A DNA stretch of 64,000 nt from Desulfosudis oleivorans (GTDB taxonomy: Bacteria; Desulfobacterota; Desulfobacteria; Desulfobacterales; SURF-7): positions 186,001 through 250,000 of the forward strand of contig DYJD01000004.1 in NCBI GenBank assembly GCA_020723325.1, written 5' to 3'. Position 1 is the stretch's first letter; each line of letters starts with the position of its first letter. The notes under the pieces are model-generated. The model searched no databases, was not told the origin of the DNA, and saw only the letters and a program-made list of their open reading frames with translations. The position numbers and the translations under genes were made by a program. This document shows positions 1-64,000 of the stretch, piece after piece.

Positions 1-1229
1 ATGCCTTCACCCTGATCCGCGATGGTCATGATCCAGCTTTCCCCCTCTATGCGGACATCCACCTGGATCGCTCCGTCCTCGCCGTTGGCTTCGGCGGCAT
101 TCTTGAGGATGTTGCTGAAAGCGCGGGCGAGCAAATCCGCGTCCGCCATGGCCTGGCATGGACCGGCGGGAATGCGGCGCTCGAACCGCAGGGGACAATT
201 AGTATATTGCACTTCGAAGCGTCCCACTATATCCTTCACCAGAGCGTTCAAATCCACCGTGCGGAAAACTGGATTGGCCGGTCGCGCAAAGGCCAGAAAG
301 CCTTCGATCAATGCATTCAAACGCCGGACTTCATCCTCGATGTAGGCCGCCATAAGATCGTCGTCCGGAATCTGCCGGTCTTTTTTCATGATATCCAGGG
401 AGCTTTTGATGATGCTCAAAGGGTTCTTGACTTCATGGGCGATCATCATGGAAAATTTGCCCCGCTCTGCCAAAGTTTTTTGCCGGACCACCTCCTGGTT
501 GACTTTTTTCAAGACATCCCGGTTGCGCTCCAGGGAATCCAGCATGGCGTTCATAGCCAGGGCCAACTGGGCCGTTTCCGGCAGGTTCCCGGGCTTGGCG
601 CGCAAGTCCATATCGCCGCGTTCCACTTGCTGCGCGGTCTCCACCAGGCGGGTAACATCCACTACAATGGAACGGGAAACGAAGAAAAAGACCACGGCTG
701 CAATCAAAGTCAACCCCGCTGAAAACAAAGCGAACTGCTTGGTAATCACCACCAGGAAGCGATCGACGCTGTGCGTGCTGAACTGAATCCGCACCTTGCC
801 GATGCTGTCCACGGCCTCTATTTTCTGCGGACCGAAGGGGGTCGAACGCACGGCGCTGAACAGCAGATTCTCATCATGGGTACGCTTAAAAACAACCGGG
901 GTCTCCACCCAAGAAAGAGGTCCCTGCACCGGCCTTTCCAGATCCACCAATTGATTGTCATGGTTGTCCAGAATCATCACCCGGGCAACGTCTTCCTCGC
1001 CTAGTAGATTCAAGGCCAGACTTTTCAGGCCGGTTTTATCGCCGATCAGGACACCGACTTCGGAATTTAAGGCCAAGTATCGCGCCAGAAAGGAAATGCG
1101 GTCCTTGAAACGGCTGTGCATGAAACGCTTGGTGATGATCATCCCCAGCAAGTCCAGGGTAAAGGCCGTGGCGATGATCAACAGAAAGGCGGAAATCATG
1201 ATGCGGGCATGAATCCCCAAACGCTTCAT
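1..1229 (-). CDS. HAMP-type sensor histidine kinase, C-terminus beyond window start
   Basis: Reverse-strand translation MKRLGIHARIMISAFLLII...; H-box MMIAHEVKNPLSIIKSS, N-box LKNAAEA, ATPase DQGEG; ATGA overlap with upstream gene. Absent from ORF track because it is open at the edge. Confidence 0.9.
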   Translation of the reverse strand, partial: MKRLGIHARIMISAFLLIIATAFTLDLLGMIITKRFMHSRFKDRISFLARYLALNSEVGVLIGDKTGLKSLALNLLGEEDVARVMILDNHDNQLVDLERPVQGPLSWVETPVVFKRTHDENLLFSAVRSTPFGPQKIEAVDSIGKVRIQFSTHSVDRFLVVITKQFALFSAGLTLIAAVVFFFVSRSIVVDVTRLVETAQQVERGDMDLRAKPGNLPETAQLALAMNAMLDSLERNRDVLKKVNQEVVRQKTLAERGKFSMMIAHEVKNPLSIIKSSLDIMKKDRQIPDDDLMAAYIEDEVRRLNALIEGFLAFARPANPVFRTVDLNALVKDIVGRFEVQYTNCPLRFERRIPAGPCQAMADADLLARAFSNILKNAAEANGEDGAIQVDVRIEGESWIMTIADQGEG

Positions 1230-2194
1230 GGCTTCGCCTCCCCTGATTCGGGCCGCGTTCGGAGCTTGAGGCCCAGCATCTTCACTACCTGGTGGTTGAT
1301 CTCCAGATTAAAGGCCGGCACCGACAGGGAACAGTCCTTACCGGCCGACAGGTTCAGAACGATCTCGCCGGTCTGTCTTCCGATTTCCCGATAATCCATC
1401 ACCAGTGAAAGGGCCGCACCACTCTCGATAAAAAAGCGATTATAACCGATGCAGCCCACCCGATTGGTAATGGCCTCTTTAATGATGTACTGCACAAGAC
1501 TTTCCTGGCTGACGGTCTGGTCCGGGATAAACCACAGATAATCGATTTTCACCCAGGCCTCCTGCAGCATCTGAGGGATATCCTTTGGTGAAGCGACCCG
1601 GATGGGTATCAAAGTCAAGCCGTTTTTTTCCGCTGCAACCGTAGCGGCTCTGAAAAAAACATCATTGTTGTTTGGATCAAAAAGCAGGCCCACCCTTGCG
1701 CCGTTGGTCATCAGACCGGTTATCAATTCCACTTGTCGCCCGGCCGGAATCCGCAGGGAGACACCCCAGAGTAGTTCTTCTTCCGGCAGAATCTCCTCAG
1801 GGTTGAGGAGCATGGTATAAATGCGACGACGCGTCATGGACCTCAATTCCTGCCGGGCGAAACGGGTCGCTTCAGGTCCCACTGTGACCGCCATGGAAAA
1901 CTTGCTCTCGCTGATCTCATTGACCAGCAGAGCCGCACTTTTACCCTGATAATCCTCCAGAAAAAAAATCCGTGCCTCCACTTTGACGTCTTGAGTCAAA
2001 GTGGATTTTATCCCTTCCACCGCCTCCAGATAAGGCCGAATATTGCGGGACACGATTACAGCCACACCGGTCGTTTCCGCCGCCATTCCCGGAACGGCAG
2101 CAACAATCAAAAAAGCCAGGAGCGGCATCAGCCTCAAAAAGCGCCCTAGGTTTTGCAGCATGCGTCGCTCAAGATTATGGCGCATGGATACCAT
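1226..2194 (-). CDS. ABC transporter substrate-binding protein (ABC_sub_bind-like)
   Basis: 322 aa, signal-like N-terminus, periplasmic binding fold motifs (NGARVGLLFDPNN, VGCIGYNRFFIESGAALSL). Confidence 0.75.
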   Translation of the reverse strand: MVSMRHNLERRMLQNLGRFLRLMPLLAFLIVAAVPGMAAETTGVAVIVSRNIRPYLEAVEGIKSTLTQDVKVEARIFFLEDYQGKSAALLVNEISESKFSMAVTVGPEATRFARQELRSMTRRRIYTMLLNPEEILPEEELLWGVSLRIPAGRQVELITGLMTNGARVGLLFDPNNNDVFFRAATVAAEKNGLTLIPIRVASPKDIPQMLQEAWVKIDYLWFIPDQTVSQESLVQYIIKEAITNRVGCIGYNRFFIESGAALSLVMDYREIGRQTGEIVLNLSAGKDCSLSVPAFNLEINHQVVKMLGLKLRTRPESGEAKP

Positions 2195-2272
2195 CTGTAT
2201 CTCTTGATCCTCATGGCGTTAGGGTCTCTTCAACAACTTCCGGCTTTGTTCATTGTTTCGGATAGTCTGGAA

Positions 2273-2434
2273 AATTCGAATATCGAAATACGAAACAATT
2301 TCGAATTACCAAAATTCAAATATAAAAGCATTGGCAAACAATTCGGCCATGGAGGCGCTGCTTTTTGTTTTGGTTATTTGGTTATTGAAATTTTGAATTT
2401 GTTTCGAATTTCGGATTTCGATATTCGAGTTTAA
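2273..2434. repeat. Repeat family A, ~160-bp inverted-repeat element, copy 1
   Basis: Arms attcgaatatcgaaatacgaaac... and ...gtttcgaatttcggatttcgatattcgag. Confidence 0.85.
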
Positions 2435-2465
2435 TTATTTGTGGCCCAAACAATGATCAAGGCCA

Positions 2466-4763
2466 TCACTGTTTATTGTTTCTGTTTTTTAAAGCCCCAC
2501 CGGCCTTTTCCTGGAATTCATGGGTTATGGCGTCAATCTCATCCAAATTAGCGATGACCCGGGGGGTGATGAAGGCGATGAGCTCGGTCTTGTCGTCACT
2601 GTTGACTTCTTTACCAAAAAGAAAGCCAAAATAAGGCAGACGGCTAAGAAACGGCACGCCGGAAGTGCTCTCGCTCTTGGTTTGTTTGATCAGGCCGGCG
2701 ATGACGATGGTCTGGTCGTTTCCCACGGTCAGATTGGTCTTGACATTACGTTTACTGAAGGAAGGATACTCCTTGCCGCTCACCAGGACGGTGCCGGCCG
2801 GCTCGCTCACCTCCTGGGAAATATCCATGTTGACCAGTCCGCCTTCATTGATGTGCGGCGTGACGGTCAGAATGATGCCTGTATTGCGGAATTGGACATT
2901 GGTGGTGATCACGCGATCAGTGCCTGAACCGGAAGTATACTCTGAACTGGCCAAAGGAATTTCCTTGCTGATATTGATGGTTGCCTCCTTATTGTCCGCG
3001 GCCAAAATGGACGGGGAGGCGAGAATGTTCGCAGTGCCGTTCTGGGCCGAGGTTGCCAGCTTTGAGGTATAAAAATTGGTTTTATTGATACTATAAGTCA
3101 GGCCGCTGGCCCCCAATGTTCCGCTTAAAATGCTGTCGCCCACCGCTCCTTTGGAATTATCCTTGGTATAGGTCCATTCCATTCCAAGATCCAATTTGTC
3201 GTTTAGGCTGATTTCGGCAATGACGGCTTCAATAAGTACCTGGCGCGGCAGAATGTCCACCTGCTTTAAAATATCTATAATGGTTTGATAATCCTGGGGA
3301 ATGGCTTGAATGACAATGGCATTGCGGGTTTCGTCGGCAACCAGCCGGATCTCACCCCGCAAGGTGCCGCCGCCTGCGGAACCGCTGGTCAACTGCTTGC
3401 CCTGAATCGCCCTTGTTTCCGGCACGACTGTTTTGGAAACAAAAGGCATCGTCGGGGCTGAATCGGCTTTTTCTTTGGTTTTATCTTTTTTCTGATCTAC
3501 TAGCTGGGATTGGGATGCTACGGATGTGCTTCCGAAAATGGAGTTCAATAAGGATGTAAGTTCATCCGCCTTGCCGTTTTTAACAGCATAGACATAAATG
3601 CGCGGCTCCATGGACTCACCGGCGGTATCGAATTTCTTTATGAAGCCTTCAACCTCCTGGAAGATCCGTTCGCTCTTGCTGATCACTAGCAGGGCATTCA
3701 GACGGGTGATGGGAATTAATTTAAATTCAGCCGCGCCCTTGTAGGCCGACAATATATCCGCAATCAACTTGTTGATTTCATCGGCATTGGCATATTTCAA
3801 CATGAAAAAGCGATGTTGAACCTGATCAAACATGTCGATGTCAAAAACTTTCACCAGGGACAGGACTTTCAGAATCACTGCGCTTTTATCCATCACCAGC
3901 AAGGTGTTGGACTCCCCTTGAGCCAGAATCGTCCCGGTGCTGGAAATAAACGGAGTCAGAAGTTTGGTCATTTCCTGGGAGGAAATATATTTGAGGGGAA
4001 TGATCTGAATCACAATCCGTTCATTGGGAGGAAGCTCCGATATATCCTGACCCAAATTGGTGCTGAGGGATAGACGGGAAACATCCTTCATAAGCACAAT
4101 ATTGTAAATCGCCCCCTCCTTGACGGCTGCAAGTCCATTGGCTTCCAAAATCTGATGAAAAATCGGGAAAATATCTTTTTGCTGCAACTGTCCGGCGGTC
4201 TGGATGGTTACCTTGCCCTTGATTCCGGGATCAACGATGTAATTGATCTTCAAAACATCGGCAAAAGTCCGGATCACCTCGTAAAGATCCGCATCATCAA
4301 AATTGAAAACCACTCCGCTGTCCCCACCGGCGGCCAGTTTTTCCGGGCCGGCTGGGGGATCATTGGGCATCTCCCTCGGCGGGTCGGCGATTTTCGGGCG
4401 AACTACCTCTACTTCCACCGGCGCGGCATGAACGGCGACAGTTTCCGAATCCTTCACAGCCTCTTTGACCGGAGGTGCAGGCACATCTTGGGGCCCTATA
4501 TCCACTTGCGGTGGCGGACCAATTTTAAGTTTGGTCACGCCAAAAGGGGTCGACCTGATTTCATAGGTTCCATTTTCATCGGTGACCAACTTTCTTCCGG
4601 CTGTTAATTGGCCTGGAACGGCCGGCTCTGTTGATGTCTTTTGGGTTTCCGCAACCGCCACATTCGGCTGAACTTCTTTTGCAGCACATCCGGAACACCC
4701 CCAAAGCAGAAAAACCGTCTGAAGCGCTCCGATGATCGGCAGATACATTATTTTGCTCCTCAT
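2466..4763 (-). CDS. gspD: Type II secretion system secretin GspD
   Basis: 765 aa; N-domains and secretin domain (LIEAVIAEISLNDKLDLGMEW, PFLSRLPYFGFLFG); operon context. Confidence 0.93.
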   Translation of the reverse strand: MRSKIMYLPIIGALQTVFLLWGCSGCAAKEVQPNVAVAETQKTSTEPAVPGQLTAGRKLVTDENGTYEIRSTPFGVTKLKIGPPPQVDIGPQDVPAPPVKEAVKDSETVAVHAAPVEVEVVRPKIADPPREMPNDPPAGPEKLAAGGDSGVVFNFDDADLYEVIRTFADVLKINYIVDPGIKGKVTIQTAGQLQQKDIFPIFHQILEANGLAAVKEGAIYNIVLMKDVSRLSLSTNLGQDISELPPNERIVIQIIPLKYISSQEMTKLLTPFISSTGTILAQGESNTLLVMDKSAVILKVLSLVKVFDIDMFDQVQHRFFMLKYANADEINKLIADILSAYKGAAEFKLIPITRLNALLVISKSERIFQEVEGFIKKFDTAGESMEPRIYVYAVKNGKADELTSLLNSIFGSTSVASQSQLVDQKKDKTKEKADSAPTMPFVSKTVVPETRAIQGKQLTSGSAGGGTLRGEIRLVADETRNAIVIQAIPQDYQTIIDILKQVDILPRQVLIEAVIAEISLNDKLDLGMEWTYTKDNSKGAVGDSILSGTLGASGLTYSINKTNFYTSKLATSAQNGTANILASPSILAADNKEATINISKEIPLASSEYTSGSGTDRVITTNVQFRNTGIILTVTPHINEGGLVNMDISQEVSEPAGTVLVSGKEYPSFSKRNVKTNLTVGNDQTIVIAGLIKQTKSESTSGVPFLSRLPYFGFLFGKEVNSDDKTELIAFITPRVIANLDEIDAITHEFQEKAGGALKNRNNKQ

Positions 4764-4771
4764 AAACTCCC

Positions 4772-5452
4772 TTACTGTTTCTTTTTCTTAACGGGGCCAA
4801 AAGGGGTGCTGATGATTTCGTAATCCGCGTCAGCCACAGGGTCGGGCGAGGCCACCTTAGGTTTATCCGGCTGTTTTTCCGGTGTGGTTACCACCACTGT
4901 CGGTTTGGCGGCACCGCCATCGACGCCTACCGTTTCCCGTGTTTTATTGTTTTTCGAATCATACAGAAGAATATCGATTTTTTGACCGCCATCCACCAAT
5001 CGCACGCGATCCTTTAAAATCTCCAACACGCGCAGATTGCCGATGGTATCCCCCGCCCGGATCCACATGGTCGGTTTTTCACCGGTCTTTTGTAATGGAT
5101 TGCTGATCAAGGCCGAACGATGTCCGCCGGCAACCATCACGCCGTAAAGAATCAACTGTCTTCCTGATATGTTGACCTGTTTTACTTCCGCCTCGGTGGA
5201 CTTTTCCAGCGTGGTTGCAGGCGGCTTTCGGTTCGGGGAAAAAAGGTTGCGCTCGACCACGGCGCCATAGGTCGATGCCGGAGCCGTGCGCCCTGCTAAA
5301 GGCCGTGGAAGAGGCGCCATTTGCTCTTTGGTGGAGGCTTCAGTCTGCTCCAACTGTTTTCCACCACCGGTCCAGACTTCATAGGCGTTACTCCCGCAAA
5401 ATATGAATCCGATAACAAGTACGGCATTCAGCAACCAGACTTTTGAGATCAT
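4772..5452 (-). CDS. gspC: Type II secretion GspC-like inner membrane protein
   Basis: 226 aa, one N-terminal TM, HR-like domain (ERNLFSPNRK...LILYGVMVAGGHRSALI); next to gspD. Confidence 0.75.
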   Translation of the reverse strand: MISKVWLLNAVLVIGFIFCGSNAYEVWTGGGKQLEQTEASTKEQMAPLPRPLAGRTAPASTYGAVVERNLFSPNRKPPATTLEKSTEAEVKQVNISGRQLILYGVMVAGGHRSALISNPLQKTGEKPTMWIRAGDTIGNLRVLEILKDRVRLVDGGQKIDILLYDSKNNKTRETVGVDGGAAKPTVVVTTPEKQPDKPKVASPDPVADADYEIISTPFGPVKKKKQ

Positions 5453-6015
5453 TTGTCGCCCGCTTTCTTCTCCATAAATCCCTCCACGGTCAGGGTGGCC
5501 TGGATCTTTTCCCCGGCCTTGCGATTCACCACCTGGCAGCGCAAAAAAACAATCCGAAGCATTTTAGAAGAAGATTCGATATTATAAAGGATTTCGTTTA
5601 ACTGCTCAACCGTGGCCTGCAATACAAATTGAACCGGAATACTGACGATAAAGGGCGGGGTGAACTCTCCGGCCTTTAATACTTGCAGACTGCTGATCTC
5701 CACATTGTTTTTTCTGGTAATGGTATTCAGTGTATTTTGAATATCAACAGCCGCCAAGGCTTCGGTCTCGCCTGTCAAAAAGCGTGATTTTTCGCGCTCT
5801 AAAATACGGCTCAAGGCCAGCAAGCGTTCATCCAGTTGATTGCGGGTATTGAGTCGCTGCCTGTATTTTGCCAGCACCCGCTTTTTCAAATCAATCTCAT
5901 CCTTGCCGGTGCCGAAATCCGGCATTGCCGGGCCGAACCGATAGATTCCGCCCAAAACCAACAGCAATACCCCGATTCCGAGGATTACCTTTCTTTCCCG
6001 ATTCAGTTCGATCAT
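5449..6015 (-). CDS. gspM: Type II secretion GspM/PilO-like protein
   Basis: 188 aa, N-terminal TM then coiled coil; position in gsp operon; 4-bp overlap with next gene. Confidence 0.7.
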   Translation of the reverse strand: MIELNRERKVILGIGVLLLVLGGIYRFGPAMPDFGTGKDEIDLKKRVLAKYRQRLNTRNQLDERLLALSRILEREKSRFLTGETEALAAVDIQNTLNTITRKNNVEISSLQVLKAGEFTPPFIVSIPVQFVLQATVEQLNEILYNIESSSKMLRIVFLRCQVVNRKAGEKIQATLTVEGFMEKKAGDK

Positions 6016-6028
6016 GAATGCTGGTTCC

Positions 6029-7441
6029 CTATTCCAATTTCATTCCAATCCGAAACTCCTCCCGGCCCTCTTTGTCCCGCGTAATCGGCGAAAGAAAGAC
6101 CACCTCCTTAAAAAAGGGGGACTCCTCTATCAACGGAATCAGATCCGCTGCTGATGAAGCTACACCATTGATTTGGAGTTCCCGCTTATTTTGGACAAAA
6201 TCATAAGTCCAGGCAGTGTCCGGTATACGCTGGCTCAATTCACGTAAAATCTCCAATACCGACGGATATTCGTGGTAAGTATGGTTGAGTAGCTCCAAAC
6301 ATGCCTCGATCTTATGTGAATCCGCTTGGATTCGATCAAGGGTTTTTATTTCCGATTGCAGGCGAGTAATTTCATCATTTAGTTGGTTAAGAACAATTCG
6401 CTGCTGTATCACCTTGCCGCCGCCCCAAAGAAGCAGGGACAACAACAGCAAACCCGCTAAAACAAATAACATATAATATTGTATCCGGCTAGGTTTTTTG
6501 CGCAATCTTTCCGGTAACAGATTGAGCTGCATGGGAACCTTTTGCAGTCCTTTAAGGGCCAGCCCCATGGCAGGCAGGAAAACAGGGGATTGAATTTCGC
6601 TCCCCGTTGCATCCGGCCTGCAAAAAGCCAAATCAGCATCCTTCTTCAATAGCTCCGCAATTGCATCTACCTTCCCATAATAATAAACCGGCATGGGCTC
6701 GCTTTCGGCTGATAAATATTCCTTGACCGGTCGGAATTCACGCTCCCAAAAGGAATCCAGACTCTCCCCGGCAGACGGATTGTGAATCAACCTGGATAAT
6801 TGCAAAAGCCCGTTGCGGATACAATTGATTTCAACCCCGTTTTCTCCTTGATAGGCCAACAGAAAGGCGCTGCCGCTGAGGTCGGCGGCCTGATTGGTAA
6901 GGGCCGTGGAGCTGATTTCCAGCCCGGAGAATCCCCACTCCATCTGATTGATCAATTCCAGGTAGGGTGCCAAATCCTTTTTTTTAATCGCCGCCAATAA
7001 AACCGTTATGCGGCTGTTTTGCTTATCCTCGGCAATGACCTGACAATCAAAAACCGCTTCTTCCGGGGGAAAGGGTAAATATTTTTCCAATTCATAGGCC
7101 ACGGTCACGCGCAAATTTTCTTTTATTGCCAGCGGAAACTCGACTTCCCGCATCAACACCAGTTCCCGTGGGATGCCCATGAAAATATCCGGTGAAGCGA
7201 TTCGATGGGTCTTGATGAATTCCTTGATATAACCAGCGGCCAGTGCAGGACGCTCCTTAAGGTAGAAGTCTTTCCCCAAAGCATGGACAGCCCGGCCGCC
7301 CACCATGATCTTTTTAAAATTCTTCTTTAAATAAACAAGAACAAGGGACTCCTTTTGAATATCTATGCCGATGGAATTTTGCCAAAACAATCGATAACCC
7401 TCCACTGCCGGTCTCCTTAACCTTTTATCACGCTCCGTCAC
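6029..7441 (-). CDS. gspL: Type II secretion GspL-like (PilM/PilN-like) protein
   Basis: 470 aa; actin-like N-terminus (IGIDIQKESLVLV) and PilN-like C-terminus after a TM. Confidence 0.75.
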   Translation of the reverse strand: MTERDKRLRRPAVEGYRLFWQNSIGIDIQKESLVLVYLKKNFKKIMVGGRAVHALGKDFYLKERPALAAGYIKEFIKTHRIASPDIFMGIPRELVLMREVEFPLAIKENLRVTVAYELEKYLPFPPEEAVFDCQVIAEDKQNSRITVLLAAIKKKDLAPYLELINQMEWGFSGLEISSTALTNQAADLSGSAFLLAYQGENGVEINCIRNGLLQLSRLIHNPSAGESLDSFWEREFRPVKEYLSAESEPMPVYYYGKVDAIAELLKKDADLAFCRPDATGSEIQSPVFLPAMGLALKGLQKVPMQLNLLPERLRKKPSRIQYYMLFVLAGLLLLSLLLWGGGKVIQQRIVLNQLNDEITRLQSEIKTLDRIQADSHKIEACLELLNHTYHEYPSVLEILRELSQRIPDTAWTYDFVQNKRELQINGVASSAADLIPLIEESPFFKEVVFLSPITRDKEGREEFRIGMKLE

Positions 7442-8454
7442 CCTTCACTTCGTCGAATCACCTGGTATCCCAGTGGTGATTTATTGTCAATTTTAATAGT
7501 GACCTGAATTTCAGGACCGGCAAGGGCTTCGTTGACACCACCCCGGGCGCGGATAGTGTAATAAGGGCAATTCACAAAAGCAATATAGCTCTGAACAGCA
7601 ACATATGCGTCCGCGCCGACCAATCCCATCAGATCCGCAAAAGAACTTATGTCCTTTTCCAGCCGATAGCTCAGGATCTTTTGCGCCGCTTCTTCCGTCA
7701 GGCCGGGCAGGGACATCAGCATGCGCCGGGATGCCGCGTTGATGTTGATTTTATTGAAATCAAATTTCTGTTGCGGTATCGGTGGGTCCTGAAAACCGTC
7801 GATATTCTCTTCTTGGCGGGGAGGGGGCTTTTTCCCGAACACGGTGAACAGGTCCTTTAGGCCGCTATGAAAAAGTGCCGGCGTTACACCCCTTACCAGC
7901 AGTAATTCCTCCACTGCCTCATAATTCCCGTTCTTGCAGGCATAAGGTTTGGGCAAGGTTTGATAGTATTCATTTTCAGCGCCGCTTACCCGATGCAGAT
8001 CATCTTTGTCGCGCCAATCCAATATGGAATCCGATATTATGTCCTTGGTCTTATCATCAAGATTAAAAGAGTTCAGCGCCAACCGCAACGTTTTTTCATC
8101 TGCATAATTCAAATTGATCTTGCCGCTCTCATTGTCTATTCGCACCCGGTATTGCCCGCCGGCAAAAGGAATCGGCGGCATGTCCAAATTGATTCGCCAA
8201 GGCGGTTCCTCCTCCGCAGGCGCCATGGAAGGCGTTGGCAAGGGTTTCTCCATTTTCAGCAGTTCCATAATCGCTCTTGCCGTACCGGCTTCCGCCAGAT
8301 AAAAAGCCTGGGCATCCTCCTTTAAATTGGCGGTAGTATTGACTTCGACCCGCATGCTGTGGCAAAATTCGGCTGCAATTATCGATAGAAAAGTCAGCAC
8401 CCACAACATCAGTAGGAGTGCAATCCCGGTATCATCGTAAAGGGCTTTTCTCAT
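7438..8454 (-). CDS. gspK: Type II secretion minor pseudopilin GspK
   Basis: 338 aa; DTG-IALLLMLWVL prepilin-like start and helix-hairpin-helix repeats typical of GspK. Confidence 0.85.
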   Translation of the reverse strand: MRKALYDDTGIALLLMLWVLTFLSIIAAEFCHSMRVEVNTTANLKEDAQAFYLAEAGTARAIMELLKMEKPLPTPSMAPAEEEPPWRINLDMPPIPFAGGQYRVRIDNESGKINLNYADEKTLRLALNSFNLDDKTKDIISDSILDWRDKDDLHRVSGAENEYYQTLPKPYACKNGNYEAVEELLLVRGVTPALFHSGLKDLFTVFGKKPPPRQEENIDGFQDPPIPQQKFDFNKININAASRRMLMSLPGLTEEAAQKILSYRLEKDISSFADLMGLVGADAYVAVQSYIAFVNCPYYTIRARGGVNEALAGPEIQVTIKIDNKSPLGYQVIRRSEG

Positions 8455-8471
8455 TAACTCAATAGGATTGA

Positions 8472-9170
8472 TCAGCTTTTTTGTTTCTCCTCCCGTGAAT
8501 CCAATCGTATAATGGCAGAAAGGGGCGGCGTTTGGCGCACGGGTACAAGCGTAATCCGCACCGCCCGGGGGAATAGATCGTCTTCATCGGGATTCCAGGT
8601 GTCCTGCCAAACAAATTTATCTTCGGAATAACTCTTCAAATAGGCGAATTCAATTCGATCCGCCTTGGGAATGAGTACAAAAAAATCAGTAGGTTCTTTT
8701 TTCAGCGGTATGCCGGGATTATTTCCCACAGAAAAATCCGCCGGATTTATGAATGTCATGGGTCTCTCGGAAAACATCAACTGCTTCTGTCGGCCTTCCA
8801 TGGAGTCGACGGATGAAGATTTGATTTGATACTCGACAAACACATTTCCATAATCGTTATCCGGTATTAAATGCACCTGGGAAACAAACGCCATGGTGTC
8901 TGCATCTCCACGCAGACCATAAATCCGATCGCTTAAGGCAATATTTTTCTGCACCCAGATGGAGGCGATCTGCCTCCTCAGCAGGTTCAAGACGATGCGA
9001 TACTGCTGTCTGACTTCCAGATCCTGCTCGCCTTTTTCCCAGGCTCTGATTCCGAGGCGGAATCCGCTGAATACAATCACAACAATGACGGATAAAATCG
9101 TCAAAGAGATTAGCAATTCGAGCAGCGTAAAGCCGTCCTGGCGCCCTTCTTTAAAAACTTTTGTTTTCAA
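8472..9170 (-). CDS. gspJ: Type II secretion pseudopilin GspJ
   Basis: Prepilin motif DG-FTLLELLISLTILSVIVV; 232 aa; operon position. Confidence 0.85.
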   Translation of the reverse strand: MKTKVFKEGRQDGFTLLELLISLTILSVIVVIVFSGFRLGIRAWEKGEQDLEVRQQYRIVLNLLRRQIASIWVQKNIALSDRIYGLRGDADTMAFVSQVHLIPDNDYGNVFVEYQIKSSSVDSMEGRQKQLMFSERPMTFINPADFSVGNNPGIPLKKEPTDFFVLIPKADRIEFAYLKSYSEDKFVWQDTWNPDEDDLFPRAVRITLVPVRQTPPLSAIIRLDSREEKQKS

Positions 9171-9616
9171 GTCACCTTTTTCTTTTCCGCTAGTAATTCA
9201 GCCAATTTCAAGGTTGTCAGCGTGTAAGTTTTGGTTCCCATGCCTTCCTGCCAAGAAACATCCACACGGATTTGAAACAGGGTGGGCAAAGGCAAGCCGG
9301 TGGTTGATCCGAAGGCTTGTTCAGGATCATTAAAATCAATTTGGACACGCCAATGATAGCTTTCATCCAATACGCCTTCCAAAATACCCGGTGCCATTTT
9401 CTCCGCGATCAGCATTTCCTCCATCTTGGCCCTGGCATGGAAGACGGCACGGGTATAATGTTCCGTCAAGCTGTTGGCCCGCAAGCCGCCGGCAAAGAGC
9501 TGCATGATCACGGCCATGGCCGTGGCCATGATCATGACCACCACCAGGGTTTCCATTAACGTAAAGCCCTTTTCAGATCGCAGCTTTCCTGTGAATCGAA
9601 AATGAAACATACTCAC
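9167..9616 (-). CDS. gspI: Type II secretion pseudopilin GspI
   Basis: Prepilin motif KG-FTLMETLVVVMIMATAMAV; operon position. Confidence 0.82.
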   Translation of the reverse strand: MSMFHFRFTGKLRSEKGFTLMETLVVVMIMATAMAVIMQLFAGGLRANSLTEHYTRAVFHARAKMEEMLIAEKMAPGILEGVLDESYHWRVQIDFNDPEQAFGSTTGLPLPTLFQIRVDVSWQEGMGTKTYTLTTLKLAELLAEKKKVT

Positions 9617-9682
9617 TTGGTAGATATTATTTATTCAAACCGAAAACCTTCAGCCTTCGGTCTTCAGTCTATTCACCTTATG

Positions 9683-10321
9683 CTATGGCGAAGTCATCTC
9701 CAGCAAGCGGGCTGTACCGGTGATAAAATCCACGACGATTTTCAAACGCCGGCCACGCTCGTTGTTTAAAACAATCTCGCCCCCGCTGCTGTTCCCTGCC
9801 GGATAAAACAGGATCTGAAATTCTTCTTTGACCATTTTTCCGCCGGTAGTAATTCCTGTTTCAAATGAAACATTCCGAGGTAAATCATATGATTGCGGCG
9901 GCCGGGAAACCACGCCGGACATATTTAATTCTTTCTGCCCGGATTCGTCGCCATTGGCATTGTTGCTGATAAATACCAAACGATTGTTGGGAATGTCGAA
10001 AACCGAAGCGATTTGGAGCCGTTGCGAAACCGCTGTGCTGCGCGCCCAACGCAGGGAAGCCGTGATCTGCTTGCCGGCGGTGAGCAGGGCTGTATTGCTC
10101 AGGGAACCGATCAGACGCGGCACCACCAGGCCGGAAGCCAAGGCGATGATCACCAGCACCACCAGGAGTTCGAGCAGGGTAAAACCGCGGTTAATGGATT
10201 TGACAACCAGGGGGTTGTATAAAATCCGAAATCCGAATATCGAAATCCGAAACAAATTCAAATCACCGAAATTCAAAAAAAGGTCATTATCATGAGGAAA
10301 TATCCTTCCAGTTGACCACAT
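9683..10321 (-). CDS. gspH: Type II secretion pseudopilin GspH (start uncertain)
   Basis: Prepilin motif NRG-FTLLELLVVLVIIALASGLVVP. The ORF-track start at 10576 lies inside gspG. Next in-frame ATG is at 10321; a nearer non-ATG start is possible. Confidence 0.75.
   Translation of the reverse strand: MWSTGRIFPHDNDLFLNFGDLNLFRISIFGFRILYNPLVVKSINRGFTLLELLVVLVIIALASGLVVPRLIGSLSNTALLTAGKQITASLRWARSTAVSQRLQIASVFDIPNNRLVFISNNANGDESGQKELNMSGVVSRPPQSYDLPRNVSFETGITTGGKMVKEEFQILFYPAGNSSGGEIVLNNERGRRLKIVVDFITGTARLLEMTSP
10219..10284. repeat. Repeat family A, half element
   Basis: aaatccgaatatcgaaatccgaaacaaattcaaatcaccgaaattcaaa between gspG and gspH. Confidence 0.75.
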
Positions 10322-10742
10322 CGGAGTTTTCGCCTTCCCCTCCGGGCATCTTGTCCGCGCCCAGGGAAAGAATCTCATAATCCCCGTGATCGGACGGAGA
10401 GCGGTATTGATAGGGATTTCCCCAGGGGTCCGCCGGAATTTCCTTGGGAAGATAAGGCCCATCCCATTTTTCGACATCACTGGGTTTGGTGCGCAAAGCC
10501 TGCAAGCCCTGTTCCGTAGTGGGATAACGCCCGGAGTCCAAACGATAGGAATCCAGGGCGGTCTCAAACAGGGCAATCTGGGATTTGGCGGTCTTTTGCT
10601 TGGCTGATCCGAGTCTGCCCCACATTTTCGGTCCCACCAGACCGGCCAACAGCCCCAATATCACCATAACAATCAATAGTTCAATCAAAGTGAACCCTTT
10701 TGATCCAAATGTTTCTTTCCTGCGTTTGTTGTCCATTGTCAT
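10290..10742 (-). CDS. gspG: Type II secretion major pseudopilin GspG
   Basis: MTMDNKRRKETFGSKG-FTLIELLIVMVILGLLAGLVGP...; C-terminal DPWGNPYQYRSP signature. ORF-track start (10805) is within a repeat. Confidence 0.92.
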   Translation of the reverse strand: MTMDNKRRKETFGSKGFTLIELLIVMVILGLLAGLVGPKMWGRLGSAKQKTAKSQIALFETALDSYRLDSGRYPTTEQGLQALRTKPSDVEKWDGPYLPKEIPADPWGNPYQYRSPSDHGDYEILSLGADKMPGGEGENSDVVNWKDISS

Positions 10743-10756
10743 TACTCCATCAAAAG

Positions 10757-10906
10757 GAAAATTCGAATATCGAAACCCGAAATTCGAAACAAATTCAAAA
10801 TACAAATGTTAAAAACATATAACCCTTCAGCCTTCAGTTTATATTACCCGAGCAACTGCTCATGTACATTGTTTCGAATTTCGATATTCGTGCTTCAAAT
10901 TTTTCT
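10757..10906. repeat. Repeat family A, diverged copy with new internal sequence
   Basis: Left arm 10759-10806 and right arm 10872-10906 (gtttcgaatttcgatattcg) between gspF and gspG. Confidence 0.7.
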
Positions 10907-12134
10907 AAATTGGCATATCGTTCAAGCTGAAAATGGCCATCAACATGGATATGACCACAAAGCCCACTACCAGCCCCATGAACAGAATCATGGCTGGTTC
11001 CAGAATGCTGACCAGTCGTTTGATCAGGTTCCGGACGATCTTTTCGTAATTCTCAGCCACCTTGAGCAGCATTTCATCCAGCCGGCCGGTTTCCTCGCCC
11101 ACCGTGATCATTTGCACGGCCAGGATGGGGAAATGGCCGCTGTCCTTCAGGGGCTGGGATAAACGGTCCCCGCCCTTGACGCGCTCGTTGATCCGGTCCA
11201 TGGCCCCGGCTATCACCCGGTTGCCGATAATGCCCTTCACCAGGGTCAGGGCCTGGAGGATCGGGACCCCGCTACGCACCAGGGTGCCCAAGGTCCTGGC
11301 AAAGCGCGCCACCTCGATTTTCTGCACCAGGGCGGCGCTGACCGGGAGCCGCATCTTGAGACGATCAATTGCCAGCCGGCCGGCCGGGGTTTTCCAATAT
11401 TGCCTTGCGGTAAGTCCCAGCAGCAGAATCCCGGCGCCCAACCACCACCAATTGTCCCGCAGAAAGGAGCTGAAATTGAGCAGCAGTTTGGTGGAAGCCG
11501 GAATTCCCTGGCCCATATCGGCGAAAATCATGGAAAACTTCGGAATCACGAACATCAACAGGATGATGATGGAGATGCCGCCCACCAGCAACAGAAAAAC
11601 CGGATAGATCAAGGCGGTTTTCATGTAGTCCTTGAGTTCCTGGGAACTCTCCAAAAATTCGCCCAGCTTGGTCAGAACGGTCTCCAGCACACCGCCGGCC
11701 TCCCCGGCCCGCACCATGTTGACATAAAAATCAGAGAAAACCCGGGGGTATTTTGCCAAGGCGTCGGACAAATAGGCACCGCCTTGGACAGTCTTTAGAA
11801 TTTCGGCCACTACGTTTTTTAATCGGCCTTTTTCAGCGATGCTCGCCAAAATTCCCAGGGCGCGATCAACCGGCAAGCCGGCATCCAACAGGGTGGCAAG
11901 ATCCTTGGTGAACAGCAGTATATCCTTGCCGCTGACCCTGTCGAACAGCATTTTGATGGGATCAGCAGCGCCCAAAGCCAGCAGACGCCCTTGTTTATCA
12001 GCAGGCGTAATCCGAATGGGAATCAGCCCCAGCTCCTGAATCCGTCCGGCGGCCCCGGCCTCGCTCTCCGCTTCGATAACCGCCTTGACGATCTTTCCCG
12101 CCCCATCCGCGGCTTTATACGTAAAAAACGCCAT
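10905..12134 (-). CDS. gspF: Type II secretion inner membrane protein GspF
   Basis: 409 aa with two T2SSF domains; operon position. Confidence 0.93.
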   Translation of the reverse strand: MAFFTYKAADGAGKIVKAVIEAESEAGAAGRIQELGLIPIRITPADKQGRLLALGAADPIKMLFDRVSGKDILLFTKDLATLLDAGLPVDRALGILASIAEKGRLKNVVAEILKTVQGGAYLSDALAKYPRVFSDFYVNMVRAGEAGGVLETVLTKLGEFLESSQELKDYMKTALIYPVFLLLVGGISIIILLMFVIPKFSMIFADMGQGIPASTKLLLNFSSFLRDNWWWLGAGILLLGLTARQYWKTPAGRLAIDRLKMRLPVSAALVQKIEVARFARTLGTLVRSGVPILQALTLVKGIIGNRVIAGAMDRINERVKGGDRLSQPLKDSGHFPILAVQMITVGEETGRLDEMLLKVAENYEKIVRNLIKRLVSILEPAMILFMGLVVGFVVISMLMAIFSLNDMPI

Positions 12135-12198
12135 CCTCCCCCGACCCTATATTTAAATTGATTCCCATCCTTGATTTATAATTCGTAATTCATAATTC

Positions 12199-13716
12199 CT
12201 AATTGTCTAAAGTTACCCGCAACACCTCATCCACCGTGGTGATTCCGGCCTTGACCTTGCGCCAGCCGTCTTCCCGCAGCATGATGACGCCTTTTTCCAG
12301 GGCCGCTTTCTTGAGCTGTTCAGTGTTGGAACGATTGTTGATCTCCCGGCGGATATCCTCATCCACACCGATGTATTCAAAAATGCCCACCCGGCCGTGA
12401 TAGCCCGTGTAATGGCAGTTTTCACAACCTTTGCCGCTGAAAAAGCGCATTTCGGCTGTTTCTTCAGCGTTGATACGCATGGAGCGCAGCAATTTATCGT
12501 CCGGCCGGACTTCCTGCTTGCAATCCGGACAAATGACCCGCACCAGGCGCTGGGCCAGGATTCCCAGCAGGGTGGAGCTGAGCAGGAAATGCTCAACGCC
12601 CATATCCATCAAACGCGTGATGGCGCCGGCCGCATCGTTGGTATGCAAGGTGCTGAACAGCAAATGGCCGGTCAGGGCGGATTGAATGGCGATCTGGGCG
12701 GTTTCCTGGTCGCGGATTTCGCCCACCAGAATGACATCCGGGTCCTGGCGCACAATGGAGCGCAAGCCGTTGGCAAAATTCAGGCCGATCTTGGGATTCA
12801 CCTGCAGTTGATTCACTCCCAGGAGCTGATATTCCACCGGATCTTCCAGGGTGATGATCTTGCGCTCGGTGGAGTTGATGCGGGCCAGGGTGGCGTACAA
12901 AGTTGAGGTCTTGCCGCTGCCGGTGGGGCCGGTAACCAGAATCATGCCGTAGGGTTGCCGGATCAAATCCAGATAGCTCGGGAGAATATCCTCGGGAAAA
13001 CCGATGGTCTTGAAATCCAGGATCAGGGTGCCGCGATCCAGGATACGCATGACCAGGCTTTCGCCGAAAAGGGTGGGCAAGGTGGAAACCCGGAAATCGA
13101 TTTCCCGCTCGGCGATCTTGATTTTGATGCGGCCGTCCTGGGGCAGTCTTCGTTCGGCAATGTCCAGCTTGGCCATGATTTTCACCCGGGAGATGATGGC
13201 GGCCTGCAGGCGCACCGGCGGCGATTCCGCTTCGTGCAGGATGCCGTCGATACGGTAGCGCACCTTGAACACCTTTTCAAACGGTTCAAAGTGAATATCA
13301 CTGGCCCGTTGCTCGATGGCGTTCATGATCAGGCGGTTCACCAGGCGGATGATGGGCGCCTCGGAAGCAAGATCCCGCAGATGATCGGCATCTTCATCCA
13401 TGTAGGAGGTCAGATCTTCGACATTCTTATCAGCCTCCTCTATAATCATATCCAGACTCTGACTGCCGGCGCCATATAAGCGGTCGATGGCCTCGGCAAT
13501 GTCCTCGGGTTTTCCCTGACAGACCTCAATACGGAAATCATAGGCCAGTCTGAGGGCATCGATGGTGTAAAAATCATGGGGATCCGATATGGCGATCTGG
13601 AGAGAGTCGCCCTCCAATTTGATGGGCACAAAACCGGATGCCTTCATGAATTTAATGGAAAGATTATCGATCACCACGGGCTCTTTGGGATAGTCGCTGG
13701 AAGATAGCTGGATCAT
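12199..13716 (-). CDS. gspE: Type II secretion ATPase GspE
   Basis: Walker A GPTGSGKTSTLYA, Asp box, His box, Zn motif CPDC...CENC; start taken at MIQLSSSDYPKEP. Confidence 0.94.
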   Translation of the reverse strand: MIQLSSSDYPKEPVVIDNLSIKFMKASGFVPIKLEGDSLQIAISDPHDFYTIDALRLAYDFRIEVCQGKPEDIAEAIDRLYGAGSQSLDMIIEEADKNVEDLTSYMDEDADHLRDLASEAPIIRLVNRLIMNAIEQRASDIHFEPFEKVFKVRYRIDGILHEAESPPVRLQAAIISRVKIMAKLDIAERRLPQDGRIKIKIAEREIDFRVSTLPTLFGESLVMRILDRGTLILDFKTIGFPEDILPSYLDLIRQPYGMILVTGPTGSGKTSTLYATLARINSTERKIITLEDPVEYQLLGVNQLQVNPKIGLNFANGLRSIVRQDPDVILVGEIRDQETAQIAIQSALTGHLLFSTLHTNDAAGAITRLMDMGVEHFLLSSTLLGILAQRLVRVICPDCKQEVRPDDKLLRSMRINAEETAEMRFFSGKGCENCHYTGYHGRVGIFEYIGVDEDIRREINNRSNTEQLKKAALEKGVIMLREDGWRKVKAGITTVDEVLRVTLDN

Positions 13717-13928
13717 GCTGTTCTCTTTAGGGAATGAAAAAACCAAATGATAGCTCCGCCCTCTGGTTTACAGGAAATCGAAAAACCTCCGGAATCTTTT
13801 TCCTTACCATGCTGAACATACTGTTTTTTGTCGGTTGGCTGTTAGACCGAGCCTTCAATGAGTTCATCCATTGAACATGAAAGCAAATCCTTGTCAAGAG
13901 AATTGCGGTTTGGGGAGATTTACCCGAT

Positions 13929-14303
13929 CTATTTTTTCGGATAGTATTTAACTCTTGGAAGTTCTTTAAAATCTTCGTCTTGTGTCCAGATAAGTGCGTC
14001 CGCAATCCGGGCCGAGGCATAAATAAGACTGTCTGCCATAGCCATTTTATAATCAATGGATATCGATGCTGCTTCTATTGCGATCTTTTCTGTTAACTCA
14101 AGAATTCGGCCTTGTTTCATATGGGCGATGACTTTAATTGCCTCGGCTTCGCCTTTTTTCATCTTGGTGAATTTATACATTTCATATATGCAAATAATCG
14201 GAACGAGCAACCTTTCCTTGTCCTGAAGGGGCTCGGCAAAAATAGCGGCGTTTCCTTCCCCATTAAAAAAAGCGATCCACCCGGAGGTATCAACGATGTT
14301 CAT
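13929..14303 (-). CDS. PIN-domain (VapC-like) toxin
   Basis: MNIVDTSGWIAFFNG... with acidic PIN residues (D5, E, D MADSLIYA, D); 4-bp overlap with antitoxin. Confidence 0.85.
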   Translation of the reverse strand: MNIVDTSGWIAFFNGEGNAAIFAEPLQDKERLLVPIICIYEMYKFTKMKKGEAEAIKVIAHMKQGRILELTEKIAIEAASISIDYKMAMADSLIYASARIADALIWTQDEDFKELPRVKYYPKK

Positions 14304-14509
14304 AGGCGATCCTTTTTCTCCCGGGCGTATTCAATCTCGTCACCTTTGAAACAGCCTTGCATTTCGCCCAACGGCCTGACCGGTACCATCTGAATAATCC
14401 CTTCAACTTCGATTAGTTGAAGCTTTGCCCCCGGCCGAATATTTGCGTTTTCGCGAACTTCTTTTGGAATAACGATCTGATATTTTGAGGATACTGTTAC
14501 TGTGCTCAT
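14300..14509 (-). CDS. AbrB/MazE-family (VapB-like) antitoxin
   Basis: MSTVTVSSKYQIVIPKEVRENANIRPGAKLQLIEVEG, typical SpoVT/AbrB fold; overlaps toxin start. Confidence 0.85.
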   Translation of the reverse strand: MSTVTVSSKYQIVIPKEVRENANIRPGAKLQLIEVEGIIQMVPVRPLGEMQGCFKGDEIEYAREKKDRL

Positions 14510-14649
14510 GGCCGCTCTCCTTCTTACGATACTTGAATCGATAAATAGAATGTAAAACAATTCGGCGGGATCTTCAAGTTCGAATATCAAAATCCGAAGA
14601 CTTGCTGCTTTTCCATTATTTGGTGGTTTGTTGCGTACCACGGTCCGTA

Positions 14650-14671
14650 GGGGCGGTTCGCGAACCGCCCC
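14650..14671. repeat. 22-bp perfect palindrome GGGGCGGTTCGCGAACCGCCCC
   Basis: Direct reading; self reverse-complementary. Confidence 0.9.
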
Positions 14672-14720
14672 ACATACGCCCCCGAAAGACAATTCTTGGA
14701 ATCCTGAAAATCTTCTTTGG

Positions 14721-14798
14721 GCCTTGGTCATCGTTTTAGCATTATCGCGGCTGGAAGCCGCTCCCACAATGGAGGATGGCCGAAACGATGATCAAGGC
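14721..14798. repeat. Repeat family B, MITE-like, TIR GCCTTGRTCATCGTTT
   Basis: Ends gccttggtcatcgtttt / cgaaacgatgatcaaggc; core cgcggctggaagccgctcccac. Confidence 0.8.
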
Positions 14799-14840
14799 CT
14801 CTCTCTGTTTCTAAACAGAAGAATGATAAATTCAATTTTT

Positions 14841-17800
14841 TTACAACATCCGCTCAATCTCCCGAAGGCTCTCATTCAGACGCTTGGCCGAAACCGATAT
14901 GGCCGTGCGCAACTCCTGGGCAAAAACCGATACCTTGAACTCCTGCAGGAGCCAGAAAAAGGCTTCGAGTTTTTCGCGCTTTTCCATGGAAGTGTCAGGA
15001 CCAATATCTGTCAGCAGTTCGTTGAGCCGCGCCTCATAACCGTCGACTTCCCGTGATTTGGCCAGTTCCTTGTCAAAATTGGCGGCCCCGCGTTCACTGC
15101 GCAGGGCCAGGGCTTTCAAATAGCGCCGCATATGCGCCAATCTTTCAGCCGAATAAAGCTGAACGAAATTCTCCGGCAGGAGCCGGGTCAGTTCGGCCTG
15201 CATTTTTTTGGCAAAGACTGAGAACAGGGGCGAATTCCGCCTGCTTTCCAATGTGGAAATAGCCGCCCGGGTTTCTTTATAGGCCTGCAATACCGGCAGG
15301 GCCTGTTCCAATACCGCTTGGCCGGCCTGCAGGATGACCGGCTTAACCTGGGCGGCATGGTCCTCGAATTCCTTGCCGGTCCTGATATTCCGGGCAAACA
15401 GGTCCCGGCAGACCCGCTCGAACAATTGAGTGGTGAGGGGTTTGATACCACCAAAGGCGGTGGCCGCCGATCCGACCTCAGGCGGTAAAACCAGATTGCG
15501 CCTTAAAAACTTTAAGTCCTTTGAAAAATGCAGCAGAAACAGCATTTCCACCCCAGATGTGTGGGCTTTTCGGGCCGTGCTTTCCTGTTGAAACAGACGC
15601 AGATTGACACAGGCATCGGCCTTTTCAAGAGCAGGGAAAAGCCGGATCTCGATTCCATCCGCGCCGGTCACGCTGATTTCCAAAGGCAAATCCGGAAAAT
15701 CCCAGGCGGTCAAGCCCTTACGTTCCCATTTGCGGGCTGCGGCGGCAATGGCACGGGTATCTGCTTTCAGATCCGGCGCCTGGTTCAAAATGGACTTGTC
15801 CCGGCCGCTCACAAGCACCTTTCCTGTCGTATCCGTAAGGCTGATGCGCATTTCCAGATGCTCGGGCAGTTTCACCTGGGACCAGGCCGTGGCCGGGATG
15901 TCCACATGAAAACGCTCATAAATGAATTTAGCGAGGAGCGTTTTCAAGGCCCCGCCGGTCTTGGGCATTTCCTGTACAATCACCTTCACGGTTTCAGCCA
16001 CCGGCACCAAATCCCGCCGGTATTCCTTGGGCAGCCCTTTGATCAAGGCGGAGATTTTTTCCTGGTACAATCCGGGAACCAGCCAGTCCATGGCCTCGGG
16101 CGGCACTTGGGATGAAACCTGGGCCGGAATCTTTACGGTGACGCCGTCGTCGGCCTTGCCCGGCTTGAAGCGGTATTCACAGGCAAAACGCGCCTTGCCG
16201 AGCTGTACTTTTTCCGGATAGAGCGCGAGTTCCTCTTCATCCGGGGCCTTGCGCAGCAGATCGGCCTCGGTCATGCACAGAAAATCATCGCCACCCTTTT
16301 CCTTGACCCGGTGTTTCAAGGTACGGATATCGTAAACCCCCGGCAGGCGGTTTTGATAAAAAAGAAACAGGTCCTCGGGATCAACCAGCAAATCCCGGCG
16401 CCGGATGCGGTCTTCCAAATTGCGAACTTTCTCCATCAAGCGGCGATTGTGGGTCATAAACGGCAAAACTGTCCGTAGATCCTCTTCCACCAGGGCGCTG
16501 CGGATGAAAATGTCCGCGGCCTCCTGGGGTTGAAGCGGGCCGTAGGAAACCGTGCGATCGGCCACGATGATCAGGCCGTAGAGGCTTACCTGTTCCACAG
16601 CCACCACTTCCCCCCGATTTCTTTCCCAATGGGGATCCTGATATATCCTGCGGCAGCGCTCGCCGCCCACTGCTTCCAGCCAGTCCGGGGAGATGCCGGC
16701 CACAGTGCGGGCGAACAAACGGGAAGTTTCCACAATTTCAGCAGCCACCAGCCATGTTGGACCTTTGTTGTACAAGGCTGATCCTGGAAAAATCATGACC
16801 TCCCTGCCTTTGCCGGCCCGATAGCTGTTCTTTTCCTTCTTTACCGCGATATTGGAGAGATAACCGCTCAGGATGGTCTGATGGATCGCGGCATAAAGCT
16901 TGTCGGCCGCGGCTGGGGAAAGCTGTTCCCCGCTCCAAGGGGTGCTTTCCTTGGGACCGATTTTATGTTCCTTGAGCACATCGCGAATCTGCTCATGGAT
17001 GTCCACCCATTCCCGCATGCGCCGGAAGGACAGGAAATGCCGGCGGCAAAAGCGTTTGATCTGACCAGTGGAGGCCCCGGCCTCAAGCTGTTCCTGATAG
17101 GCCTTCCAGATATTCAGGAGGGTAAAAAAATCCGAGCGCGGGTCCTGGAAGCGCGCCTGCATCTGATCCGCCTCCGCTTCCTTGTCCACCGGCCGTTCCC
17201 GCGGATCTTGCAGGCTCAAGGCCGAGGCAATCACGGCCATTTCGCATAGACAGCCTTTTTGGCCGGCTTCGATCAGCATGGCGGCAAGCCGAGGATCTAA
17301 AGGAATATCGGCCATCATGCGGCCTTTGGCGGTCAAACGAAAACGGCCGACCTTGCGGTTTTCCGGGAAGTTGCCCTGCTCCTGAACAGCGCCCAGCTCC
17401 ATCAGCAAGTCATAGCCGTCCTGAATACTCCTCGGCGCCGGGGGATCGATAAAGGGAAAGGCGGCTACATCCCCGATTTTCAGGGCCAGCATGCGCAGAA
17501 TGACATCGGCCAGGTTGGCCCTGAGGATTTCCGGGGGTGTATACAACGGCCGATCCGCATAATCCGCTTCTGAAAAAAGACGGATGCAAATCCCGTTGGC
17601 CGTTCGGCCGCAACGGCCTTTACGTTGATCTGCACTGCTGCGGGAGATGGGCGTAACCGGCAGGGAAGTGGTACGGGTGCGTGGTGAATAGCGGGAGATC
17701 CGGGCCAGGCCTGTATCCACCACATAGCGGATGCCGGGAATGGTAATGGAGGTCTCGGCCACATTGGTGGCCAGAATGATCTTGCGGTTACGGGAGGGTT

Positions 17801-18653
17801 TGAATATCCGCCCCTGTTCGGCTGCTGAAAGCCGGGCAAACAGCGGCAGAATGGTTGCAGAAGAGCCCAAACCGCCTGTGAGCATTTCACCGGCCTCGCG
17901 AATATCCCGTTCCGTGGGCAGAAACACCAGGATGTCGCCCCCCCGGCTTTCCTGAATCAATTTTGAAACCGCCCCCACCGCCGTTTCCACATAGGAAGTT
18001 TCCTCTTCCTTGCGGTCATCATCCCCGGTGACATAGCGGACCTCCACCGGATACAGACGGCCCGAGACTTCAATAACCGGGGCATTGCCAAAGGCGGCTG
18101 AAAATTTTTGGGTGTCGATGGTGGCGGAGGTGATGATCAGTTTAAAATCCCTGCGCCGTTGCAATACGTTTTTCAGGATCCCCAGGCAGAAATCAATATT
18201 GAGGCTGCGTTCATGGGCCTCATCCACAATAATGGTGTCGTATTCCCGCAACAACCGATCCTGCCTGGCTTCTGCCAGCAGAATGCCGTCTGTCATGATT
18301 TTAATGCAGGCGGTGGGCTGCAGCGTCTCCCGGAAGCGAATTTTATACCCCACATTTTGACCAAGGGGCTGCCCGAGTTCCTCGGCAATGCGCTGGGCCA
18401 CCGTTACAGCCGCAATCCGCCGGGGCTGGGTGCAACCAATGCGGCCATGCATGCCTCTGCCGGCCGCCAAACAGAACTTCGGTATCTGGGTGGTTTTGCC
18501 GGATCCGGTGGCGCCGGAAACAATCACCACCGGATGATCTTGAATGGCCCGGACAATCTCGTCCCTGCGCTCGGTAATGGGCAATTCGGGCGGATAATGC
18601 AGATCCGCCTGCAACGCATTGAGGTCCTGTATTTTTTTTAACCGCTTATCCAT
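14841..18653 (-). CDS. hrpA: ATP-dependent RNA helicase HrpA
   Basis: 1270 aa; GATGSGKTTQIPK, DEAH, SAT, QRKGRCGR motifs; HrpA-length C-terminus. Confidence 0.93.
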   Translation of the reverse strand: MDKRLKKIQDLNALQADLHYPPELPITERRDEIVRAIQDHPVVIVSGATGSGKTTQIPKFCLAAGRGMHGRIGCTQPRRIAAVTVAQRIAEELGQPLGQNVGYKIRFRETLQPTACIKIMTDGILLAEARQDRLLREYDTIIVDEAHERSLNIDFCLGILKNVLQRRRDFKLIITSATIDTQKFSAAFGNAPVIEVSGRLYPVEVRYVTGDDDRKEEETSYVETAVGAVSKLIQESRGGDILVFLPTERDIREAGEMLTGGLGSSATILPLFARLSAAEQGRIFKPSRNRKIILATNVAETSITIPGIRYVVDTGLARISRYSPRTRTTSLPVTPISRSSADQRKGRCGRTANGICIRLFSEADYADRPLYTPPEILRANLADVILRMLALKIGDVAAFPFIDPPAPRSIQDGYDLLMELGAVQEQGNFPENRKVGRFRLTAKGRMMADIPLDPRLAAMLIEAGQKGCLCEMAVIASALSLQDPRERPVDKEAEADQMQARFQDPRSDFFTLLNIWKAYQEQLEAGASTGQIKRFCRRHFLSFRRMREWVDIHEQIRDVLKEHKIGPKESTPWSGEQLSPAAADKLYAAIHQTILSGYLSNIAVKKEKNSYRAGKGREVMIFPGSALYNKGPTWLVAAEIVETSRLFARTVAGISPDWLEAVGGERCRRIYQDPHWERNRGEVVAVEQVSLYGLIIVADRTVSYGPLQPQEAADIFIRSALVEEDLRTVLPFMTHNRRLMEKVRNLEDRIRRRDLLVDPEDLFLFYQNRLPGVYDIRTLKHRVKEKGGDDFLCMTEADLLRKAPDEEELALYPEKVQLGKARFACEYRFKPGKADDGVTVKIPAQVSSQVPPEAMDWLVPGLYQEKISALIKGLPKEYRRDLVPVAETVKVIVQEMPKTGGALKTLLAKFIYERFHVDIPATAWSQVKLPEHLEMRISLTDTTGKVLVSGRDKSILNQAPDLKADTRAIAAAARKWERKGLTAWDFPDLPLEISVTGADGIEIRLFPALEKADACVNLRLFQQESTARKAHTSGVEMLFLLHFSKDLKFLRRNLVLPPEVGSAATAFGGIKPLTTQLFERVCRDLFARNIRTGKEFEDHAAQVKPVILQAGQAVLEQALPVLQAYKETRAAISTLESRRNSPLFSVFAKKMQAELTRLLPENFVQLYSAERLAHMRRYLKALALRSERGAANFDKELAKSREVDGYEARLNELLTDIGPDTSMEKREKLEAFFWLLQEFKVSVFAQELRTAISVSAKRLNESLREIERML

Positions 18654-18818
18654 ACATCAAGTCAAAATCTGTTTTTACCTTATCGTCTTCAGCCTTCAGT
18701 CTTAACACCTGAGCCATTAAAATCAAGCGCTCAAATCAAATCCGGACCAAAACCGACCAGTGCACAAAAGGACACGGTTGTGATAAAAAATTTGCACAAT
18801 CAGTCGGAAGTGGGAAAA

Positions 18819-18874
18819 CAGAATTCAGAAGACTAAAGGCAAGAGCCATTCTGGATTCTGTCTTCTGAATTCTG
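18819..18874. repeat. 15-bp perfect-stem inverted repeat with heptad arm
   Basis: CAGAATTCAGAAGAC (18819-18833) / GTCTTCTGAATTCTG (18860-18874) followed by A6. Confidence 0.88.
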
Positions 18875-18953
18875 AAAAAATCCCTCCCGCTGGCATTCAT
18901 TTTGCTTTGCTTTTTTCCAGCCTTGCAATCATTAACTGAAAAAGGATTTCGTT

Positions 18954-19289
18954 ATGCCCCATCTTACCCCTGGTTTCAGTACTTATATGGACGAACATGT
19001 CAGCCTGGTTCTGCTGGGCTTCATGATCATCGCAATCCTGGCTTTTCTGTTCGTTGCTGTGGATATTTTCAATCTGCGCAAGGAAGCCATGGAAACCAAT
19101 ATCCGCATTGCCGAGCTGAACATGAAAATGGCCGGGATGAACAAAGGCATCCAGGATCTGGTGCACTATTTCATGCTCGTGGCTGAAGACATTAAGACCC
19201 TTAAAATAAATTCCATGGTTGCGCCCCCGCCGCCGGCACCCTCGCCCCATTCTGCCGGACTTGAAAACTATATCATTTCCCCTCCATGA
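18954..19289 (+). CDS. Small single-pass membrane protein, hypothetical
   Basis: 111 aa; TM helix VSLVLLGFMIIAILAFLFVAVDIF, then coiled coil and Pro-rich tail; no antisense alternative. Confidence 0.55.
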   Translation: MPHLTPGFSTYMDEHVSLVLLGFMIIAILAFLFVAVDIFNLRKEAMETNIRIAELNMKMAGMNKGIQDLVHYFMLVAEDIKTLKINSMVAPPPPAPSPHSAGLENYIISPP

Positions 19290-19390
19290 CTTGCTCCCAC
19301 GGACCTTGGGCGGATACGGAATGCGAATTGTATTGACAGGCAGACCACATATATCCGATAATGCTACAATTTCATCTGCAAGGTCCAGAC

Positions 19391-21460
19391 ATGAATCAGC
19401 CGCCGCACCCGACTTCTCCACAACAAAATCAACCCACTGACGACGCCCTTTCACCGGCTGCCGACAGCCTCGGCCCAGACATGCCCCAATCCGACCAGGG
19501 GGAAATGCAGACATCTGAACTGGTTCCGGCTCCCTCTCCGGCCGCGGGCCACCGGGCCGAGCAGGCAGACTACCGCACGATTTTCGACAATGCCGATGAC
19601 GGCATCTTTGTCTACGATCCGGTATCGGAAAAAATCGTGGATGTGAACACCGCAGGTTGCCGGATGTTCGGTTATGCGGCTGATGAAATGATCGGCTTGA
19701 ATGTGCGCACCTTGTCCATGACCCAATACCCTTACCGGCCCGAGGATATTGTCGGCTGGGTGCGCAAGGTTGCCAAGGAAGGCCCCCAGATATTTGAATG
19801 GCTTGCCAGGTCCAGGGACGGCGGCAAAATCTGGGTGGAGCTTCATCTGAAACGTATCCGAATGCGTGATCAGGAACGTATTCTGGCCATTGTGCGCGAT
19901 ATCTCCGAACGGAAACTGGTGGAGGAAAAGCTTGCCCGGGAAAAAGCCTTTTCCGATTTCGCCATCGATACCATGCCCGGTATCTTTTATATGTTTACAG
20001 AGGACGGCCGCTTTCTCAGATGGAATAAAAATTTTGAAACCGTATCCGGTTACAACAGCACGGAAATCGCCGCCATGGCTCCCAGTGATTTTTTCCTTGG
20101 GGATGAAATCGACTATATCCGCAATCAAATTCAAAAGGCCTTTCAATCAGGCCAGGCCACGGCCGAGGCCCATTTCATTTCAAAGGACGGCCGGGGAACC
20201 CCCTACTTGTTCACCGGCATCCGCATCGAAGATGAGGGCCGTCCCCATCTGATCGGCATGGGGGTGGATATCAGCGATCGGAAAAAGGCGGAAAAAGAAA
20301 AGGTCGAACTGGAGCGCCAACTCCAACACGCCATGAAAATCGAAGCCATCGGCACTCTGGCAGGCGGCATCGCCCATGATTTCAATAATATTCTAGGCGC
20401 TATAATGGGTTACACCGAACTTGGGCGCTTTGAGGCACCCAAGGATTCCGTGCTAGACACCTACCTCCTGCAAGTTCTGAAGGCTTCCCAACGGGCCAAA
20501 AGCCTGGTGGAGCAAATTCTGATCTTCAGCCGCCAAGGTGAAATTCAACCCCGGCCCCTGATGTTGAAACCGATTATCGAAGAGGTTCTTAAACTGTTGC
20601 GGGCCTCCATTCCCGCCACCATAGCCATCAACGCCAATATCAGCAAAAATTCCGGCCCTGTGATGGCTGATCCCACGCAAATCCATCAGGTGCTTATGAA
20701 TTTATGCACCAATGCGGCCCATAGCATGCTCGCAAAAGGCGGCATGCTTTCCATTGGCCTGCAAAATACTACGCTCAGTCCCAAGGATCCGATCCTGGTA
20801 AGTCATCCGGACCTCAAACCCGGCCCCTTCCTAAACCTGATGGTGTCCGACACGGGTCATGGCATTGATCCCCTTATTCTTCACCGCATTTTCGAACCCT
20901 ATTTTACCACCAAAGAAAAAGGCGAGGGCACTGGTCTCGGCCTGTCGGCTGTTCACGGAATTGTCCAGCGCTGCGGCGGGGCTATCACTGTGGAAAGTCA
21001 AATGGGCAAAGGGACCAGCTTTTACGTGCTGCTGCCCCTGGTCAGCCTGGAAATTGAGGAAAGTCCAGCCGCCATTCCCTTGACCCAGGGTAAGCGGGAA
21101 CGGGTCCTTCTAGTGGATGATGAACCCATGCTGGCGGATCTAGGCCATAAAATGATCGAACGGCTCGGCTACCAGGTTGTCGCCAAAACCAGCTCCCGGG
21201 AAGCCCTTGAATGTTTCCAGGAAAATCCGGACGGATTTGATATCCTGATCACGGATCAGACCATGCCCCTATTCACCGGTGAAGAGCTGGCCAGGGAATG
21301 CCTGCGCCTAAGGCCGCAAATACCCATAATCATCTGCACTGGTTACAGCGAACGCATCGACCACCAAAAGGCCCTTGAAATGGGCATCAGCAAACTCCTG
21401 GCCAAGCCCGTGATCATGACCGAATTGGCTGAGGCCATTCGCCAGGCCTTGAACAAATAA
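19391..21460 (+). CDS. PAS-containing hybrid sensor histidine kinase/response regulator
   Basis: Two PAS domains, GGIAHDFNNILGAIMGYTEL H-box, HATPase, C-terminal REC (VLLVDDEP...ITDQTMP). Confidence 0.92.
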   Translation: MNQPPHPTSPQQNQPTDDALSPAADSLGPDMPQSDQGEMQTSELVPAPSPAAGHRAEQADYRTIFDNADDGIFVYDPVSEKIVDVNTAGCRMFGYAADEMIGLNVRTLSMTQYPYRPEDIVGWVRKVAKEGPQIFEWLARSRDGGKIWVELHLKRIRMRDQERILAIVRDISERKLVEEKLAREKAFSDFAIDTMPGIFYMFTEDGRFLRWNKNFETVSGYNSTEIAAMAPSDFFLGDEIDYIRNQIQKAFQSGQATAEAHFISKDGRGTPYLFTGIRIEDEGRPHLIGMGVDISDRKKAEKEKVELERQLQHAMKIEAIGTLAGGIAHDFNNILGAIMGYTELGRFEAPKDSVLDTYLLQVLKASQRAKSLVEQILIFSRQGEIQPRPLMLKPIIEEVLKLLRASIPATIAINANISKNSGPVMADPTQIHQVLMNLCTNAAHSMLAKGGMLSIGLQNTTLSPKDPILVSHPDLKPGPFLNLMVSDTGHGIDPLILHRIFEPYFTTKEKGEGTGLGLSAVHGIVQRCGGAITVESQMGKGTSFYVLLPLVSLEIEESPAAIPLTQGKRERVLLVDDEPMLADLGHKMIERLGYQVVAKTSSREALECFQENPDGFDILITDQTMPLFTGEELARECLRLRPQIPIIICTGYSERIDHQKALEMGISKLLAKPVIMTELAEAIRQALNK

Positions 21461-21471
21461 ACAACATCATC

Positions 21472-22236
21472 TCATTTCTTGGCACTGTTGAAGATTTTGT
21501 CGATCTCCCCCGAAGTTTTCATGTCCTTGATGACTTTATCGAATTTGGTCTTGAAGTCCACAAGATAGGGAAAGTTCTCGGCCTTTCTGGTAAATCCCAG
21601 ATGACCATGATTTTGAATGGCCTCAATCTCGCTGCGTTTGATTTCGGGAAAGGCGCTGATATCCACCAATTGATCGTTGATATAAAAATCCGAGCGGCCG
21701 GCCGCCAGCTTTTTTAAGCAGGTTTCCGTGTCCTTGCCTTCATCCAGAGTCAGTTTGCCTTCCTTGATGGCCTCGGCAAATCCTTTACCGCCCATGGATA
21801 AAGGATTGAACCCGGCGTTCAGGCCGATCTTGGTTCCATAAAAGTCCTCAGGCCATTTGCTTTTGCCCTTCAGTTTTTCCGCAGTGCCGAAAACCATGAC
21901 CCGTTCCGCCAGAATTGGTTCAGACAAATTCATCCAGCTTTCTCTTTCTTCTGAAAAATAGGGTGGAAACATGGCCAAACCTTTACCGGTCTGAATCATA
22001 TCAAGCCCCCTCTTCCAGGGGTACAATTTGATTTCCACCTCATATTCGGGCATTTTGGTAAAGGCCTGTCGTAAAATCTCAACATAGATTCCTTTGGGCG
22101 TCTTGCCGTCATTGTCCAAATAAGAATAGGGCGGATATCCGTCATCGCCGTAAATCAGCACTTTTTCAGCCGCATTTGCGATTAAGGGAAGCAACAACAA
22201 ACCGACAGCTAAGAAAACAATCGCATTTCGTTTCAT
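21472..22236 (-). CDS. Periplasmic solute-binding protein (SBP_bac_3-like)
   Basis: 254 aa, signal peptide, ...YGDDGYPPYSYLDNDGKTPKGIYVEILRQAF. Confidence 0.85.
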   Translation of the reverse strand: MKRNAIVFLAVGLLLLPLIANAAEKVLIYGDDGYPPYSYLDNDGKTPKGIYVEILRQAFTKMPEYEVEIKLYPWKRGLDMIQTGKGLAMFPPYFSEERESWMNLSEPILAERVMVFGTAEKLKGKSKWPEDFYGTKIGLNAGFNPLSMGGKGFAEAIKEGKLTLDEGKDTETCLKKLAAGRSDFYINDQLVDISAFPEIKRSEIEAIQNHGHLGFTRKAENFPYLVDFKTKFDKVIKDMKTSGEIDKIFNSAKK

Positions 22237-22278
22237 CGATCATTCCTCCTTTTCAATGGTTTTGAATTGTCGTTTACT

Positions 22279-24588
22279 TCAGCTTGTTTCTTTTTTGATT
22301 TTGCTTTCCGCAAGAACCTGGTGCACGGTCTCGGCCAGGTCATCCAGGGAAATCGGTTTCCGCAGCAGCCCGGCGATGCCGATGGCCCGGCAGCGTTCGG
22401 CAGCATCCGAGGCGCCGGCGCCGGTACAGAGAATGATGGGAATGTCCGGCCGGGTTTTACGCATTTCTCCGGCCAATTGGTAGCCGGTCATTTTCGGCAT
22501 GGTCATGTCCGTGATGACCAGATCAAAAATCGCGGGGGTATTTTGAAATTTTGTCAGGGCCTGGGTGGGATTGTCCATGGCCACCACATGGTAGCCAAGC
22601 TGTTCCAGCATATCCACGCCGATCTGTATGAGATCTTTTTCATCATCCACAAAAAGGATCGTCTCGTTGCCCGAGGGCAGGTGGATCAATTTTTCAGGCT
22701 TGCTTTCGGCAATATCGGCAATAGCGGGCAAAAACACATGAAAGGCCGTGCCTTTTCCGGGCTGGCTGTGAACCTGGATCAAACCATTATGTTGTTGCAC
22801 GATCCCTTGTACCACGGCCAGGCCTAGTCCGGTGCCCTCACCCACTTTTTTGGTGGTAAAATATGGATCGAAAATGCGTTTCAGAATTTCCGGCTCCATG
22901 CCGGTCCCGGTATCGCTCACGGACAATTTCAAATAATTCCCCGGTTCCAATCCCTCTGTTGTGGCACTTTCCAAGGGACTGATGACCATGGGAGCAAGGC
23001 GCACGTCCAGCACGCCGCCGGTGTCCTTCATGGCATGGAACGCGTTGGTGCACAAATTCATGATGATCTGATGAATCTGGGTGGGATCAGCCAGCACCAT
23101 GCCGGCATCTGTGGAAACATTCTGGCGGATCTCAATGGTGGCCGGCAGGGAAGCGCGCATGAATTTTAGAGTTTCCTTTACGATCAGGCGCAAGTCAACA
23201 GGCTTCTTTTCTATCTCTGCCTGGCGGCTGAAGGTCAGGATCTGTTTCACCAGGTCCGCGGCCCGCCGGCCGGCTTTCTGGACCAGTTGGATATAATCCG
23301 AGATCTTCCGGCAATCATTGATATTGATTTCAATCAATTGGGCATAACCCAGAATGGCCCCCAAAATATTGTTGAAGTCATGGGCAATGCCCCCGGCCAA
23401 GGTGCCGATGGCATTGGCCTTCTCAGCCTGGCGGACCCGATTCTCCAGGATGAGATCCTGGGTGATGTCCCGTTTGACTGCCACAAAATTCACAATGGCG
23501 TTCTTTTCATCGCGGACCGGCGAAATAGTGGCTTCGCCGTCGTATTCAGCCCCGCCTTTTTTACGGCCTTTGAATCGGCCGGACCATACTTTACCGTTTT
23601 TCAGAATCATTTGCAGTTCCCGCAGGAACAAGTCATCGCCTTCACCCCGGCTCAACAGGGCGGAAATGTTCCGACCCAGGGCTTCCGAGTCCGAATATCC
23701 GGTGATTTTTTCAAAGGCGGGATTGATATATTCAATATTGCCGTCGATATCCGTAATCACGATCATCTCCTCGGCCTGGGCTATGGCTGTCCCCAATCGC
23801 CGCAATCGTCCTTCGCTTTCCACCAGGGCCGCCTGCCGGGTGCGGATGGCACTCACCATGCTTTGAAAAATATCGCCCATCTGCTTTAATTCAAAAAACG
23901 CATGGGTAAGTTCCGCAGGATCCAGACTGTTGGGAATGAATGCAGCGGACCCATCACTGCTGGGTGCAAGGGAGGCTTTTTCCGTGGCCACCATGGCCCG
24001 GCTGATGCTTTCCAATGGTCTGACCAGAAAACGCTGGACCACGCCCACCAGAATCACCAGCAACACCACAATGGTCAGCCCACTCTTGCCCATGGCCTTA
24101 ATAAGAGCCAGGGTCAGCCGCTTTTCCGGCTCGGATCGATCCAAAAAAACCTGAACCGTCCCGATTTGCAACCGTTTGACATTTTTATCCATGAATCCCT
24201 TGTCTACATCCTCCGGCGGGAAAAGCGGCCGCTCAATGGAATGCAGACCTTGGCCCTGGGGGGCCCTTGAGATGGGGTGAACATCTTTGTTTTTTCTTTC
24301 CAACCCACAGATCAGTTCTTTTTTTTCTTCCGACCATACCAGAATGGCGGCGATATCCGTATTGGGGAATTCACTAAAGACCGCACTGCGGGTGGCTTCA
24401 TCGTCAAAATTATAGACCGGGTACTGGAGGCTGCTGGCCAGCCGATCGGCAATAACACCGAGGGAATTGTTCACTTCCTTGTCAATGGCGGCCTGGCCGG
24501 CTCGAAACTCCATGAAAAAAAGGAACAAAAGCACACAAGCCGTGGTGGAAATAAGCCATAAAACCAGCTTAGCGGAAATGCTTTTCAT
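22279..24588 (-). CDS. PAS-containing hybrid sensor histidine kinase/response regulator
   Basis: Two TMs, HAMP-like region, PAS, GGIAHDFNNILGAILGYAQL, HATPase, REC. Confidence 0.92.
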   Translation of the reverse strand: MKSISAKLVLWLISTTACVLLFLFFMEFRAGQAAIDKEVNNSLGVIADRLASSLQYPVYNFDDEATRSAVFSEFPNTDIAAILVWSEEKKELICGLERKNKDVHPISRAPQGQGLHSIERPLFPPEDVDKGFMDKNVKRLQIGTVQVFLDRSEPEKRLTLALIKAMGKSGLTIVVLLVILVGVVQRFLVRPLESISRAMVATEKASLAPSSDGSAAFIPNSLDPAELTHAFFELKQMGDIFQSMVSAIRTRQAALVESEGRLRRLGTAIAQAEEMIVITDIDGNIEYINPAFEKITGYSDSEALGRNISALLSRGEGDDLFLRELQMILKNGKVWSGRFKGRKKGGAEYDGEATISPVRDEKNAIVNFVAVKRDITQDLILENRVRQAEKANAIGTLAGGIAHDFNNILGAILGYAQLIEININDCRKISDYIQLVQKAGRRAADLVKQILTFSRQAEIEKKPVDLRLIVKETLKFMRASLPATIEIRQNVSTDAGMVLADPTQIHQIIMNLCTNAFHAMKDTGGVLDVRLAPMVISPLESATTEGLEPGNYLKLSVSDTGTGMEPEILKRIFDPYFTTKKVGEGTGLGLAVVQGIVQQHNGLIQVHSQPGKGTAFHVFLPAIADIAESKPEKLIHLPSGNETILFVDDEKDLIQIGVDMLEQLGYHVVAMDNPTQALTKFQNTPAIFDLVITDMTMPKMTGYQLAGEMRKTRPDIPIILCTGAGASDAAERCRAIGIAGLLRKPISLDDLAETVHQVLAESKIKKETS

Positions 24589-24723
24589 GGGCGTCGCTTC
24601 TTTTGTTGCTTGTTGAGGCTATACTATGGGTACAATCAAGAATCGTAAATGAAAGAAACAAAATGAGATCGCAATTAAGATAGCTATATATATCATTCAA
24701 AACAGCAAATTGCAATAAACATC

Positions 24724-25473
24724 TCAACCCGGTTTCTTCTGCCGCAATGCCACCGGAACGCTCGCGCGCTTGCGCACTCCCATGTTCAGGACCTCGACAA
24801 AGATGGAAAAAGCCATGGCAAAATAGATGTAGCCTTTGGGAATATGCAAATCCAGCCCTTCCCCCACCAGGGATAAACCGATCAACAGCAGAAAACTCAA
24901 GGCCAGGATTTTAATGGTTGGGTGTTTTTCGATAAAAGCGCTGATGGAGCCGGCCAGAAAGATCATGACAATCACGGCAATCACCACCGCCGTCACCATG
25001 ACCGCCAGTTTGTCCGCCAATCCAATGGCCGTGATCACCGAGTCGATTGAAAAAACAATATCCAGCAAGGCGATTTGAAAAACAACACCGGTAAACGAAC
25101 GCCCTTTATTGCCTCCTCCTTCCGGGTCATGCCCCTCTTCCCCTTCCAGATTGTCATGGATTTCAAGGGTGCTTTTCCCCAGCAGAAAGAGGCCGCCCAG
25201 AATTAAAATCATGTCCCGGCCGGAGATTTCCTTTGCAAATATGGTGAAAAGCGGGGCTGTCAATTTCATGATGAGGGTGATGGAAAAAAGCAAGGCGATC
25301 CGGGTGAGCATGGCCAAGGCAAGTCCCACTTTTCGGCCGCGGGCCTGTTGCTCCTTGGGTAATTTTGCGGCAAGTATGGCAATGAAAATAATATTGTCGA
25401 TTCCAAGAACGATTTCCAGGGCTGTCAAGGTCAAAAGCGCTATCCAGGCATTGGGGTCCATCAACCAGTGCAT
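24724..25473 (-). CDS. TerC family integral membrane protein
   Basis: 249 aa; WIALLTLTALEIVLGIDNIIFIAIL and FSIDSVITAIGL motifs. Confidence 0.92.
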   Translation of the reverse strand: MHWLMDPNAWIALLTLTALEIVLGIDNIIFIAILAAKLPKEQQARGRKVGLALAMLTRIALLFSITLIMKLTAPLFTIFAKEISGRDMILILGGLFLLGKSTLEIHDNLEGEEGHDPEGGGNKGRSFTGVVFQIALLDIVFSIDSVITAIGLADKLAVMVTAVVIAVIVMIFLAGSISAFIEKHPTIKILALSFLLLIGLSLVGEGLDLHIPKGYIYFAMAFSIFVEVLNMGVRKRASVPVALRQKKPG

Positions 25474-25708
25474 GCAAACTCCTTATGGATTTCAAATTTT
25501 TCGCCCCATGGGCAATCGTCAGAATTAAAAAAATCGCTCTAAAAATCAAAGCCCCTTGTATGCCATTTTCCTCAAACAATCAATGGCTGCATTGACATGA
25601 AATCCAATCATTGGTAGGTTTCATATCACCAGGCGGCGGATTGGAATTCCGGCCGGAATTCCCGCCTAACCAAATACCCAAAGAGAAATAGGGAAAGGAA
25701 TATCAGCC

Positions 25709-25936
25709 ATGGCCGCAGAGGTAGAAATTTTCGGCAAGGATACCTGACCGTTTACCACGGCAGCCCGTGAAGCGCTTGCCAGGCAGGGGAAAAAAGTGAC
25801 CTATCACAATGTGATTGAGGATGAGGAAAAAATGCGCCGTATGCTGCAATTGTCCGACGGCCGGCGCAAAGTTCCGGTCATCGTGGAAGGTGAGCAGATC
25901 ACCATCGGTTTCAACGGCAAGGCCTGAGGGGTGTGA
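25709..25936 (+). CDS. Glutaredoxin-like selenoprotein, UXX-star type, two in-frame UGA (Sec) codons
   Basis: MAAEVEIFGKDT-U-PFTTAAREALARQGKKVTYHNVIEDEEKMRRMLQLSDGRRKVPVIVEGEQITIGFNGKA-U-GV*. UGA at 25745-25747 and 25925-25927; RBS-like GGGAAAGGA upstream; hairpins 3' of both UGAs. Confidence 0.88.
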
Positions 25937-25969
25937 TGGCGCGGCCGGGGGCCGTGTGGGGGATTTTAA

Positions 25970-26039
25970 ATTTGAGATTTCAGATTTGAGATTTGAGATA
26001 AGGGATTTGAGATAAGAGATGTGGGATGTGGGATAGGGG
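25970..26039 (+). repeat. Tandem heptad array, 10 x 7 bp
   Basis: ATTTGAG ATTTCAG ATTTGAG ATTTGAG ATAAGGG ATTTGAG ATAAGAG ATGTGGG ATGTGGG ATAGGGG. Confidence 0.9.
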
Positions 26040-26045
26040 AAAAGG

Positions 26046-26702
26046 GTGATGAAGGAAAAGCAGTTTTTGATTGATGAGCTGAAAGTGGAGGAGGCGTGGC
26101 GGCTGTTTAAAATCCTGGGGGAGTTTGTCGAGGGTATTGAAAGCCTGCATGACATCGGACCGGCGGTGAGCTTTTTCGGCTCGGCCCGGATCAAACCCAA
26201 GGACCCGGTTTATAAAAAGACCGAGGTTCTGGCCGAGCTTCTGGCTCGAAACGGATTTGCCGTGATCACCGGCGGCGGCGGTGGTGTGATGGAGGCGGCC
26301 AATAAGGGTGCAGCCGCGGCCGGCGGGCCATCCATCGGACTGAATATCGTCCTGCCCTTTGAGCAAAAGCCCAATCCCTATGCCAACATTCAACTGGAAT
26401 TTAAATACTTCTTCATCCGCAAGGTCATGTTCGTCAAATATGCCCAAGCCTATATCATCATGCCCGGGGGCTTCGGCACTTTGGATGAACTGTTCGAGGC
26501 CGTCACCCTCATTCAGACCAAACGCATCAAACCCTTTCCCGTGATTCTGGTGGGAACGGACTACTGGTCGGGATTGCTGGAGTGGATCAAAGCCCGGCTG
26601 CTCAGCCAGGCTTTGATCTCAGAGGAAGATCTGGATATTTTTCAAATCATGGATGAACCCGAAGAAATCGTCAAAGTGCTGAAAAAGACAGTGATTGTTT
26701 AA
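26046..26702 (+). CDS. LOG family / TIGR00730-like Rossmann protein
   Basis: Signature MPGGFGTLDELFEA and GGGGGVMEAANKGA; 218 aa. Confidence 0.9.
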   Translation: MMKEKQFLIDELKVEEAWRLFKILGEFVEGIESLHDIGPAVSFFGSARIKPKDPVYKKTEVLAELLARNGFAVITGGGGGVMEAANKGAAAAGGPSIGLNIVLPFEQKPNPYANIQLEFKYFFIRKVMFVKYAQAYIIMPGGFGTLDELFEAVTLIQTKRIKPFPVILVGTDYWSGLLEWIKARLLSQALISEEDLDIFQIMDEPEEIVKVLKKTVIV

Positions 26703-26714
26703 GGGGAAAAGATT

Positions 26715-27908
26715 GTGGAAACCGCTCATCAAATTCATTTTCTGAGCGCTGCCCGCATGGGCGCTGTTCCGGCTAAAAGTGTCGACCTGGTGGTCACTTC
26801 ACCGCCCTATCCCATGATCCAGATGTGGGATGACACCTTCATTGCCCAGGAAAAGGGCATCAAAAAAAGCCTGGAGAATTACCAGGGGTGGAGTGCCTTT
26901 GAGCAGATGCACCGCCTCCTGGACACAGTCTGGGATGAGGTTTTTCGCTGCCTGAAGTACGGCGGCTTTGTCTGCATCAATATCGGTGACGCGGCCCGCA
27001 CCGTAAAGGATGATTTTGCCTTATATCCCAATCATGCCCGCATTCTGACCCATCTCACCAAAATCGGCTTCACGCCCCTGCCGGTGATCCTGTGGCGCAA
27101 GCAAACCAATGCCCCCAATAAATTCATGGGCTCCGGCATGTTGCCGGCCGGCGCCTACGTCACCCTGGAGCACGAATATGTGCTCATTGCCCGCAAAGGC
27201 GGCAAACGGGAATTTTCAGACCGGCAAAAACAAGTGCGCAACGACAGCGCCATTTTCTGGGAAGAACGTAATGACTGGTTTTCCGATGTCTGGATGGACC
27301 TGAAAGGCACGGTTCAAAAATTGTCCGACGAGACCGTGCGCAACCGCAGCGGCGCCTTTCCTTTTGAACTGCCCTATCGCCTGATCAGCATGTTTTCCGT
27401 CAAAGGCGACACGGTGCTGGACCCCTTCATGGGTCTCGGCACCACCATGCTGGCAGCCATGGCCACGGGCCGCCATAGCCTAGGGTATGAATTGGAGGCG
27501 GACTTCCGGGAAACCATCCGGGAACGCGCCCGCAACCTGATGCCCCTGGCCAACGCCCGCATTGAAAAACGCCTGGAAAATCATTGCCGCTTCATCCAGG
27601 AACGCTTTCAAACCAAAGGCGCCTTTCGCCATCGCAACCGGCCTTATGGTTTCCCGGTGATCACCAGCCAGGAAAAAGAGCTGTTGATCAACGCCTTGGA
27701 ATCCGTGACGGTGGGCGCAAACGGCGATTTCAAAGCCGCCTATGCCCATGAGCCCCAGCCGGAGTTCTGTGGGGCCTGGGACAACTACCTGGAAACCGTC
27801 GACACAGCCCCCAAGGCGCCGCGTCCGGCCCTGCCGGCCGTGCACAAACGCCGGGGACGGCCGCCCAAATCCGCAAAGCCGGTGCAGTTGACGCTCCTGG
27901 GGGATTAA
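26715..27908 (+). CDS. Site-specific DNA methyltransferase, beta-type motif order
   Basis: TSPPYP near N-terminus (motif IV) then DPFMGLGTTMLAA (motif I); C-terminal KRRGRPPK. Confidence 0.88.
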   Translation: METAHQIHFLSAARMGAVPAKSVDLVVTSPPYPMIQMWDDTFIAQEKGIKKSLENYQGWSAFEQMHRLLDTVWDEVFRCLKYGGFVCINIGDAARTVKDDFALYPNHARILTHLTKIGFTPLPVILWRKQTNAPNKFMGSGMLPAGAYVTLEHEYVLIARKGGKREFSDRQKQVRNDSAIFWEERNDWFSDVWMDLKGTVQKLSDETVRNRSGAFPFELPYRLISMFSVKGDTVLDPFMGLGTTMLAAMATGRHSLGYELEADFRETIRERARNLMPLANARIEKRLENHCRFIQERFQTKGAFRHRNRPYGFPVITSQEKELLINALESVTVGANGDFKAAYAHEPQPEFCGAWDNYLETVDTAPKAPRPALPAVHKRRGRPPKSAKPVQLTLLGD

Positions 27909-27929
27909 AAAACCAGCAGAGGAGGCTTC

Positions 27930-30900
27930 TTGACGATCAAATCAAAAGCACTGGAAGCCAATATCGCCGACTACCAAGTGGAGGTGGAGATCGCCCCTCA
28001 ATATGCCCTGCTCCAAAACATCATGTCCAAATACTACGGCCTGATGGAGGGGCTGAACACGTTTTTAAAAGAATTGTCCCACCCGTATAAAAACTGGGCC
28101 TTTATTGTCGGCGAGGCCCGCAACTTTGCCCTGAATTATTTTCATTTGCTCAAGCAACACCCACAAGGGCCGGCTGCCGCTGATTTATTTGCCTCTTTCT
28201 TCTTCGATGCCCTTGAATATGCCAAAGACCGCCACGCCCAAACCGAGGCGGTTGATAATCTGCTGCTCTTTCTGAACAAGATCGTTAAAGACGCCGGCCC
28301 TGAAATCCGATCTTTTCAGCCCATGTTGGACCATGCTTTTGGCCGCATTCACAATCTGCCGGAAGAAAAATTCCAATTGTTCGTAAAAAGCTACTATCAA
28401 CTCAAACGCCTGGCCCAGGACCTGCTGAAATATCCTACCGAACAGATCAACGGCTACGGCGCTCTAAACCGTCTGCTCATCCGCTATTATCACAGCATTT
28501 ATGCCTACTGGCAGCAGGAGGATGATCCGCAAACCTGGTTTTTAAGGGAGGCCGGTCATATTCCCCAAGGGATAAATCTGAATCCGGTTTTTCAGGAAGT
28601 TTCCCTGGATTTCATTCAAACCTGCCTTGCCGAATTAAAAGCCGCCGCCGCCCTGGAAGACCCGGAAGGCGCAACAATGACCCAGGCCTTGGGCGCCCTG
28701 GCCGGATATTCCCATTTTGTCAAGAGCTACCTGAAAATCCCCCAATTCCTGCTGGACCTGGGCAATGCCCTGGGTGAAGGCCAAAGATGGAAACTCGTTT
28801 TCCTTTTCCGCATCATGAACATCGCCGGCCTGGCCCTGATCCATGAGGAAGCCCTGCGGGACATCAATCGGACCCTCACCTTGCTGATCGCCCATGAGGA
28901 CCAGGCCCGGGTCCGGAAACTGATTCAACACACCTTTACCATTCTGAAAAAACGGGCCCACGATTTTCCGGCCACGGCCCTGAACTGTGTGCTCAGCATG
29001 GGGGCGGGCGTCTACAAGCTGGATGACAACGATTTTGTCAATTTCTTTACGGATTTCGTCATTGATTTGGGCTTTCAGACCCCCATGATCCAAGGGGTCG
29101 GGGATGATTGGCAGATCCGGGTCAACCATGATCACATTCAAAATATCCGCACCTGGCTGAGAATCATTGAACGCAAGCCCCAATGGTCCACCCGGCTTTT
29201 ATCGGCCCTGATCATTCATCTCTCCATCAGCGGCGTGTTCATCAAGGATACGGATCTGTTTCCCCGGGATATCACCCGTTTTCTCAACAGCGAGATTGAG
29301 CCGGTCTATAACCTCTGCAAGCAATTGAACCGGCTGTTCCCGGCCTTTTTCAACAATATCGGCGCCGAGGGCGAGCTGCGCGAAATCTCCACCCAAATCG
29401 ATGAAATCAATCACCGCAAGGATGTCCTGGTACACTTCCTGCGCAAGCAGAGCCATGTGGAAAGCAGCAACCGGGTCATTGCCCTGATGGAAGCCGTGCT
29501 GAATTTCTGGCGGACCAAGGATAAAAATCAGTTGCAGCCCTATGTGCCGCCGGGGATCTATCACCAGGTCCAGGCCGATGGTCCATATGTCTTGGGCATG
29601 CATGCCCTCATGCGCCGTCTGGACGAAAACGGCATAAAAGGCCCTGTTCAGCTCCTGGCCATGGGCCAGGTAGAACTATCGGCCCTGCTGGATCAGGTGG
29701 AGGAGGCCCCCGCCACGGACAAGCAGCGCCTGCTGCTGGCCCGCTCCTATTACAAATTATTAAACCAGAAATATAATCTGAATTTCATCGAGATCGACCA
29801 CTACATCACCCAGCTCAATACAGAAGCCTTTCCGGATCTGGACCTTTTAAAAGCAGCCCTTGCGGAAACCGATCTCAAAAAAAAGATAAAGGCCCTGCTC
29901 GGATATCTGGTCCGCCTCAAGGATTTGATCCTCTCCCCCATGGAATATGAAATCCGGGAGGATATCTACCAGAAGCGGCACATCACCATCGACATCCCCT
30001 CCATGTACGGCAGTTACCATGAATTGAAATTCGACGCCATGGGTCTCACTTTTCGGATCGAGTCCTTGTTGAATGTGTTGTTCGAGGAACTGGTGGACAC
30101 CATGGATCTGACCTTGATCACCAAAGCCACATTTTTTCAAATTTACACCCGCTTTGAACTGTTTGACCAGGCTTTGGAATTGGAAGGCATCAGTTCCAAT
30201 GAGTTCAAGCATCAGATGGGATTTTTATCCCATGCCTTGCAAACCCGGGGGTTTTCCTATACCCAGTACCTGGATATCTTCAAAGGTTTCGCCCAGGCCG
30301 TTAAAAATATTTTTACAGACCATTTCAACAATATCCATGCCCAAAATCTGAACCACGTCCTGACCAAAATACCGCCGGATCAGATCCTTCCCAAATATCT
30401 GCCCCAGGACCAAAGCGTGGATACGGAAAAGCTCCGCCATCGGGTATCGGAAATTTTTTTTCGGGAAAAAATCGCCCTGTCCCTGGGGCTGGCCCAGTTG
30501 GACCTGTTGTTGAGCCGGATATTGAACATTCTTTTCATCCAGGCGGAAAAACTGTCCAAGGAGAACCTGCACCAATTGCTGAATTATGACCCCCAGCACG
30601 CCATGACCGCCATCGACGACACCCGCAGTCTCGATTACGGCATTATTCTCCTGGGCAACAAAGGTCTCAACCTGATGAAACTGTGCAGCTACGGCTGGCC
30701 TGTCCCGCCGGGTTTCATCATAACCACGGAAGTCTTCCGCTGCCGCCGCATCATCGACACCTATCCGGCCGCCGGGGAAAATTTCAGGCAGCAGGTTCAG
30801 ACCCATCTGACCATGATCGAAAAAACCACCGGTAAAAAATTCGGTGATCCGCTCAATCCCTTGCTGCTTTCCGTGCGCAGCGGCTCAGCCATTTCCCAGC

Positions 30901-32114
30901 CGGGCATGATGGACACCCTTTTGAATGTGGGGATTTCCGAGGAAATCGCCGCCGGCATCGCCGCCCAAACCGGCAATGCCTGGTTCGCCTGGGACAACTA
31001 CCGCCGCTTCATCCAATGCCACGGCATGGCCCATGGCTTGGAGCGGGATGAATTCGACGCCATCATCAACGAACATAAGCGCGCCCTGGGCCTCCCGTTT
31101 AAAAGCAATTTCAGCGGCGCCCAGATGCGCACCGTGGCCCTGGCCTATAAAACCATGGTCCGGGATGCCGGGATTGAAATCCCGGAGGATCCTTTTGAAC
31201 AACTGCTGCACAGCATCCGCAATGTGTTCAATTCCTGGGAATCCCCCAAAGCCCAGGCCTATCGCCGAATCATGGGCATTTCCGACGATTGGGGCACTGC
31301 CGCCACAGTCCAGGCCATGGTTTTCGGTAACATCTCCAACCGCTCCGGAACCGGCGTGCTCTTTACCCACAGTCCCCGTCTCTCCCAGGATTCCTTGCGG
31401 CTTTGGGGGGATTTTACCGTGGAAAACCAGGGGGAGGACGTGGTCTCAGGTCTGGTCAGGACCCTGCCGATTTCCAAACTCCAGCAGGACATGGAACAAC
31501 GGGAAACCGACATCACCCTGGAAAGCCATTTTCCGGAAATCTTCAACAAGCTGAAGGAATATGTTTTTCAGCTCATATATGACAAGGGCTGGAGCCCCCA
31601 GGAAATGGAGTTCACCTTTGAAGGCCCTTCCCGCAACGACTTATATCTTCTGCAAACCCGCGATATGGCCATGCGGGAACGGAAGAAAGTATATATCTTC
31701 GATCTGCAGGATGTCCTGGCCAAGGACAATTTCCTGGGCCACGGCATCGGCGTCAGCGGCGGGGCCATGAGCGGCCGGATTGTTTTTACCTTAACGGAAA
31801 TCGAAGCCTGGCGCCAAGAGGAGCCGGAACAATCCCTGATTCTGATACGGGGCGACACCGTTCCGGATGATATTCTGGAAATCTTTGCCAGCGACGGCCT
31901 GCTCACCGCCAGGGGCGGCCTGACCTCCCATGCCGCCGTGGTGGCCCACCGCCTGGAAAAGACCTGCGTGGTGGGCTGCGGCAATCTCATTTGTGATGAA
32001 AAACAAAAAATCGCCACATTCAACGGCCACATCCTCCGCTCCGGGGACTTCATCAGCATTGATGGCCAGGAGGGTTCGGTGTATAAAGGACTGATGAAGG
32101 TCAAGGTGGGCTGA
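27930..32114 (+). CDS. Large PEP/pyruvate-binding domain protein
   Basis: 1394 aa; C-terminal ATP-grasp (NKGLNLMKLCSYGWPVPPGF) and swivelling His domain (ARGGLTSHAAVVAHRLEKTCVVGC); ~900 aa N-terminus of unclear fold. Confidence 0.8.
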   Translation: MTIKSKALEANIADYQVEVEIAPQYALLQNIMSKYYGLMEGLNTFLKELSHPYKNWAFIVGEARNFALNYFHLLKQHPQGPAAADLFASFFFDALEYAKDRHAQTEAVDNLLLFLNKIVKDAGPEIRSFQPMLDHAFGRIHNLPEEKFQLFVKSYYQLKRLAQDLLKYPTEQINGYGALNRLLIRYYHSIYAYWQQEDDPQTWFLREAGHIPQGINLNPVFQEVSLDFIQTCLAELKAAAALEDPEGATMTQALGALAGYSHFVKSYLKIPQFLLDLGNALGEGQRWKLVFLFRIMNIAGLALIHEEALRDINRTLTLLIAHEDQARVRKLIQHTFTILKKRAHDFPATALNCVLSMGAGVYKLDDNDFVNFFTDFVIDLGFQTPMIQGVGDDWQIRVNHDHIQNIRTWLRIIERKPQWSTRLLSALIIHLSISGVFIKDTDLFPRDITRFLNSEIEPVYNLCKQLNRLFPAFFNNIGAEGELREISTQIDEINHRKDVLVHFLRKQSHVESSNRVIALMEAVLNFWRTKDKNQLQPYVPPGIYHQVQADGPYVLGMHALMRRLDENGIKGPVQLLAMGQVELSALLDQVEEAPATDKQRLLLARSYYKLLNQKYNLNFIEIDHYITQLNTEAFPDLDLLKAALAETDLKKKIKALLGYLVRLKDLILSPMEYEIREDIYQKRHITIDIPSMYGSYHELKFDAMGLTFRIESLLNVLFEELVDTMDLTLITKATFFQIYTRFELFDQALELEGISSNEFKHQMGFLSHALQTRGFSYTQYLDIFKGFAQAVKNIFTDHFNNIHAQNLNHVLTKIPPDQILPKYLPQDQSVDTEKLRHRVSEIFFREKIALSLGLAQLDLLLSRILNILFIQAEKLSKENLHQLLNYDPQHAMTAIDDTRSLDYGIILLGNKGLNLMKLCSYGWPVPPGFIITTEVFRCRRIIDTYPAAGENFRQQVQTHLTMIEKTTGKKFGDPLNPLLLSVRSGSAISQPGMMDTLLNVGISEEIAAGIAAQTGNAWFAWDNYRRFIQCHGMAHGLERDEFDAIINEHKRALGLPFKSNFSGAQMRTVALAYKTMVRDAGIEIPEDPFEQLLHSIRNVFNSWESPKAQAYRRIMGISDDWGTAATVQAMVFGNISNRSGTGVLFTHSPRLSQDSLRLWGDFTVENQGEDVVSGLVRTLPISKLQQDMEQRETDITLESHFPEIFNKLKEYVFQLIYDKGWSPQEMEFTFEGPSRNDLYLLQTRDMAMRERKKVYIFDLQDVLAKDNFLGHGIGVSGGAMSGRIVFTLTEIEAWRQEEPEQSLILIRGDTVPDDILEIFASDGLLTARGGLTSHAAVVAHRLEKTCVVGCGNLICDEKQKIATFNGHILRSGDFISIDGQEGSVYKGLMKVKVG

Positions 32115-32136
32115 ATTGTGAATAAGGAAGATTACC

Positions 32137-33387
32137 ATGAACAACCACAACATCATCGGCATCAACGGCTTCGGCCGCATCGGCAAACTGACCGTTTGGC
32201 AATTGGCCACCCGCAATTATTTCCATGAAATCGTGGTCAACATCGGCCGCAAGGCCGGAACCTCCATGGACGACATCGCCCACTATACCGAACGGGATTC
32301 CACCTACGGCTCTTTGCATGCTTTTTTATATGGCCGGCACTCGGCCCCGGTCATCCGCGAGGTGGATGAAAAAAGCGGCACCCTGCGAATAGAAAACACC
32401 CTGGTGCGCTTCCTCAGATCCGCCCGCAACCCGGCCCAGATCGGCTGGCAAGATCACCATGTGGGCCTGGTGATCGACACCACCGGTCAATTTATGGACC
32501 CGACCCTGCCGGCCGATGCCCCAGGCGGATCGGCTCGTGGCCATCTGGAAGCCGGAGCAGAAAAAGTTGTGGTTTCTGCGCCGTTTAAGATCAAGGACAA
32601 GGGCCGGCCCATGCCCGCCGACGCCGTTACCACCGTCATGGGCATCAACGGCGACGATTATGATCCCAGGCATCACCGGCTCATTTCCAATGCCTCCTGC
32701 ACCACCACCTGCCTGGCCCACATGATGAAACCGCTACTCAACGCCTTCGGCCCCCAACGGCTGCTTTCGGCCTCCATGGCCACCATCCATGCCGCCACCA
32801 GCTCCCAGGAAGTTCTGGATCGACTGCCCAAGGCCGGCAAAACCGACCTGCGCAAAAGCCGCAGCGTGATGAACAACATCATCCTCACTACCACCGGCGC
32901 GGCCGAGGCCCTGCGCCTGGTCATACCGGAAATGCGCCGAATCGGATTCATTGCCGAATCTGTGCGCATCCCCACCAGCACGGGCTCCCTCATCATTCTG
33001 GTCATCAATTTGCAGGAGGCCTTGGAAGGCGCCCCCCTGAACCGCAATATGCTCAATGATGTCTACCGCCGGGCTGCCGCCGCGGACCCCAACGGTTATC
33101 TGCATTATTCCGACAAGCAAAATGTATCCACGGATATCATCGGCGGACCCAAGGCCGCCGCTGTCATCGAAGGCCATGAAACCCACACACGCACGGCGGA
33201 AATAGCCGTGGACATGGACCATGTACCCAATCTGCCGGCTGATCTTGCGGCCGCATTAAAAGACCGGGTCATCCGTGTCCCCGTTACCCAGGCAGTGGTT
33301 TATGGGTGGTATGACAATGAGATGGGCAGCTATGTGAACATGCTCTGTGATCGGAGTATCTCGGTTTTTGAAAGCCTGCTGGAATAA
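32137..33387 (+). CDS. Divergent glyceraldehyde-3-phosphate dehydrogenase family protein
   Basis: INGFGRIGKL nucleotide fold, active-site SNASCTTTCLAHM, C-terminal YGWYDNEMGSYVNM; 416 aa. Confidence 0.88.
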   Translation: MNNHNIIGINGFGRIGKLTVWQLATRNYFHEIVVNIGRKAGTSMDDIAHYTERDSTYGSLHAFLYGRHSAPVIREVDEKSGTLRIENTLVRFLRSARNPAQIGWQDHHVGLVIDTTGQFMDPTLPADAPGGSARGHLEAGAEKVVVSAPFKIKDKGRPMPADAVTTVMGINGDDYDPRHHRLISNASCTTTCLAHMMKPLLNAFGPQRLLSASMATIHAATSSQEVLDRLPKAGKTDLRKSRSVMNNIILTTTGAAEALRLVIPEMRRIGFIAESVRIPTSTGSLIILVINLQEALEGAPLNRNMLNDVYRRAAAADPNGYLHYSDKQNVSTDIIGGPKAAAVIEGHETHTRTAEIAVDMDHVPNLPADLAAALKDRVIRVPVTQAVVYGWYDNEMGSYVNMLCDRSISVFESLLE

Positions 33388-33398
33388 TGCCGCGCCCT

Positions 33399-33938
33399 TT
33401 ATTTGGGGGCCGCCCTTTGCTGAAACTGATCCAGGGCCTCGGGCAGCAAGCGCCGAATAAAGACCTGGCGGTCGTATTTGACCAGATTGCAGTATTCCGG
33501 ATAGCGCGGATGCAGGGCTGAAAGGGTGGGCGGTTGATTCATGCAAATCGTGCGCATCCGTTCAAAGGCAAGAATAAATTCGATCAAAGGCCGGCCTTCA
33601 CCGGCAAAGGTTTCAACCCAGCCCAGACGTTTCATCATTTCAAACCGGACCTGATCAGCCAAAAACAGATGAATATCAATCACCCGCATGCGCTCCGTAT
33701 CGTCCAGATAATAGAACTTGACCGGATTGCCCCAATTCAGCACGCCCATGATGAGTTCATAATAGGGCAAAGCCTGGCTTTCACCCGGCTGGGCCAAACG
33801 CAAAAGCGTATCATCGGAAATATCCGCGAGGCACGTGTTTCGATGAAACGACTCCCCGAACCGCTTACGCCAGGGACCGAATCCCTTTTGCTCGATTTGC
33901 TGTAGACGATAATCCTGAATTGAAATGATATCGGCCAT
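33399..33938 (-). CDS. Hypothetical protein
   Basis: 179 aa from MADIISIQDYRLQQIEQKG; uninterrupted, no antisense alternative. Confidence 0.6.
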   Translation of the reverse strand: MADIISIQDYRLQQIEQKGFGPWRKRFGESFHRNTCLADISDDTLLRLAQPGESQALPYYELIMGVLNWGNPVKFYYLDDTERMRVIDIHLFLADQVRFEMMKRLGWVETFAGEGRPLIEFILAFERMRTICMNQPPTLSALHPRYPEYCNLVKYDRQVFIRRLLPEALDQFQQRAAPK

Positions 33939-34042
33939 GCAGGCTTTTTCTCCGGAAAAGGACCAAACACAAAAAAAACCGGAAAAAGATCTCACGATAA
34001 GCCAAATTATCATTGAACAACGTTAAATGTCAAACACTGCCC

Positions 34043-34117
34043 AACGCGGAACGCGGAATTCAAATACGGAATGTGGTTGTTTTTTTATTCCGCGTTCCGA
34101 GTTCCGCGTTCCGCGTT
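34043..34117. repeat. Inverted heptad repeat, AACGCGG / CCGCGTT
   Basis: AACGCGG AACGCGG AATTC... then CCGCGTT CCGAGTT CCGCGTT CCGCGTT (34090-34117). Confidence 0.88.
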
Positions 34118-34716
34118 TACGTGAGTGGAATGACCTTATCCGCCACCTGCATGGCCGTGACGATGTCGAGCATGTTGGTGGTTTGGCCCACCTGCTTTTT
34201 ATCCAGTAGTTGAAAATGCTCCAGGCAGGTGCCGCACACGAGGATCTGCAGTCCGCTGCGTTCATATTCCTGAAGAATTTCCAGCACGGGCGAGCCGCTC
34301 ACGGTAAGCTTGACACCGTTATTGACCAGGACCAGCCGCCAAAATTCCTTACCCATTTCCTTCAGGGTCTTGATGAAATTCACCATGAGTTTGCGGCCCA
34401 ATTCATCATCCCCTGTTCCCATGCGATCGGTGGCAGCCAGCACCAAAATTTTTTTCACTTCCCCAGGAATTTCTTCAACGGCGCAACTTGCATCGCCGGC
34501 CCCTGTTTTGCGTGTGCCCATGACCTGGAATTCATTTCCCTGTTGCATGGCCGAGACCTCGAATTGTTGGGATTCCAGAAAGCGGCAAATATTCTGTTTG
34601 GCGGCCCCGTTGTCCACCAGGATCTGTAAAACCGCAGGATGTTCCTTTTCAATAGCCTCCTTGACCAGCAGCACCGGCGCTGGACAAGCCAACCCTCTGG
34701 CATCGATTGTTTTCAT
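34117..34716 (-). CDS. yedF: Sulfurtransferase-like selenium metabolism protein YedF
   Basis: N-terminal TusA-like MKTIDARGLACPAPVLLVKEAIE plus DsrE-like C-terminus; next to selD. Confidence 0.88.
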   Translation of the reverse strand: MKTIDARGLACPAPVLLVKEAIEKEHPAVLQILVDNGAAKQNICRFLESQQFEVSAMQQGNEFQVMGTRKTGAGDASCAVEEIPGEVKKILVLAATDRMGTGDDELGRKLMVNFIKTLKEMGKEFWRLVLVNNGVKLTVSGSPVLEILQEYERSGLQILVCGTCLEHFQLLDKKQVGQTTNMLDIVTAMQVADKVIPLT

Positions 34717-34746
34717 CGCCCATTCCTCTTTTTCCATAATTATAAA

Positions 34747-34906
34747 ACTTGAATATCGAAATACGAAATTCGAAATAAATTCAAAATTTCAATAACAAAA
34801 TAACCAAAACAAAAAACAGTAACGCAATAGCCTGATAGTTTGCCGATGTTTTTGTATTTAAATTTTGGTAATTCGAATTTGTTTCGTATTTCGATATTCG
34901 GATTTT
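34747..34906. repeat. Repeat family A, copy in opposite orientation
   Basis: gaatatcgaaatacgaaattcgaaat...ttggtaattcgaatttgtttcgtatttcgatattcgg. Confidence 0.85.
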
Positions 34907-34971
34907 CCTGACCTGCTGAAACAATTATCTTGCCCTGTTTTATGCCCACCAATATGCTTCCTTGTCAAGTT

Positions 34972-36018
34972 CTACTCAACAATTATGGGATACTGCGCAT
35001 TCCGAACAACTTCACCGATCAAAGCCCCGCTGACCCCGTTCTGTTTTAAGGCCTGCAACAAGTCTTCGGCTTGGCCAGGCGCCACAGCCATCAAAAGCCC
35101 CCCGGATGTCTGGGGGTCGAACAGAACCTCCGGCAGCAATGGAGAAAGACTTGACGAAAAAGACACCATGCTTTCACGAAACTCTTTGTTTTTGTATGCA
35201 CCGCCCGGGATCAGCCCCATGGCGGCGAATTCCAGGGCCTCGGGCAAAATGGGAATGGTCCTGGCCCACAGGCGCGCGCCCAGATTTATTCCGGCTGTCA
35301 TTTCCGCCAAATGACCCAAAAGGCCGAAACCGGTGATGTCTGTGCAGGCTCCTATTGAGAAAGCTGCCATGACGTCCGCGGCATTACGATTCAACGCGGC
35401 CATCTGCCGGGTGACCCGCTCGGTTGTTTCCTGGGAAGCCAGGCCGGCCTTGATGGCGGTGTTGATGATGCCGGTGCCGAGGGGTTTGGTTAAAATCAGG
35501 ATGTCCCCCGGACGCAAACCGTTCTTGGTCAGAATCTTTTCCGGATGAATGAAGCCGGTGACCGCCATGCCGTATTTGAGTTCCGGATCTTCCACGCTGT
35601 GCCCGCCCAGGAGCACCACCTCAGCCTCTGTGAGCTTGTCCAGCCCGCCCTGAATCATGGCCCGCAATATGTTCATTTCCATTTTTTTCACCGGAAAGCA
35701 CACCAGGTTCATGGCGGTCTTGGGTATGCCGCCCATGGCGTAAATATCGCTCAAGGCGTTGGCCGCCGCTATCTGGCCGAACCAGTAGGGATCATCCACA
35801 ACCGGCGTGAAAAAATCAACCGTCTGAACAAGGGCCAGCTCCGCGTTGATCCGGTAAACCCCGGCATCATCCGCCCGGCTCAGCCCCACCAGCACATCGG
35901 CATTGGTTGGAAACTCCATGCCGCACAAGGCTCGGTCCAGGTCCCCTGGCGCCAGCTTGGAAGCTCAACCGGCTCCGGTCACTGTGGTGGTCAAACGTGG
36001 CTTGTCTTCGGCATTCAT
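34972..36018 (-). CDS. selD: Selenide, water dikinase SelD, selenocysteine-containing
   Basis: Read-through of UGA at 35965-35967 gives MNAEDKPRLTTTVTGAG-U-ASKLAPGDLDRALCGMEFPTNADVLVGLS..., matching the SelD catalytic GxG(C/U)xxK region. ORF track starts late at 35928. Confidence 0.93.
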
Positions 36019-36048
36019 ATGGGTCCTATTCCTATGTTTCATTTTATG

Positions 36049-36130
36049 GACTTGGTCATTTTTTCGTCCACCCTTTCTTCTTAGTGGGAGCGGCTTCCAG
36101 CCGCGATTCGGTCGAAACGATGATCAAGAC
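36049..36130. repeat. Repeat family B copy upstream of selD
   Basis: gacttggtcattttttc ... gtgggagcggcttccagccgcgattcggtcgaaacgatgatcaagac. Confidence 0.75.
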
Positions 36131-36391
36131 CTAATTTTACATTTAATTCCTGCAGGCAGTTATGGCAATCCACACGCCGCAGCCACCCTTTCAACTTGTA
36201 GCCGATTGGCGCAAAAAGTCAAAATGATTCTATCAATGTTTTTTCAAACCGGAATAGAAACAATCAATCCTCAATTTCCAGATTGCAGGCTTGACCCCCA
36301 TGCAAAAATCGTGATAGTTTTTCAACAATGTCCGTCTGACCTTTCAAGAGGTTACAGATAGGGAATATGGAAAAACGAAGTTGACAGAGGA

Positions 36392-37678
36392 TTGATCATG
36401 GAAAAAACCGTCAAATTGATTATCGATGGAAATACTTACGAGTTGCCGGTCATTGTCGGCAGCGAAGGTGAAAAAGCCATCGATATCCGCAAACTCAGAC
36501 AGGAAACGGGCTATATCACCTATGACCCCGGCTTTGCCAGCACCGGCAGTTGCCGGAGTTCCATCACCTTCATGGATGGTGAAAAAGGAATTTTACGTTA
36601 CCGCGGCTATCCCATCGAACAATTGGCCGAACATTCCACCTTTGTGGAGACCTCCTTCCTGCTGATGAACGGGGTATTGCCCACCCGCAAGGAATTGAAT
36701 CAGGTGCGTGTCCACCTCAATGACAATTCCCTGGTGCACGAGGACATGCAGGATTTCTTCCGCTCTTTTCCCCGGGCTTCTCACCCCATGGGGATTTTGT
36801 CCTCCATGGTAACCGCCCTGCGCAGTTTTTACCCGGAATATATGAGCGCCGAGGAAAATATCAACACTACCTTTTTACGGCTGCTTTCCAAGGTGCGTAC
36901 CATGGCCGCCATGTCTTATAAAATCTCCCGGGGCCACAAAGTCATCTACCCGCGCCAGGACCTGACCTATTGCGCCAACTTCCTCAACATGATGTTCGAC
37001 AGCCCGGTAAAACCTTATGAAATCGACGAGGATCTGGTGCGGGCCCTGAATATCTTCTGGATTTTGCATGCCGATCATGAGCAGAACTGCTCCACCGCCG
37101 CCGTGCGGGTGGTGGGCAGCGGCAAGGTCAACATCTACGCCGCCATTTCCGCCGGCATTGCCGCCTTGTGGGGACCGCTGCATGGCGGGGCCAATCAGGC
37201 AGTTATTGAAATGCTTACCGATATTGCCGCCAACAACGGTGATGTCAATCGTGCCGTGGAAAAGGCCAAAGACCGCAACGACCCCTTCCGCTTGATGGGG
37301 TTCGGTCACCGGGTGTATAAGACCTATGATCCCAGGGCCAAAATCATGAAAGCCATGTGCGATATCGTTTTATCCAAAATGAAAAAAAGCGATCCCTTGC
37401 TGGATATCGCCCGCAAGTTGGAAGAAGTTGCCTTGAAGGACCCGTATTTCATCGACAGCAATCTTTACCCCAACGTGGATTTTTACAGCGGGATTGTCTT
37501 GCGCGGCCTGGGCATTCCCACCAATATGTTCACGGTGATGTTCGCCATCGGGCGTCTGCCGGGCTGGATTTCCCAATGGAAGGAAAGCATCGACGATCCC
37601 CATTGGCGCATCAGCCGGCCGCGTCAGGTTTATACGGGTGAAAAGGAAAGAGATTATATTCCTATTGACGAGCGCTGA
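36392..37678 (+). CDS. gltA: Citrate synthase
   Basis: 428 aa; HADHEQNCSTAAVRVVGS, GPLHGGANQAV, GFGHRVYKTYDPRAK motifs. Confidence 0.94.
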   Translation: MIMEKTVKLIIDGNTYELPVIVGSEGEKAIDIRKLRQETGYITYDPGFASTGSCRSSITFMDGEKGILRYRGYPIEQLAEHSTFVETSFLLMNGVLPTRKELNQVRVHLNDNSLVHEDMQDFFRSFPRASHPMGILSSMVTALRSFYPEYMSAEENINTTFLRLLSKVRTMAAMSYKISRGHKVIYPRQDLTYCANFLNMMFDSPVKPYEIDEDLVRALNIFWILHADHEQNCSTAAVRVVGSGKVNIYAAISAGIAALWGPLHGGANQAVIEMLTDIAANNGDVNRAVEKAKDRNDPFRLMGFGHRVYKTYDPRAKIMKAMCDIVLSKMKKSDPLLDIARKLEEVALKDPYFIDSNLYPNVDFYSGIVLRGLGIPTNMFTVMFAIGRLPGWISQWKESIDDPHWRISRPRQVYTGEKERDYIPIDER

Positions 37679-37690
37679 GGTATAGCGCCG

Positions 37691-37808
37691 TTAGTAATTA
37701 ACAATTAGCAATTGATTATTGATTATTTGTCAATCTTAATCCAAAATACGGCCAGTGATATAAAGCTTAATAATTAATAATCAATTGTTAACGAATAATT
37801 ATTAACGA
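37691..37808. repeat. Inverted AT-rich heptad repeat
   Basis: TTAGTAA TTAACAA TTAGCAA TTGATTA TTGATTA ... TTAATAA TTAATAA TCAATTG TTAACGA ATAATTA TTAACGA. Confidence 0.85.
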
Positions 37809-37818
37809 GTAGCCACCC

Positions 37819-39300
37819 ATGCTCCTGATTCCCATTACCGGCAAGATCAGTTGGCGCAACCCGCCCATTGTCACCATTGCTTTTATCCTGATCAATGTCC
37901 TGGTTTTTTTTATTTTCCAGTATAACGACGACCGCTACCAGTACGAGGCCGGTATTGATTATTTTGATTCAGGTCTTTCGGAAATTGAAATTCCGATTTA
38001 TCTCAAAACCAACCGGCCCCAATTTTTACCCGCGGATCTGAAGCTGGAAGAAATGAACAAGGAAGCCCTGTTTCGTACCTACATAGCCATGGAACAGGAT
38101 TTTCAATTCCAGGAGCGGATCCGTAACCGCAGCCTGCTGCCCAGGGATAATCCGGGCTTTGCCGAATGGAATGACCTGCGCAAACACTACGAGTCGATCC
38201 TGTCACGGATCGTTTCACTCAATTACGGTTTTCGGCCGGCCTATCAATCCCTTGTGACGGTTTTTACCTATATGTTTCTGCATGGCGGTTTCGGCCATTT
38301 ATTGGGGAATATGGTTTTTCTGTGGCTGGTGGGCTGCCTGCTGGAAATGGGCTGCGGCCGACTGTTTTGCATGATCAGCTACCTCGTCACCGGCATTGCC
38401 TCGGCCCTTTTCTTCTGGCTTTTCAACATGGACAGCATCATTCCCCTGGTGGGGGCTTCCGGGTCCATATCCGGTCTGATGGGTGCCTTTGCCGTCATGT
38501 TCGGAAAAAACCGGGTGAAAATCTTTTACTCCCTGGGATTTTATTTCAATTATATCGCTTTTCCAGCCATCATGCTTTTTCCAGTTTGGGTGGGCAACGA
38601 ATTGGTCCAGCTTCTCTTTGGTGCGGAAAGCCATGTGGCCTATTTGGCCCATCTCGGCGGTCTGCTGAGCGGCGGTCTGCTGGGCTTTGCCAACCGGAAG
38701 CTTTTCGGCGATAGTGTTGTCAGCCTTGTGAAAGAGGACCCGGCCGCGGAAATTCTACCCATCATGGAAAAAGCCTTGCAGCGTGTGGGAGTTCTAGATA
38801 TGGAAGGCGGCCGGAAACTGTTGGAGGAAGTCCTGCAAAAGGATCCCCACAACTGCGAGGCCCTTGTGCATTTGTTCAACATTGACAAGTTGGATCCCCA
38901 GGGCCAACGCTTCCATCTTTCCGCCAAACGGCTGATGACCCGCCTGTGTCTGAATAAAAAAGATCACGGCAAGGTTTGGGACATGTATCAGGAATATACC
39001 CGCCTTGCCAAACCGCCCAAGCTTTCACCCGAGATCTACGTCCGGCTCAGCTCGGTTTTCGCAGGTTTGGGAAAACTGGAAAACGCCGAGCAGATCATGG
39101 CCATGCTTTTAAAGAAAAAGCCCGATCTCCAGGGCATCCCCGCCGGTCTGATGCACATTGCCGCCGCCTGCCGCTCCCGGGGGGACAAGGAAAAATGGAA
39201 GCGCTATCTTCAACTGCTCTGCAAACAATATCAGACCGCACCGGAAGCGGCCATTGCCGCGGATCTGATTCGCAGCGACACCAAAAAAATCGAACTTTAA
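37819..39300 (+). CDS. Rhomboid family intramembrane protease with C-terminal TPR-like region
   Basis: HGGFGHLLGNM, GASGSISGLMG catalytic Ser, AHLGG catalytic His; ~120-aa loop after TM1. Confidence 0.88.
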   Translation: MLLIPITGKISWRNPPIVTIAFILINVLVFFIFQYNDDRYQYEAGIDYFDSGLSEIEIPIYLKTNRPQFLPADLKLEEMNKEALFRTYIAMEQDFQFQERIRNRSLLPRDNPGFAEWNDLRKHYESILSRIVSLNYGFRPAYQSLVTVFTYMFLHGGFGHLLGNMVFLWLVGCLLEMGCGRLFCMISYLVTGIASALFFWLFNMDSIIPLVGASGSISGLMGAFAVMFGKNRVKIFYSLGFYFNYIAFPAIMLFPVWVGNELVQLLFGAESHVAYLAHLGGLLSGGLLGFANRKLFGDSVVSLVKEDPAAEILPIMEKALQRVGVLDMEGGRKLLEEVLQKDPHNCEALVHLFNIDKLDPQGQRFHLSAKRLMTRLCLNKKDHGKVWDMYQEYTRLAKPPKLSPEIYVRLSSVFAGLGKLENAEQIMAMLLKKKPDLQGIPAGLMHIAAACRSRGDKEKWKRYLQLLCKQYQTAPEAAIAADLIRSDTKKIEL

Positions 39301-39325
39301 GAGATGGTGCGCCTTAACTCCATGC

Positions 39326-40780
39326 TCAGGCTGCCGGCGATTCAGGCCGCATGTGCTTTAAATATTTTTCAATCTGGGGCACAAAATCGTGGTCCGGATA
39401 TTTTTTTAATAATCCCTGTAAAATCTTCTCTGCCTTTTCCGGGTTCATGAGACGGTCATTGTAGATCTGGGCTGCCCGGAAAAGCGCCTTGGGGACCATG
39501 GGGTCATCCGGATAGGTCTTGATCAGACGATTGAATGTGCCGATGGCATCCCGGGACTTGCCGTTTTCATTCAGCCAGCCGCCCAATTTGAAAAGCGCCG
39601 GGGCTGCCGGGGTGAACCTCCCGTCCTGGGTCAAACTTTCCATATATACCTGGCAGGCCTGTTCCTTGCGATTCTCCCGCACCAGCAAATCCAGATGGTC
39701 TTTGGCATGGGAAAGCAGTTCTTCGGTTTGCTTCTTCATTTTAAGCAGTTTATAGTAGTATTCCGAAAGGGCGGAATCCGGCAGGCCATTCCGCTCCCGC
39801 TCATCCCGCATCAGGGCCAGGGCCTCATCATGGTTGCCGTCCTTCATTAGAAAATTCACCTGCTCCAAAATTTTAGACTCCTTTTTGACCTCCTCCTTTT
39901 GTTGAACTTCTTTCTGGTCATAGTGGAAGTCTTCGATATTAACCGAATAGCCTATGGATTCATGATACTGCAGGATAACATAGCCCATCAGGTTGTAGGA
40001 AACGATGGTATAGTAATTTTTGGCCGCAAGATAGATAAATGCCGTCAGACCTTCCGGCAGATAAGGAAAAATCTGCTGGGCCAAGGCAAGCGGAGCAAAC
40101 AAGAGAAGGATCAGGAAAAAATACATCAGTAAATAACCCCAGCCGATACGCATGGCCAAGCCGACGAACAACATTGGATTAATGGCATTCAACAAACTGT
40201 CGGTGGTAACAAGGATAATAATCATGGCCGGAAAAAACAGGATGGCGACAATCAAGTATAGCCCGGCCATCAAAATCCCCATTTGTCCCATGATAAAAAA
40301 GAATAGGAACCCAAGGACGACAAACAAGGTGATCTGTTTAAAGACCTGATTGAATTCCTCTGAAATGGTTTGCGCATCGATTTGGGGCGGAATCAGATTG
40401 CCCTGGGCGGTTTTTTTCAAAACCGCATAGGCATATTTTAATAGAACAGCCCAAAGCACGGTTCCGATCAAGCCGTTTATAAACCCCGGCTCTGTAAAAA
40501 GCATGCTGATGACAGCTATGCCTATAATCAAAGATAAGGGCCACAATGAAAACGGATAGCTGAAGAATTTGGGAAGTCGTTTCCAAAAGGGCTCGATCAG
40601 ATTGGCGGCGCCGATCCACTCCGTGGTCAGCATGCATTTGGGACAAAGGTAGAGGGCGTCACCGCCGTGGCTGGCGCTCTTCTCCCTTCTGACCACACAA
40701 GTGGCGCAGTAATATGAATTGCATTTGGAACAATGAAACTGCGCCGGTCGACTGGGGTGTTGTTGGCAATATTGGGTCAT
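39326..40780 (-). CDS. Membrane protein with N-terminal B-box-like zinc motif and C-terminal TPR repeats
   Basis: CQQHPSRPAQFHCSKCNSYYCATC Cys/His cluster, several TMs, TPR C-terminus; 484 aa. Confidence 0.75.
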   Translation of the reverse strand: MTQYCQQHPSRPAQFHCSKCNSYYCATCVVRREKSASHGGDALYLCPKCMLTTEWIGAANLIEPFWKRLPKFFSYPFSLWPLSLIIGIAVISMLFTEPGFINGLIGTVLWAVLLKYAYAVLKKTAQGNLIPPQIDAQTISEEFNQVFKQITLFVVLGFLFFFIMGQMGILMAGLYLIVAILFFPAMIIILVTTDSLLNAINPMLFVGLAMRIGWGYLLMYFFLILLLFAPLALAQQIFPYLPEGLTAFIYLAAKNYYTIVSYNLMGYVILQYHESIGYSVNIEDFHYDQKEVQQKEEVKKESKILEQVNFLMKDGNHDEALALMRDERERNGLPDSALSEYYYKLLKMKKQTEELLSHAKDHLDLLVRENRKEQACQVYMESLTQDGRFTPAAPALFKLGGWLNENGKSRDAIGTFNRLIKTYPDDPMVPKALFRAAQIYNDRLMNPEKAEKILQGLLKKYPDHDFVPQIEKYLKHMRPESPAA

Positions 40781-41000
40781 GGCGGCCTTTACTAGTAATG
40801 GTTCAGTATCGCATTCACGGGGTTGACAGAAACGAATAATTCATATTTATACAAAACAATTTAATTTTCCGCCGGTGTATGGAAATGAAGAGGCCCATCC
40901 GGATGAAACGATGGATATCTTTCGGGATCTCTATCAACTTTCAATCTATATGTAAAGCGCATTTCAGCGTGTAACCAGGGCAATCGCATGTAGTGCTTTT

Positions 41001-41131
41001 CGGGGTCGGGATCGGTATCGGGGTCGAATTTTTTTTTGATATTGATGGAACAAAGCAATATAATCTTTAGCCTTCGGACTATTCTCCTGTTTTTTTTCGA
41101 TACCGATTCCGATACCGATACCGACTCCGAG
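41001..41131. repeat. GGTATC/GATACC hexamer inverted repeat
   Basis: Left cggggtcgggatcggtatcggggtcga, right cgataccgattccgataccgataccgactccgag. Confidence 0.85.
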
Positions 41132-41321
41132 AGGTTGGATGGCAGAGACAAAACCAAATCACTCACAAATCGCTTTGTTTTGGTGGGCAATAGTATTCGC
41201 TGGTTGAAATGTTGGTAATTAATGGCTGTGCATCCCGTACCAAGTTTACATGCGGTTGCCCTGAGCGTGTGACAGAGATTCTTTCCCATCAAGAAAGCTT
41301 ACAGTTGATTTTGGAGGCAGG

Positions 41322-42425
41322 ATGATCTGCAAACGATTTTTGCAGCAGCTTTTTACAATGATAATCATTATCGAATGCGGTTTTTACCCCATAGCCCTGG
41401 GCGCATCAGGCGTAATTGATCTTGCGCCCTACGGTCAGATCAATCGCGGCGTTCTTTTGACCCAAGACGGAAACAACACCAATTTATTCCATGTGGATAA
41501 CGACAATTCGGCCACCCGCATCGGAGTACTGGGAACCGCGCCGGAACTAATGAAAATCAAGGCCGGCGCCCGGCTGGAATTGGAGTTCCAATCCAATGAC
41601 AGCAATCGGGTAAGTCAGAACAACAAGAACGGGGTGGGCGACAATCATTTTCGCAAGCGCCATTTGGATCTTTTCTTTGAATCCGAGCATTACGGGAAAT
41701 TGTCCATGGGTTACGGCGACACTGCCTCCAACGGCAGCGCCGAGATGGACTTGTCCGGAACGGAAGTCATCGGTTATTCCAGTGTGGCCGACATGGCCGG
41801 CGGCCATTTTTTCTACAACGGTTCCGCCAATGGATTGTCCAGCATCACCGTCGACCGGGTGTTTGATAACCTGGACGGACTCGGTCGCGATGATCGCCTT
41901 CGCTACGATTCACCGAATTTCAGCGGCCTTCGGCTTTCCCTATCCAATGTGTCCGGCGGCGGATATGACCTTGCCGTGCGTTACGGCGCCAGCCTGGGCG
42001 AATTCAATTTGTCTTCGGCCGTGGCCTTTGCCGACCCGGGCAATTCCTCCAATGTGAAAAACAGCTCCATTGACGGTTCCATCTCCGTCCTGCATGCCGG
42101 CGGGTTAAACGCCACCTTGGCTGCCGGGAAAGCCGCATACGATGCGGCGGGCAAAAAAGACGGAAAATACTTTTATGCCAAAGGCGGGTATCAGCAAGCC
42201 TTTTTTCAGATCGGGTTAACCTCCCTGGCTATGGATCTTGGCTTGTTTTTTGACATGGAACGCACCGGTGACACGGCCAAGGCCGTCGGCCTCATGCTTG
42301 TTCAGAATATCGACTACTGGTCCACGGAATTTTACATCGGCGGACGAAATTACACCCTGGATCGCCGCAATATCGATCTCAATGATATCAAGGCGGTGCT
42401 CGCGGGTTTTCGTTTGAAATTTTAG
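41322..42425 (+). CDS. Porin-like outer membrane protein
   Basis: Signal peptide, alternating beta-strand pattern, C-terminal aromatic FRLKF. Confidence 0.78.
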   Translation: MICKRFLQQLFTMIIIIECGFYPIALGASGVIDLAPYGQINRGVLLTQDGNNTNLFHVDNDNSATRIGVLGTAPELMKIKAGARLELEFQSNDSNRVSQNNKNGVGDNHFRKRHLDLFFESEHYGKLSMGYGDTASNGSAEMDLSGTEVIGYSSVADMAGGHFFYNGSANGLSSITVDRVFDNLDGLGRDDRLRYDSPNFSGLRLSLSNVSGGGYDLAVRYGASLGEFNLSSAVAFADPGNSSNVKNSSIDGSISVLHAGGLNATLAAGKAAYDAAGKKDGKYFYAKGGYQQAFFQIGLTSLAMDLGLFFDMERTGDTAKAVGLMLVQNIDYWSTEFYIGGRNYTLDRRNIDLNDIKAVLAGFRLKF

Positions 42426-42462
42426 TAAACTGCTGATAGACTGCTTCAGGAGGAGAAATCAA

Positions 42463-42846
42463 ATGCACACCATCACAAAAGCTTTGACGGTAGTCATCAT
42501 TTGTCTGCTCACGACACTTCTTATGGAGTCCGCGGCCCATGCGGACAAAGCCGCTGTCCGCATCGAGGCTCCTGAATCCGCGGCGCCGGGCAGCACCATC
42601 ACCATCACCCTGCATATTTCCCATGCCGGCAACAATTTCATGCATTACACGGATTGGGTTTATCTCAAAATCGACGGCACGGAAGTCATACGCTGGTCCT
42701 TCAGCAATTTTGATCGGCCTGAATCAGAAAGCTTTACCCGCAGTTACACCCATACGATCAACAAGTCAGTTGAGTTGAGTGCGGAAGCTGACTGCAACAT
42801 CCACGGCAGCGCCGGCATGAATGTCAAGAAGGTAAGCGTGCCATGA
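42463..42846 (+). CDS. Exported superoxide reductase-like (desulfoferrodoxin domain) protein
   Basis: Signal peptide, HISHAGNNFMHYTDWVYLKIDG and CNIHGSAG matching SOR-type iron ligand motifs. Confidence 0.7.
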   Translation: MHTITKALTVVIICLLTTLLMESAAHADKAAVRIEAPESAAPGSTITITLHISHAGNNFMHYTDWVYLKIDGTEVIRWSFSNFDRPESESFTRSYTHTINKSVELSAEADCNIHGSAGMNVKKVSVP

Positions 42847-43025
42847 AAATCGGCGGAATCTCCATCTTGCTGCTTACCGGAATTCTGAATTATATATTAA
42901 TCCTGTTTCAACTAGGCAGCGGCTTGCGGATTCTCAAGGTGCCCTTGGGCGTACATCGGAAAACCGGTGCCCTTTTGGTGGTATGTGCCTCGGCCCACGC
43001 CCTGCTGGCCATACTGGCCCATTAG
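42843..43025 (+). CDS. Small membrane protein
   Basis: 60 aa, two hydrophobic segments, ATGA overlap with upstream gene. Confidence 0.55.
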   Translation: MKIGGISILLLTGILNYILILFQLGSGLRILKVPLGVHRKTGALLVVCASAHALLAILAH

Positions 43026-43048
43026 ATCGCACGCGGAAAAGTTCCTTG

Positions 43049-44233
43049 ATGAATCAATTTGATTTCGATGCGTCCATCGATCGTCGCGGAACAGACAGCC
43101 TGAAATGGGATAAATACAAGGACCGGAGGATCTTGCCGCTTTGGGTTGCGGACATGGATTTTCCCAGCCCGCCGGCGGTCATGCGGGCCTTGCACGCCCG
43201 GGTCGATCACGGCATCTTCGGCTATACCCTGCCCCCTGCGCAATTGCGGAAAGTCATCTGCCGGCGGATGGAGCGCAAATACCATTGGAAAATCGCGCCG
43301 GAATGGATTGTGTTCCTTCCGGGCCTGGTGACGGGATTGAATGTGGCCTGCCGGGCAGTGGGCGCGCCCGGGGATACGGTCATGACTTTCCTGCCGGTTT
43401 ATCCGCCCTTTTTGAAGGCTCCGGGGCTTTCCGGCCGACGCCTGATGGAGGTGGCGCTGATAAAAAACAGGGAAGGAAACTGGGTCATGGATTTGGATGC
43501 ATTGAAAAAAGCCCTGTCGCCCGCCATCAAATTATTACTGCTGTGCAGCCCCCACAATCCCACCGGCAGGGTTTATCATCGATCCGAGCTGGAAGCCTTG
43601 GCCGAGCTTTGCCGGAAAAACGGCACAGTGATTTGCTCGGATGAAATTCATTGCGACCTGATTTTAGAACACGGCCGAAACCACCTGCCCACGGCCGCAG
43701 TCAATCCGCAAATGGCTGAACACATCATTACCTTGATGGCCCCTAGTAAAACTTACAACATCCCGGGATTGGGTGCCTCCTTTGCCGTTATTGCCGGCGC
43801 GGATTTGCGCAAGCGCTTTCAACAAACCATGGAAGGCATCGTGCCTTCCGTGAATATCCTGGGTTTTACCGCTGCCCTAGCGGCTTATACCAGGGGCGAA
43901 AAATGGCTGCAGGCGCTTATACGGTATTTGCGCCGCAACCGGGACCTGGTGGAGACCGAAATCAATACCATGCCCGGACTGAGCATGACCCATGTGGAAG
44001 CAACCTACCTGGCCTGGATCGACTGCCGCGGGGCCGGGCTTGAAAACCCGGCGGCCTTTTTCGAATCGGCCGGCGTGGGTTTGTCCGAGGGTCGCGATTT
44101 CGGCGCCCCTGGATTTCTGCGCTTGAATTTTGCCTGCCGGCGTGTCACATTAAAAGTATGTTTGGAAAAGATGCGACAGGCCTTGGAGAAAAATAACCAA
44201 CGACGGAGGTCAAGCTCCAAATCCAAAACCTGA
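43049..44233 (+). CDS. PLP aminotransferase, MalY/PatB family
   Basis: WVADMDFPSPPAV, LCSPHNPTGRVY, SDEIHCDL, MAPSKTYNIPGL motifs. Confidence 0.9.
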   Translation: MNQFDFDASIDRRGTDSLKWDKYKDRRILPLWVADMDFPSPPAVMRALHARVDHGIFGYTLPPAQLRKVICRRMERKYHWKIAPEWIVFLPGLVTGLNVACRAVGAPGDTVMTFLPVYPPFLKAPGLSGRRLMEVALIKNREGNWVMDLDALKKALSPAIKLLLLCSPHNPTGRVYHRSELEALAELCRKNGTVICSDEIHCDLILEHGRNHLPTAAVNPQMAEHIITLMAPSKTYNIPGLGASFAVIAGADLRKRFQQTMEGIVPSVNILGFTAALAAYTRGEKWLQALIRYLRRNRDLVETEINTMPGLSMTHVEATYLAWIDCRGAGLENPAAFFESAGVGLSEGRDFGAPGFLRLNFACRRVTLKVCLEKMRQALEKNNQRRRSSSKSKT

Positions 44234-44237
44234 TGAA

Positions 44238-44954
44238 ATGAATATAATCATCCCCATGAATCCCAGATCTTGCCTCTCCGCCCTGATGCTGGGTCTGTTT
44301 TGTGCTGCCCTGATATATGGCTGCGGTAATCGGACGGACGATGCTTCCCAGGAGCGGCTGCCGGATTCCTTTCACTTCATGGATATCGGTGTCAATACGG
44401 TGGTGGATAGGGCCGTTCTTTCAAAACTGAACCAGGCCCTGGGTGCGGAAGCCGTGGACCGCCACACCCCCATCTCCCTTGAAATCAAGTACAAAGGCTT
44501 TTTAAAGGCCTATGATCCGGAGCTGGCGGCCCTGGATCAGCAATTGAACCCCAATGACATCCAGCGCCGCGAATACCCGGCCACCAGGCTGACCTTCCGC
44601 TATACCCAACAAAAGGAATCGCTTTTTGACTATGTGGAACTGATCCACTTGAACGCTTCCGGCTTTCCCCTGGTGATCAAAATGATTACAAAAAAAGAAA
44701 TTCCGGACTTGATCCAAAATCTTCAGGAAAAATTCGGTCCGCCCCAAGTCGTAACCCTCACCGACGGAACCGGCATGACTTGGCGACAAAACCAGGACGC
44801 GTTCATGATCACCCGTATCATCGGCCCCCTGGGTAACCCGGAAAACCACCTCATGATTGTATTTACCAGCCGCTTGCGGCAACTCCTGCTGCATGAATCG
44901 GCCAAGGCCGGCCGGCGGCAAGGCGCTCAGCCGACGGACAATTTTTTTCGATAA
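44238..44954 (+). CDS. Putative lipoprotein, hypothetical
   Basis: Signal peptide with lipobox-like LIYGC; 238 aa. Confidence 0.65.
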   Translation: MNIIIPMNPRSCLSALMLGLFCAALIYGCGNRTDDASQERLPDSFHFMDIGVNTVVDRAVLSKLNQALGAEAVDRHTPISLEIKYKGFLKAYDPELAALDQQLNPNDIQRREYPATRLTFRYTQQKESLFDYVELIHLNASGFPLVIKMITKKEIPDLIQNLQEKFGPPQVVTLTDGTGMTWRQNQDAFMITRIIGPLGNPENHLMIVFTSRLRQLLLHESAKAGRRQGAQPTDNFFR

Positions 44955-45022
44955 AGATCCGGCATAACGCCATGCAACCACCTGATTTGTTGCCTCAATA
45001 CCCTACATATTGAATTTTCCCG

Positions 45023-45050
45023 TTGACATACAACAATATGTTGTGATACT
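45023..45050 (+). promoter_or_regulatory. Putative nrdD promoter with operator palindrome
   Basis: TTGACA (45023-45028), 16-bp spacer containing acaac-aatat-gttgt (45030-45044), GATACT (45045-45050). Confidence 0.55.
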
Positions 45051-45198
45051 ACCCGTACAATCCAACAACGCGAAAACAATGTTTTGGGATTAAACACAGT
45101 TGTGGTTATTGTTTCCTGCTTTGTCTTTCACCGGTAACTGCGAGTTGTTTCGGTTTGACCAGGTTTGAATATTGATACATTTCTGAGATCTCTAAAGG

Positions 45199-47391
45199 GT
45201 GGTGCGCATGTTCGAGAAGATTAAAAAGCGTGACGGCCGGGTTGTTGAATTTGATTCATCCAACATTACCAAAGCCATTGCCAAAGCAGGGGAGGCCACC
45301 GCTGAATTCGGCGAAAGAGAGGCCCGCAAATTGACCTTGAAGGTACTGACCCTGGCCCATGAAATGCGCCTCGGTCCCTTGCCGGAGGTGGAGGAAATCC
45401 AAGATATTGTTGAACGGATTTTGCTGGACTCACCATATTATAAAACCGCCAAGGCTTACATCCTCTACCGTGAACAGCACAACCAGCTCCGCAGCCTGAC
45501 CACCAAAGCTAGTGTCAATCTAGTGGAGAACTACATTCAAAAGATGGACTGGAAAATCAAGGAAAACAGCAACATGAGTTATTCCTTGCAGGGTCTGAAC
45601 AACTATATTTCCTCGGATGTGACTTCCGAATACTGGCTGAACCGGATTTATCCGCCGGAAATTCGTCATGCCCATAAGAACGGCGACATCCACATTCACG
45701 ATCTCAGCCTGCTTTCCGTGTATTGTGTGGGCTGGGACTTGAAGGATCTTCTGCTGCAAGGCTTCAAGGGAGTACCGGGCAAGGTGGAAAGTGCTCCGCC
45801 CAGGCATCTGCGTTCGGCCCTGGGCCAGATCGTCAATTTCTTTTACACGTTACAGGGCGAAGCCGCCGGTGCCCAGGCCATTTCCAATTTCGACACCCTG
45901 TTGGCGCCCTTTGTGCGCTATGACAATTTGACCTATGATAAAGTCAAGCAAGCCATTCAGGAATTTGTCTTCAACATCAACATTCCCACCCGGGTGGGTT
46001 TTCAGACCCCGTTTACCAACATCACCATGGATCTATGCGTTCCTTCCATCCTGAAGGATGCGCCGGTGATCATCGGCGGCCGCGAGCTGGAAGAAACCTA
46101 TTCCGGTTTTCAGCCGGAAATGGATATGATCAACAAAGCCTTTGCCGAAGTCATGATGGCCGGCGACGCCAAAGGCCGGGTCTTCACTTTCCCGATCCCC
46201 ACCTACAATATAACGGCGGATTTTGACTGGGACAATCCCAACCTGACCATGATCTGGAAAATGACCGGGAAATACGGCATCCCCTATTTTTCCAATTTTA
46301 TCAATTCAGATATGTCCCCTGAGGATGCGCGCTCCATGTGCTGCCGGCTGCGCCTGGACAACCGCGAATTGATGAAGCGGGGCGGCGGTCTTTTCGGCGC
46401 CAATCCCCTGACCGGCTCCATCGGCGTGGTCACCATCAATCTGCCGCGCATCGGCTACATTTCCCATAGTGAAACGGAATTTTTCGCCCGCCTGAACAAA
46501 ATGGTGCACATTGCCAAGGAAAGCCTTTCCATCAAGCGCAAGGTGCTGGAAAACTTCACGGACAAAAACCTGTATCCCTATTCTAAATTTTATTTGCGTG
46601 AGATCAAGAACGGCTCCGGCAAATACTGGAAAAACCATTTTTCCACCATCGGCATTATCGGCATGAACGAGGCCTGCCTAAATTTTCTGGGTGAAGACAT
46701 TGCCGGTGAAGCTGGTCGCACCTTTGCCTTGAAGGTGATGGATTATTTGCGGGATCAGCTTGCCGGAATTCAGGATGCCGAGGGGGATATTTACAATCTG
46801 GAAGCCACGCCGGCGGAAGGAACCTCCTACCGGCTGGCCATGCTGGATAAGGAACGCTATCCGGACATCATTTGCTTCAATGAGGGCCATAACCAGAACC
46901 AAACCCCGGCCTTCTATACCAATTCCACCCAATTGCCGGTGAATTATACGGATGATATTTTCGAAACCCTGCTGCTGCAGGATGAGCTGCAGACCAAGTA
47001 TACAGGGGGAACGGTTCTGCATCTTTTCCTGGGGGAACAAGTAAACGACATTGAAACGGTCAAAGCCCTAGTGCGCAAAGTGGCCGGCAATTTCAGGCTG
47101 CCCTATTTCACTCTGACCCCCACCTTCAGCATCTGCCCGTCCCACGGCTATCTGAATGGTGAACAGGAAACCTGCTTTGTCTGCAATCAAGAGACCGAAA
47201 TTTATTCCCGGGTGGTGGGCTATCTGCGACCGGTAAAACAATGGAACGACGGCAAACAAGCCGAATACCGCTTCCGCAAAGCCTTCCGCCCGGAAAGCGC
47301 CCAGGGCCAAAAGCCTTCACCCGGTATACGCCCTGAAAAAGCAGAGCCTCTGCTGAAAATGGCCGAATCCAAAGCAAGCGGCATGTCTTGA
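45199..47391 (+). CDS. nrdD: Anaerobic ribonucleoside-triphosphate reductase
   Basis: ATP-cone N-terminus, C-terminal CPSHGYLNGEQETCFVC and glycyl radical loop RVVGYLRPVKQWN. Confidence 0.95.
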   Translation: MVRMFEKIKKRDGRVVEFDSSNITKAIAKAGEATAEFGEREARKLTLKVLTLAHEMRLGPLPEVEEIQDIVERILLDSPYYKTAKAYILYREQHNQLRSLTTKASVNLVENYIQKMDWKIKENSNMSYSLQGLNNYISSDVTSEYWLNRIYPPEIRHAHKNGDIHIHDLSLLSVYCVGWDLKDLLLQGFKGVPGKVESAPPRHLRSALGQIVNFFYTLQGEAAGAQAISNFDTLLAPFVRYDNLTYDKVKQAIQEFVFNINIPTRVGFQTPFTNITMDLCVPSILKDAPVIIGGRELEETYSGFQPEMDMINKAFAEVMMAGDAKGRVFTFPIPTYNITADFDWDNPNLTMIWKMTGKYGIPYFSNFINSDMSPEDARSMCCRLRLDNRELMKRGGGLFGANPLTGSIGVVTINLPRIGYISHSETEFFARLNKMVHIAKESLSIKRKVLENFTDKNLYPYSKFYLREIKNGSGKYWKNHFSTIGIIGMNEACLNFLGEDIAGEAGRTFALKVMDYLRDQLAGIQDAEGDIYNLEATPAEGTSYRLAMLDKERYPDIICFNEGHNQNQTPAFYTNSTQLPVNYTDDIFETLLLQDELQTKYTGGTVLHLFLGEQVNDIETVKALVRKVAGNFRLPYFTLTPTFSICPSHGYLNGEQETCFVCNQETEIYSRVVGYLRPVKQWNDGKQAEYRFRKAFRPESAQGQKPSPGIRPEKAEPLLKMAESKASGMS

Positions 47392-47406
47392 CGCGATTTT
47401 TCGAGA

Positions 47407-48105
47407 ATGCGTATCGGCGGTTTTTTAAAGCACTCCCTGATTGACTATCCGTCCCTGGTCAGTTGTGTGGTTTTCGCAACCGGCTGTAATTTCTCTTGCC
47501 CGTTCTGCCATAACCCGGACCTGGTGGGAGATTCGCCGGCCCCACCATCACTCTGGCAGGAAGACCACCTGGAAGCATTTCTCCGGCAGCGCCGGGGTTT
47601 GATCGACGGCGTGGTCATCAGCGGCGGCGAGCCCACCCTGCAGCCGGACCTGGCCGCCTTCTGTGAAAAACTGAAACAGCTTGGCTTTGCCGTCAAATTG
47701 GACACCAATGGCAGCCGGCCCCAGGTCATCCGCAATCTGCTGGAAAACAAACTGGTGGATTATTTAGCCATGGACATCAAAACCGATCCCCGGGCCTATA
47801 CTCCTCACTTGGTCGAAAACCAACCCCCTGATGATCTGCTGAAAAGCATTGACATCATCATGGCCGCGGCCCCGGCCTACGAATTCAGAACAACCTGCGT
47901 CAAGCCCTTTGTGAATACCAACGTGCTGCGGATCATCTTGAATCATATCAAAGGCGCCCGGCGGTATTGCCTCCAGCGCTTCAAGCCTAAAAAGATTTTA
48001 CGTCCTGATTTTTTTGACCGGCTATCAACAGAAAATAATGATGATTTTTTGGAAGAGCTGAGGAAAATTGCATTCAGGCAGGTGGAAGAGTGTATCGTAC
48101 GCTGA
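47407..48105 (+). CDS. nrdG: Anaerobic RNR activating protein, radical SAM
   Basis: CNFSCPFCHNPDLV motif; directly downstream of nrdD. Confidence 0.93.
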   Translation: MRIGGFLKHSLIDYPSLVSCVVFATGCNFSCPFCHNPDLVGDSPAPPSLWQEDHLEAFLRQRRGLIDGVVISGGEPTLQPDLAAFCEKLKQLGFAVKLDTNGSRPQVIRNLLENKLVDYLAMDIKTDPRAYTPHLVENQPPDDLLKSIDIIMAAAPAYEFRTTCVKPFVNTNVLRIILNHIKGARRYCLQRFKPKKILRPDFFDRLSTENNDDFLEELRKIAFRQVEECIVR

Positions 48106-48202
48106 GCTTTTCGCTTCACAGCCGGCATAGAAGGGCTCGGCAGGAAGCATGTCTGCCTTTCTTTGGAGCGATTTTTTTCTGTGACCTCTAAAAAGATAAT
48201 TG

Positions 48203-48529
48203 TTATGACAGCAGTGCCATTTTCAGGGTTGTATGGACATTGTCTTCCCAGGGCCAGAATTTGGCGACAATGGTTCCATTTGGGAATTCACATTCAAACA
48301 GGGTCTGGTTTGCCCGGATGCCGCCGGAGGCCCTGGTCAGGGTAAGATCCGCATCCGTGGGTTCCACGCCCTTGGGCTTCCGCGCCGGCCCCAACAAAGC
48401 GGTCAAGACCCGGCTCCATTCATCAATGTCCTTGTTATAGATGACGATCTCATGATATTCGTCATTTTCGCTTCTGACTTCATGGATTTGAAGTTTGCGG
48501 CACCGGTCGAGAATCTCTTTTAGTGTCAT
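48203..48529 (-). CDS. Hypothetical protein
   Basis: 108 aa, balanced composition, RBS region upstream. Confidence 0.55.
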   Translation of the reverse strand: MTLKEILDRCRKLQIHEVRSENDEYHEIVIYNKDIDEWSRVLTALLGPARKPKGVEPTDADLTLTRASGGIRANQTLFECEFPNGTIVAKFWPWEDNVHTTLKMALLS

Positions 48530-48630
48530 GTTGCCTGCCCGGATCCTGGAATTGAATCAATGGTTTCATAACTGCAAAGCAGCCATGGAGCTATCCTGAT
48601 CAGAGTTCTTATCATTACAGTGCGCCCATT

Positions 48631-49059
48631 TCAAGCCATATGGGTATTTGGACCGGTATTAAATTCCTCATCCTGTTCGCGGATTTTCTGATCCATCTGA
48701 TCGTTGATGAACTCCCGTATTTTCTCCCGGTTTTCTTCGGATAAATTCACGAACCGGCAACCGGCGCGGACACTCCGGGAGGACTTATGCTGCAACACCC
48801 AACGGATCTCGGCCTTCACGCCTTCCAGGATTTTCAAGGGCTCCAGCCCGTTCAGCTTTTCCAATTCCAGTTGGTCGCCTTCATGAATAATACCGCTTTC
48901 CCGTATATTGAATTTCAGACCCAGACCGCCCTCACTCAGGTTTAAAATACAGGCTTTAATGAGCCCTTCCGAATAGGCAGGCAAGCTGAAGGTGGCAGCG
49001 GTGGTCTCTTCCGAGGATAGTAACAACCGTTTGAAAATACGCTTTTCCGAAGTATTCAT
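48631..49059 (-). CDS. PilZ domain-containing protein
   Basis: NLSEGGLGLKF and RAGCRFVNLSEENREKI patterns typical of PilZ. Confidence 0.8.
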   Translation of the reverse strand: MNTSEKRIFKRLLLSSEETTAATFSLPAYSEGLIKACILNLSEGGLGLKFNIRESGIIHEGDQLELEKLNGLEPLKILEGVKAEIRWVLQHKSSRSVRAGCRFVNLSEENREKIREFINDQMDQKIREQDEEFNTGPNTHMA

Positions 49060-49097
49060 CTTGGTCCGCCCTTTCTTCCTGATAAATGGATATTTGA

Positions 49098-49217
49098 GCC
49101 TTGATCATCATTTCGGTCATCCTCCATTGCGGGAACAGCTTCCACTATAGTGGGAACAGGTTCCACTATAGTGGAAGCGGCTTCCAGCCGCGATGCAGCC
49201 GCAACGGTGGCCAAGGC
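49098..49217. repeat. Repeat family B copy with expanded core (three 21-bp units)
   Basis: gccttgatcatcatttcgg ... ggccaaggc; 21-bp units at 49129, 49150, 49171. Confidence 0.8.
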
Positions 49218-49225
49218 CGGTCTTC

Positions 49226-49969
49226 TTATTCCGACATTCCTTGCAGCAAGGCGAGGACATTATGCCCCAACACCGTGTGATTGTAGCCACCCTCCAGAAT
49301 ACCGAAACAACCGCCTTTGTTTTGTTGGGCCGTGTCCCGCACCATCCGGCCGATGGTAAAATAGTCTTCTGTTGTCAGAACCCCGCCCCAGTCTTCCTTG
49401 TGATTGTCAAAGCCGGCGGAAATGCCGATGATGTCCGCCCGGCAGTTCTCCATGGCTGTGCGGATTTCCGCCAGATAGGTATTGCGGTTGCGCGTGGCCA
49501 GGTTGTGGACTGTTGCCCAGGACTTATGTCCGAGAATGTTCTCAGTCCCATCTCCATGGTGCATGTCGATATCGAGGACATAAGCGCTTTCAATCCGGTT
49601 CTCCCTTTTCAATTTTTCCATGGCAATGGCCATATTATTGAAAAAGCAGAATCCCCAGGCCGAACCGGAGGAAGCATGATGACCGGGCGGACGGATCAGG
49701 CCAAAGGCCGGCTCCGTGAGTCCCGTCATGGCCGCCTGAATGGCGCCGCCAACGGCAAGGGCCGCGATCTCATACAAACCGTCATTTTTAACCGAACGAA
49801 TGTGATCGGCCGTGTGCACTGCCGCAATGTCGGCTTCCCTGGCAGGCGCGATGTCCACCAAGGTCACTTCCGCCTCAATCACTTGCAGCACAGCCTCCAT
49901 CCGGCCCCGGGCCGCGGCCGGATCGGCTGTATATACCTCCAAGAAATCGTTGTGAAAAAACACTTTCAT
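49226..49969 (-). CDS. Histone deacetylase family protein
   Basis: RPPGHHASSGSAWGFCFFNNMAIA, DIDMHHGDGTE, ISAGFDNHKED motifs. Confidence 0.92.
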   Translation of the reverse strand: MKVFFHNDFLEVYTADPAAARGRMEAVLQVIEAEVTLVDIAPAREADIAAVHTADHIRSVKNDGLYEIAALAVGGAIQAAMTGLTEPAFGLIRPPGHHASSGSAWGFCFFNNMAIAMEKLKRENRIESAYVLDIDMHHGDGTENILGHKSWATVHNLATRNRNTYLAEIRTAMENCRADIIGISAGFDNHKEDWGGVLTTEDYFTIGRMVRDTAQQNKGGCFGILEGGYNHTVLGHNVLALLQGMSE

Positions 49970-50040
49970 GGGGCACCTCATACCCTGAACACGCTAAAAT
50001 GTGTTCATCTACGCCTTGATCATTATTTGAGCCACTTATA

Positions 50041-50204
50041 AAAATTCGAATATCGAAATGCGAAACAAATTCGAATTACCTAAATTCAAATAAAACAACA
50101 TCGGCAAACGATTCGACCATTGAACTACTGTTGCTTGTTTTGATAATTTGGTCATTGAAATTTTGAATTTGTTTCGAATTTCAGATTTCGATATTCGAGT
50201 TTAG
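50041..50204. repeat. Repeat family A, copy 3
   Basis: Near-identical order and spacing to 2273-2434. Confidence 0.85.
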
Positions 50205-50232
50205 TACTTTGTGCCTGAAAATAATTCAATTA

Positions 50233-51135
50233 CTAATTGTGAACACTTCTAACCTGATCCTTCAGCCCGGATCGAATCCACCCCGGCGGCTTGATTCGGC
50301 CGGCGCTGACATCCCGCATGCGCACCCCGTGGATGATTTCACACACCGCCCCGTTCAGGGTCTCAATTTCCAGATTAAAAATGAGACCGCCGTTTTCATC
50401 CGTTCCCAAAGGGATCACAAGGCCCCGATAAGTTTCCCCGGTTTGGGTTGGCCGGACAATTTCCCGTCGGCTGAACCCCACCGGAAAGGCGACAATCCCA
50501 TGAAAACGCTGCCCCCAGACGCAGGCGGCATGAAAGGCCGCATCCAAGGGGAACGGCGAGCCCAATACCAACGGCAACGCTCCCAGTCCGTCGGCCGCCG
50601 GGGCATGAATCTCGGCAATTGCCCCGGATATGGACACATGCAGTCCGCGGGTAATCGTATGATACGCAGGGCCGAAAGGCACCAACTCCTGATAAACCGC
50701 TCGCGGAGAAACCGCAAAGTCGACGCCGCTCGCGGGGGATCTGTTTACCCCAGGGCCTTGCCCCGCTCTTTGCCCTTTTCCCGGAAAACAAATGACCGCA
50801 TGTTCCTTAATCCGGCTGATGGTGGATTTGCCGCTCTGCACCCGCATGGTCAAGCGTGCGACCACATCACCGTTGTCATAACAGGTCAGATCGTTGATGA
50901 CGGCAAGTTCCGCCACCTCCGGTTTAATATACAGGAATTTATCGAAACTTGCATCTTTTATTACGTGGATGTCAATGGCCGGAAAAACCTGCTGAACAGC
51001 CCCGGCCAATATCTGCATGGCTTCCACTGCCGGCATGACGGTTCTATCTTCAAAGCGATGATCCCGCAGATACAGCGGGACCGGAATGGTCATGGGCAAC
51101 CGGACCGTCGTACTTATTTTGGAAATATTTTCCAT
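50233..51135 (-). CDS. Stand-alone polyketide-synthase-type dehydratase (PS-DH-like) protein
   Basis: DHRFEDRTVMPAVEAM, FGPAYHTITRGL, PFPLDAAFHAACVWGQ match the His, GxxY and Asp motifs of PKS DH double hotdogs. Confidence 0.75.
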   Translation of the reverse strand: MENISKISTTVRLPMTIPVPLYLRDHRFEDRTVMPAVEAMQILAGAVQQVFPAIDIHVIKDASFDKFLYIKPEVAELAVINDLTCYDNGDVVARLTMRVQSGKSTISRIKEHAVICFPGKGQRAGQGPGVNRSPASGVDFAVSPRAVYQELVPFGPAYHTITRGLHVSISGAIAEIHAPAADGLGALPLVLGSPFPLDAAFHAACVWGQRFHGIVAFPVGFSRREIVRPTQTGETYRGLVIPLGTDENGGLIFNLEIETLNGAVCEIIHGVRMRDVSAGRIKPPGWIRSGLKDQVRSVHN

Positions 51136-51593
51136 AGATGCGTGGTTTTGGCATCCACTTCCACCGGGATGCCCTCCTTGTTCACCGCACAATGCCGGGT
51201 GAAGCCTTTGCAGACAATGCCGCCGGTCTGCTCCTGAACAATGGTATATTCAAAACGCAAGCGCACCCTTTCCATTTCCGACGGCCGGGTGTAAATCCAC
51301 ATGGCATCATCATAATAAAGCGGACTGTGATAGGTGATGCCGATTTCAATGATGGGATAGATGTAGCCGCTTTCCTCGATTTCACGATAGGGATAAGCCG
51401 CATCGCGCATCAGGGAAGCCCGGCCGAGTTCAAAATAGCGCAGATAATTGGCATGGTAAACCACCTGGGAACGATCCGTATCCGCATACAGGGTGCGGTT
51501 CAGGCAGCGGTGCCACACCGTGCCGTCGCTTTTATTCCGGACATAACGTTCATCGCCGTTGAGCACTTCCGGTATGAAAGGTTTCGGTCGCAT
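51114..51593 (-). CDS. Acyl-CoA/ACP thioesterase, YbgC-like hotdog
   Basis: YADTDRSQVVYHANYLRYFELGRASLMRD signature. Confidence 0.87.
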   Translation of the reverse strand: MRPKPFIPEVLNGDERYVRNKSDGTVWHRCLNRTLYADTDRSQVVYHANYLRYFELGRASLMRDAAYPYREIEESGYIYPIIEIGITYHSPLYYDDAMWIYTRPSEMERVRLRFEYTIVQEQTGGIVCKGFTRHCAVNKEGIPVEVDAKTTHLWKIFPK

Positions 51594-52859
51594 TCACACC
51601 CCCCGAAAAACAACGCAGCAGTTGGTGCCGCCGAAGCCGAAGGCATTGGAAAGAAAAAATTCATGGGACTGCTTGCGCACCTGGTTGGGCACCACGTCGA
51701 TATCTGCCAGCCCCGGGTCCGGAATATGATTCACCGTGGGCAGAATGATCCCCTGCCGCATGGCCTCAATACTCAGGGCCGCCTCAATGGCCGCCGAAGC
51801 CCCCAGGGTATGGCCGATCTGGCTCTTATTGGAGGAAACCGGTATCTTTTGAAGATGCCCGTTGAAAACAGCGCGCAGGCATTCCACTTCCGTGCTGTCC
51901 CCCTTCATGGTAGAGGTGCCGTGGGCGTTGACATATTGAATATCTTCCGGCCCGAGCCCGGCATCGACAATGGCTTCGCGAATGGCCCGGATAATGGTTT
52001 CCGCATTGGGCCGGGTGAAATGATGGGCATCCGAAGTCCAGCCGATACCCATGACTTCGGCCTTGGGGGACAAACCAAAAGGCCGTAAGACCTCGTCGGC
52101 GGCCAGCACCACCACCCCACCGCCTTCGGAAAGCACAATACCCTTGCGGTCGATACTGAAGGGTCGCGAGGCCTGGGTGGGATCGGCAAAGGCCCGGTCA
52201 TCGGGATTGATTTTGATGGTGGCGGACATATTGGCAAAACCCTGGATGATTTCCGGGATCAAACAAGTGTCCACCCCCCCGGCCAGCACAAAATCACAAT
52301 CCCCGTCCCGGATCATGCGGGCGCCTATGCCGATGGCGTGATTGCCCGAGGCACAAGCCCCCTGGGGGGAAAAAATGGGTCCGGTGAATCCCAGCATCAT
52401 CCCGGCCTTGCCGGCCGGCAGGTTGGCGCACAAATTGGGCAGCAGATAAGGGCTGACCTTGTACGGCCCCTTGGTGGCATAATTGGTCATGGCAATGCGA
52501 AAGGCATCGGTGCCGTTGAGGGCCGAGCCGATCAGACAGGCCATGCGGGGCGCGGTCTCATTATTCACCACCAGTCCGGCATTGGCCAAGGCCTCCCGGC
52601 ACACCGCCATGGTGAGCAGGACAAAGTCCGCATCCCAATTGTAAGCCTCTTTGCGATCAATGAAATCCATGGAAAGGGGGTCCCAGTCCGGTATCTCCCC
52701 CACCACGTTGCTGCGGGTCTTGACTTCGCAGCGGGTGACTTTACGGAAGCCGGCTTCTCCGCGCACGGCCCGCTCCCAGGTTTTGGCAAAGGTGCGCCCC
52801 AAGGGCGTGGCCGCCCCATAACCCACTACATAAACGCGTCTGTTTTTCGGCGCTTTCAT
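51594..52859 (-). CDS. Beta-ketoacyl-ACP synthase
   Basis: GACASGNHAIG Cys, VNAHGTSTMKGD His, KSQIGHTLGASAAIEA His. Confidence 0.92.
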   Translation of the reverse strand: MKAPKNRRVYVVGYGAATPLGRTFAKTWERAVRGEAGFRKVTRCEVKTRSNVVGEIPDWDPLSMDFIDRKEAYNWDADFVLLTMAVCREALANAGLVVNNETAPRMACLIGSALNGTDAFRIAMTNYATKGPYKVSPYLLPNLCANLPAGKAGMMLGFTGPIFSPQGACASGNHAIGIGARMIRDGDCDFVLAGGVDTCLIPEIIQGFANMSATIKINPDDRAFADPTQASRPFSIDRKGIVLSEGGGVVVLAADEVLRPFGLSPKAEVMGIGWTSDAHHFTRPNAETIIRAIREAIVDAGLGPEDIQYVNAHGTSTMKGDSTEVECLRAVFNGHLQKIPVSSNKSQIGHTLGASAAIEAALSIEAMRQGIILPTVNHIPDPGLADIDVVPNQVRKQSHEFFLSNAFGFGGTNCCVVFRGV

Positions 52860-52872
52860 GACTTCCTTGTTC

Positions 52873-54123
52873 CTATTCCGTCCTGCGGAAAATCATGCAG
52901 GCATTGCATCCGCCGAAGCCGAAGGCGTTCTTCAGCACGTGCTCCTGCTGCAGCCTGCGGCTTCCTTGGGCCACACAATCCAGCTCCATTTCCGGATCGG
53001 GCAAATAATTAATGGTGGGCGGCAGGGTTTCCGTCTGCATGCCCCGGAGCGCCCAAATGGATTCAATGGCGCTTGAGGCCCCCATGGCATGCCCCATCAG
53101 GGACTTGTTGGCCGTCACCGGCGGAATCTTGGTTCCGAATACGGCCCTCAAGGCCGCATACTCCACCTGATCGCCGATGCGGGTTGCGGCAGCATGGGCA
53201 TTCACCGCCTGGATATCCCCAGGCCCAAGGCCGGCATGGGCCAGGCTTTTCTCCATACAGCTTTTAACGGTTTCAAAATACGGCGCGACAAAATGATGGG
53301 CATCCGAGGTCATGCCCCAGCCGGCGATTTCCGCATTGTATTGCAACCCATGGGCCGATGCAAATGCTTTTGTGGCTAAAATGATGGCACCGGCTCCTTC
53401 GGCAATGACAAAGCCCCGCCGGTGCAAGGAAAACGGCCGGCTGGCCGATTCCGGCGGTTCTGCCGGCCCACCCTCCTTGGGAACATAGGCCCCGTTCATG
53501 GTGGCGAAACCGGCCACAATTGGCTCCACCAAGGCAAAATCCACGGCCCCGCAAATGGCCACCTCCGCCTGGCCCTGGGCTAGCAGCATGGCGCCGATGA
53601 TCATGGAAGTCACGCCGGTGGCGCAGGCCGTGATGGTGGCGGTGATGGGCCCCCTGGCGCCGGTCAGCATGGAAATCTTGCCCCCCACCATGTTGATGCA
53701 GGCATTGGGATTGGAATACGGATGGGGCCATTTCCCGGCGGCAATCATCAAGCGGTCGGCCGCAAGAACGGCATCGATTCCGCCGATGGCGGAACTGTAA
53801 GTCACCGCCACCCGCGGTGCCAGATCCGGCGTGATGGTGATTCCGCTTTTTTCCAGGGCCCGTTGTACGGTCAACAAGGCGTATTTGAAAATCGGCGAAC
53901 GCCAGCAGGCCTGTTCCCGGGGTTTGAGAAAGGGATAATCCAGATGATCAATGGAAGGTGCCTGGCCGGCGATGCGCACTGGGAATTCCGGGGAAAGCGG
54001 GAAGCGCGTCAACGGCCCGATGCCGCTTTGCCCTTGAACAGCCCGGGTCCACTGCTCCGCAAGCTCAATCCCCAAAGGGGATACGGCATCATACCCGACA
54101 ATGACCGCGGTGGTTGCGTCCAT
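52873..54123 (-). CDS. Beta-ketoacyl-ACP synthase, variant HAAAT motif
   Basis: ITACATGVTSM Cys, VNAHAAATRIGD His, KSLMGHAMGASSAIES His. Confidence 0.9.
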   Translation of the reverse strand: MDATTAVIVGYDAVSPLGIELAEQWTRAVQGQSGIGPLTRFPLSPEFPVRIAGQAPSIDHLDYPFLKPREQACWRSPIFKYALLTVQRALEKSGITITPDLAPRVAVTYSSAIGGIDAVLAADRLMIAAGKWPHPYSNPNACINMVGGKISMLTGARGPITATITACATGVTSMIIGAMLLAQGQAEVAICGAVDFALVEPIVAGFATMNGAYVPKEGGPAEPPESASRPFSLHRRGFVIAEGAGAIILATKAFASAHGLQYNAEIAGWGMTSDAHHFVAPYFETVKSCMEKSLAHAGLGPGDIQAVNAHAAATRIGDQVEYAALRAVFGTKIPPVTANKSLMGHAMGASSAIESIWALRGMQTETLPPTINYLPDPEMELDCVAQGSRRLQQEHVLKNAFGFGGCNACMIFRRTE

Positions 54124-54128
54124 GCCCT

Positions 54129-55127
54129 TTACCAGGGAATGAATTGATAGAGTTTGGCGAACATTTCATACACTTGGATCCAGTTCTGCAAATCCTGGGT
54201 GGAACGCATGTGGGCACGCTTGTTGACCATGACCCAGCTCATGTGGGCGGCCCCGTCCTTGCAGGTGGAACAATCCCGGGTTTCCGAGGTGCAGCAGCGG
54301 TGCATGGTTTTGAGATCCGAGGCCCAACGGATGAAATTGGTCAGGCGCTTGGGCTGCGGCTGGCGATTGTCCAAAGCATCGGTCACCGACGGGCATTCCA
54401 GCCAGCCGAAACTGCGTTCCATCATTTTTCCGCTGGTGATGATCTCATGATAATATTTGGAGGAAATGACCGTGTCCGCATAGGTGTCCAGCATGGCGTC
54501 CATTTCCTTACGAATATCGGCAAGTTCCTGGACGGACCAGGAGAAGCCGTTCACCCCCTCGTCATTGGACAGAAGCTGCATATGCACCTTCAGGCCCACG
54601 TCCCGGATTTTGCGTATGACCGCCTCGGTTTTTCCGATCTGCTTGGGGGTGATGGTGTACAAATAATAGGTATAGGGATCGCCCGCATAGTTCTTGCGGG
54701 AAATGGAAAAGGTGTCTTTGCCCCGCAGGATTTTTTCGTCTTCTTCATCACCCCAAACGGAAATCCCCACCATCATGTCCGGAAAACGCTCCCTGGGCAC
54801 CTTGATCAGGCCGTTGGTGGCGCAAAAAGTCGGCAAGCGGCGGTAAAAGGCTTCCACGCGATCCAGGCACAAGGTGGGCTCACCGCCGATGAGAATGGCC
54901 AGGTTGACCCCCCGGGCTTTTTCCTTGTCAATGAAGGCTTCCCATTGGCTGATGTCGTTTTCCTCCGGCGCCGCCTGGTGTTCGCCGGATGAAAAAAAGA
55001 AACAGCCCTTGCAGCGCAAATTGCAGCGATTGGTGACATCGTAAATCGAACTGCGGATATTCAGCTTTGAAATCCGGGAATAGCGCGCATGCCATTCCTT
55101 ATCCAACAATGAACTAACGGTTTTCAT
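54129..55127 (-). CDS. Radical SAM protein (paralog 1)
   Basis: CNLRCKGC motif, C-terminal CCTSETRDCSTC auxiliary Cys cluster; start at MKTVSSLLDKEW. Confidence 0.9.
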   Translation of the reverse strand: MKTVSSLLDKEWHARYSRISKLNIRSSIYDVTNRCNLRCKGCFFFSSGEHQAAPEENDISQWEAFIDKEKARGVNLAILIGGEPTLCLDRVEAFYRRLPTFCATNGLIKVPRERFPDMMVGISVWGDEEDEKILRGKDTFSISRKNYAGDPYTYYLYTITPKQIGKTEAVIRKIRDVGLKVHMQLLSNDEGVNGFSWSVQELADIRKEMDAMLDTYADTVISSKYYHEIITSGKMMERSFGWLECPSVTDALDNRQPQPKRLTNFIRWASDLKTMHRCCTSETRDCSTCKDGAAHMSWVMVNKRAHMRSTQDLQNWIQVYEMFAKLYQFIPW

Positions 55128-55146
55128 CAACCGGCTCCTTGATCGG

Positions 55147-56235
55147 TTATTTTTCCGGCACGACAATCAACTGATTGCACAGGTTGGGCTCTTTTGCATA
55201 GCCCGTTACCCAGACGCTCAGATATGTGTCGGCATAATCCAGCCAGGCCTTGAAGGTTGTGGGGTCAACGGCATGGCGATAGAGCTTGGCCGTCACCACC
55301 GCGCTGCCCGAGGCATAATGCCGGCAATCGGCGCAATCCGTGTCCGGTACACAGCAGGCCGCATTTTTGTCCCAGGTCAGATCCGTGCGATACTGGCGGA
55401 AAGAGCGGCCCAGCCCCAAATCCGCCGCGGGATTCATGCGCGGATACAGGCAGCCGTACAAGCCGTGCAGACTCAAGGGATGGGTATGGGCCACGGCGTT
55501 ATAATAGGAGAACAAAACCTGCTGCGGAAACCGGTTCAGCAGGGTGATCATCATGTTGCGGGTGCTTTCCAGGGAAAGCCGGTTATGGCGCAACCCCCCT
55601 GTATAACCCACCGGTGCTGAAAAAACATTGAAGGTAACCTTGCAGTCGTGGGCGGCCAAGGTTTGGACCACCTCCGCGGCTTGTTGAATATTGTCCCGGG
55701 TAAAAGTGTACACAAATACGGCCCGTTCGTCCCTGCGGTAGTTCTCGATCTGCCGTAGCAGCATGTCCTTGGCCTTGCGGGTTTTCAGGCTGGTTTCGTC
55801 ATTGCCCCATACGGAAATATGAATTTTATAATTCACCGTGCGGGGAATCAACTTAAGCCCGTTGGTGGCAATGGCCCCGAGGGGTATTTCTTCATAACAG
55901 ACCTCACACAGTTCCGGAACCAGCGAAGGTTCGGCACCGGCCAGGACCACAAAGGTGATGCCGCGCTTTTTTTCCGCAGCCATCAAGGCGCGCCAAGCCT
56001 CCACATCCCGGTTTTCCTCGGCAAACTGTTTTTCACCTTCATAATAATAGCAACCGTCACAGCGAATGTTGCAGCGGTTGGTCATATCATAGGTTGATTC
56101 CCGCAGAAAAAAATATTTGCGGACTTTTTCCCAGCGCTCCCGGACAATGGGATCGGAAATGATCTCGGAAAATTTCCATTCCTTTTTACATGCTTCCGGG
56201 CTTGTTTGGATCGGTTCGATAATCGCGGCTCGCAC
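55147..56235 (-). CDS. Radical SAM protein (paralog 2)
   Basis: CNIRCDGC motif, C-terminal CCVPDTDCADC; colinear similarity with neighbouring paralog. Confidence 0.9.
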   Translation of the reverse strand: MRAAIIEPIQTSPEACKKEWKFSEIISDPIVRERWEKVRKYFFLRESTYDMTNRCNIRCDGCYYYEGEKQFAEENRDVEAWRALMAAEKKRGITFVVLAGAEPSLVPELCEVCYEEIPLGAIATNGLKLIPRTVNYKIHISVWGNDETSLKTRKAKDMLLRQIENYRRDERAVFVYTFTRDNIQQAAEVVQTLAAHDCKVTFNVFSAPVGYTGGLRHNRLSLESTRNMMITLLNRFPQQVLFSYYNAVAHTHPLSLHGLYGCLYPRMNPAADLGLGRSFRQYRTDLTWDKNAACCVPDTDCADCRHYASGSAVVTAKLYRHAVDPTTFKAWLDYADTYLSVWVTGYAKEPNLCNQLIVVPEK

Positions 56236-56258
56236 CTTTTCCTCTCCGTTTGTATTGA

Positions 56259-56525
56259 TCAGGCTGACAGTTTATTCTTGATATAGGCTGAAATCAAGCG
56301 GATGGTGGTAAGCTTGGGGTAATCATCCTCGTCGATCCGGATGCCGTATTCATCCCGTAAAACCAGGGCCACGGTGGCCAGATCCATGCTGTCGATGCCC
56401 ACTTCATCCACCAGATCCATGTCCGGATTGAAGGTTTGCGGGGTGACATCTTCCAGTTTGAGCTCGTCAATCATGATCTCCGCAACCCGCAAGATGATTT
56501 TTTCAATATCGATTGCCTTGGACAT
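56259..56525 (-). CDS. Acyl carrier protein
   Basis: VDEVGIDSMDLATVALVLRDEYGI phosphopantetheine Ser motif. Confidence 0.9.
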   Translation of the reverse strand: MSKAIDIEKIILRVAEIMIDELKLEDVTPQTFNPDMDLVDEVGIDSMDLATVALVLRDEYGIRIDEDDYPKLTTIRLISAYIKNKLSA

Positions 56526-56629
56526 CCCTCTTCTTCTCCTTTACAAATAATCATTCAATGAACTGATAAGCAGGGGAATCTACCACAAAGGACCCATTGA
56601 GTACAGAGGTAAGTTAAAAAGCTGTTTTT

Positions 56630-57013
56630 TCAATTCTTGGTTACAACCTTCACCTTCATAAACCCGTTGCAAATCATCTCCCCGGCCGCCATCAAACGAA
56701 AGGCATAAGCCCCTTCATTTCCTGTTGCCGGTGCAATGTGGATTTGTATGGGCTCATCGGGTCTGATAATGCGCCGGAAGCGGATGCGGCTGATTTCCGT
56801 CACCGCCAGGGTTTGTTCACATGCCTGCTGAAGGACATCCAGCACCATCCCCAACTGGGCCACCCCTGGAACAATGGGATCACCCGGAAAATGACCGGAA
56901 AACCAGGCCGACTTCGGCCCGATGACCACCTCTGCTGAAATTTCTCCTGTTTCCGAACGTCTGATATTTTGCAATCCATGCCACATGTCTGAAAGCTTCT
57001 TCTCGAATTTCAT
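56630..57013 (-). CDS. Hotdog-fold FabZ/ApeI-like protein
   Basis: GHFPGDPIVPGVAQLGMVLDVL; 127 aa. Confidence 0.82.
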   Translation of the reverse strand: MKFEKKLSDMWHGLQNIRRSETGEISAEVVIGPKSAWFSGHFPGDPIVPGVAQLGMVLDVLQQACEQTLAVTEISRIRFRRIIRPDEPIQIHIAPATGNEGAYAFRLMAAGEMICNGFMKVKVVTKN

Positions 57014-57032
57014 TCAAATTGTCAACCCGCGC

Positions 57033-58382
57033 TTAGCGAATCAAGTATTCCCAGAGGGGTCCGCTGAAACCACGGGAATACATTTTGCTGAGGATTCCGG
57101 CCGTACCCTCCCCGCCGGCACCCACGATCCAATTGGGGCGATTTTCGGCCGCTTGCCTGACCCGGCGCAGAATCTCCCCGCTGGGGAGGGTGTTGCCGCG
57201 ATAGAATACCGGGGCAAAAATATTGCTTGCGCTTGTAAGCCGGCCCTCTCTTATTGCCAGGTCATACAAATCCGTGTTGGGATAAATCCGCATTCCGCAA
57301 AAGAAAAATAAAACCGTTCTTTCCAGCTTGTGAACTTGCGTGAGGGTTTCTTCAAGACTAGCCTCTTCCTCTCCTGGCCCCCCCAGCAAAAAATAATGGG
57401 CCACATTCAGTCCGGCTCCCACCGCCGCCCCATGGGCCTGAAAAACCTGCTTGTTCCGGAAGGGTTTTTGATAGGCCGCCAATACCCTGTCGGCAAGGGA
57501 TTCCGTGCCGAATTCCACATGGGTCAGTCCGGCCGCGGCCATCTCATTAAAATAACCATCCGGCAATTGAATGGGCGCGAAAAAAGCCCCCCAGGGAATT
57601 GTTAAACCGGCCTTTTGAAAGGCCTTGGCCACGGCCAGGCTGTGATCAATATCGGCATTGAAGGCCGAATCGGTGACAAAAATATATTTGGCGCCGGCAG
57701 CCTCAAGGGAAACGGCTGTCTGGGCCACCTCCGCGGGCGGGATCAGGCGCAAAGTCCGCCCCTCCACATGGGGATAGGTGCAATAAATGCATTTGAAATG
57801 GCACCCGCGTTTGGTCTGAAGATTGAGCATGCCGCCATGCTTCAAATAAAAAGCAAGCTGGGCATTTCCCCCCTGCCCGCCTCTGTCAAATGCCTGCTGC
57901 AAAGGGCCGGGGAAATCAGGGACTTTTCCCCTGACCATGACCCCCGGGATGCCGGCCGGATACTGGCGGTTTTCCATGGCATCCAGCAGCTCGGCCAGCC
58001 GCTCGCCTTCGCCGATAATGCCGTAATCAGCCCCCAGCCCGTCCATATACTCCCTTGGAAAGATGGTGAATCCGCTGCCGCCCAGGATGACCGGGGCCGG
58101 GGAATTGTTGCGAACAGCCCGGATCAGGCCCTGGTATTCCGCCATAAAGGTCTTGGGGGCAGTGCAATCGGTATTGTCCACGTTTCGTAAAGATACGCCG
58201 ATCACTTCCGGCGGGTCCTGCTGTATGATCCTTGCCAAGCCCTGCCCGTCCCGGACCACATTCATATCGGCAATACGCACCGCATGCCGGGGTGCCAGTG
58301 CCGCCGCCACATAATCCAGCCCGATGGGATAGACCGGATACGGCTCGGTGAGCATATTAGCGGAAATCAGCAAAACCTTCAT
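57033..58382 (-). CDS. B12-binding-domain radical SAM protein
   Basis: MKVLLISANMLTEPYPVYPIGLDYVAAAL N-terminus; CHFKCIYC cluster motif; ATGA overlap with upstream gene. Confidence 0.9.
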   Translation of the reverse strand: MKVLLISANMLTEPYPVYPIGLDYVAAALAPRHAVRIADMNVVRDGQGLARIIQQDPPEVIGVSLRNVDNTDCTAPKTFMAEYQGLIRAVRNNSPAPVILGGSGFTIFPREYMDGLGADYGIIGEGERLAELLDAMENRQYPAGIPGVMVRGKVPDFPGPLQQAFDRGGQGGNAQLAFYLKHGGMLNLQTKRGCHFKCIYCTYPHVEGRTLRLIPPAEVAQTAVSLEAAGAKYIFVTDSAFNADIDHSLAVAKAFQKAGLTIPWGAFFAPIQLPDGYFNEMAAAGLTHVEFGTESLADRVLAAYQKPFRNKQVFQAHGAAVGAGLNVAHYFLLGGPGEEEASLEETLTQVHKLERTVLFFFCGMRIYPNTDLYDLAIREGRLTSASNIFAPVFYRGNTLPSGEILRRVRQAAENRPNWIVGAGGEGTAGILSKMYSRGFSGPLWEYLIR

Positions 58383-60550
58383 GACCCAAAAAGCTCCACC
58401 ACCGTGACAAAGGGTCCCAAACCCAACAGAAGAATCCCCTTGCTGTCGAGCGTAAGATCCGCTCCGCCCCATAGAACACCGGGTACCGTGCCCTGCTCCA
58501 GCCATTTTACCGCCAGGACGGCAGCCACGGCCGAAGCCGAGGCGAATTCACCGATCCATTTGCGATAATCCACCACCGGACCCTTAAAACCGGACAAAGC
58601 CGACAGTTCAGCCAACTGGCTTTCCCCTTGAGCGCGGCCGCCGGCTGGAATCCCTGCCAGAATCAACCCGTAGCGCTCACTCAACTTTTCTCCGCAGCCC
58701 AAAGCAGCCAGCGCTTCGGCCATGACTTCAGCCGACTGCCCGGCATTGGCATAGAAGCGCAGCCCAAGGCGAGGCCAACCGGCCGTTGCCGCGGACCTGG
58801 TCAAAACCAGGGCGCCGCCGCCGTCCGACAGTTCTTTTGCAGCCCTGACCGAAGGATCAAACAAGCCGGAAAGCGCCCCAAGGGCCTCGTCCGCACCGGC
58901 CACCAGGATGGGATCATCCAGCCCGGCAGCGCACAGCTCAGCAGCCAACAGGGCCTGCTCAAAGGAATAATCTCCACCGGTGGTGGTGAGATTGGGGCCC
59001 TGGGCCTTGAACCACATGGCGATTTGCCCGGCCGGGGCATTATGAACCGAGCCCGTAAAATCCGTGGGACTCGGGAATTGCTCATTGGTGGCATACAAGC
59101 GGGTTAAAAAAGCATGGGTATCGGATAGCGCGCCCCAACCTGTACCGAAAAATACTGCCTGGGGCGGTTTAGACCCTTCCGCGTCCTGATGGGCGGCCTG
59201 GGCCAGGGACAAGGTTAGACGCGGCAAGCGTTTCAAGCGCCGAATGTCGCGGGCCGGCAATTTCAGTTCCGGCCCTTCGGCAGATATCATGCCGGTACAT
59301 GTCACCCCTTGCCGGAGGGCGGCCGTGGTTTTCTCCGTATCCCCCCGGCCGGTGATGCAGGCGCTGCCCAGAATTGAAAAGGCCTCAGCTTGCTGCCCGC
59401 ACCCCTCCCGGCCGGCTTGACCGGGTTTTGCAAGCACCAGTGCCGCATTGTTGCCGCCGAAGCCAAAGGAATTGGAAAGCACCGTCCCAATCGGAACATG
59501 CAACGGCGTTTGCACCGGCCGGATAGCCAATTCCGGATCCACTTCTACGCAACCGGTGTTGGCCGGCACCAGTCCATCTTGAAGCGTCATGGCCGCCACC
59601 ACCGCCTCAATCGCGCCGCTGGCTGCCAGGGAATGGCCGCAGGCGCCTTTAATGGAAGAAAGCAACGGCAAGTGATCGCCAAAAAGGGCGCGCACGGCCT
59701 TGGCTTCGGCCCGGTCATTGTCCGGTGTGCCGGTGCCGTGGAGATTGACGTAGTCCACTTGCCTGGGATCGATTTCCGCGTCCGCCAAAGCGGCCCGCAT
59801 GGCGGCAAGGGCGCCAAGGCCCTCGGGATGGGGGGCCGTGGGATGATAGGCATCGCAGGAAAGGCCGCCCCCCCGGATTTCAGCCAAGGCTTTTTCCGGT
59901 TCATCCCCGGCCAGCAGCAGCATAGCCGCACCTTCAGCCACTGTCATCCCCCGCCGGTTTCGGGCAAAAGGGGCAGCGCCTTGGGGGTCGATCAACTGCA
60001 AGGATAAGAAACCGTAATAAGTAAGCCGGCAAAGGGAATCCACCCCGCCCACCAATACCCGCCCGGCCTTGCCGCTGCGGATCATTTCCAGGCCGATCTT
60101 AACAGCCACGCTTCCGGAGGAACAGGCGGTTGAAATGGTCAGGGCCGGCCCCCGGCAATGGTATAGGGCCGCCAGATCCTCGGCCACGGTGCCGGCCCCA
60201 TGCCATTTATAGTCTTCCGGATTGCCATGGCCGGCTTTCAGGTGCTTTTCCGTTAAAAACATGCCGCCAGTGGTCACTCCCATAATCACCGCATCCACAG
60301 CCTGCTCACAGCCGGCCATGGCCTGGGCCGCGGCCAGCCTGGCCAGGACATGGGTGCGGGGCAGGTCCCCGGCCTCCGGCAGGGCCGCCACTTGCCCCAC
60401 GGGCATGGATTTGTCCGCGGCGACCTCAAACACGGTCAGGCGGCCGAGCCGCCGCTGCCCGTTGAGCAAAGCCGCCCGGGTTTCCGTGAGGCCCATACCC
60501 AAGGGACTGACGATTCCCATGGCATGTATGTAGACCGGTGTTCGCTTCAA
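58379..60550 (-). CDS. Ketosynthase fused to a CLF-like (Cys-less) ketosynthase domain
   Basis: N-half TISTACSSGSVAV, VNLHGTGTPDND, GACGHSLAASGAIEA; C-half TTGGDYSFEQALLAAELC...ILVAGADEALG without the Cys. Confidence 0.85.
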   Translation of the reverse strand: MKRTPVYIHAMGIVSPLGMGLTETRAALLNGQRRLGRLTVFEVAADKSMPVGQVAALPEAGDLPRTHVLARLAAAQAMAGCEQAVDAVIMGVTTGGMFLTEKHLKAGHGNPEDYKWHGAGTVAEDLAALYHCRGPALTISTACSSGSVAVKIGLEMIRSGKAGRVLVGGVDSLCRLTYYGFLSLQLIDPQGAAPFARNRRGMTVAEGAAMLLLAGDEPEKALAEIRGGGLSCDAYHPTAPHPEGLGALAAMRAALADAEIDPRQVDYVNLHGTGTPDNDRAEAKAVRALFGDHLPLLSSIKGACGHSLAASGAIEAVVAAMTLQDGLVPANTGCVEVDPELAIRPVQTPLHVPIGTVLSNSFGFGGNNAALVLAKPGQAGREGCGQQAEAFSILGSACITGRGDTEKTTAALRQGVTCTGMISAEGPELKLPARDIRRLKRLPRLTLSLAQAAHQDAEGSKPPQAVFFGTGWGALSDTHAFLTRLYATNEQFPSPTDFTGSVHNAPAGQIAMWFKAQGPNLTTTGGDYSFEQALLAAELCAAGLDDPILVAGADEALGALSGLFDPSVRAAKELSDGGGALVLTRSAATAGWPRLGLRFYANAGQSAEVMAEALAALGCGEKLSERYGLILAGIPAGGRAQGESQLAELSALSGFKGPVVDYRKWIGEFASASAVAAVLAVKWLEQGTVPGVLWGGADLTLDSKGILLLGLGPFVTVVELFGS

Positions 60551-60813
60551 TTGCGCAATCGGGGTGAATTTTCGGCAATATATGCCGCCAGGGTTTTTAA
60601 TGTAGCGAAGACCTTTTGGCCCAATTCCTTGTTGTCGATGATGACGCCGTATTCTTTTTCAATCATCATCACCATTTCCAGCACATCAATGGAATCAATG
60701 CCCAGAGGCCCGCCCACCAATTGCTCATCTTCCTTAAAATCCGCCGGCGTGATATCCGGCAGATTCAACGCTTCAATAATCTTGCTCTTCAATTCCTGTA
60801 ATAACACTTCCAT
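60547..60813 (-). CDS. Acyl carrier protein
   Basis: GGPLGIDSIDVLEMVMMIEKEYGVIID motif; ATGA overlap with KS gene. Confidence 0.9.
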   Translation of the reverse strand: MEVLLQELKSKIIEALNLPDITPADFKEDEQLVGGPLGIDSIDVLEMVMMIEKEYGVIIDNKELGQKVFATLKTLAAYIAENSPRLRN

Positions 60814-61004
60814 ACCGACATCCAATCATTATGGTTTTTTAAGCCTTGTTGCTTTACAGCCTGGGCAAATTGTTGTAGAACTTGAACCCGATCCAAGAGG
60901 GATTGAAACTAATTCCAAGCGGCTTGAGAATCGATCCGGTTGATCTTAGTGATTTGCCGGTTGATTTTCAATGATTTTTTCAAAATCAAAAGGAACCAGA
61001 TGGT

Positions 61005-61433
61005 ATGGAGCCGGTTGATATCGGTATTGATGACCTTCTGCCCCATCGCGGCCGGATGAAATTGGTGGATGAAATTCTGGAACTGGCCGAAGGCCGCGCC
61101 CGGACACGCTCCATCGTTACCCCGGCCTGGCCCTTTTTTGATGGGACAAGTGTGAACGCCCTGATTCTGGTGGAGTTGCTGGCCCAAACCGCCGGCATCC
61201 ACAACGGCTGGACCAGAATCCTGAAAAATGGTCTGGATTCGGAAAAAAAAGGCTGGCTGGTGGGCATCAAGAAAGCCGAATTTTTCATGGAGCGGATTCC
61301 TTTGCATACGCCTGTGATTGCCTATGCCGAAAATCATTTTGAATACGACAATTTCAGGGAGGTGGGTGGAACCGCGGAGATCAACGGTGTGATCGCGGCC
61401 CGGGCAACCCTGCAACTGTTTCAGCCGGACTAA
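61005..61433 (+). CDS. Hotdog-fold ApeP/FabZ-like dehydratase
   Basis: LLPHRGRMKLVDEILE...WPFFDGTSVNALILVELLAQTAG. Confidence 0.82.
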   Translation: MEPVDIGIDDLLPHRGRMKLVDEILELAEGRARTRSIVTPAWPFFDGTSVNALILVELLAQTAGIHNGWTRILKNGLDSEKKGWLVGIKKAEFFMERIPLHTPVIAYAENHFEYDNFREVGGTAEINGVIAARATLQLFQPD

Positions 61434-61443
61434 GCCAGGAGAG

Positions 61444-62187
61444 ATGAATATGGATACGGAACAAACAAGACCGGTGGCCATCGTCACCGGCGGCAGCAAG
61501 GGCATCGGCCGGGCGGTTTGTATTGAGCTGGGACGCATGGGCTGTTATGTGGTGGTCAACTACCGCAGGGACCCTGCCGGAGCCGCGGAAACCTTGGTTC
61601 AGGTAAAAGCAGCCGGCGGCGAAGGCGAAAGCCTGGCCTTTGATGTGGCAGATCCGGCCGCCACCCAGCCGGCCCTTGCGGATATTTTCAAGCGCCTGAA
61701 GACCGTGGATATTCTGGTCAATAACGCCGGCATCACCGCCGACGGCCTGTTCGTCATGATGTCCCCGGCCAAATGGGACGGCGTCATCCAAACCAGCTTG
61801 AGCGGTTTCTACAACATGACCAAACCGGTCCTGGAAAAAATGATCCGCCGCAAAAAAGGCTCGGTGGTTTCCATTGCCTCCATTTCGGCCTTGGTGCCCA
61901 ACCGCGGGCAAGCCAATTATTCCGCTGCCAAGGCTGGTCTCATCGGCGCCAGCCGCTCCGTGGCGGCTGAAGTGGCCCGCCTGGGCATTCGGGTCAATGT
62001 GGTGGCGCCGGGGCTCATCGAAACCGACATGACCAAGGACCTGCCCCTGGACAATGTCAAAACCATGATCCCCATGGCGCGCATCGGCCGGCCGGAAGAA
62101 GTGGCCAAAGTGGTGCGCTTTCTTTGCTCCGAAGACGCCTCCTATATTACCGGCCAGGTCATCTCGGTAAACGGCGGAATGTTTTAA
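61444..62187 (+). CDS. fabG: 3-oxoacyl-ACP reductase, FabG-like SDR
   Basis: TGGSKGIGRAV, NNAGIT, YSAAKAG, ITGQVISVNGGMF. Confidence 0.93.
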   Translation: MNMDTEQTRPVAIVTGGSKGIGRAVCIELGRMGCYVVVNYRRDPAGAAETLVQVKAAGGEGESLAFDVADPAATQPALADIFKRLKTVDILVNNAGITADGLFVMMSPAKWDGVIQTSLSGFYNMTKPVLEKMIRRKKGSVVSIASISALVPNRGQANYSAAKAGLIGASRSVAAEVARLGIRVNVVAPGLIETDMTKDLPLDNVKTMIPMARIGRPEEVAKVVRFLCSEDASYITGQVISVNGGMF

Positions 62188-62191
62188 GACT

Positions 62192-62815
62192 TTGGAAAAA
62201 TTCAGTATCATGAAAGCCTTGCCTGCAAAAGCCCTCCTGTTGTTAACGGTCTTTTTCTGCCTGGGCTGGGCCCAAACCTGGGATGCCGTCCGGCAATCCT
62301 TTGGAAAATTGACCTCCATCCAGGCGGAATTCACCCAGGAAAAACACATGGCCATCCTGGCGCGGCCCCTCATATCCAAAGGCCGCTTTTACTTTCAGGC
62401 CCCATCTTCCCTGCGCTGGGAATACACGCACCCGGTGCGCAGCATCCTGATGGCGGATGAAGGCCGGACAAAACATTTCATTCAACAAAACAACCGCCTG
62501 AAGGAAAACAGCGGCGCCCATCTCCAATCCATGCAGATAGTTCTGCAGGAGATCGGCAACTGGCTCAACGGTCGCTTTGAGGGCAACCCGGTCTTCAACG
62601 CTGCTTTGGAACCGGACCGCAAGATTGTTTTGCTTCCCAAAGAAAAAGCCATGGCCGCCTTTATTGAAAAAATCGAGCTGCAGCTTTCCGAGCAAACCGG
62701 CGTGATCCAGGCGGTAGTCATATATGAAGGCCGGGATTCCTACACCAAACTGTTGTTTGAAAACGTGGTTCCCAACCAAAAGATCGACGCGGCCCTGTTC
62801 CGGAGCGTTGAATGA
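62192..62815 (+). CDS. LolA-like outer membrane lipoprotein carrier
   Basis: Signal peptide; FGKLTSIQAEFTQEKHMAILARPLISKGRFYFQAPSSLRWEYTHPV. Confidence 0.88.
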   Translation: MEKFSIMKALPAKALLLLTVFFCLGWAQTWDAVRQSFGKLTSIQAEFTQEKHMAILARPLISKGRFYFQAPSSLRWEYTHPVRSILMADEGRTKHFIQQNNRLKENSGAHLQSMQIVLQEIGNWLNGRFEGNPVFNAALEPDRKIVLLPKEKAMAAFIEKIELQLSEQTGVIQAVVIYEGRDSYTKLLFENVVPNQKIDAALFRSVE

Positions 62816-63498
62816 GGCTGGTCCGCTTGTTTTCCTGGGCCTTGCTCCTGTGCGCCTGCGCCGGCCCGCCCACCCTTCCTGAGCTGACAGCATCAATCGA
62901 TGCAGAGCTACCCTTGAAATGCCGGAGCTGTTTTCCAAACGGCAATTGGCAGTTGACCCATTCCATCGAAGCCAAGGGGCCTGACGGCCAAACCAATCTG
63001 CTCATGGGGGTCATGCTGCTCTCCTCTGAGCCGGCCCAATTGAAATGCGCCCTCATGACCATTGAGGGTTTTGTGCTGTTCGAGGCGGTTCTCGATGAAA
63101 ATGGATTTGCCGTCAAACGCGCCGTGCCGCCTTTTGACGCCCCGGCCATGGCCCAAGGGATGCTTGCGGATATTCAGCTTCTGTTCTTTGCGCCCAAAGG
63201 GCTCGCCCCTGAATACGGTCGGCGCCCGGACGGCGCATTGGTCTGCCGCCGGCACCTGGCCGACGGCGGAGTTCTGGATCTGACTGTACATGCGGATGAT
63301 TCCTGGGAAATGAAACAGTACAACCCAAACCTGGATTTGATCAAGACTGTGATGGCAACAGACCTGAGCGATTCGTCTCAACAGCGCCTGCCCAAAACAC
63401 TGAAATTGACGACCCATGGGCTTCTGGGCTATGAGATGACCATGCATTTGATTGAGGCTCTGCCGTTCAATCCCGGCGGTGCAGAGAAAAAGGAATAG
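62812..63498 (+). CDS. Lipoprotein, DUF3261-like as found in aryl polyene-type clusters
   Basis: Lipobox-like LLLCACAG; overlaps lolA-like gene; context. Confidence 0.65.
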   Translation: MRLVRLFSWALLLCACAGPPTLPELTASIDAELPLKCRSCFPNGNWQLTHSIEAKGPDGQTNLLMGVMLLSSEPAQLKCALMTIEGFVLFEAVLDENGFAVKRAVPPFDAPAMAQGMLADIQLLFFAPKGLAPEYGRRPDGALVCRRHLADGGVLDLTVHADDSWEMKQYNPNLDLIKTVMATDLSDSSQQRLPKTLKLTTHGLLGYEMTMHLIEALPFNPGGAEKKE

Positions 63499-63516
63499 CT
63501 ATTTCTGAATTCTACA

Positions 63517-63600
63517 TCGGGGTCGGGGTCGGTATCGGAATCGGTATCGAAATTTCAAATCGATTGCGATAGCGACCCCGATACCGATACCGACCCCGAA
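63517..63600. repeat. GGTATC/GATACC hexamer inverted repeat, second copy
   Basis: Left tcggggtcggggtcggtatcggaatcggtatcga, right cgaccccgataccgataccgaccccga. Confidence 0.88.
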
Positions 63601-63653
63601 TGAAAACAAAGGTGGGAAGAGCACCTCTCCATTGAAGGATATGACGGTATAGC

Positions 63654-64000
63654 ATGAAATGTAAACTTATTTACCCCAAATGGCCGAGACTCCAGGGCCA
63701 GAACGAATTCCATCTGCCCCCCCACGGCCCGGTGGTTTTCGCCGCCACCCTGCCAAAGGATATTCATATTGATTTTGTGGATGAAAACCTGGAATCCATT
63801 GATTTTGATGACCCGGTGGATTTTGTCGGGATTTCCATGATGCTGACCATTCAGGTGAAACGCGGCTGGGAGATTGCCAGATCCTACCGGCAAAAAGGCG
63901 TGCCGGTGATTTGCGGCGGGATCGCCGCCACCCTCCACGCTGAAGAAACCATGCAATATGCCGATGCGGTTTTTTTAGGGGAAGCCGAAGGCCGCATGGA
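63654..64000 (+). CDS. B12-binding-domain radical SAM protein, N-terminal fragment
   Basis: MKCKLIYPKWPRLQGQNEFHLPPHGPVVFAATLPKDIHIDFVDENLESIDFDDPVDFVGISMMLTIQ...; open at window end, absent from ORF track. Confidence 0.85.
   Translation, partial: MKCKLIYPKWPRLQGQNEFHLPPHGPVVFAATLPKDIHIDFVDENLESIDFDDPVDFVGISMMLTIQVKRGWEIARSYRQKGVPVICGGIAATLHAEETMQYADAVFLGEAEGRM

Follow-up and report, generated by a model that had tools for sequence, protein, structure and literature searches.

A single-chain ketosynthase–chain-length factor encoded in a conserved radical SAM lipid gene cluster of Desulfosudis oleivorans

The ketosynthase (KS) and chain-length factor (CLF) of polyene-type synthases are usually two proteins. 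Here we describe a 723-residue protein, encoded in a 64,000-nucleotide stretch of Desulfosudis oleivorans DNA (the window), in which an intact KS and a CLF-like domain that has lost catalytic residues are joined in one chain. The protein probably acts as a single-chain KS–CLF that elongates a polyene or polyunsaturated acyl chain with coupled acyl carrier protein (ACP), ketoreductase (KR) and dehydratases (DHs).

Results

Two ketosynthase-like halves in one reading frame

The gene and its parts are as follows.

58379..60550, minus strand: fused KS–CLF gene, 723 aa, TTG start, stop codon at 58381-58379 (ORF and translation, Pfam/NCBIfam, AlphaFold2 (AF2), Foldseek)
59423..60550, minus strand: catalytic KS domain, residues 1-376 (invariance in 14 homologues, NCBIfam, nearest PDB entries)
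60122-60124, 59738-59740 and 59633-59635, minus strand: KS catalytic residues Cys143, His271 and His306
59381..59422, minus strand: linker, residues 377-390 (AF2 model)
58382..59380, minus strand: CLF-like domain, residues 391-723 (PF13723, profile alignment, PDB profile match, own AF2 model and fold search)
58970-58972 and 58547-58549, minus strand: Asp527 at the Cys position and Glu668 at the second His position (profile alignment)

The frame 58379-60550 is free of in-frame stops, and the 94- to 205-aa ORFs on its opposite strand are most likely shadow ORFs. Pfam detects ketoacyl-synt and Ketoacyl-synt_C in the N-terminal half and Ketoacyl-synt_2 (PF13723) at residues 431-559 of the C-terminal half (40.9 bits vs. 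a cut-off of 25), thereby returning both domains for which the initial annotation had proposed a search; no further domains beyond KS and CLF were found in the protein by Pfam, and the chain ends after the CLF. The best NCBIfam model for the N-half is PRK09185 (331 bits, under its cut-off of 407), and the nearest PDB entries to the KS half are 9s5h_B, 7f28_B (ApeO) and 6qsp_A (ApeO). Cys143, His271, Lys301 and His306 are invariant in 14 fused homologues, in agreement with the complete Cys-His-His set previously noted for this half.

Profile alignment of the two halves (GPNLTTTGGD over GPALTISTAC) places Asp527, in the sequence GGDYSFEQAL, opposite the catalytic Cys, and this Asp is nearly invariant among the fused homologues. 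The loss of the catalytic Cys from the C-half, as claimed in the initial annotation, therefore stands, while the Gly assigned to that position lies one place earlier and is corrected to Asp527. The second His, the counterpart of His306, is replaced by Glu668. Used as a sequence profile, the C-half finds the ishigamide CLF 6kxd_B as its best solved relative (E = 1.9e-10, profile positions 40-294 of 334), with ApeC chains ranking after it (about 1e-5).

The acidic residue (Asp/Glu) at the Cys position, shared by the fused family and, on visual inspection, by the other fused lineages examined, would also fit a decarboxylase-type pseudo-KS (KSQ-like) that supplies an acetyl starter from malonyl-ACP, with Asp527 replacing Gln, rather than a CLF. 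Decarboxylating KSQ domains keep both His residues, unlike the C-half with its Glu668, and the best sequence matches of the C-half are the CLFs Iga12 and ApeC, making a starter-forming role improbable.

Predicted structure of the joined halves

The whole-chain AF2 model, computed from a 14-sequence alignment, has a mean pLDDT of 88 and a pTM of 0.93, with residues 378-384, in the linker, as the sole segment with pLDDT <50. Its top PDB match by Foldseek, spanning the full length of the protein, is the PfaC KS–CLF didomain (6riw; E = 1.7e-44, TMq 0.83). The C-half modelled by itself (pTM 0.88) is a complete KS/thiolase fold, in line with the thiolase fold expected earlier for residues ~400-723, and its top 50 PDB fold matches consist of ketosynthases, PKS pieces that contain a KS, and CLFs, including those of actinorhodin (1tqy_B) and ishigamide (6kxe_B). 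The model thus gives a predicted KS–CLF pseudo-dimer within the 723-aa chain, pairing an active-type KS with a dead second thiolase fold. An ApeC-type half CLF is ruled out by the two complete thiolase halves in the AF2 models.

Since two more intact KSs are encoded nearby, the halves might merely be co-translated, with the KS pairing with itself and the C-half with another cluster KS. The confident prediction of both halves in one chain, matching the whole PfaC KS–CLF didomain, and the shortness of the linker speak against separate partners, an arrangement we regard as quite improbable.

Fused and separate forms across genomes

A search of 58 genomes around the window's own recovered full-length fused homologues in 13 others (49-56% identity), all of the same order as the window's genome; one additional genome among the 58 holds a fused homologue in two contig-end pieces. 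A scan of named genomes yielded 79 loci, which their record titles assign to Desulfobacterota, Spirochaetota, Myxococcota, Fibrobacterota, Verrucomicrobiota and Pseudomonadota. Sixty-nine of these were scored by script as one open frame, and a C-terminal CLF shown by HMM at L109 and L117 adds two; the gene is a single ORF in about 70 of the 79 loci, a proportion that is biased because the scan was seeded with the fused family's own motifs. The search for other fused homologues suggested in the initial annotation hence extends to dozens of named genomes. The occurrence of the same single ORF in many independent genomes rules out a chance or assembly fusion. The fusion is real and widespread in anaerobes, and the claim of KS and CLF-like domains in one 723-aa chain is confirmed by the single ORF, Pfam, AF2 and this recurrence.

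In Planctomycetota (L113, L114), Myxococcaceae (L108) and Methylococcaceae (L110, L118) the KS and CLF are encoded by two neighbouring genes, and the probable anammox genome G159 carries the same halves as adjacent separate genes; both halves of the fused protein align with such KS and CLF gene pairs from related clusters. The apparent split at L099 probably reflects a draft-assembly frameshift. A maximum-likelihood tree of the KSs requires four changes of the fused state, a count that does not tell joining from splitting, and fused and split forms stand side by side in Methylococcaceae with 99/97 support. Placing all fused proteins in one clade is rejected (p-AU 2e-7). Several joinings or several splittings are both compatible with the tree.

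A conserved cluster rich in radical SAM genes

The fused gene is surrounded by the following genes (rSAM, radical SAM; TE, thioesterase).

50233..51117, minus strand: PKS-type double hot-dog dehydratase (PF14765 PS-DH, 29.1 bits, cut-off 23.7)
51114..51593, minus strand: 4HBT thioesterase (PF13279)
51594..52859, minus strand: third ketosynthase, Cys-His-His intact (Pfam; alignment)
52873..54123, minus strand: second ketosynthase, Cys-His-His intact (Pfam; triad columns invariant in alignment)
54129..55142, minus strand: radical SAM protein (PF04055; 78-83% identical in relatives)
55147..56235, minus strand: radical SAM protein (PF04055; 64-71% identical in relatives)
56259..56525, minus strand: acyl carrier protein 2 (PF00550; conserved)
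56630..57013, minus strand: hot-dog dehydratase, FabA/ApeI-like (PF07977, PF22818)
57033..58382, minus strand: B12-binding radical SAM protein, TIGR04072 (rSAM_ladder_B12; 372.9 bits, cut-off 360)
60547..60825, minus strand: acyl carrier protein 1 (PF00550; conserved beside the fused gene)
61005..61433, plus strand: ApeP-like dehydratase (PF22817)
61444..62187, plus strand: FabG-like ketoreductase (PF13561)
62192..62815, plus strand: LolA-like lipoprotein carrier (PF03548)
62812..63498, plus strand: DUF3261 protein (PF11659)
63654..64000, plus strand: second B12-binding radical SAM protein, continuing past the window end (421 aa in L037; PF02310 over cut-off, PF04055 below; conserved)

The stop codon of the upstream ACP 1 gene overlaps the start of the fused gene (TTGA), and the stop of the fused gene overlaps the start of the TIGR04072 B12 rSAM gene (ATGA); judging from these junctions, the fused gene appears to be translationally coupled to both. 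The order ACP–KS/CLF–B12 rSAM–DH–ACP–rSAM–rSAM–KS–KS–TE–PS-DH recurs in many genomes, along with DH–KR–LolA–DUF3261–B12 rSAM on the other strand. Pfam finds no enoyl reductase among the cluster genes, although KR and DH are present. Some relatives have, close to the cluster, genes for an AMP-binding enzyme, a GT2 and acyltransferases of the lipid-A and PlsC types, plus a weak MMPL match that narrowly misses the cut-off; the acyl-AMP ligase and MMPL-like gene found near some relatives' clusters are absent from the window.

Several of these genes are reminiscent of a strict aryl polyene cluster, primed by 4-hydroxybenzoate and with a fused ApeO–ApeC. The ApeI-like and ApeP-like dehydratases, LolA, DUF3261 and ApeO-like KS are all present, and the AMP-binding enzyme, GT2 and acyltransferases near some relatives' clusters point the same way. 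However, the window cluster has no acyl-AMP ligase, its CLF is full-size and not ApeC-like, and much of it consists of rSAM genes, which to our knowledge do not occur in aryl polyene clusters. We therefore consider this assignment unlikely.

Other observations concern the surroundings of the cluster. A polysaccharide-deacetylase-like gene takes the place of the B12 rSAM gene at L022:9162-10007 (PF01522), L024:11930-12814, L026:11480-12364 and L036:3591-4508, accompanied at three of the four by an extra ACP-like ORF, and about ten loci have deacetylase-like homologues in the vicinity of the cluster. At L190:1149-10906 and L193:1017-10884, the DH–ACP–rSAM–rSAM–KS–KS–TE–PS-DH block stands beside a ~600-bit TIGR04072 protein; no fused KS–CLF was detected at these two loci, and the block thus seems to move as a unit. 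A histone-deacetylase-family gene (PF00850; window 49226-49981) beside the cluster was not seen in the relatives' loci.

Relation to anammox and ladderane-type genes

The order KS, CLF, KS, rSAM, B12 rSAM, KR, ACP in G159, which we infer to be Kuenenia, fits the Kuenenia stuttgartiensis locus tags kuste3349-3340, and its KS/CLF pair is 33% and 30% identical to the two halves of the fused protein. Chains B and C of PDB 9s5h are a solved KS/pseudo-KS pair; chain C closely matches another pseudo-KS of G159, with 750 bits, so an anammox-type KS–CLF structure seems to exist.

Ladderanes, or a direct ladderane precursor, might be thought the product of the window cluster, given that its B12 rSAM protein exceeds the TIGR04072 cut-off, that the probable anammox genome has KS, CLF, B12 rSAM, KR and ACP homologues in the published kuste3349-3340 order, and that Desulfobacterota, Myxococcota, Verrucomicrobiota and others are reported to contain ladderane-class clusters (PMC9902471). 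The window's B12 rSAM protein is, however, just 32% identical to the anammox B12 rSAM, and in the same report the clusters are of unknown function and those outside anammox bacteria are not tied to ladderanes (PMC9902471). Rattray et al. reported that such clusters show synteny with Desulfotalea psychrophila; this bacterium, with its similar cluster, had polyunsaturated hydrocarbons and no ladderanes (PMC2649909). A ladderane product is thus very unlikely.

Other lipid loci in the genome

The window's genome (G000) also encodes a Pfa-type PUFA synthase at G000:C104:122005-132986, with a 2269-aa PfaA-like protein (TIGR02813, 1625 bits, cut-off 1010) followed by a 2410-aa KS-containing ORF; the fused-gene cluster is therefore not the sole route to unsaturated chains. 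A second lipid locus lies on another contig (G000:C68, about 27600-36100; L202:6099-14632), and its ORFs resemble the thioesterase, GT2, acyltransferase, KS, PlsC and B12 rSAM genes found next to the fused cluster in relatives. It includes an acyltransferase relative (53% identity); the GT2-like, KS-like and PlsC-like neighbours are named by resemblance to the L049/L050 set.

Discussion

We propose that an acyl chain would be transferred from ACP to Cys143 of the N-terminal KS and condensed by this domain with malonyl-ACP, while the catalytically dead C-terminal domain would serve as dimer partner, shape the acyl tunnel and set the chain length. Working with the coupled ACP and the KR and dehydratases of the cluster, the KS–CLF would leave a double bond in each round, because the cluster lacks an enoyl reductase gene, and so build a polyene or polyunsaturated acyl chain. 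The radical SAM enzymes may then modify this chain without oxygen, and the LolA/DUF3261-type proteins may assist in delivering the lipid to the outer membrane. The likeliest product would be a polyene or polyunsaturated acyl chain, because KS–CLF, KR and DH without an enoyl reductase form the arrangement of highly reducing polyene synthases. The ishigamide and aryl polyene synthases of this kind use KS–CLF, KR and DH (PMC8358021), and the solved KS–CLF relatives, ApeO–ApeC and the ishigamide pair, are polyene makers.

Some observations weigh against this proposal. A polyunsaturated fatty acid from the cluster would be redundant given the Pfa-type synthase, an enoyl reductase encoded at another locus of the genome could take part, the N-half falls under the PRK09185 cut-off, and the window lacks the acyl-AMP ligase and MMPL-like gene of some relatives. 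More tentatively, the clusters could represent an anaerobic pathway, widespread and so far undescribed, in which a polyene made by a single-chain KS–CLF is rearranged or methylated by radical SAM enzymes without oxygen, giving a new class of outer-membrane lipids related to ladderane precursors.

A KS–CLF that is naturally one chain, with ACP, KR and DH as free partners, would be simpler to study than heterodimers requiring co-expression. The genes switch repeatedly between joined and separate states, which shows which subunits are partners, and this alternation favours interpreting the neighbouring dead KSs of anammox and Desulfotalea-type clusters as CLFs. The non-anammox clusters, some perhaps in culturable carriers, offer a place to test how TIGR04072 clusters may be linked to unusual lipids.

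Our literature search, weak evidence with most subscription journals outside its coverage, turned up no description of a KS–CLF fusion standing alone in a type II lipid cluster. Single-chain KS–CLFs are already known as a kind from PfaC of PUFA synthases (6riw; Santin et al. 2020, as cited in PMC9702510), and the interesting parts here are the stand-alone form, its recurrence and its type II cluster. The initial annotation set the single chain against the separate KS and CLF subunits normal in aryl polyene and type II PKS systems; PfaC is a precedent for the joined form. The window protein shares with PfaC the KS and CLF in one chain, their order and the pseudo-dimer fold. The two are 19% identical, and PfaC is part of a multidomain synthase, whereas the 723-aa enzyme stands alone beside free ACPs, KR and DHs.

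Like type II KS–CLFs, the window protein combines a Cys-His-His KS with a KS-fold partner lacking the catalytic Cys, in one ORF rather than in separate polypeptides. It shares with ApeO–ApeC (6qsp, 7f28) an ApeO-like KS half, polyene logic and nearby LolA, DUF3261 and ApeI/ApeP-like dehydratases, but its KS scores below the PRK09185 cut-off and its C-half has both thiolase halves, whereas ApeC is a half-size CLF. The ishigamide pair Iga11–Iga12 (6kxd), the best sequence match of the CLF half, consists of two separate proteins; this KS–CLF synthesizes a conjugated polyene chain together with KR and DH (PMC8358021).

The anammox KS/pseudo-KS pairs among the proposed ladderane genes (kuste3349/3348, 3605/3606 and 2804/2805) and their Desulfotalea-type relatives likewise place a KS beside a dead KS, in clusters with TIGR04072 radical SAM, KR and ACP homologues; they differ in being separate genes, with about 30-33% identity per half. 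With ladderane-type clusters the window shares the TIGR04072 B12 radical SAM protein.
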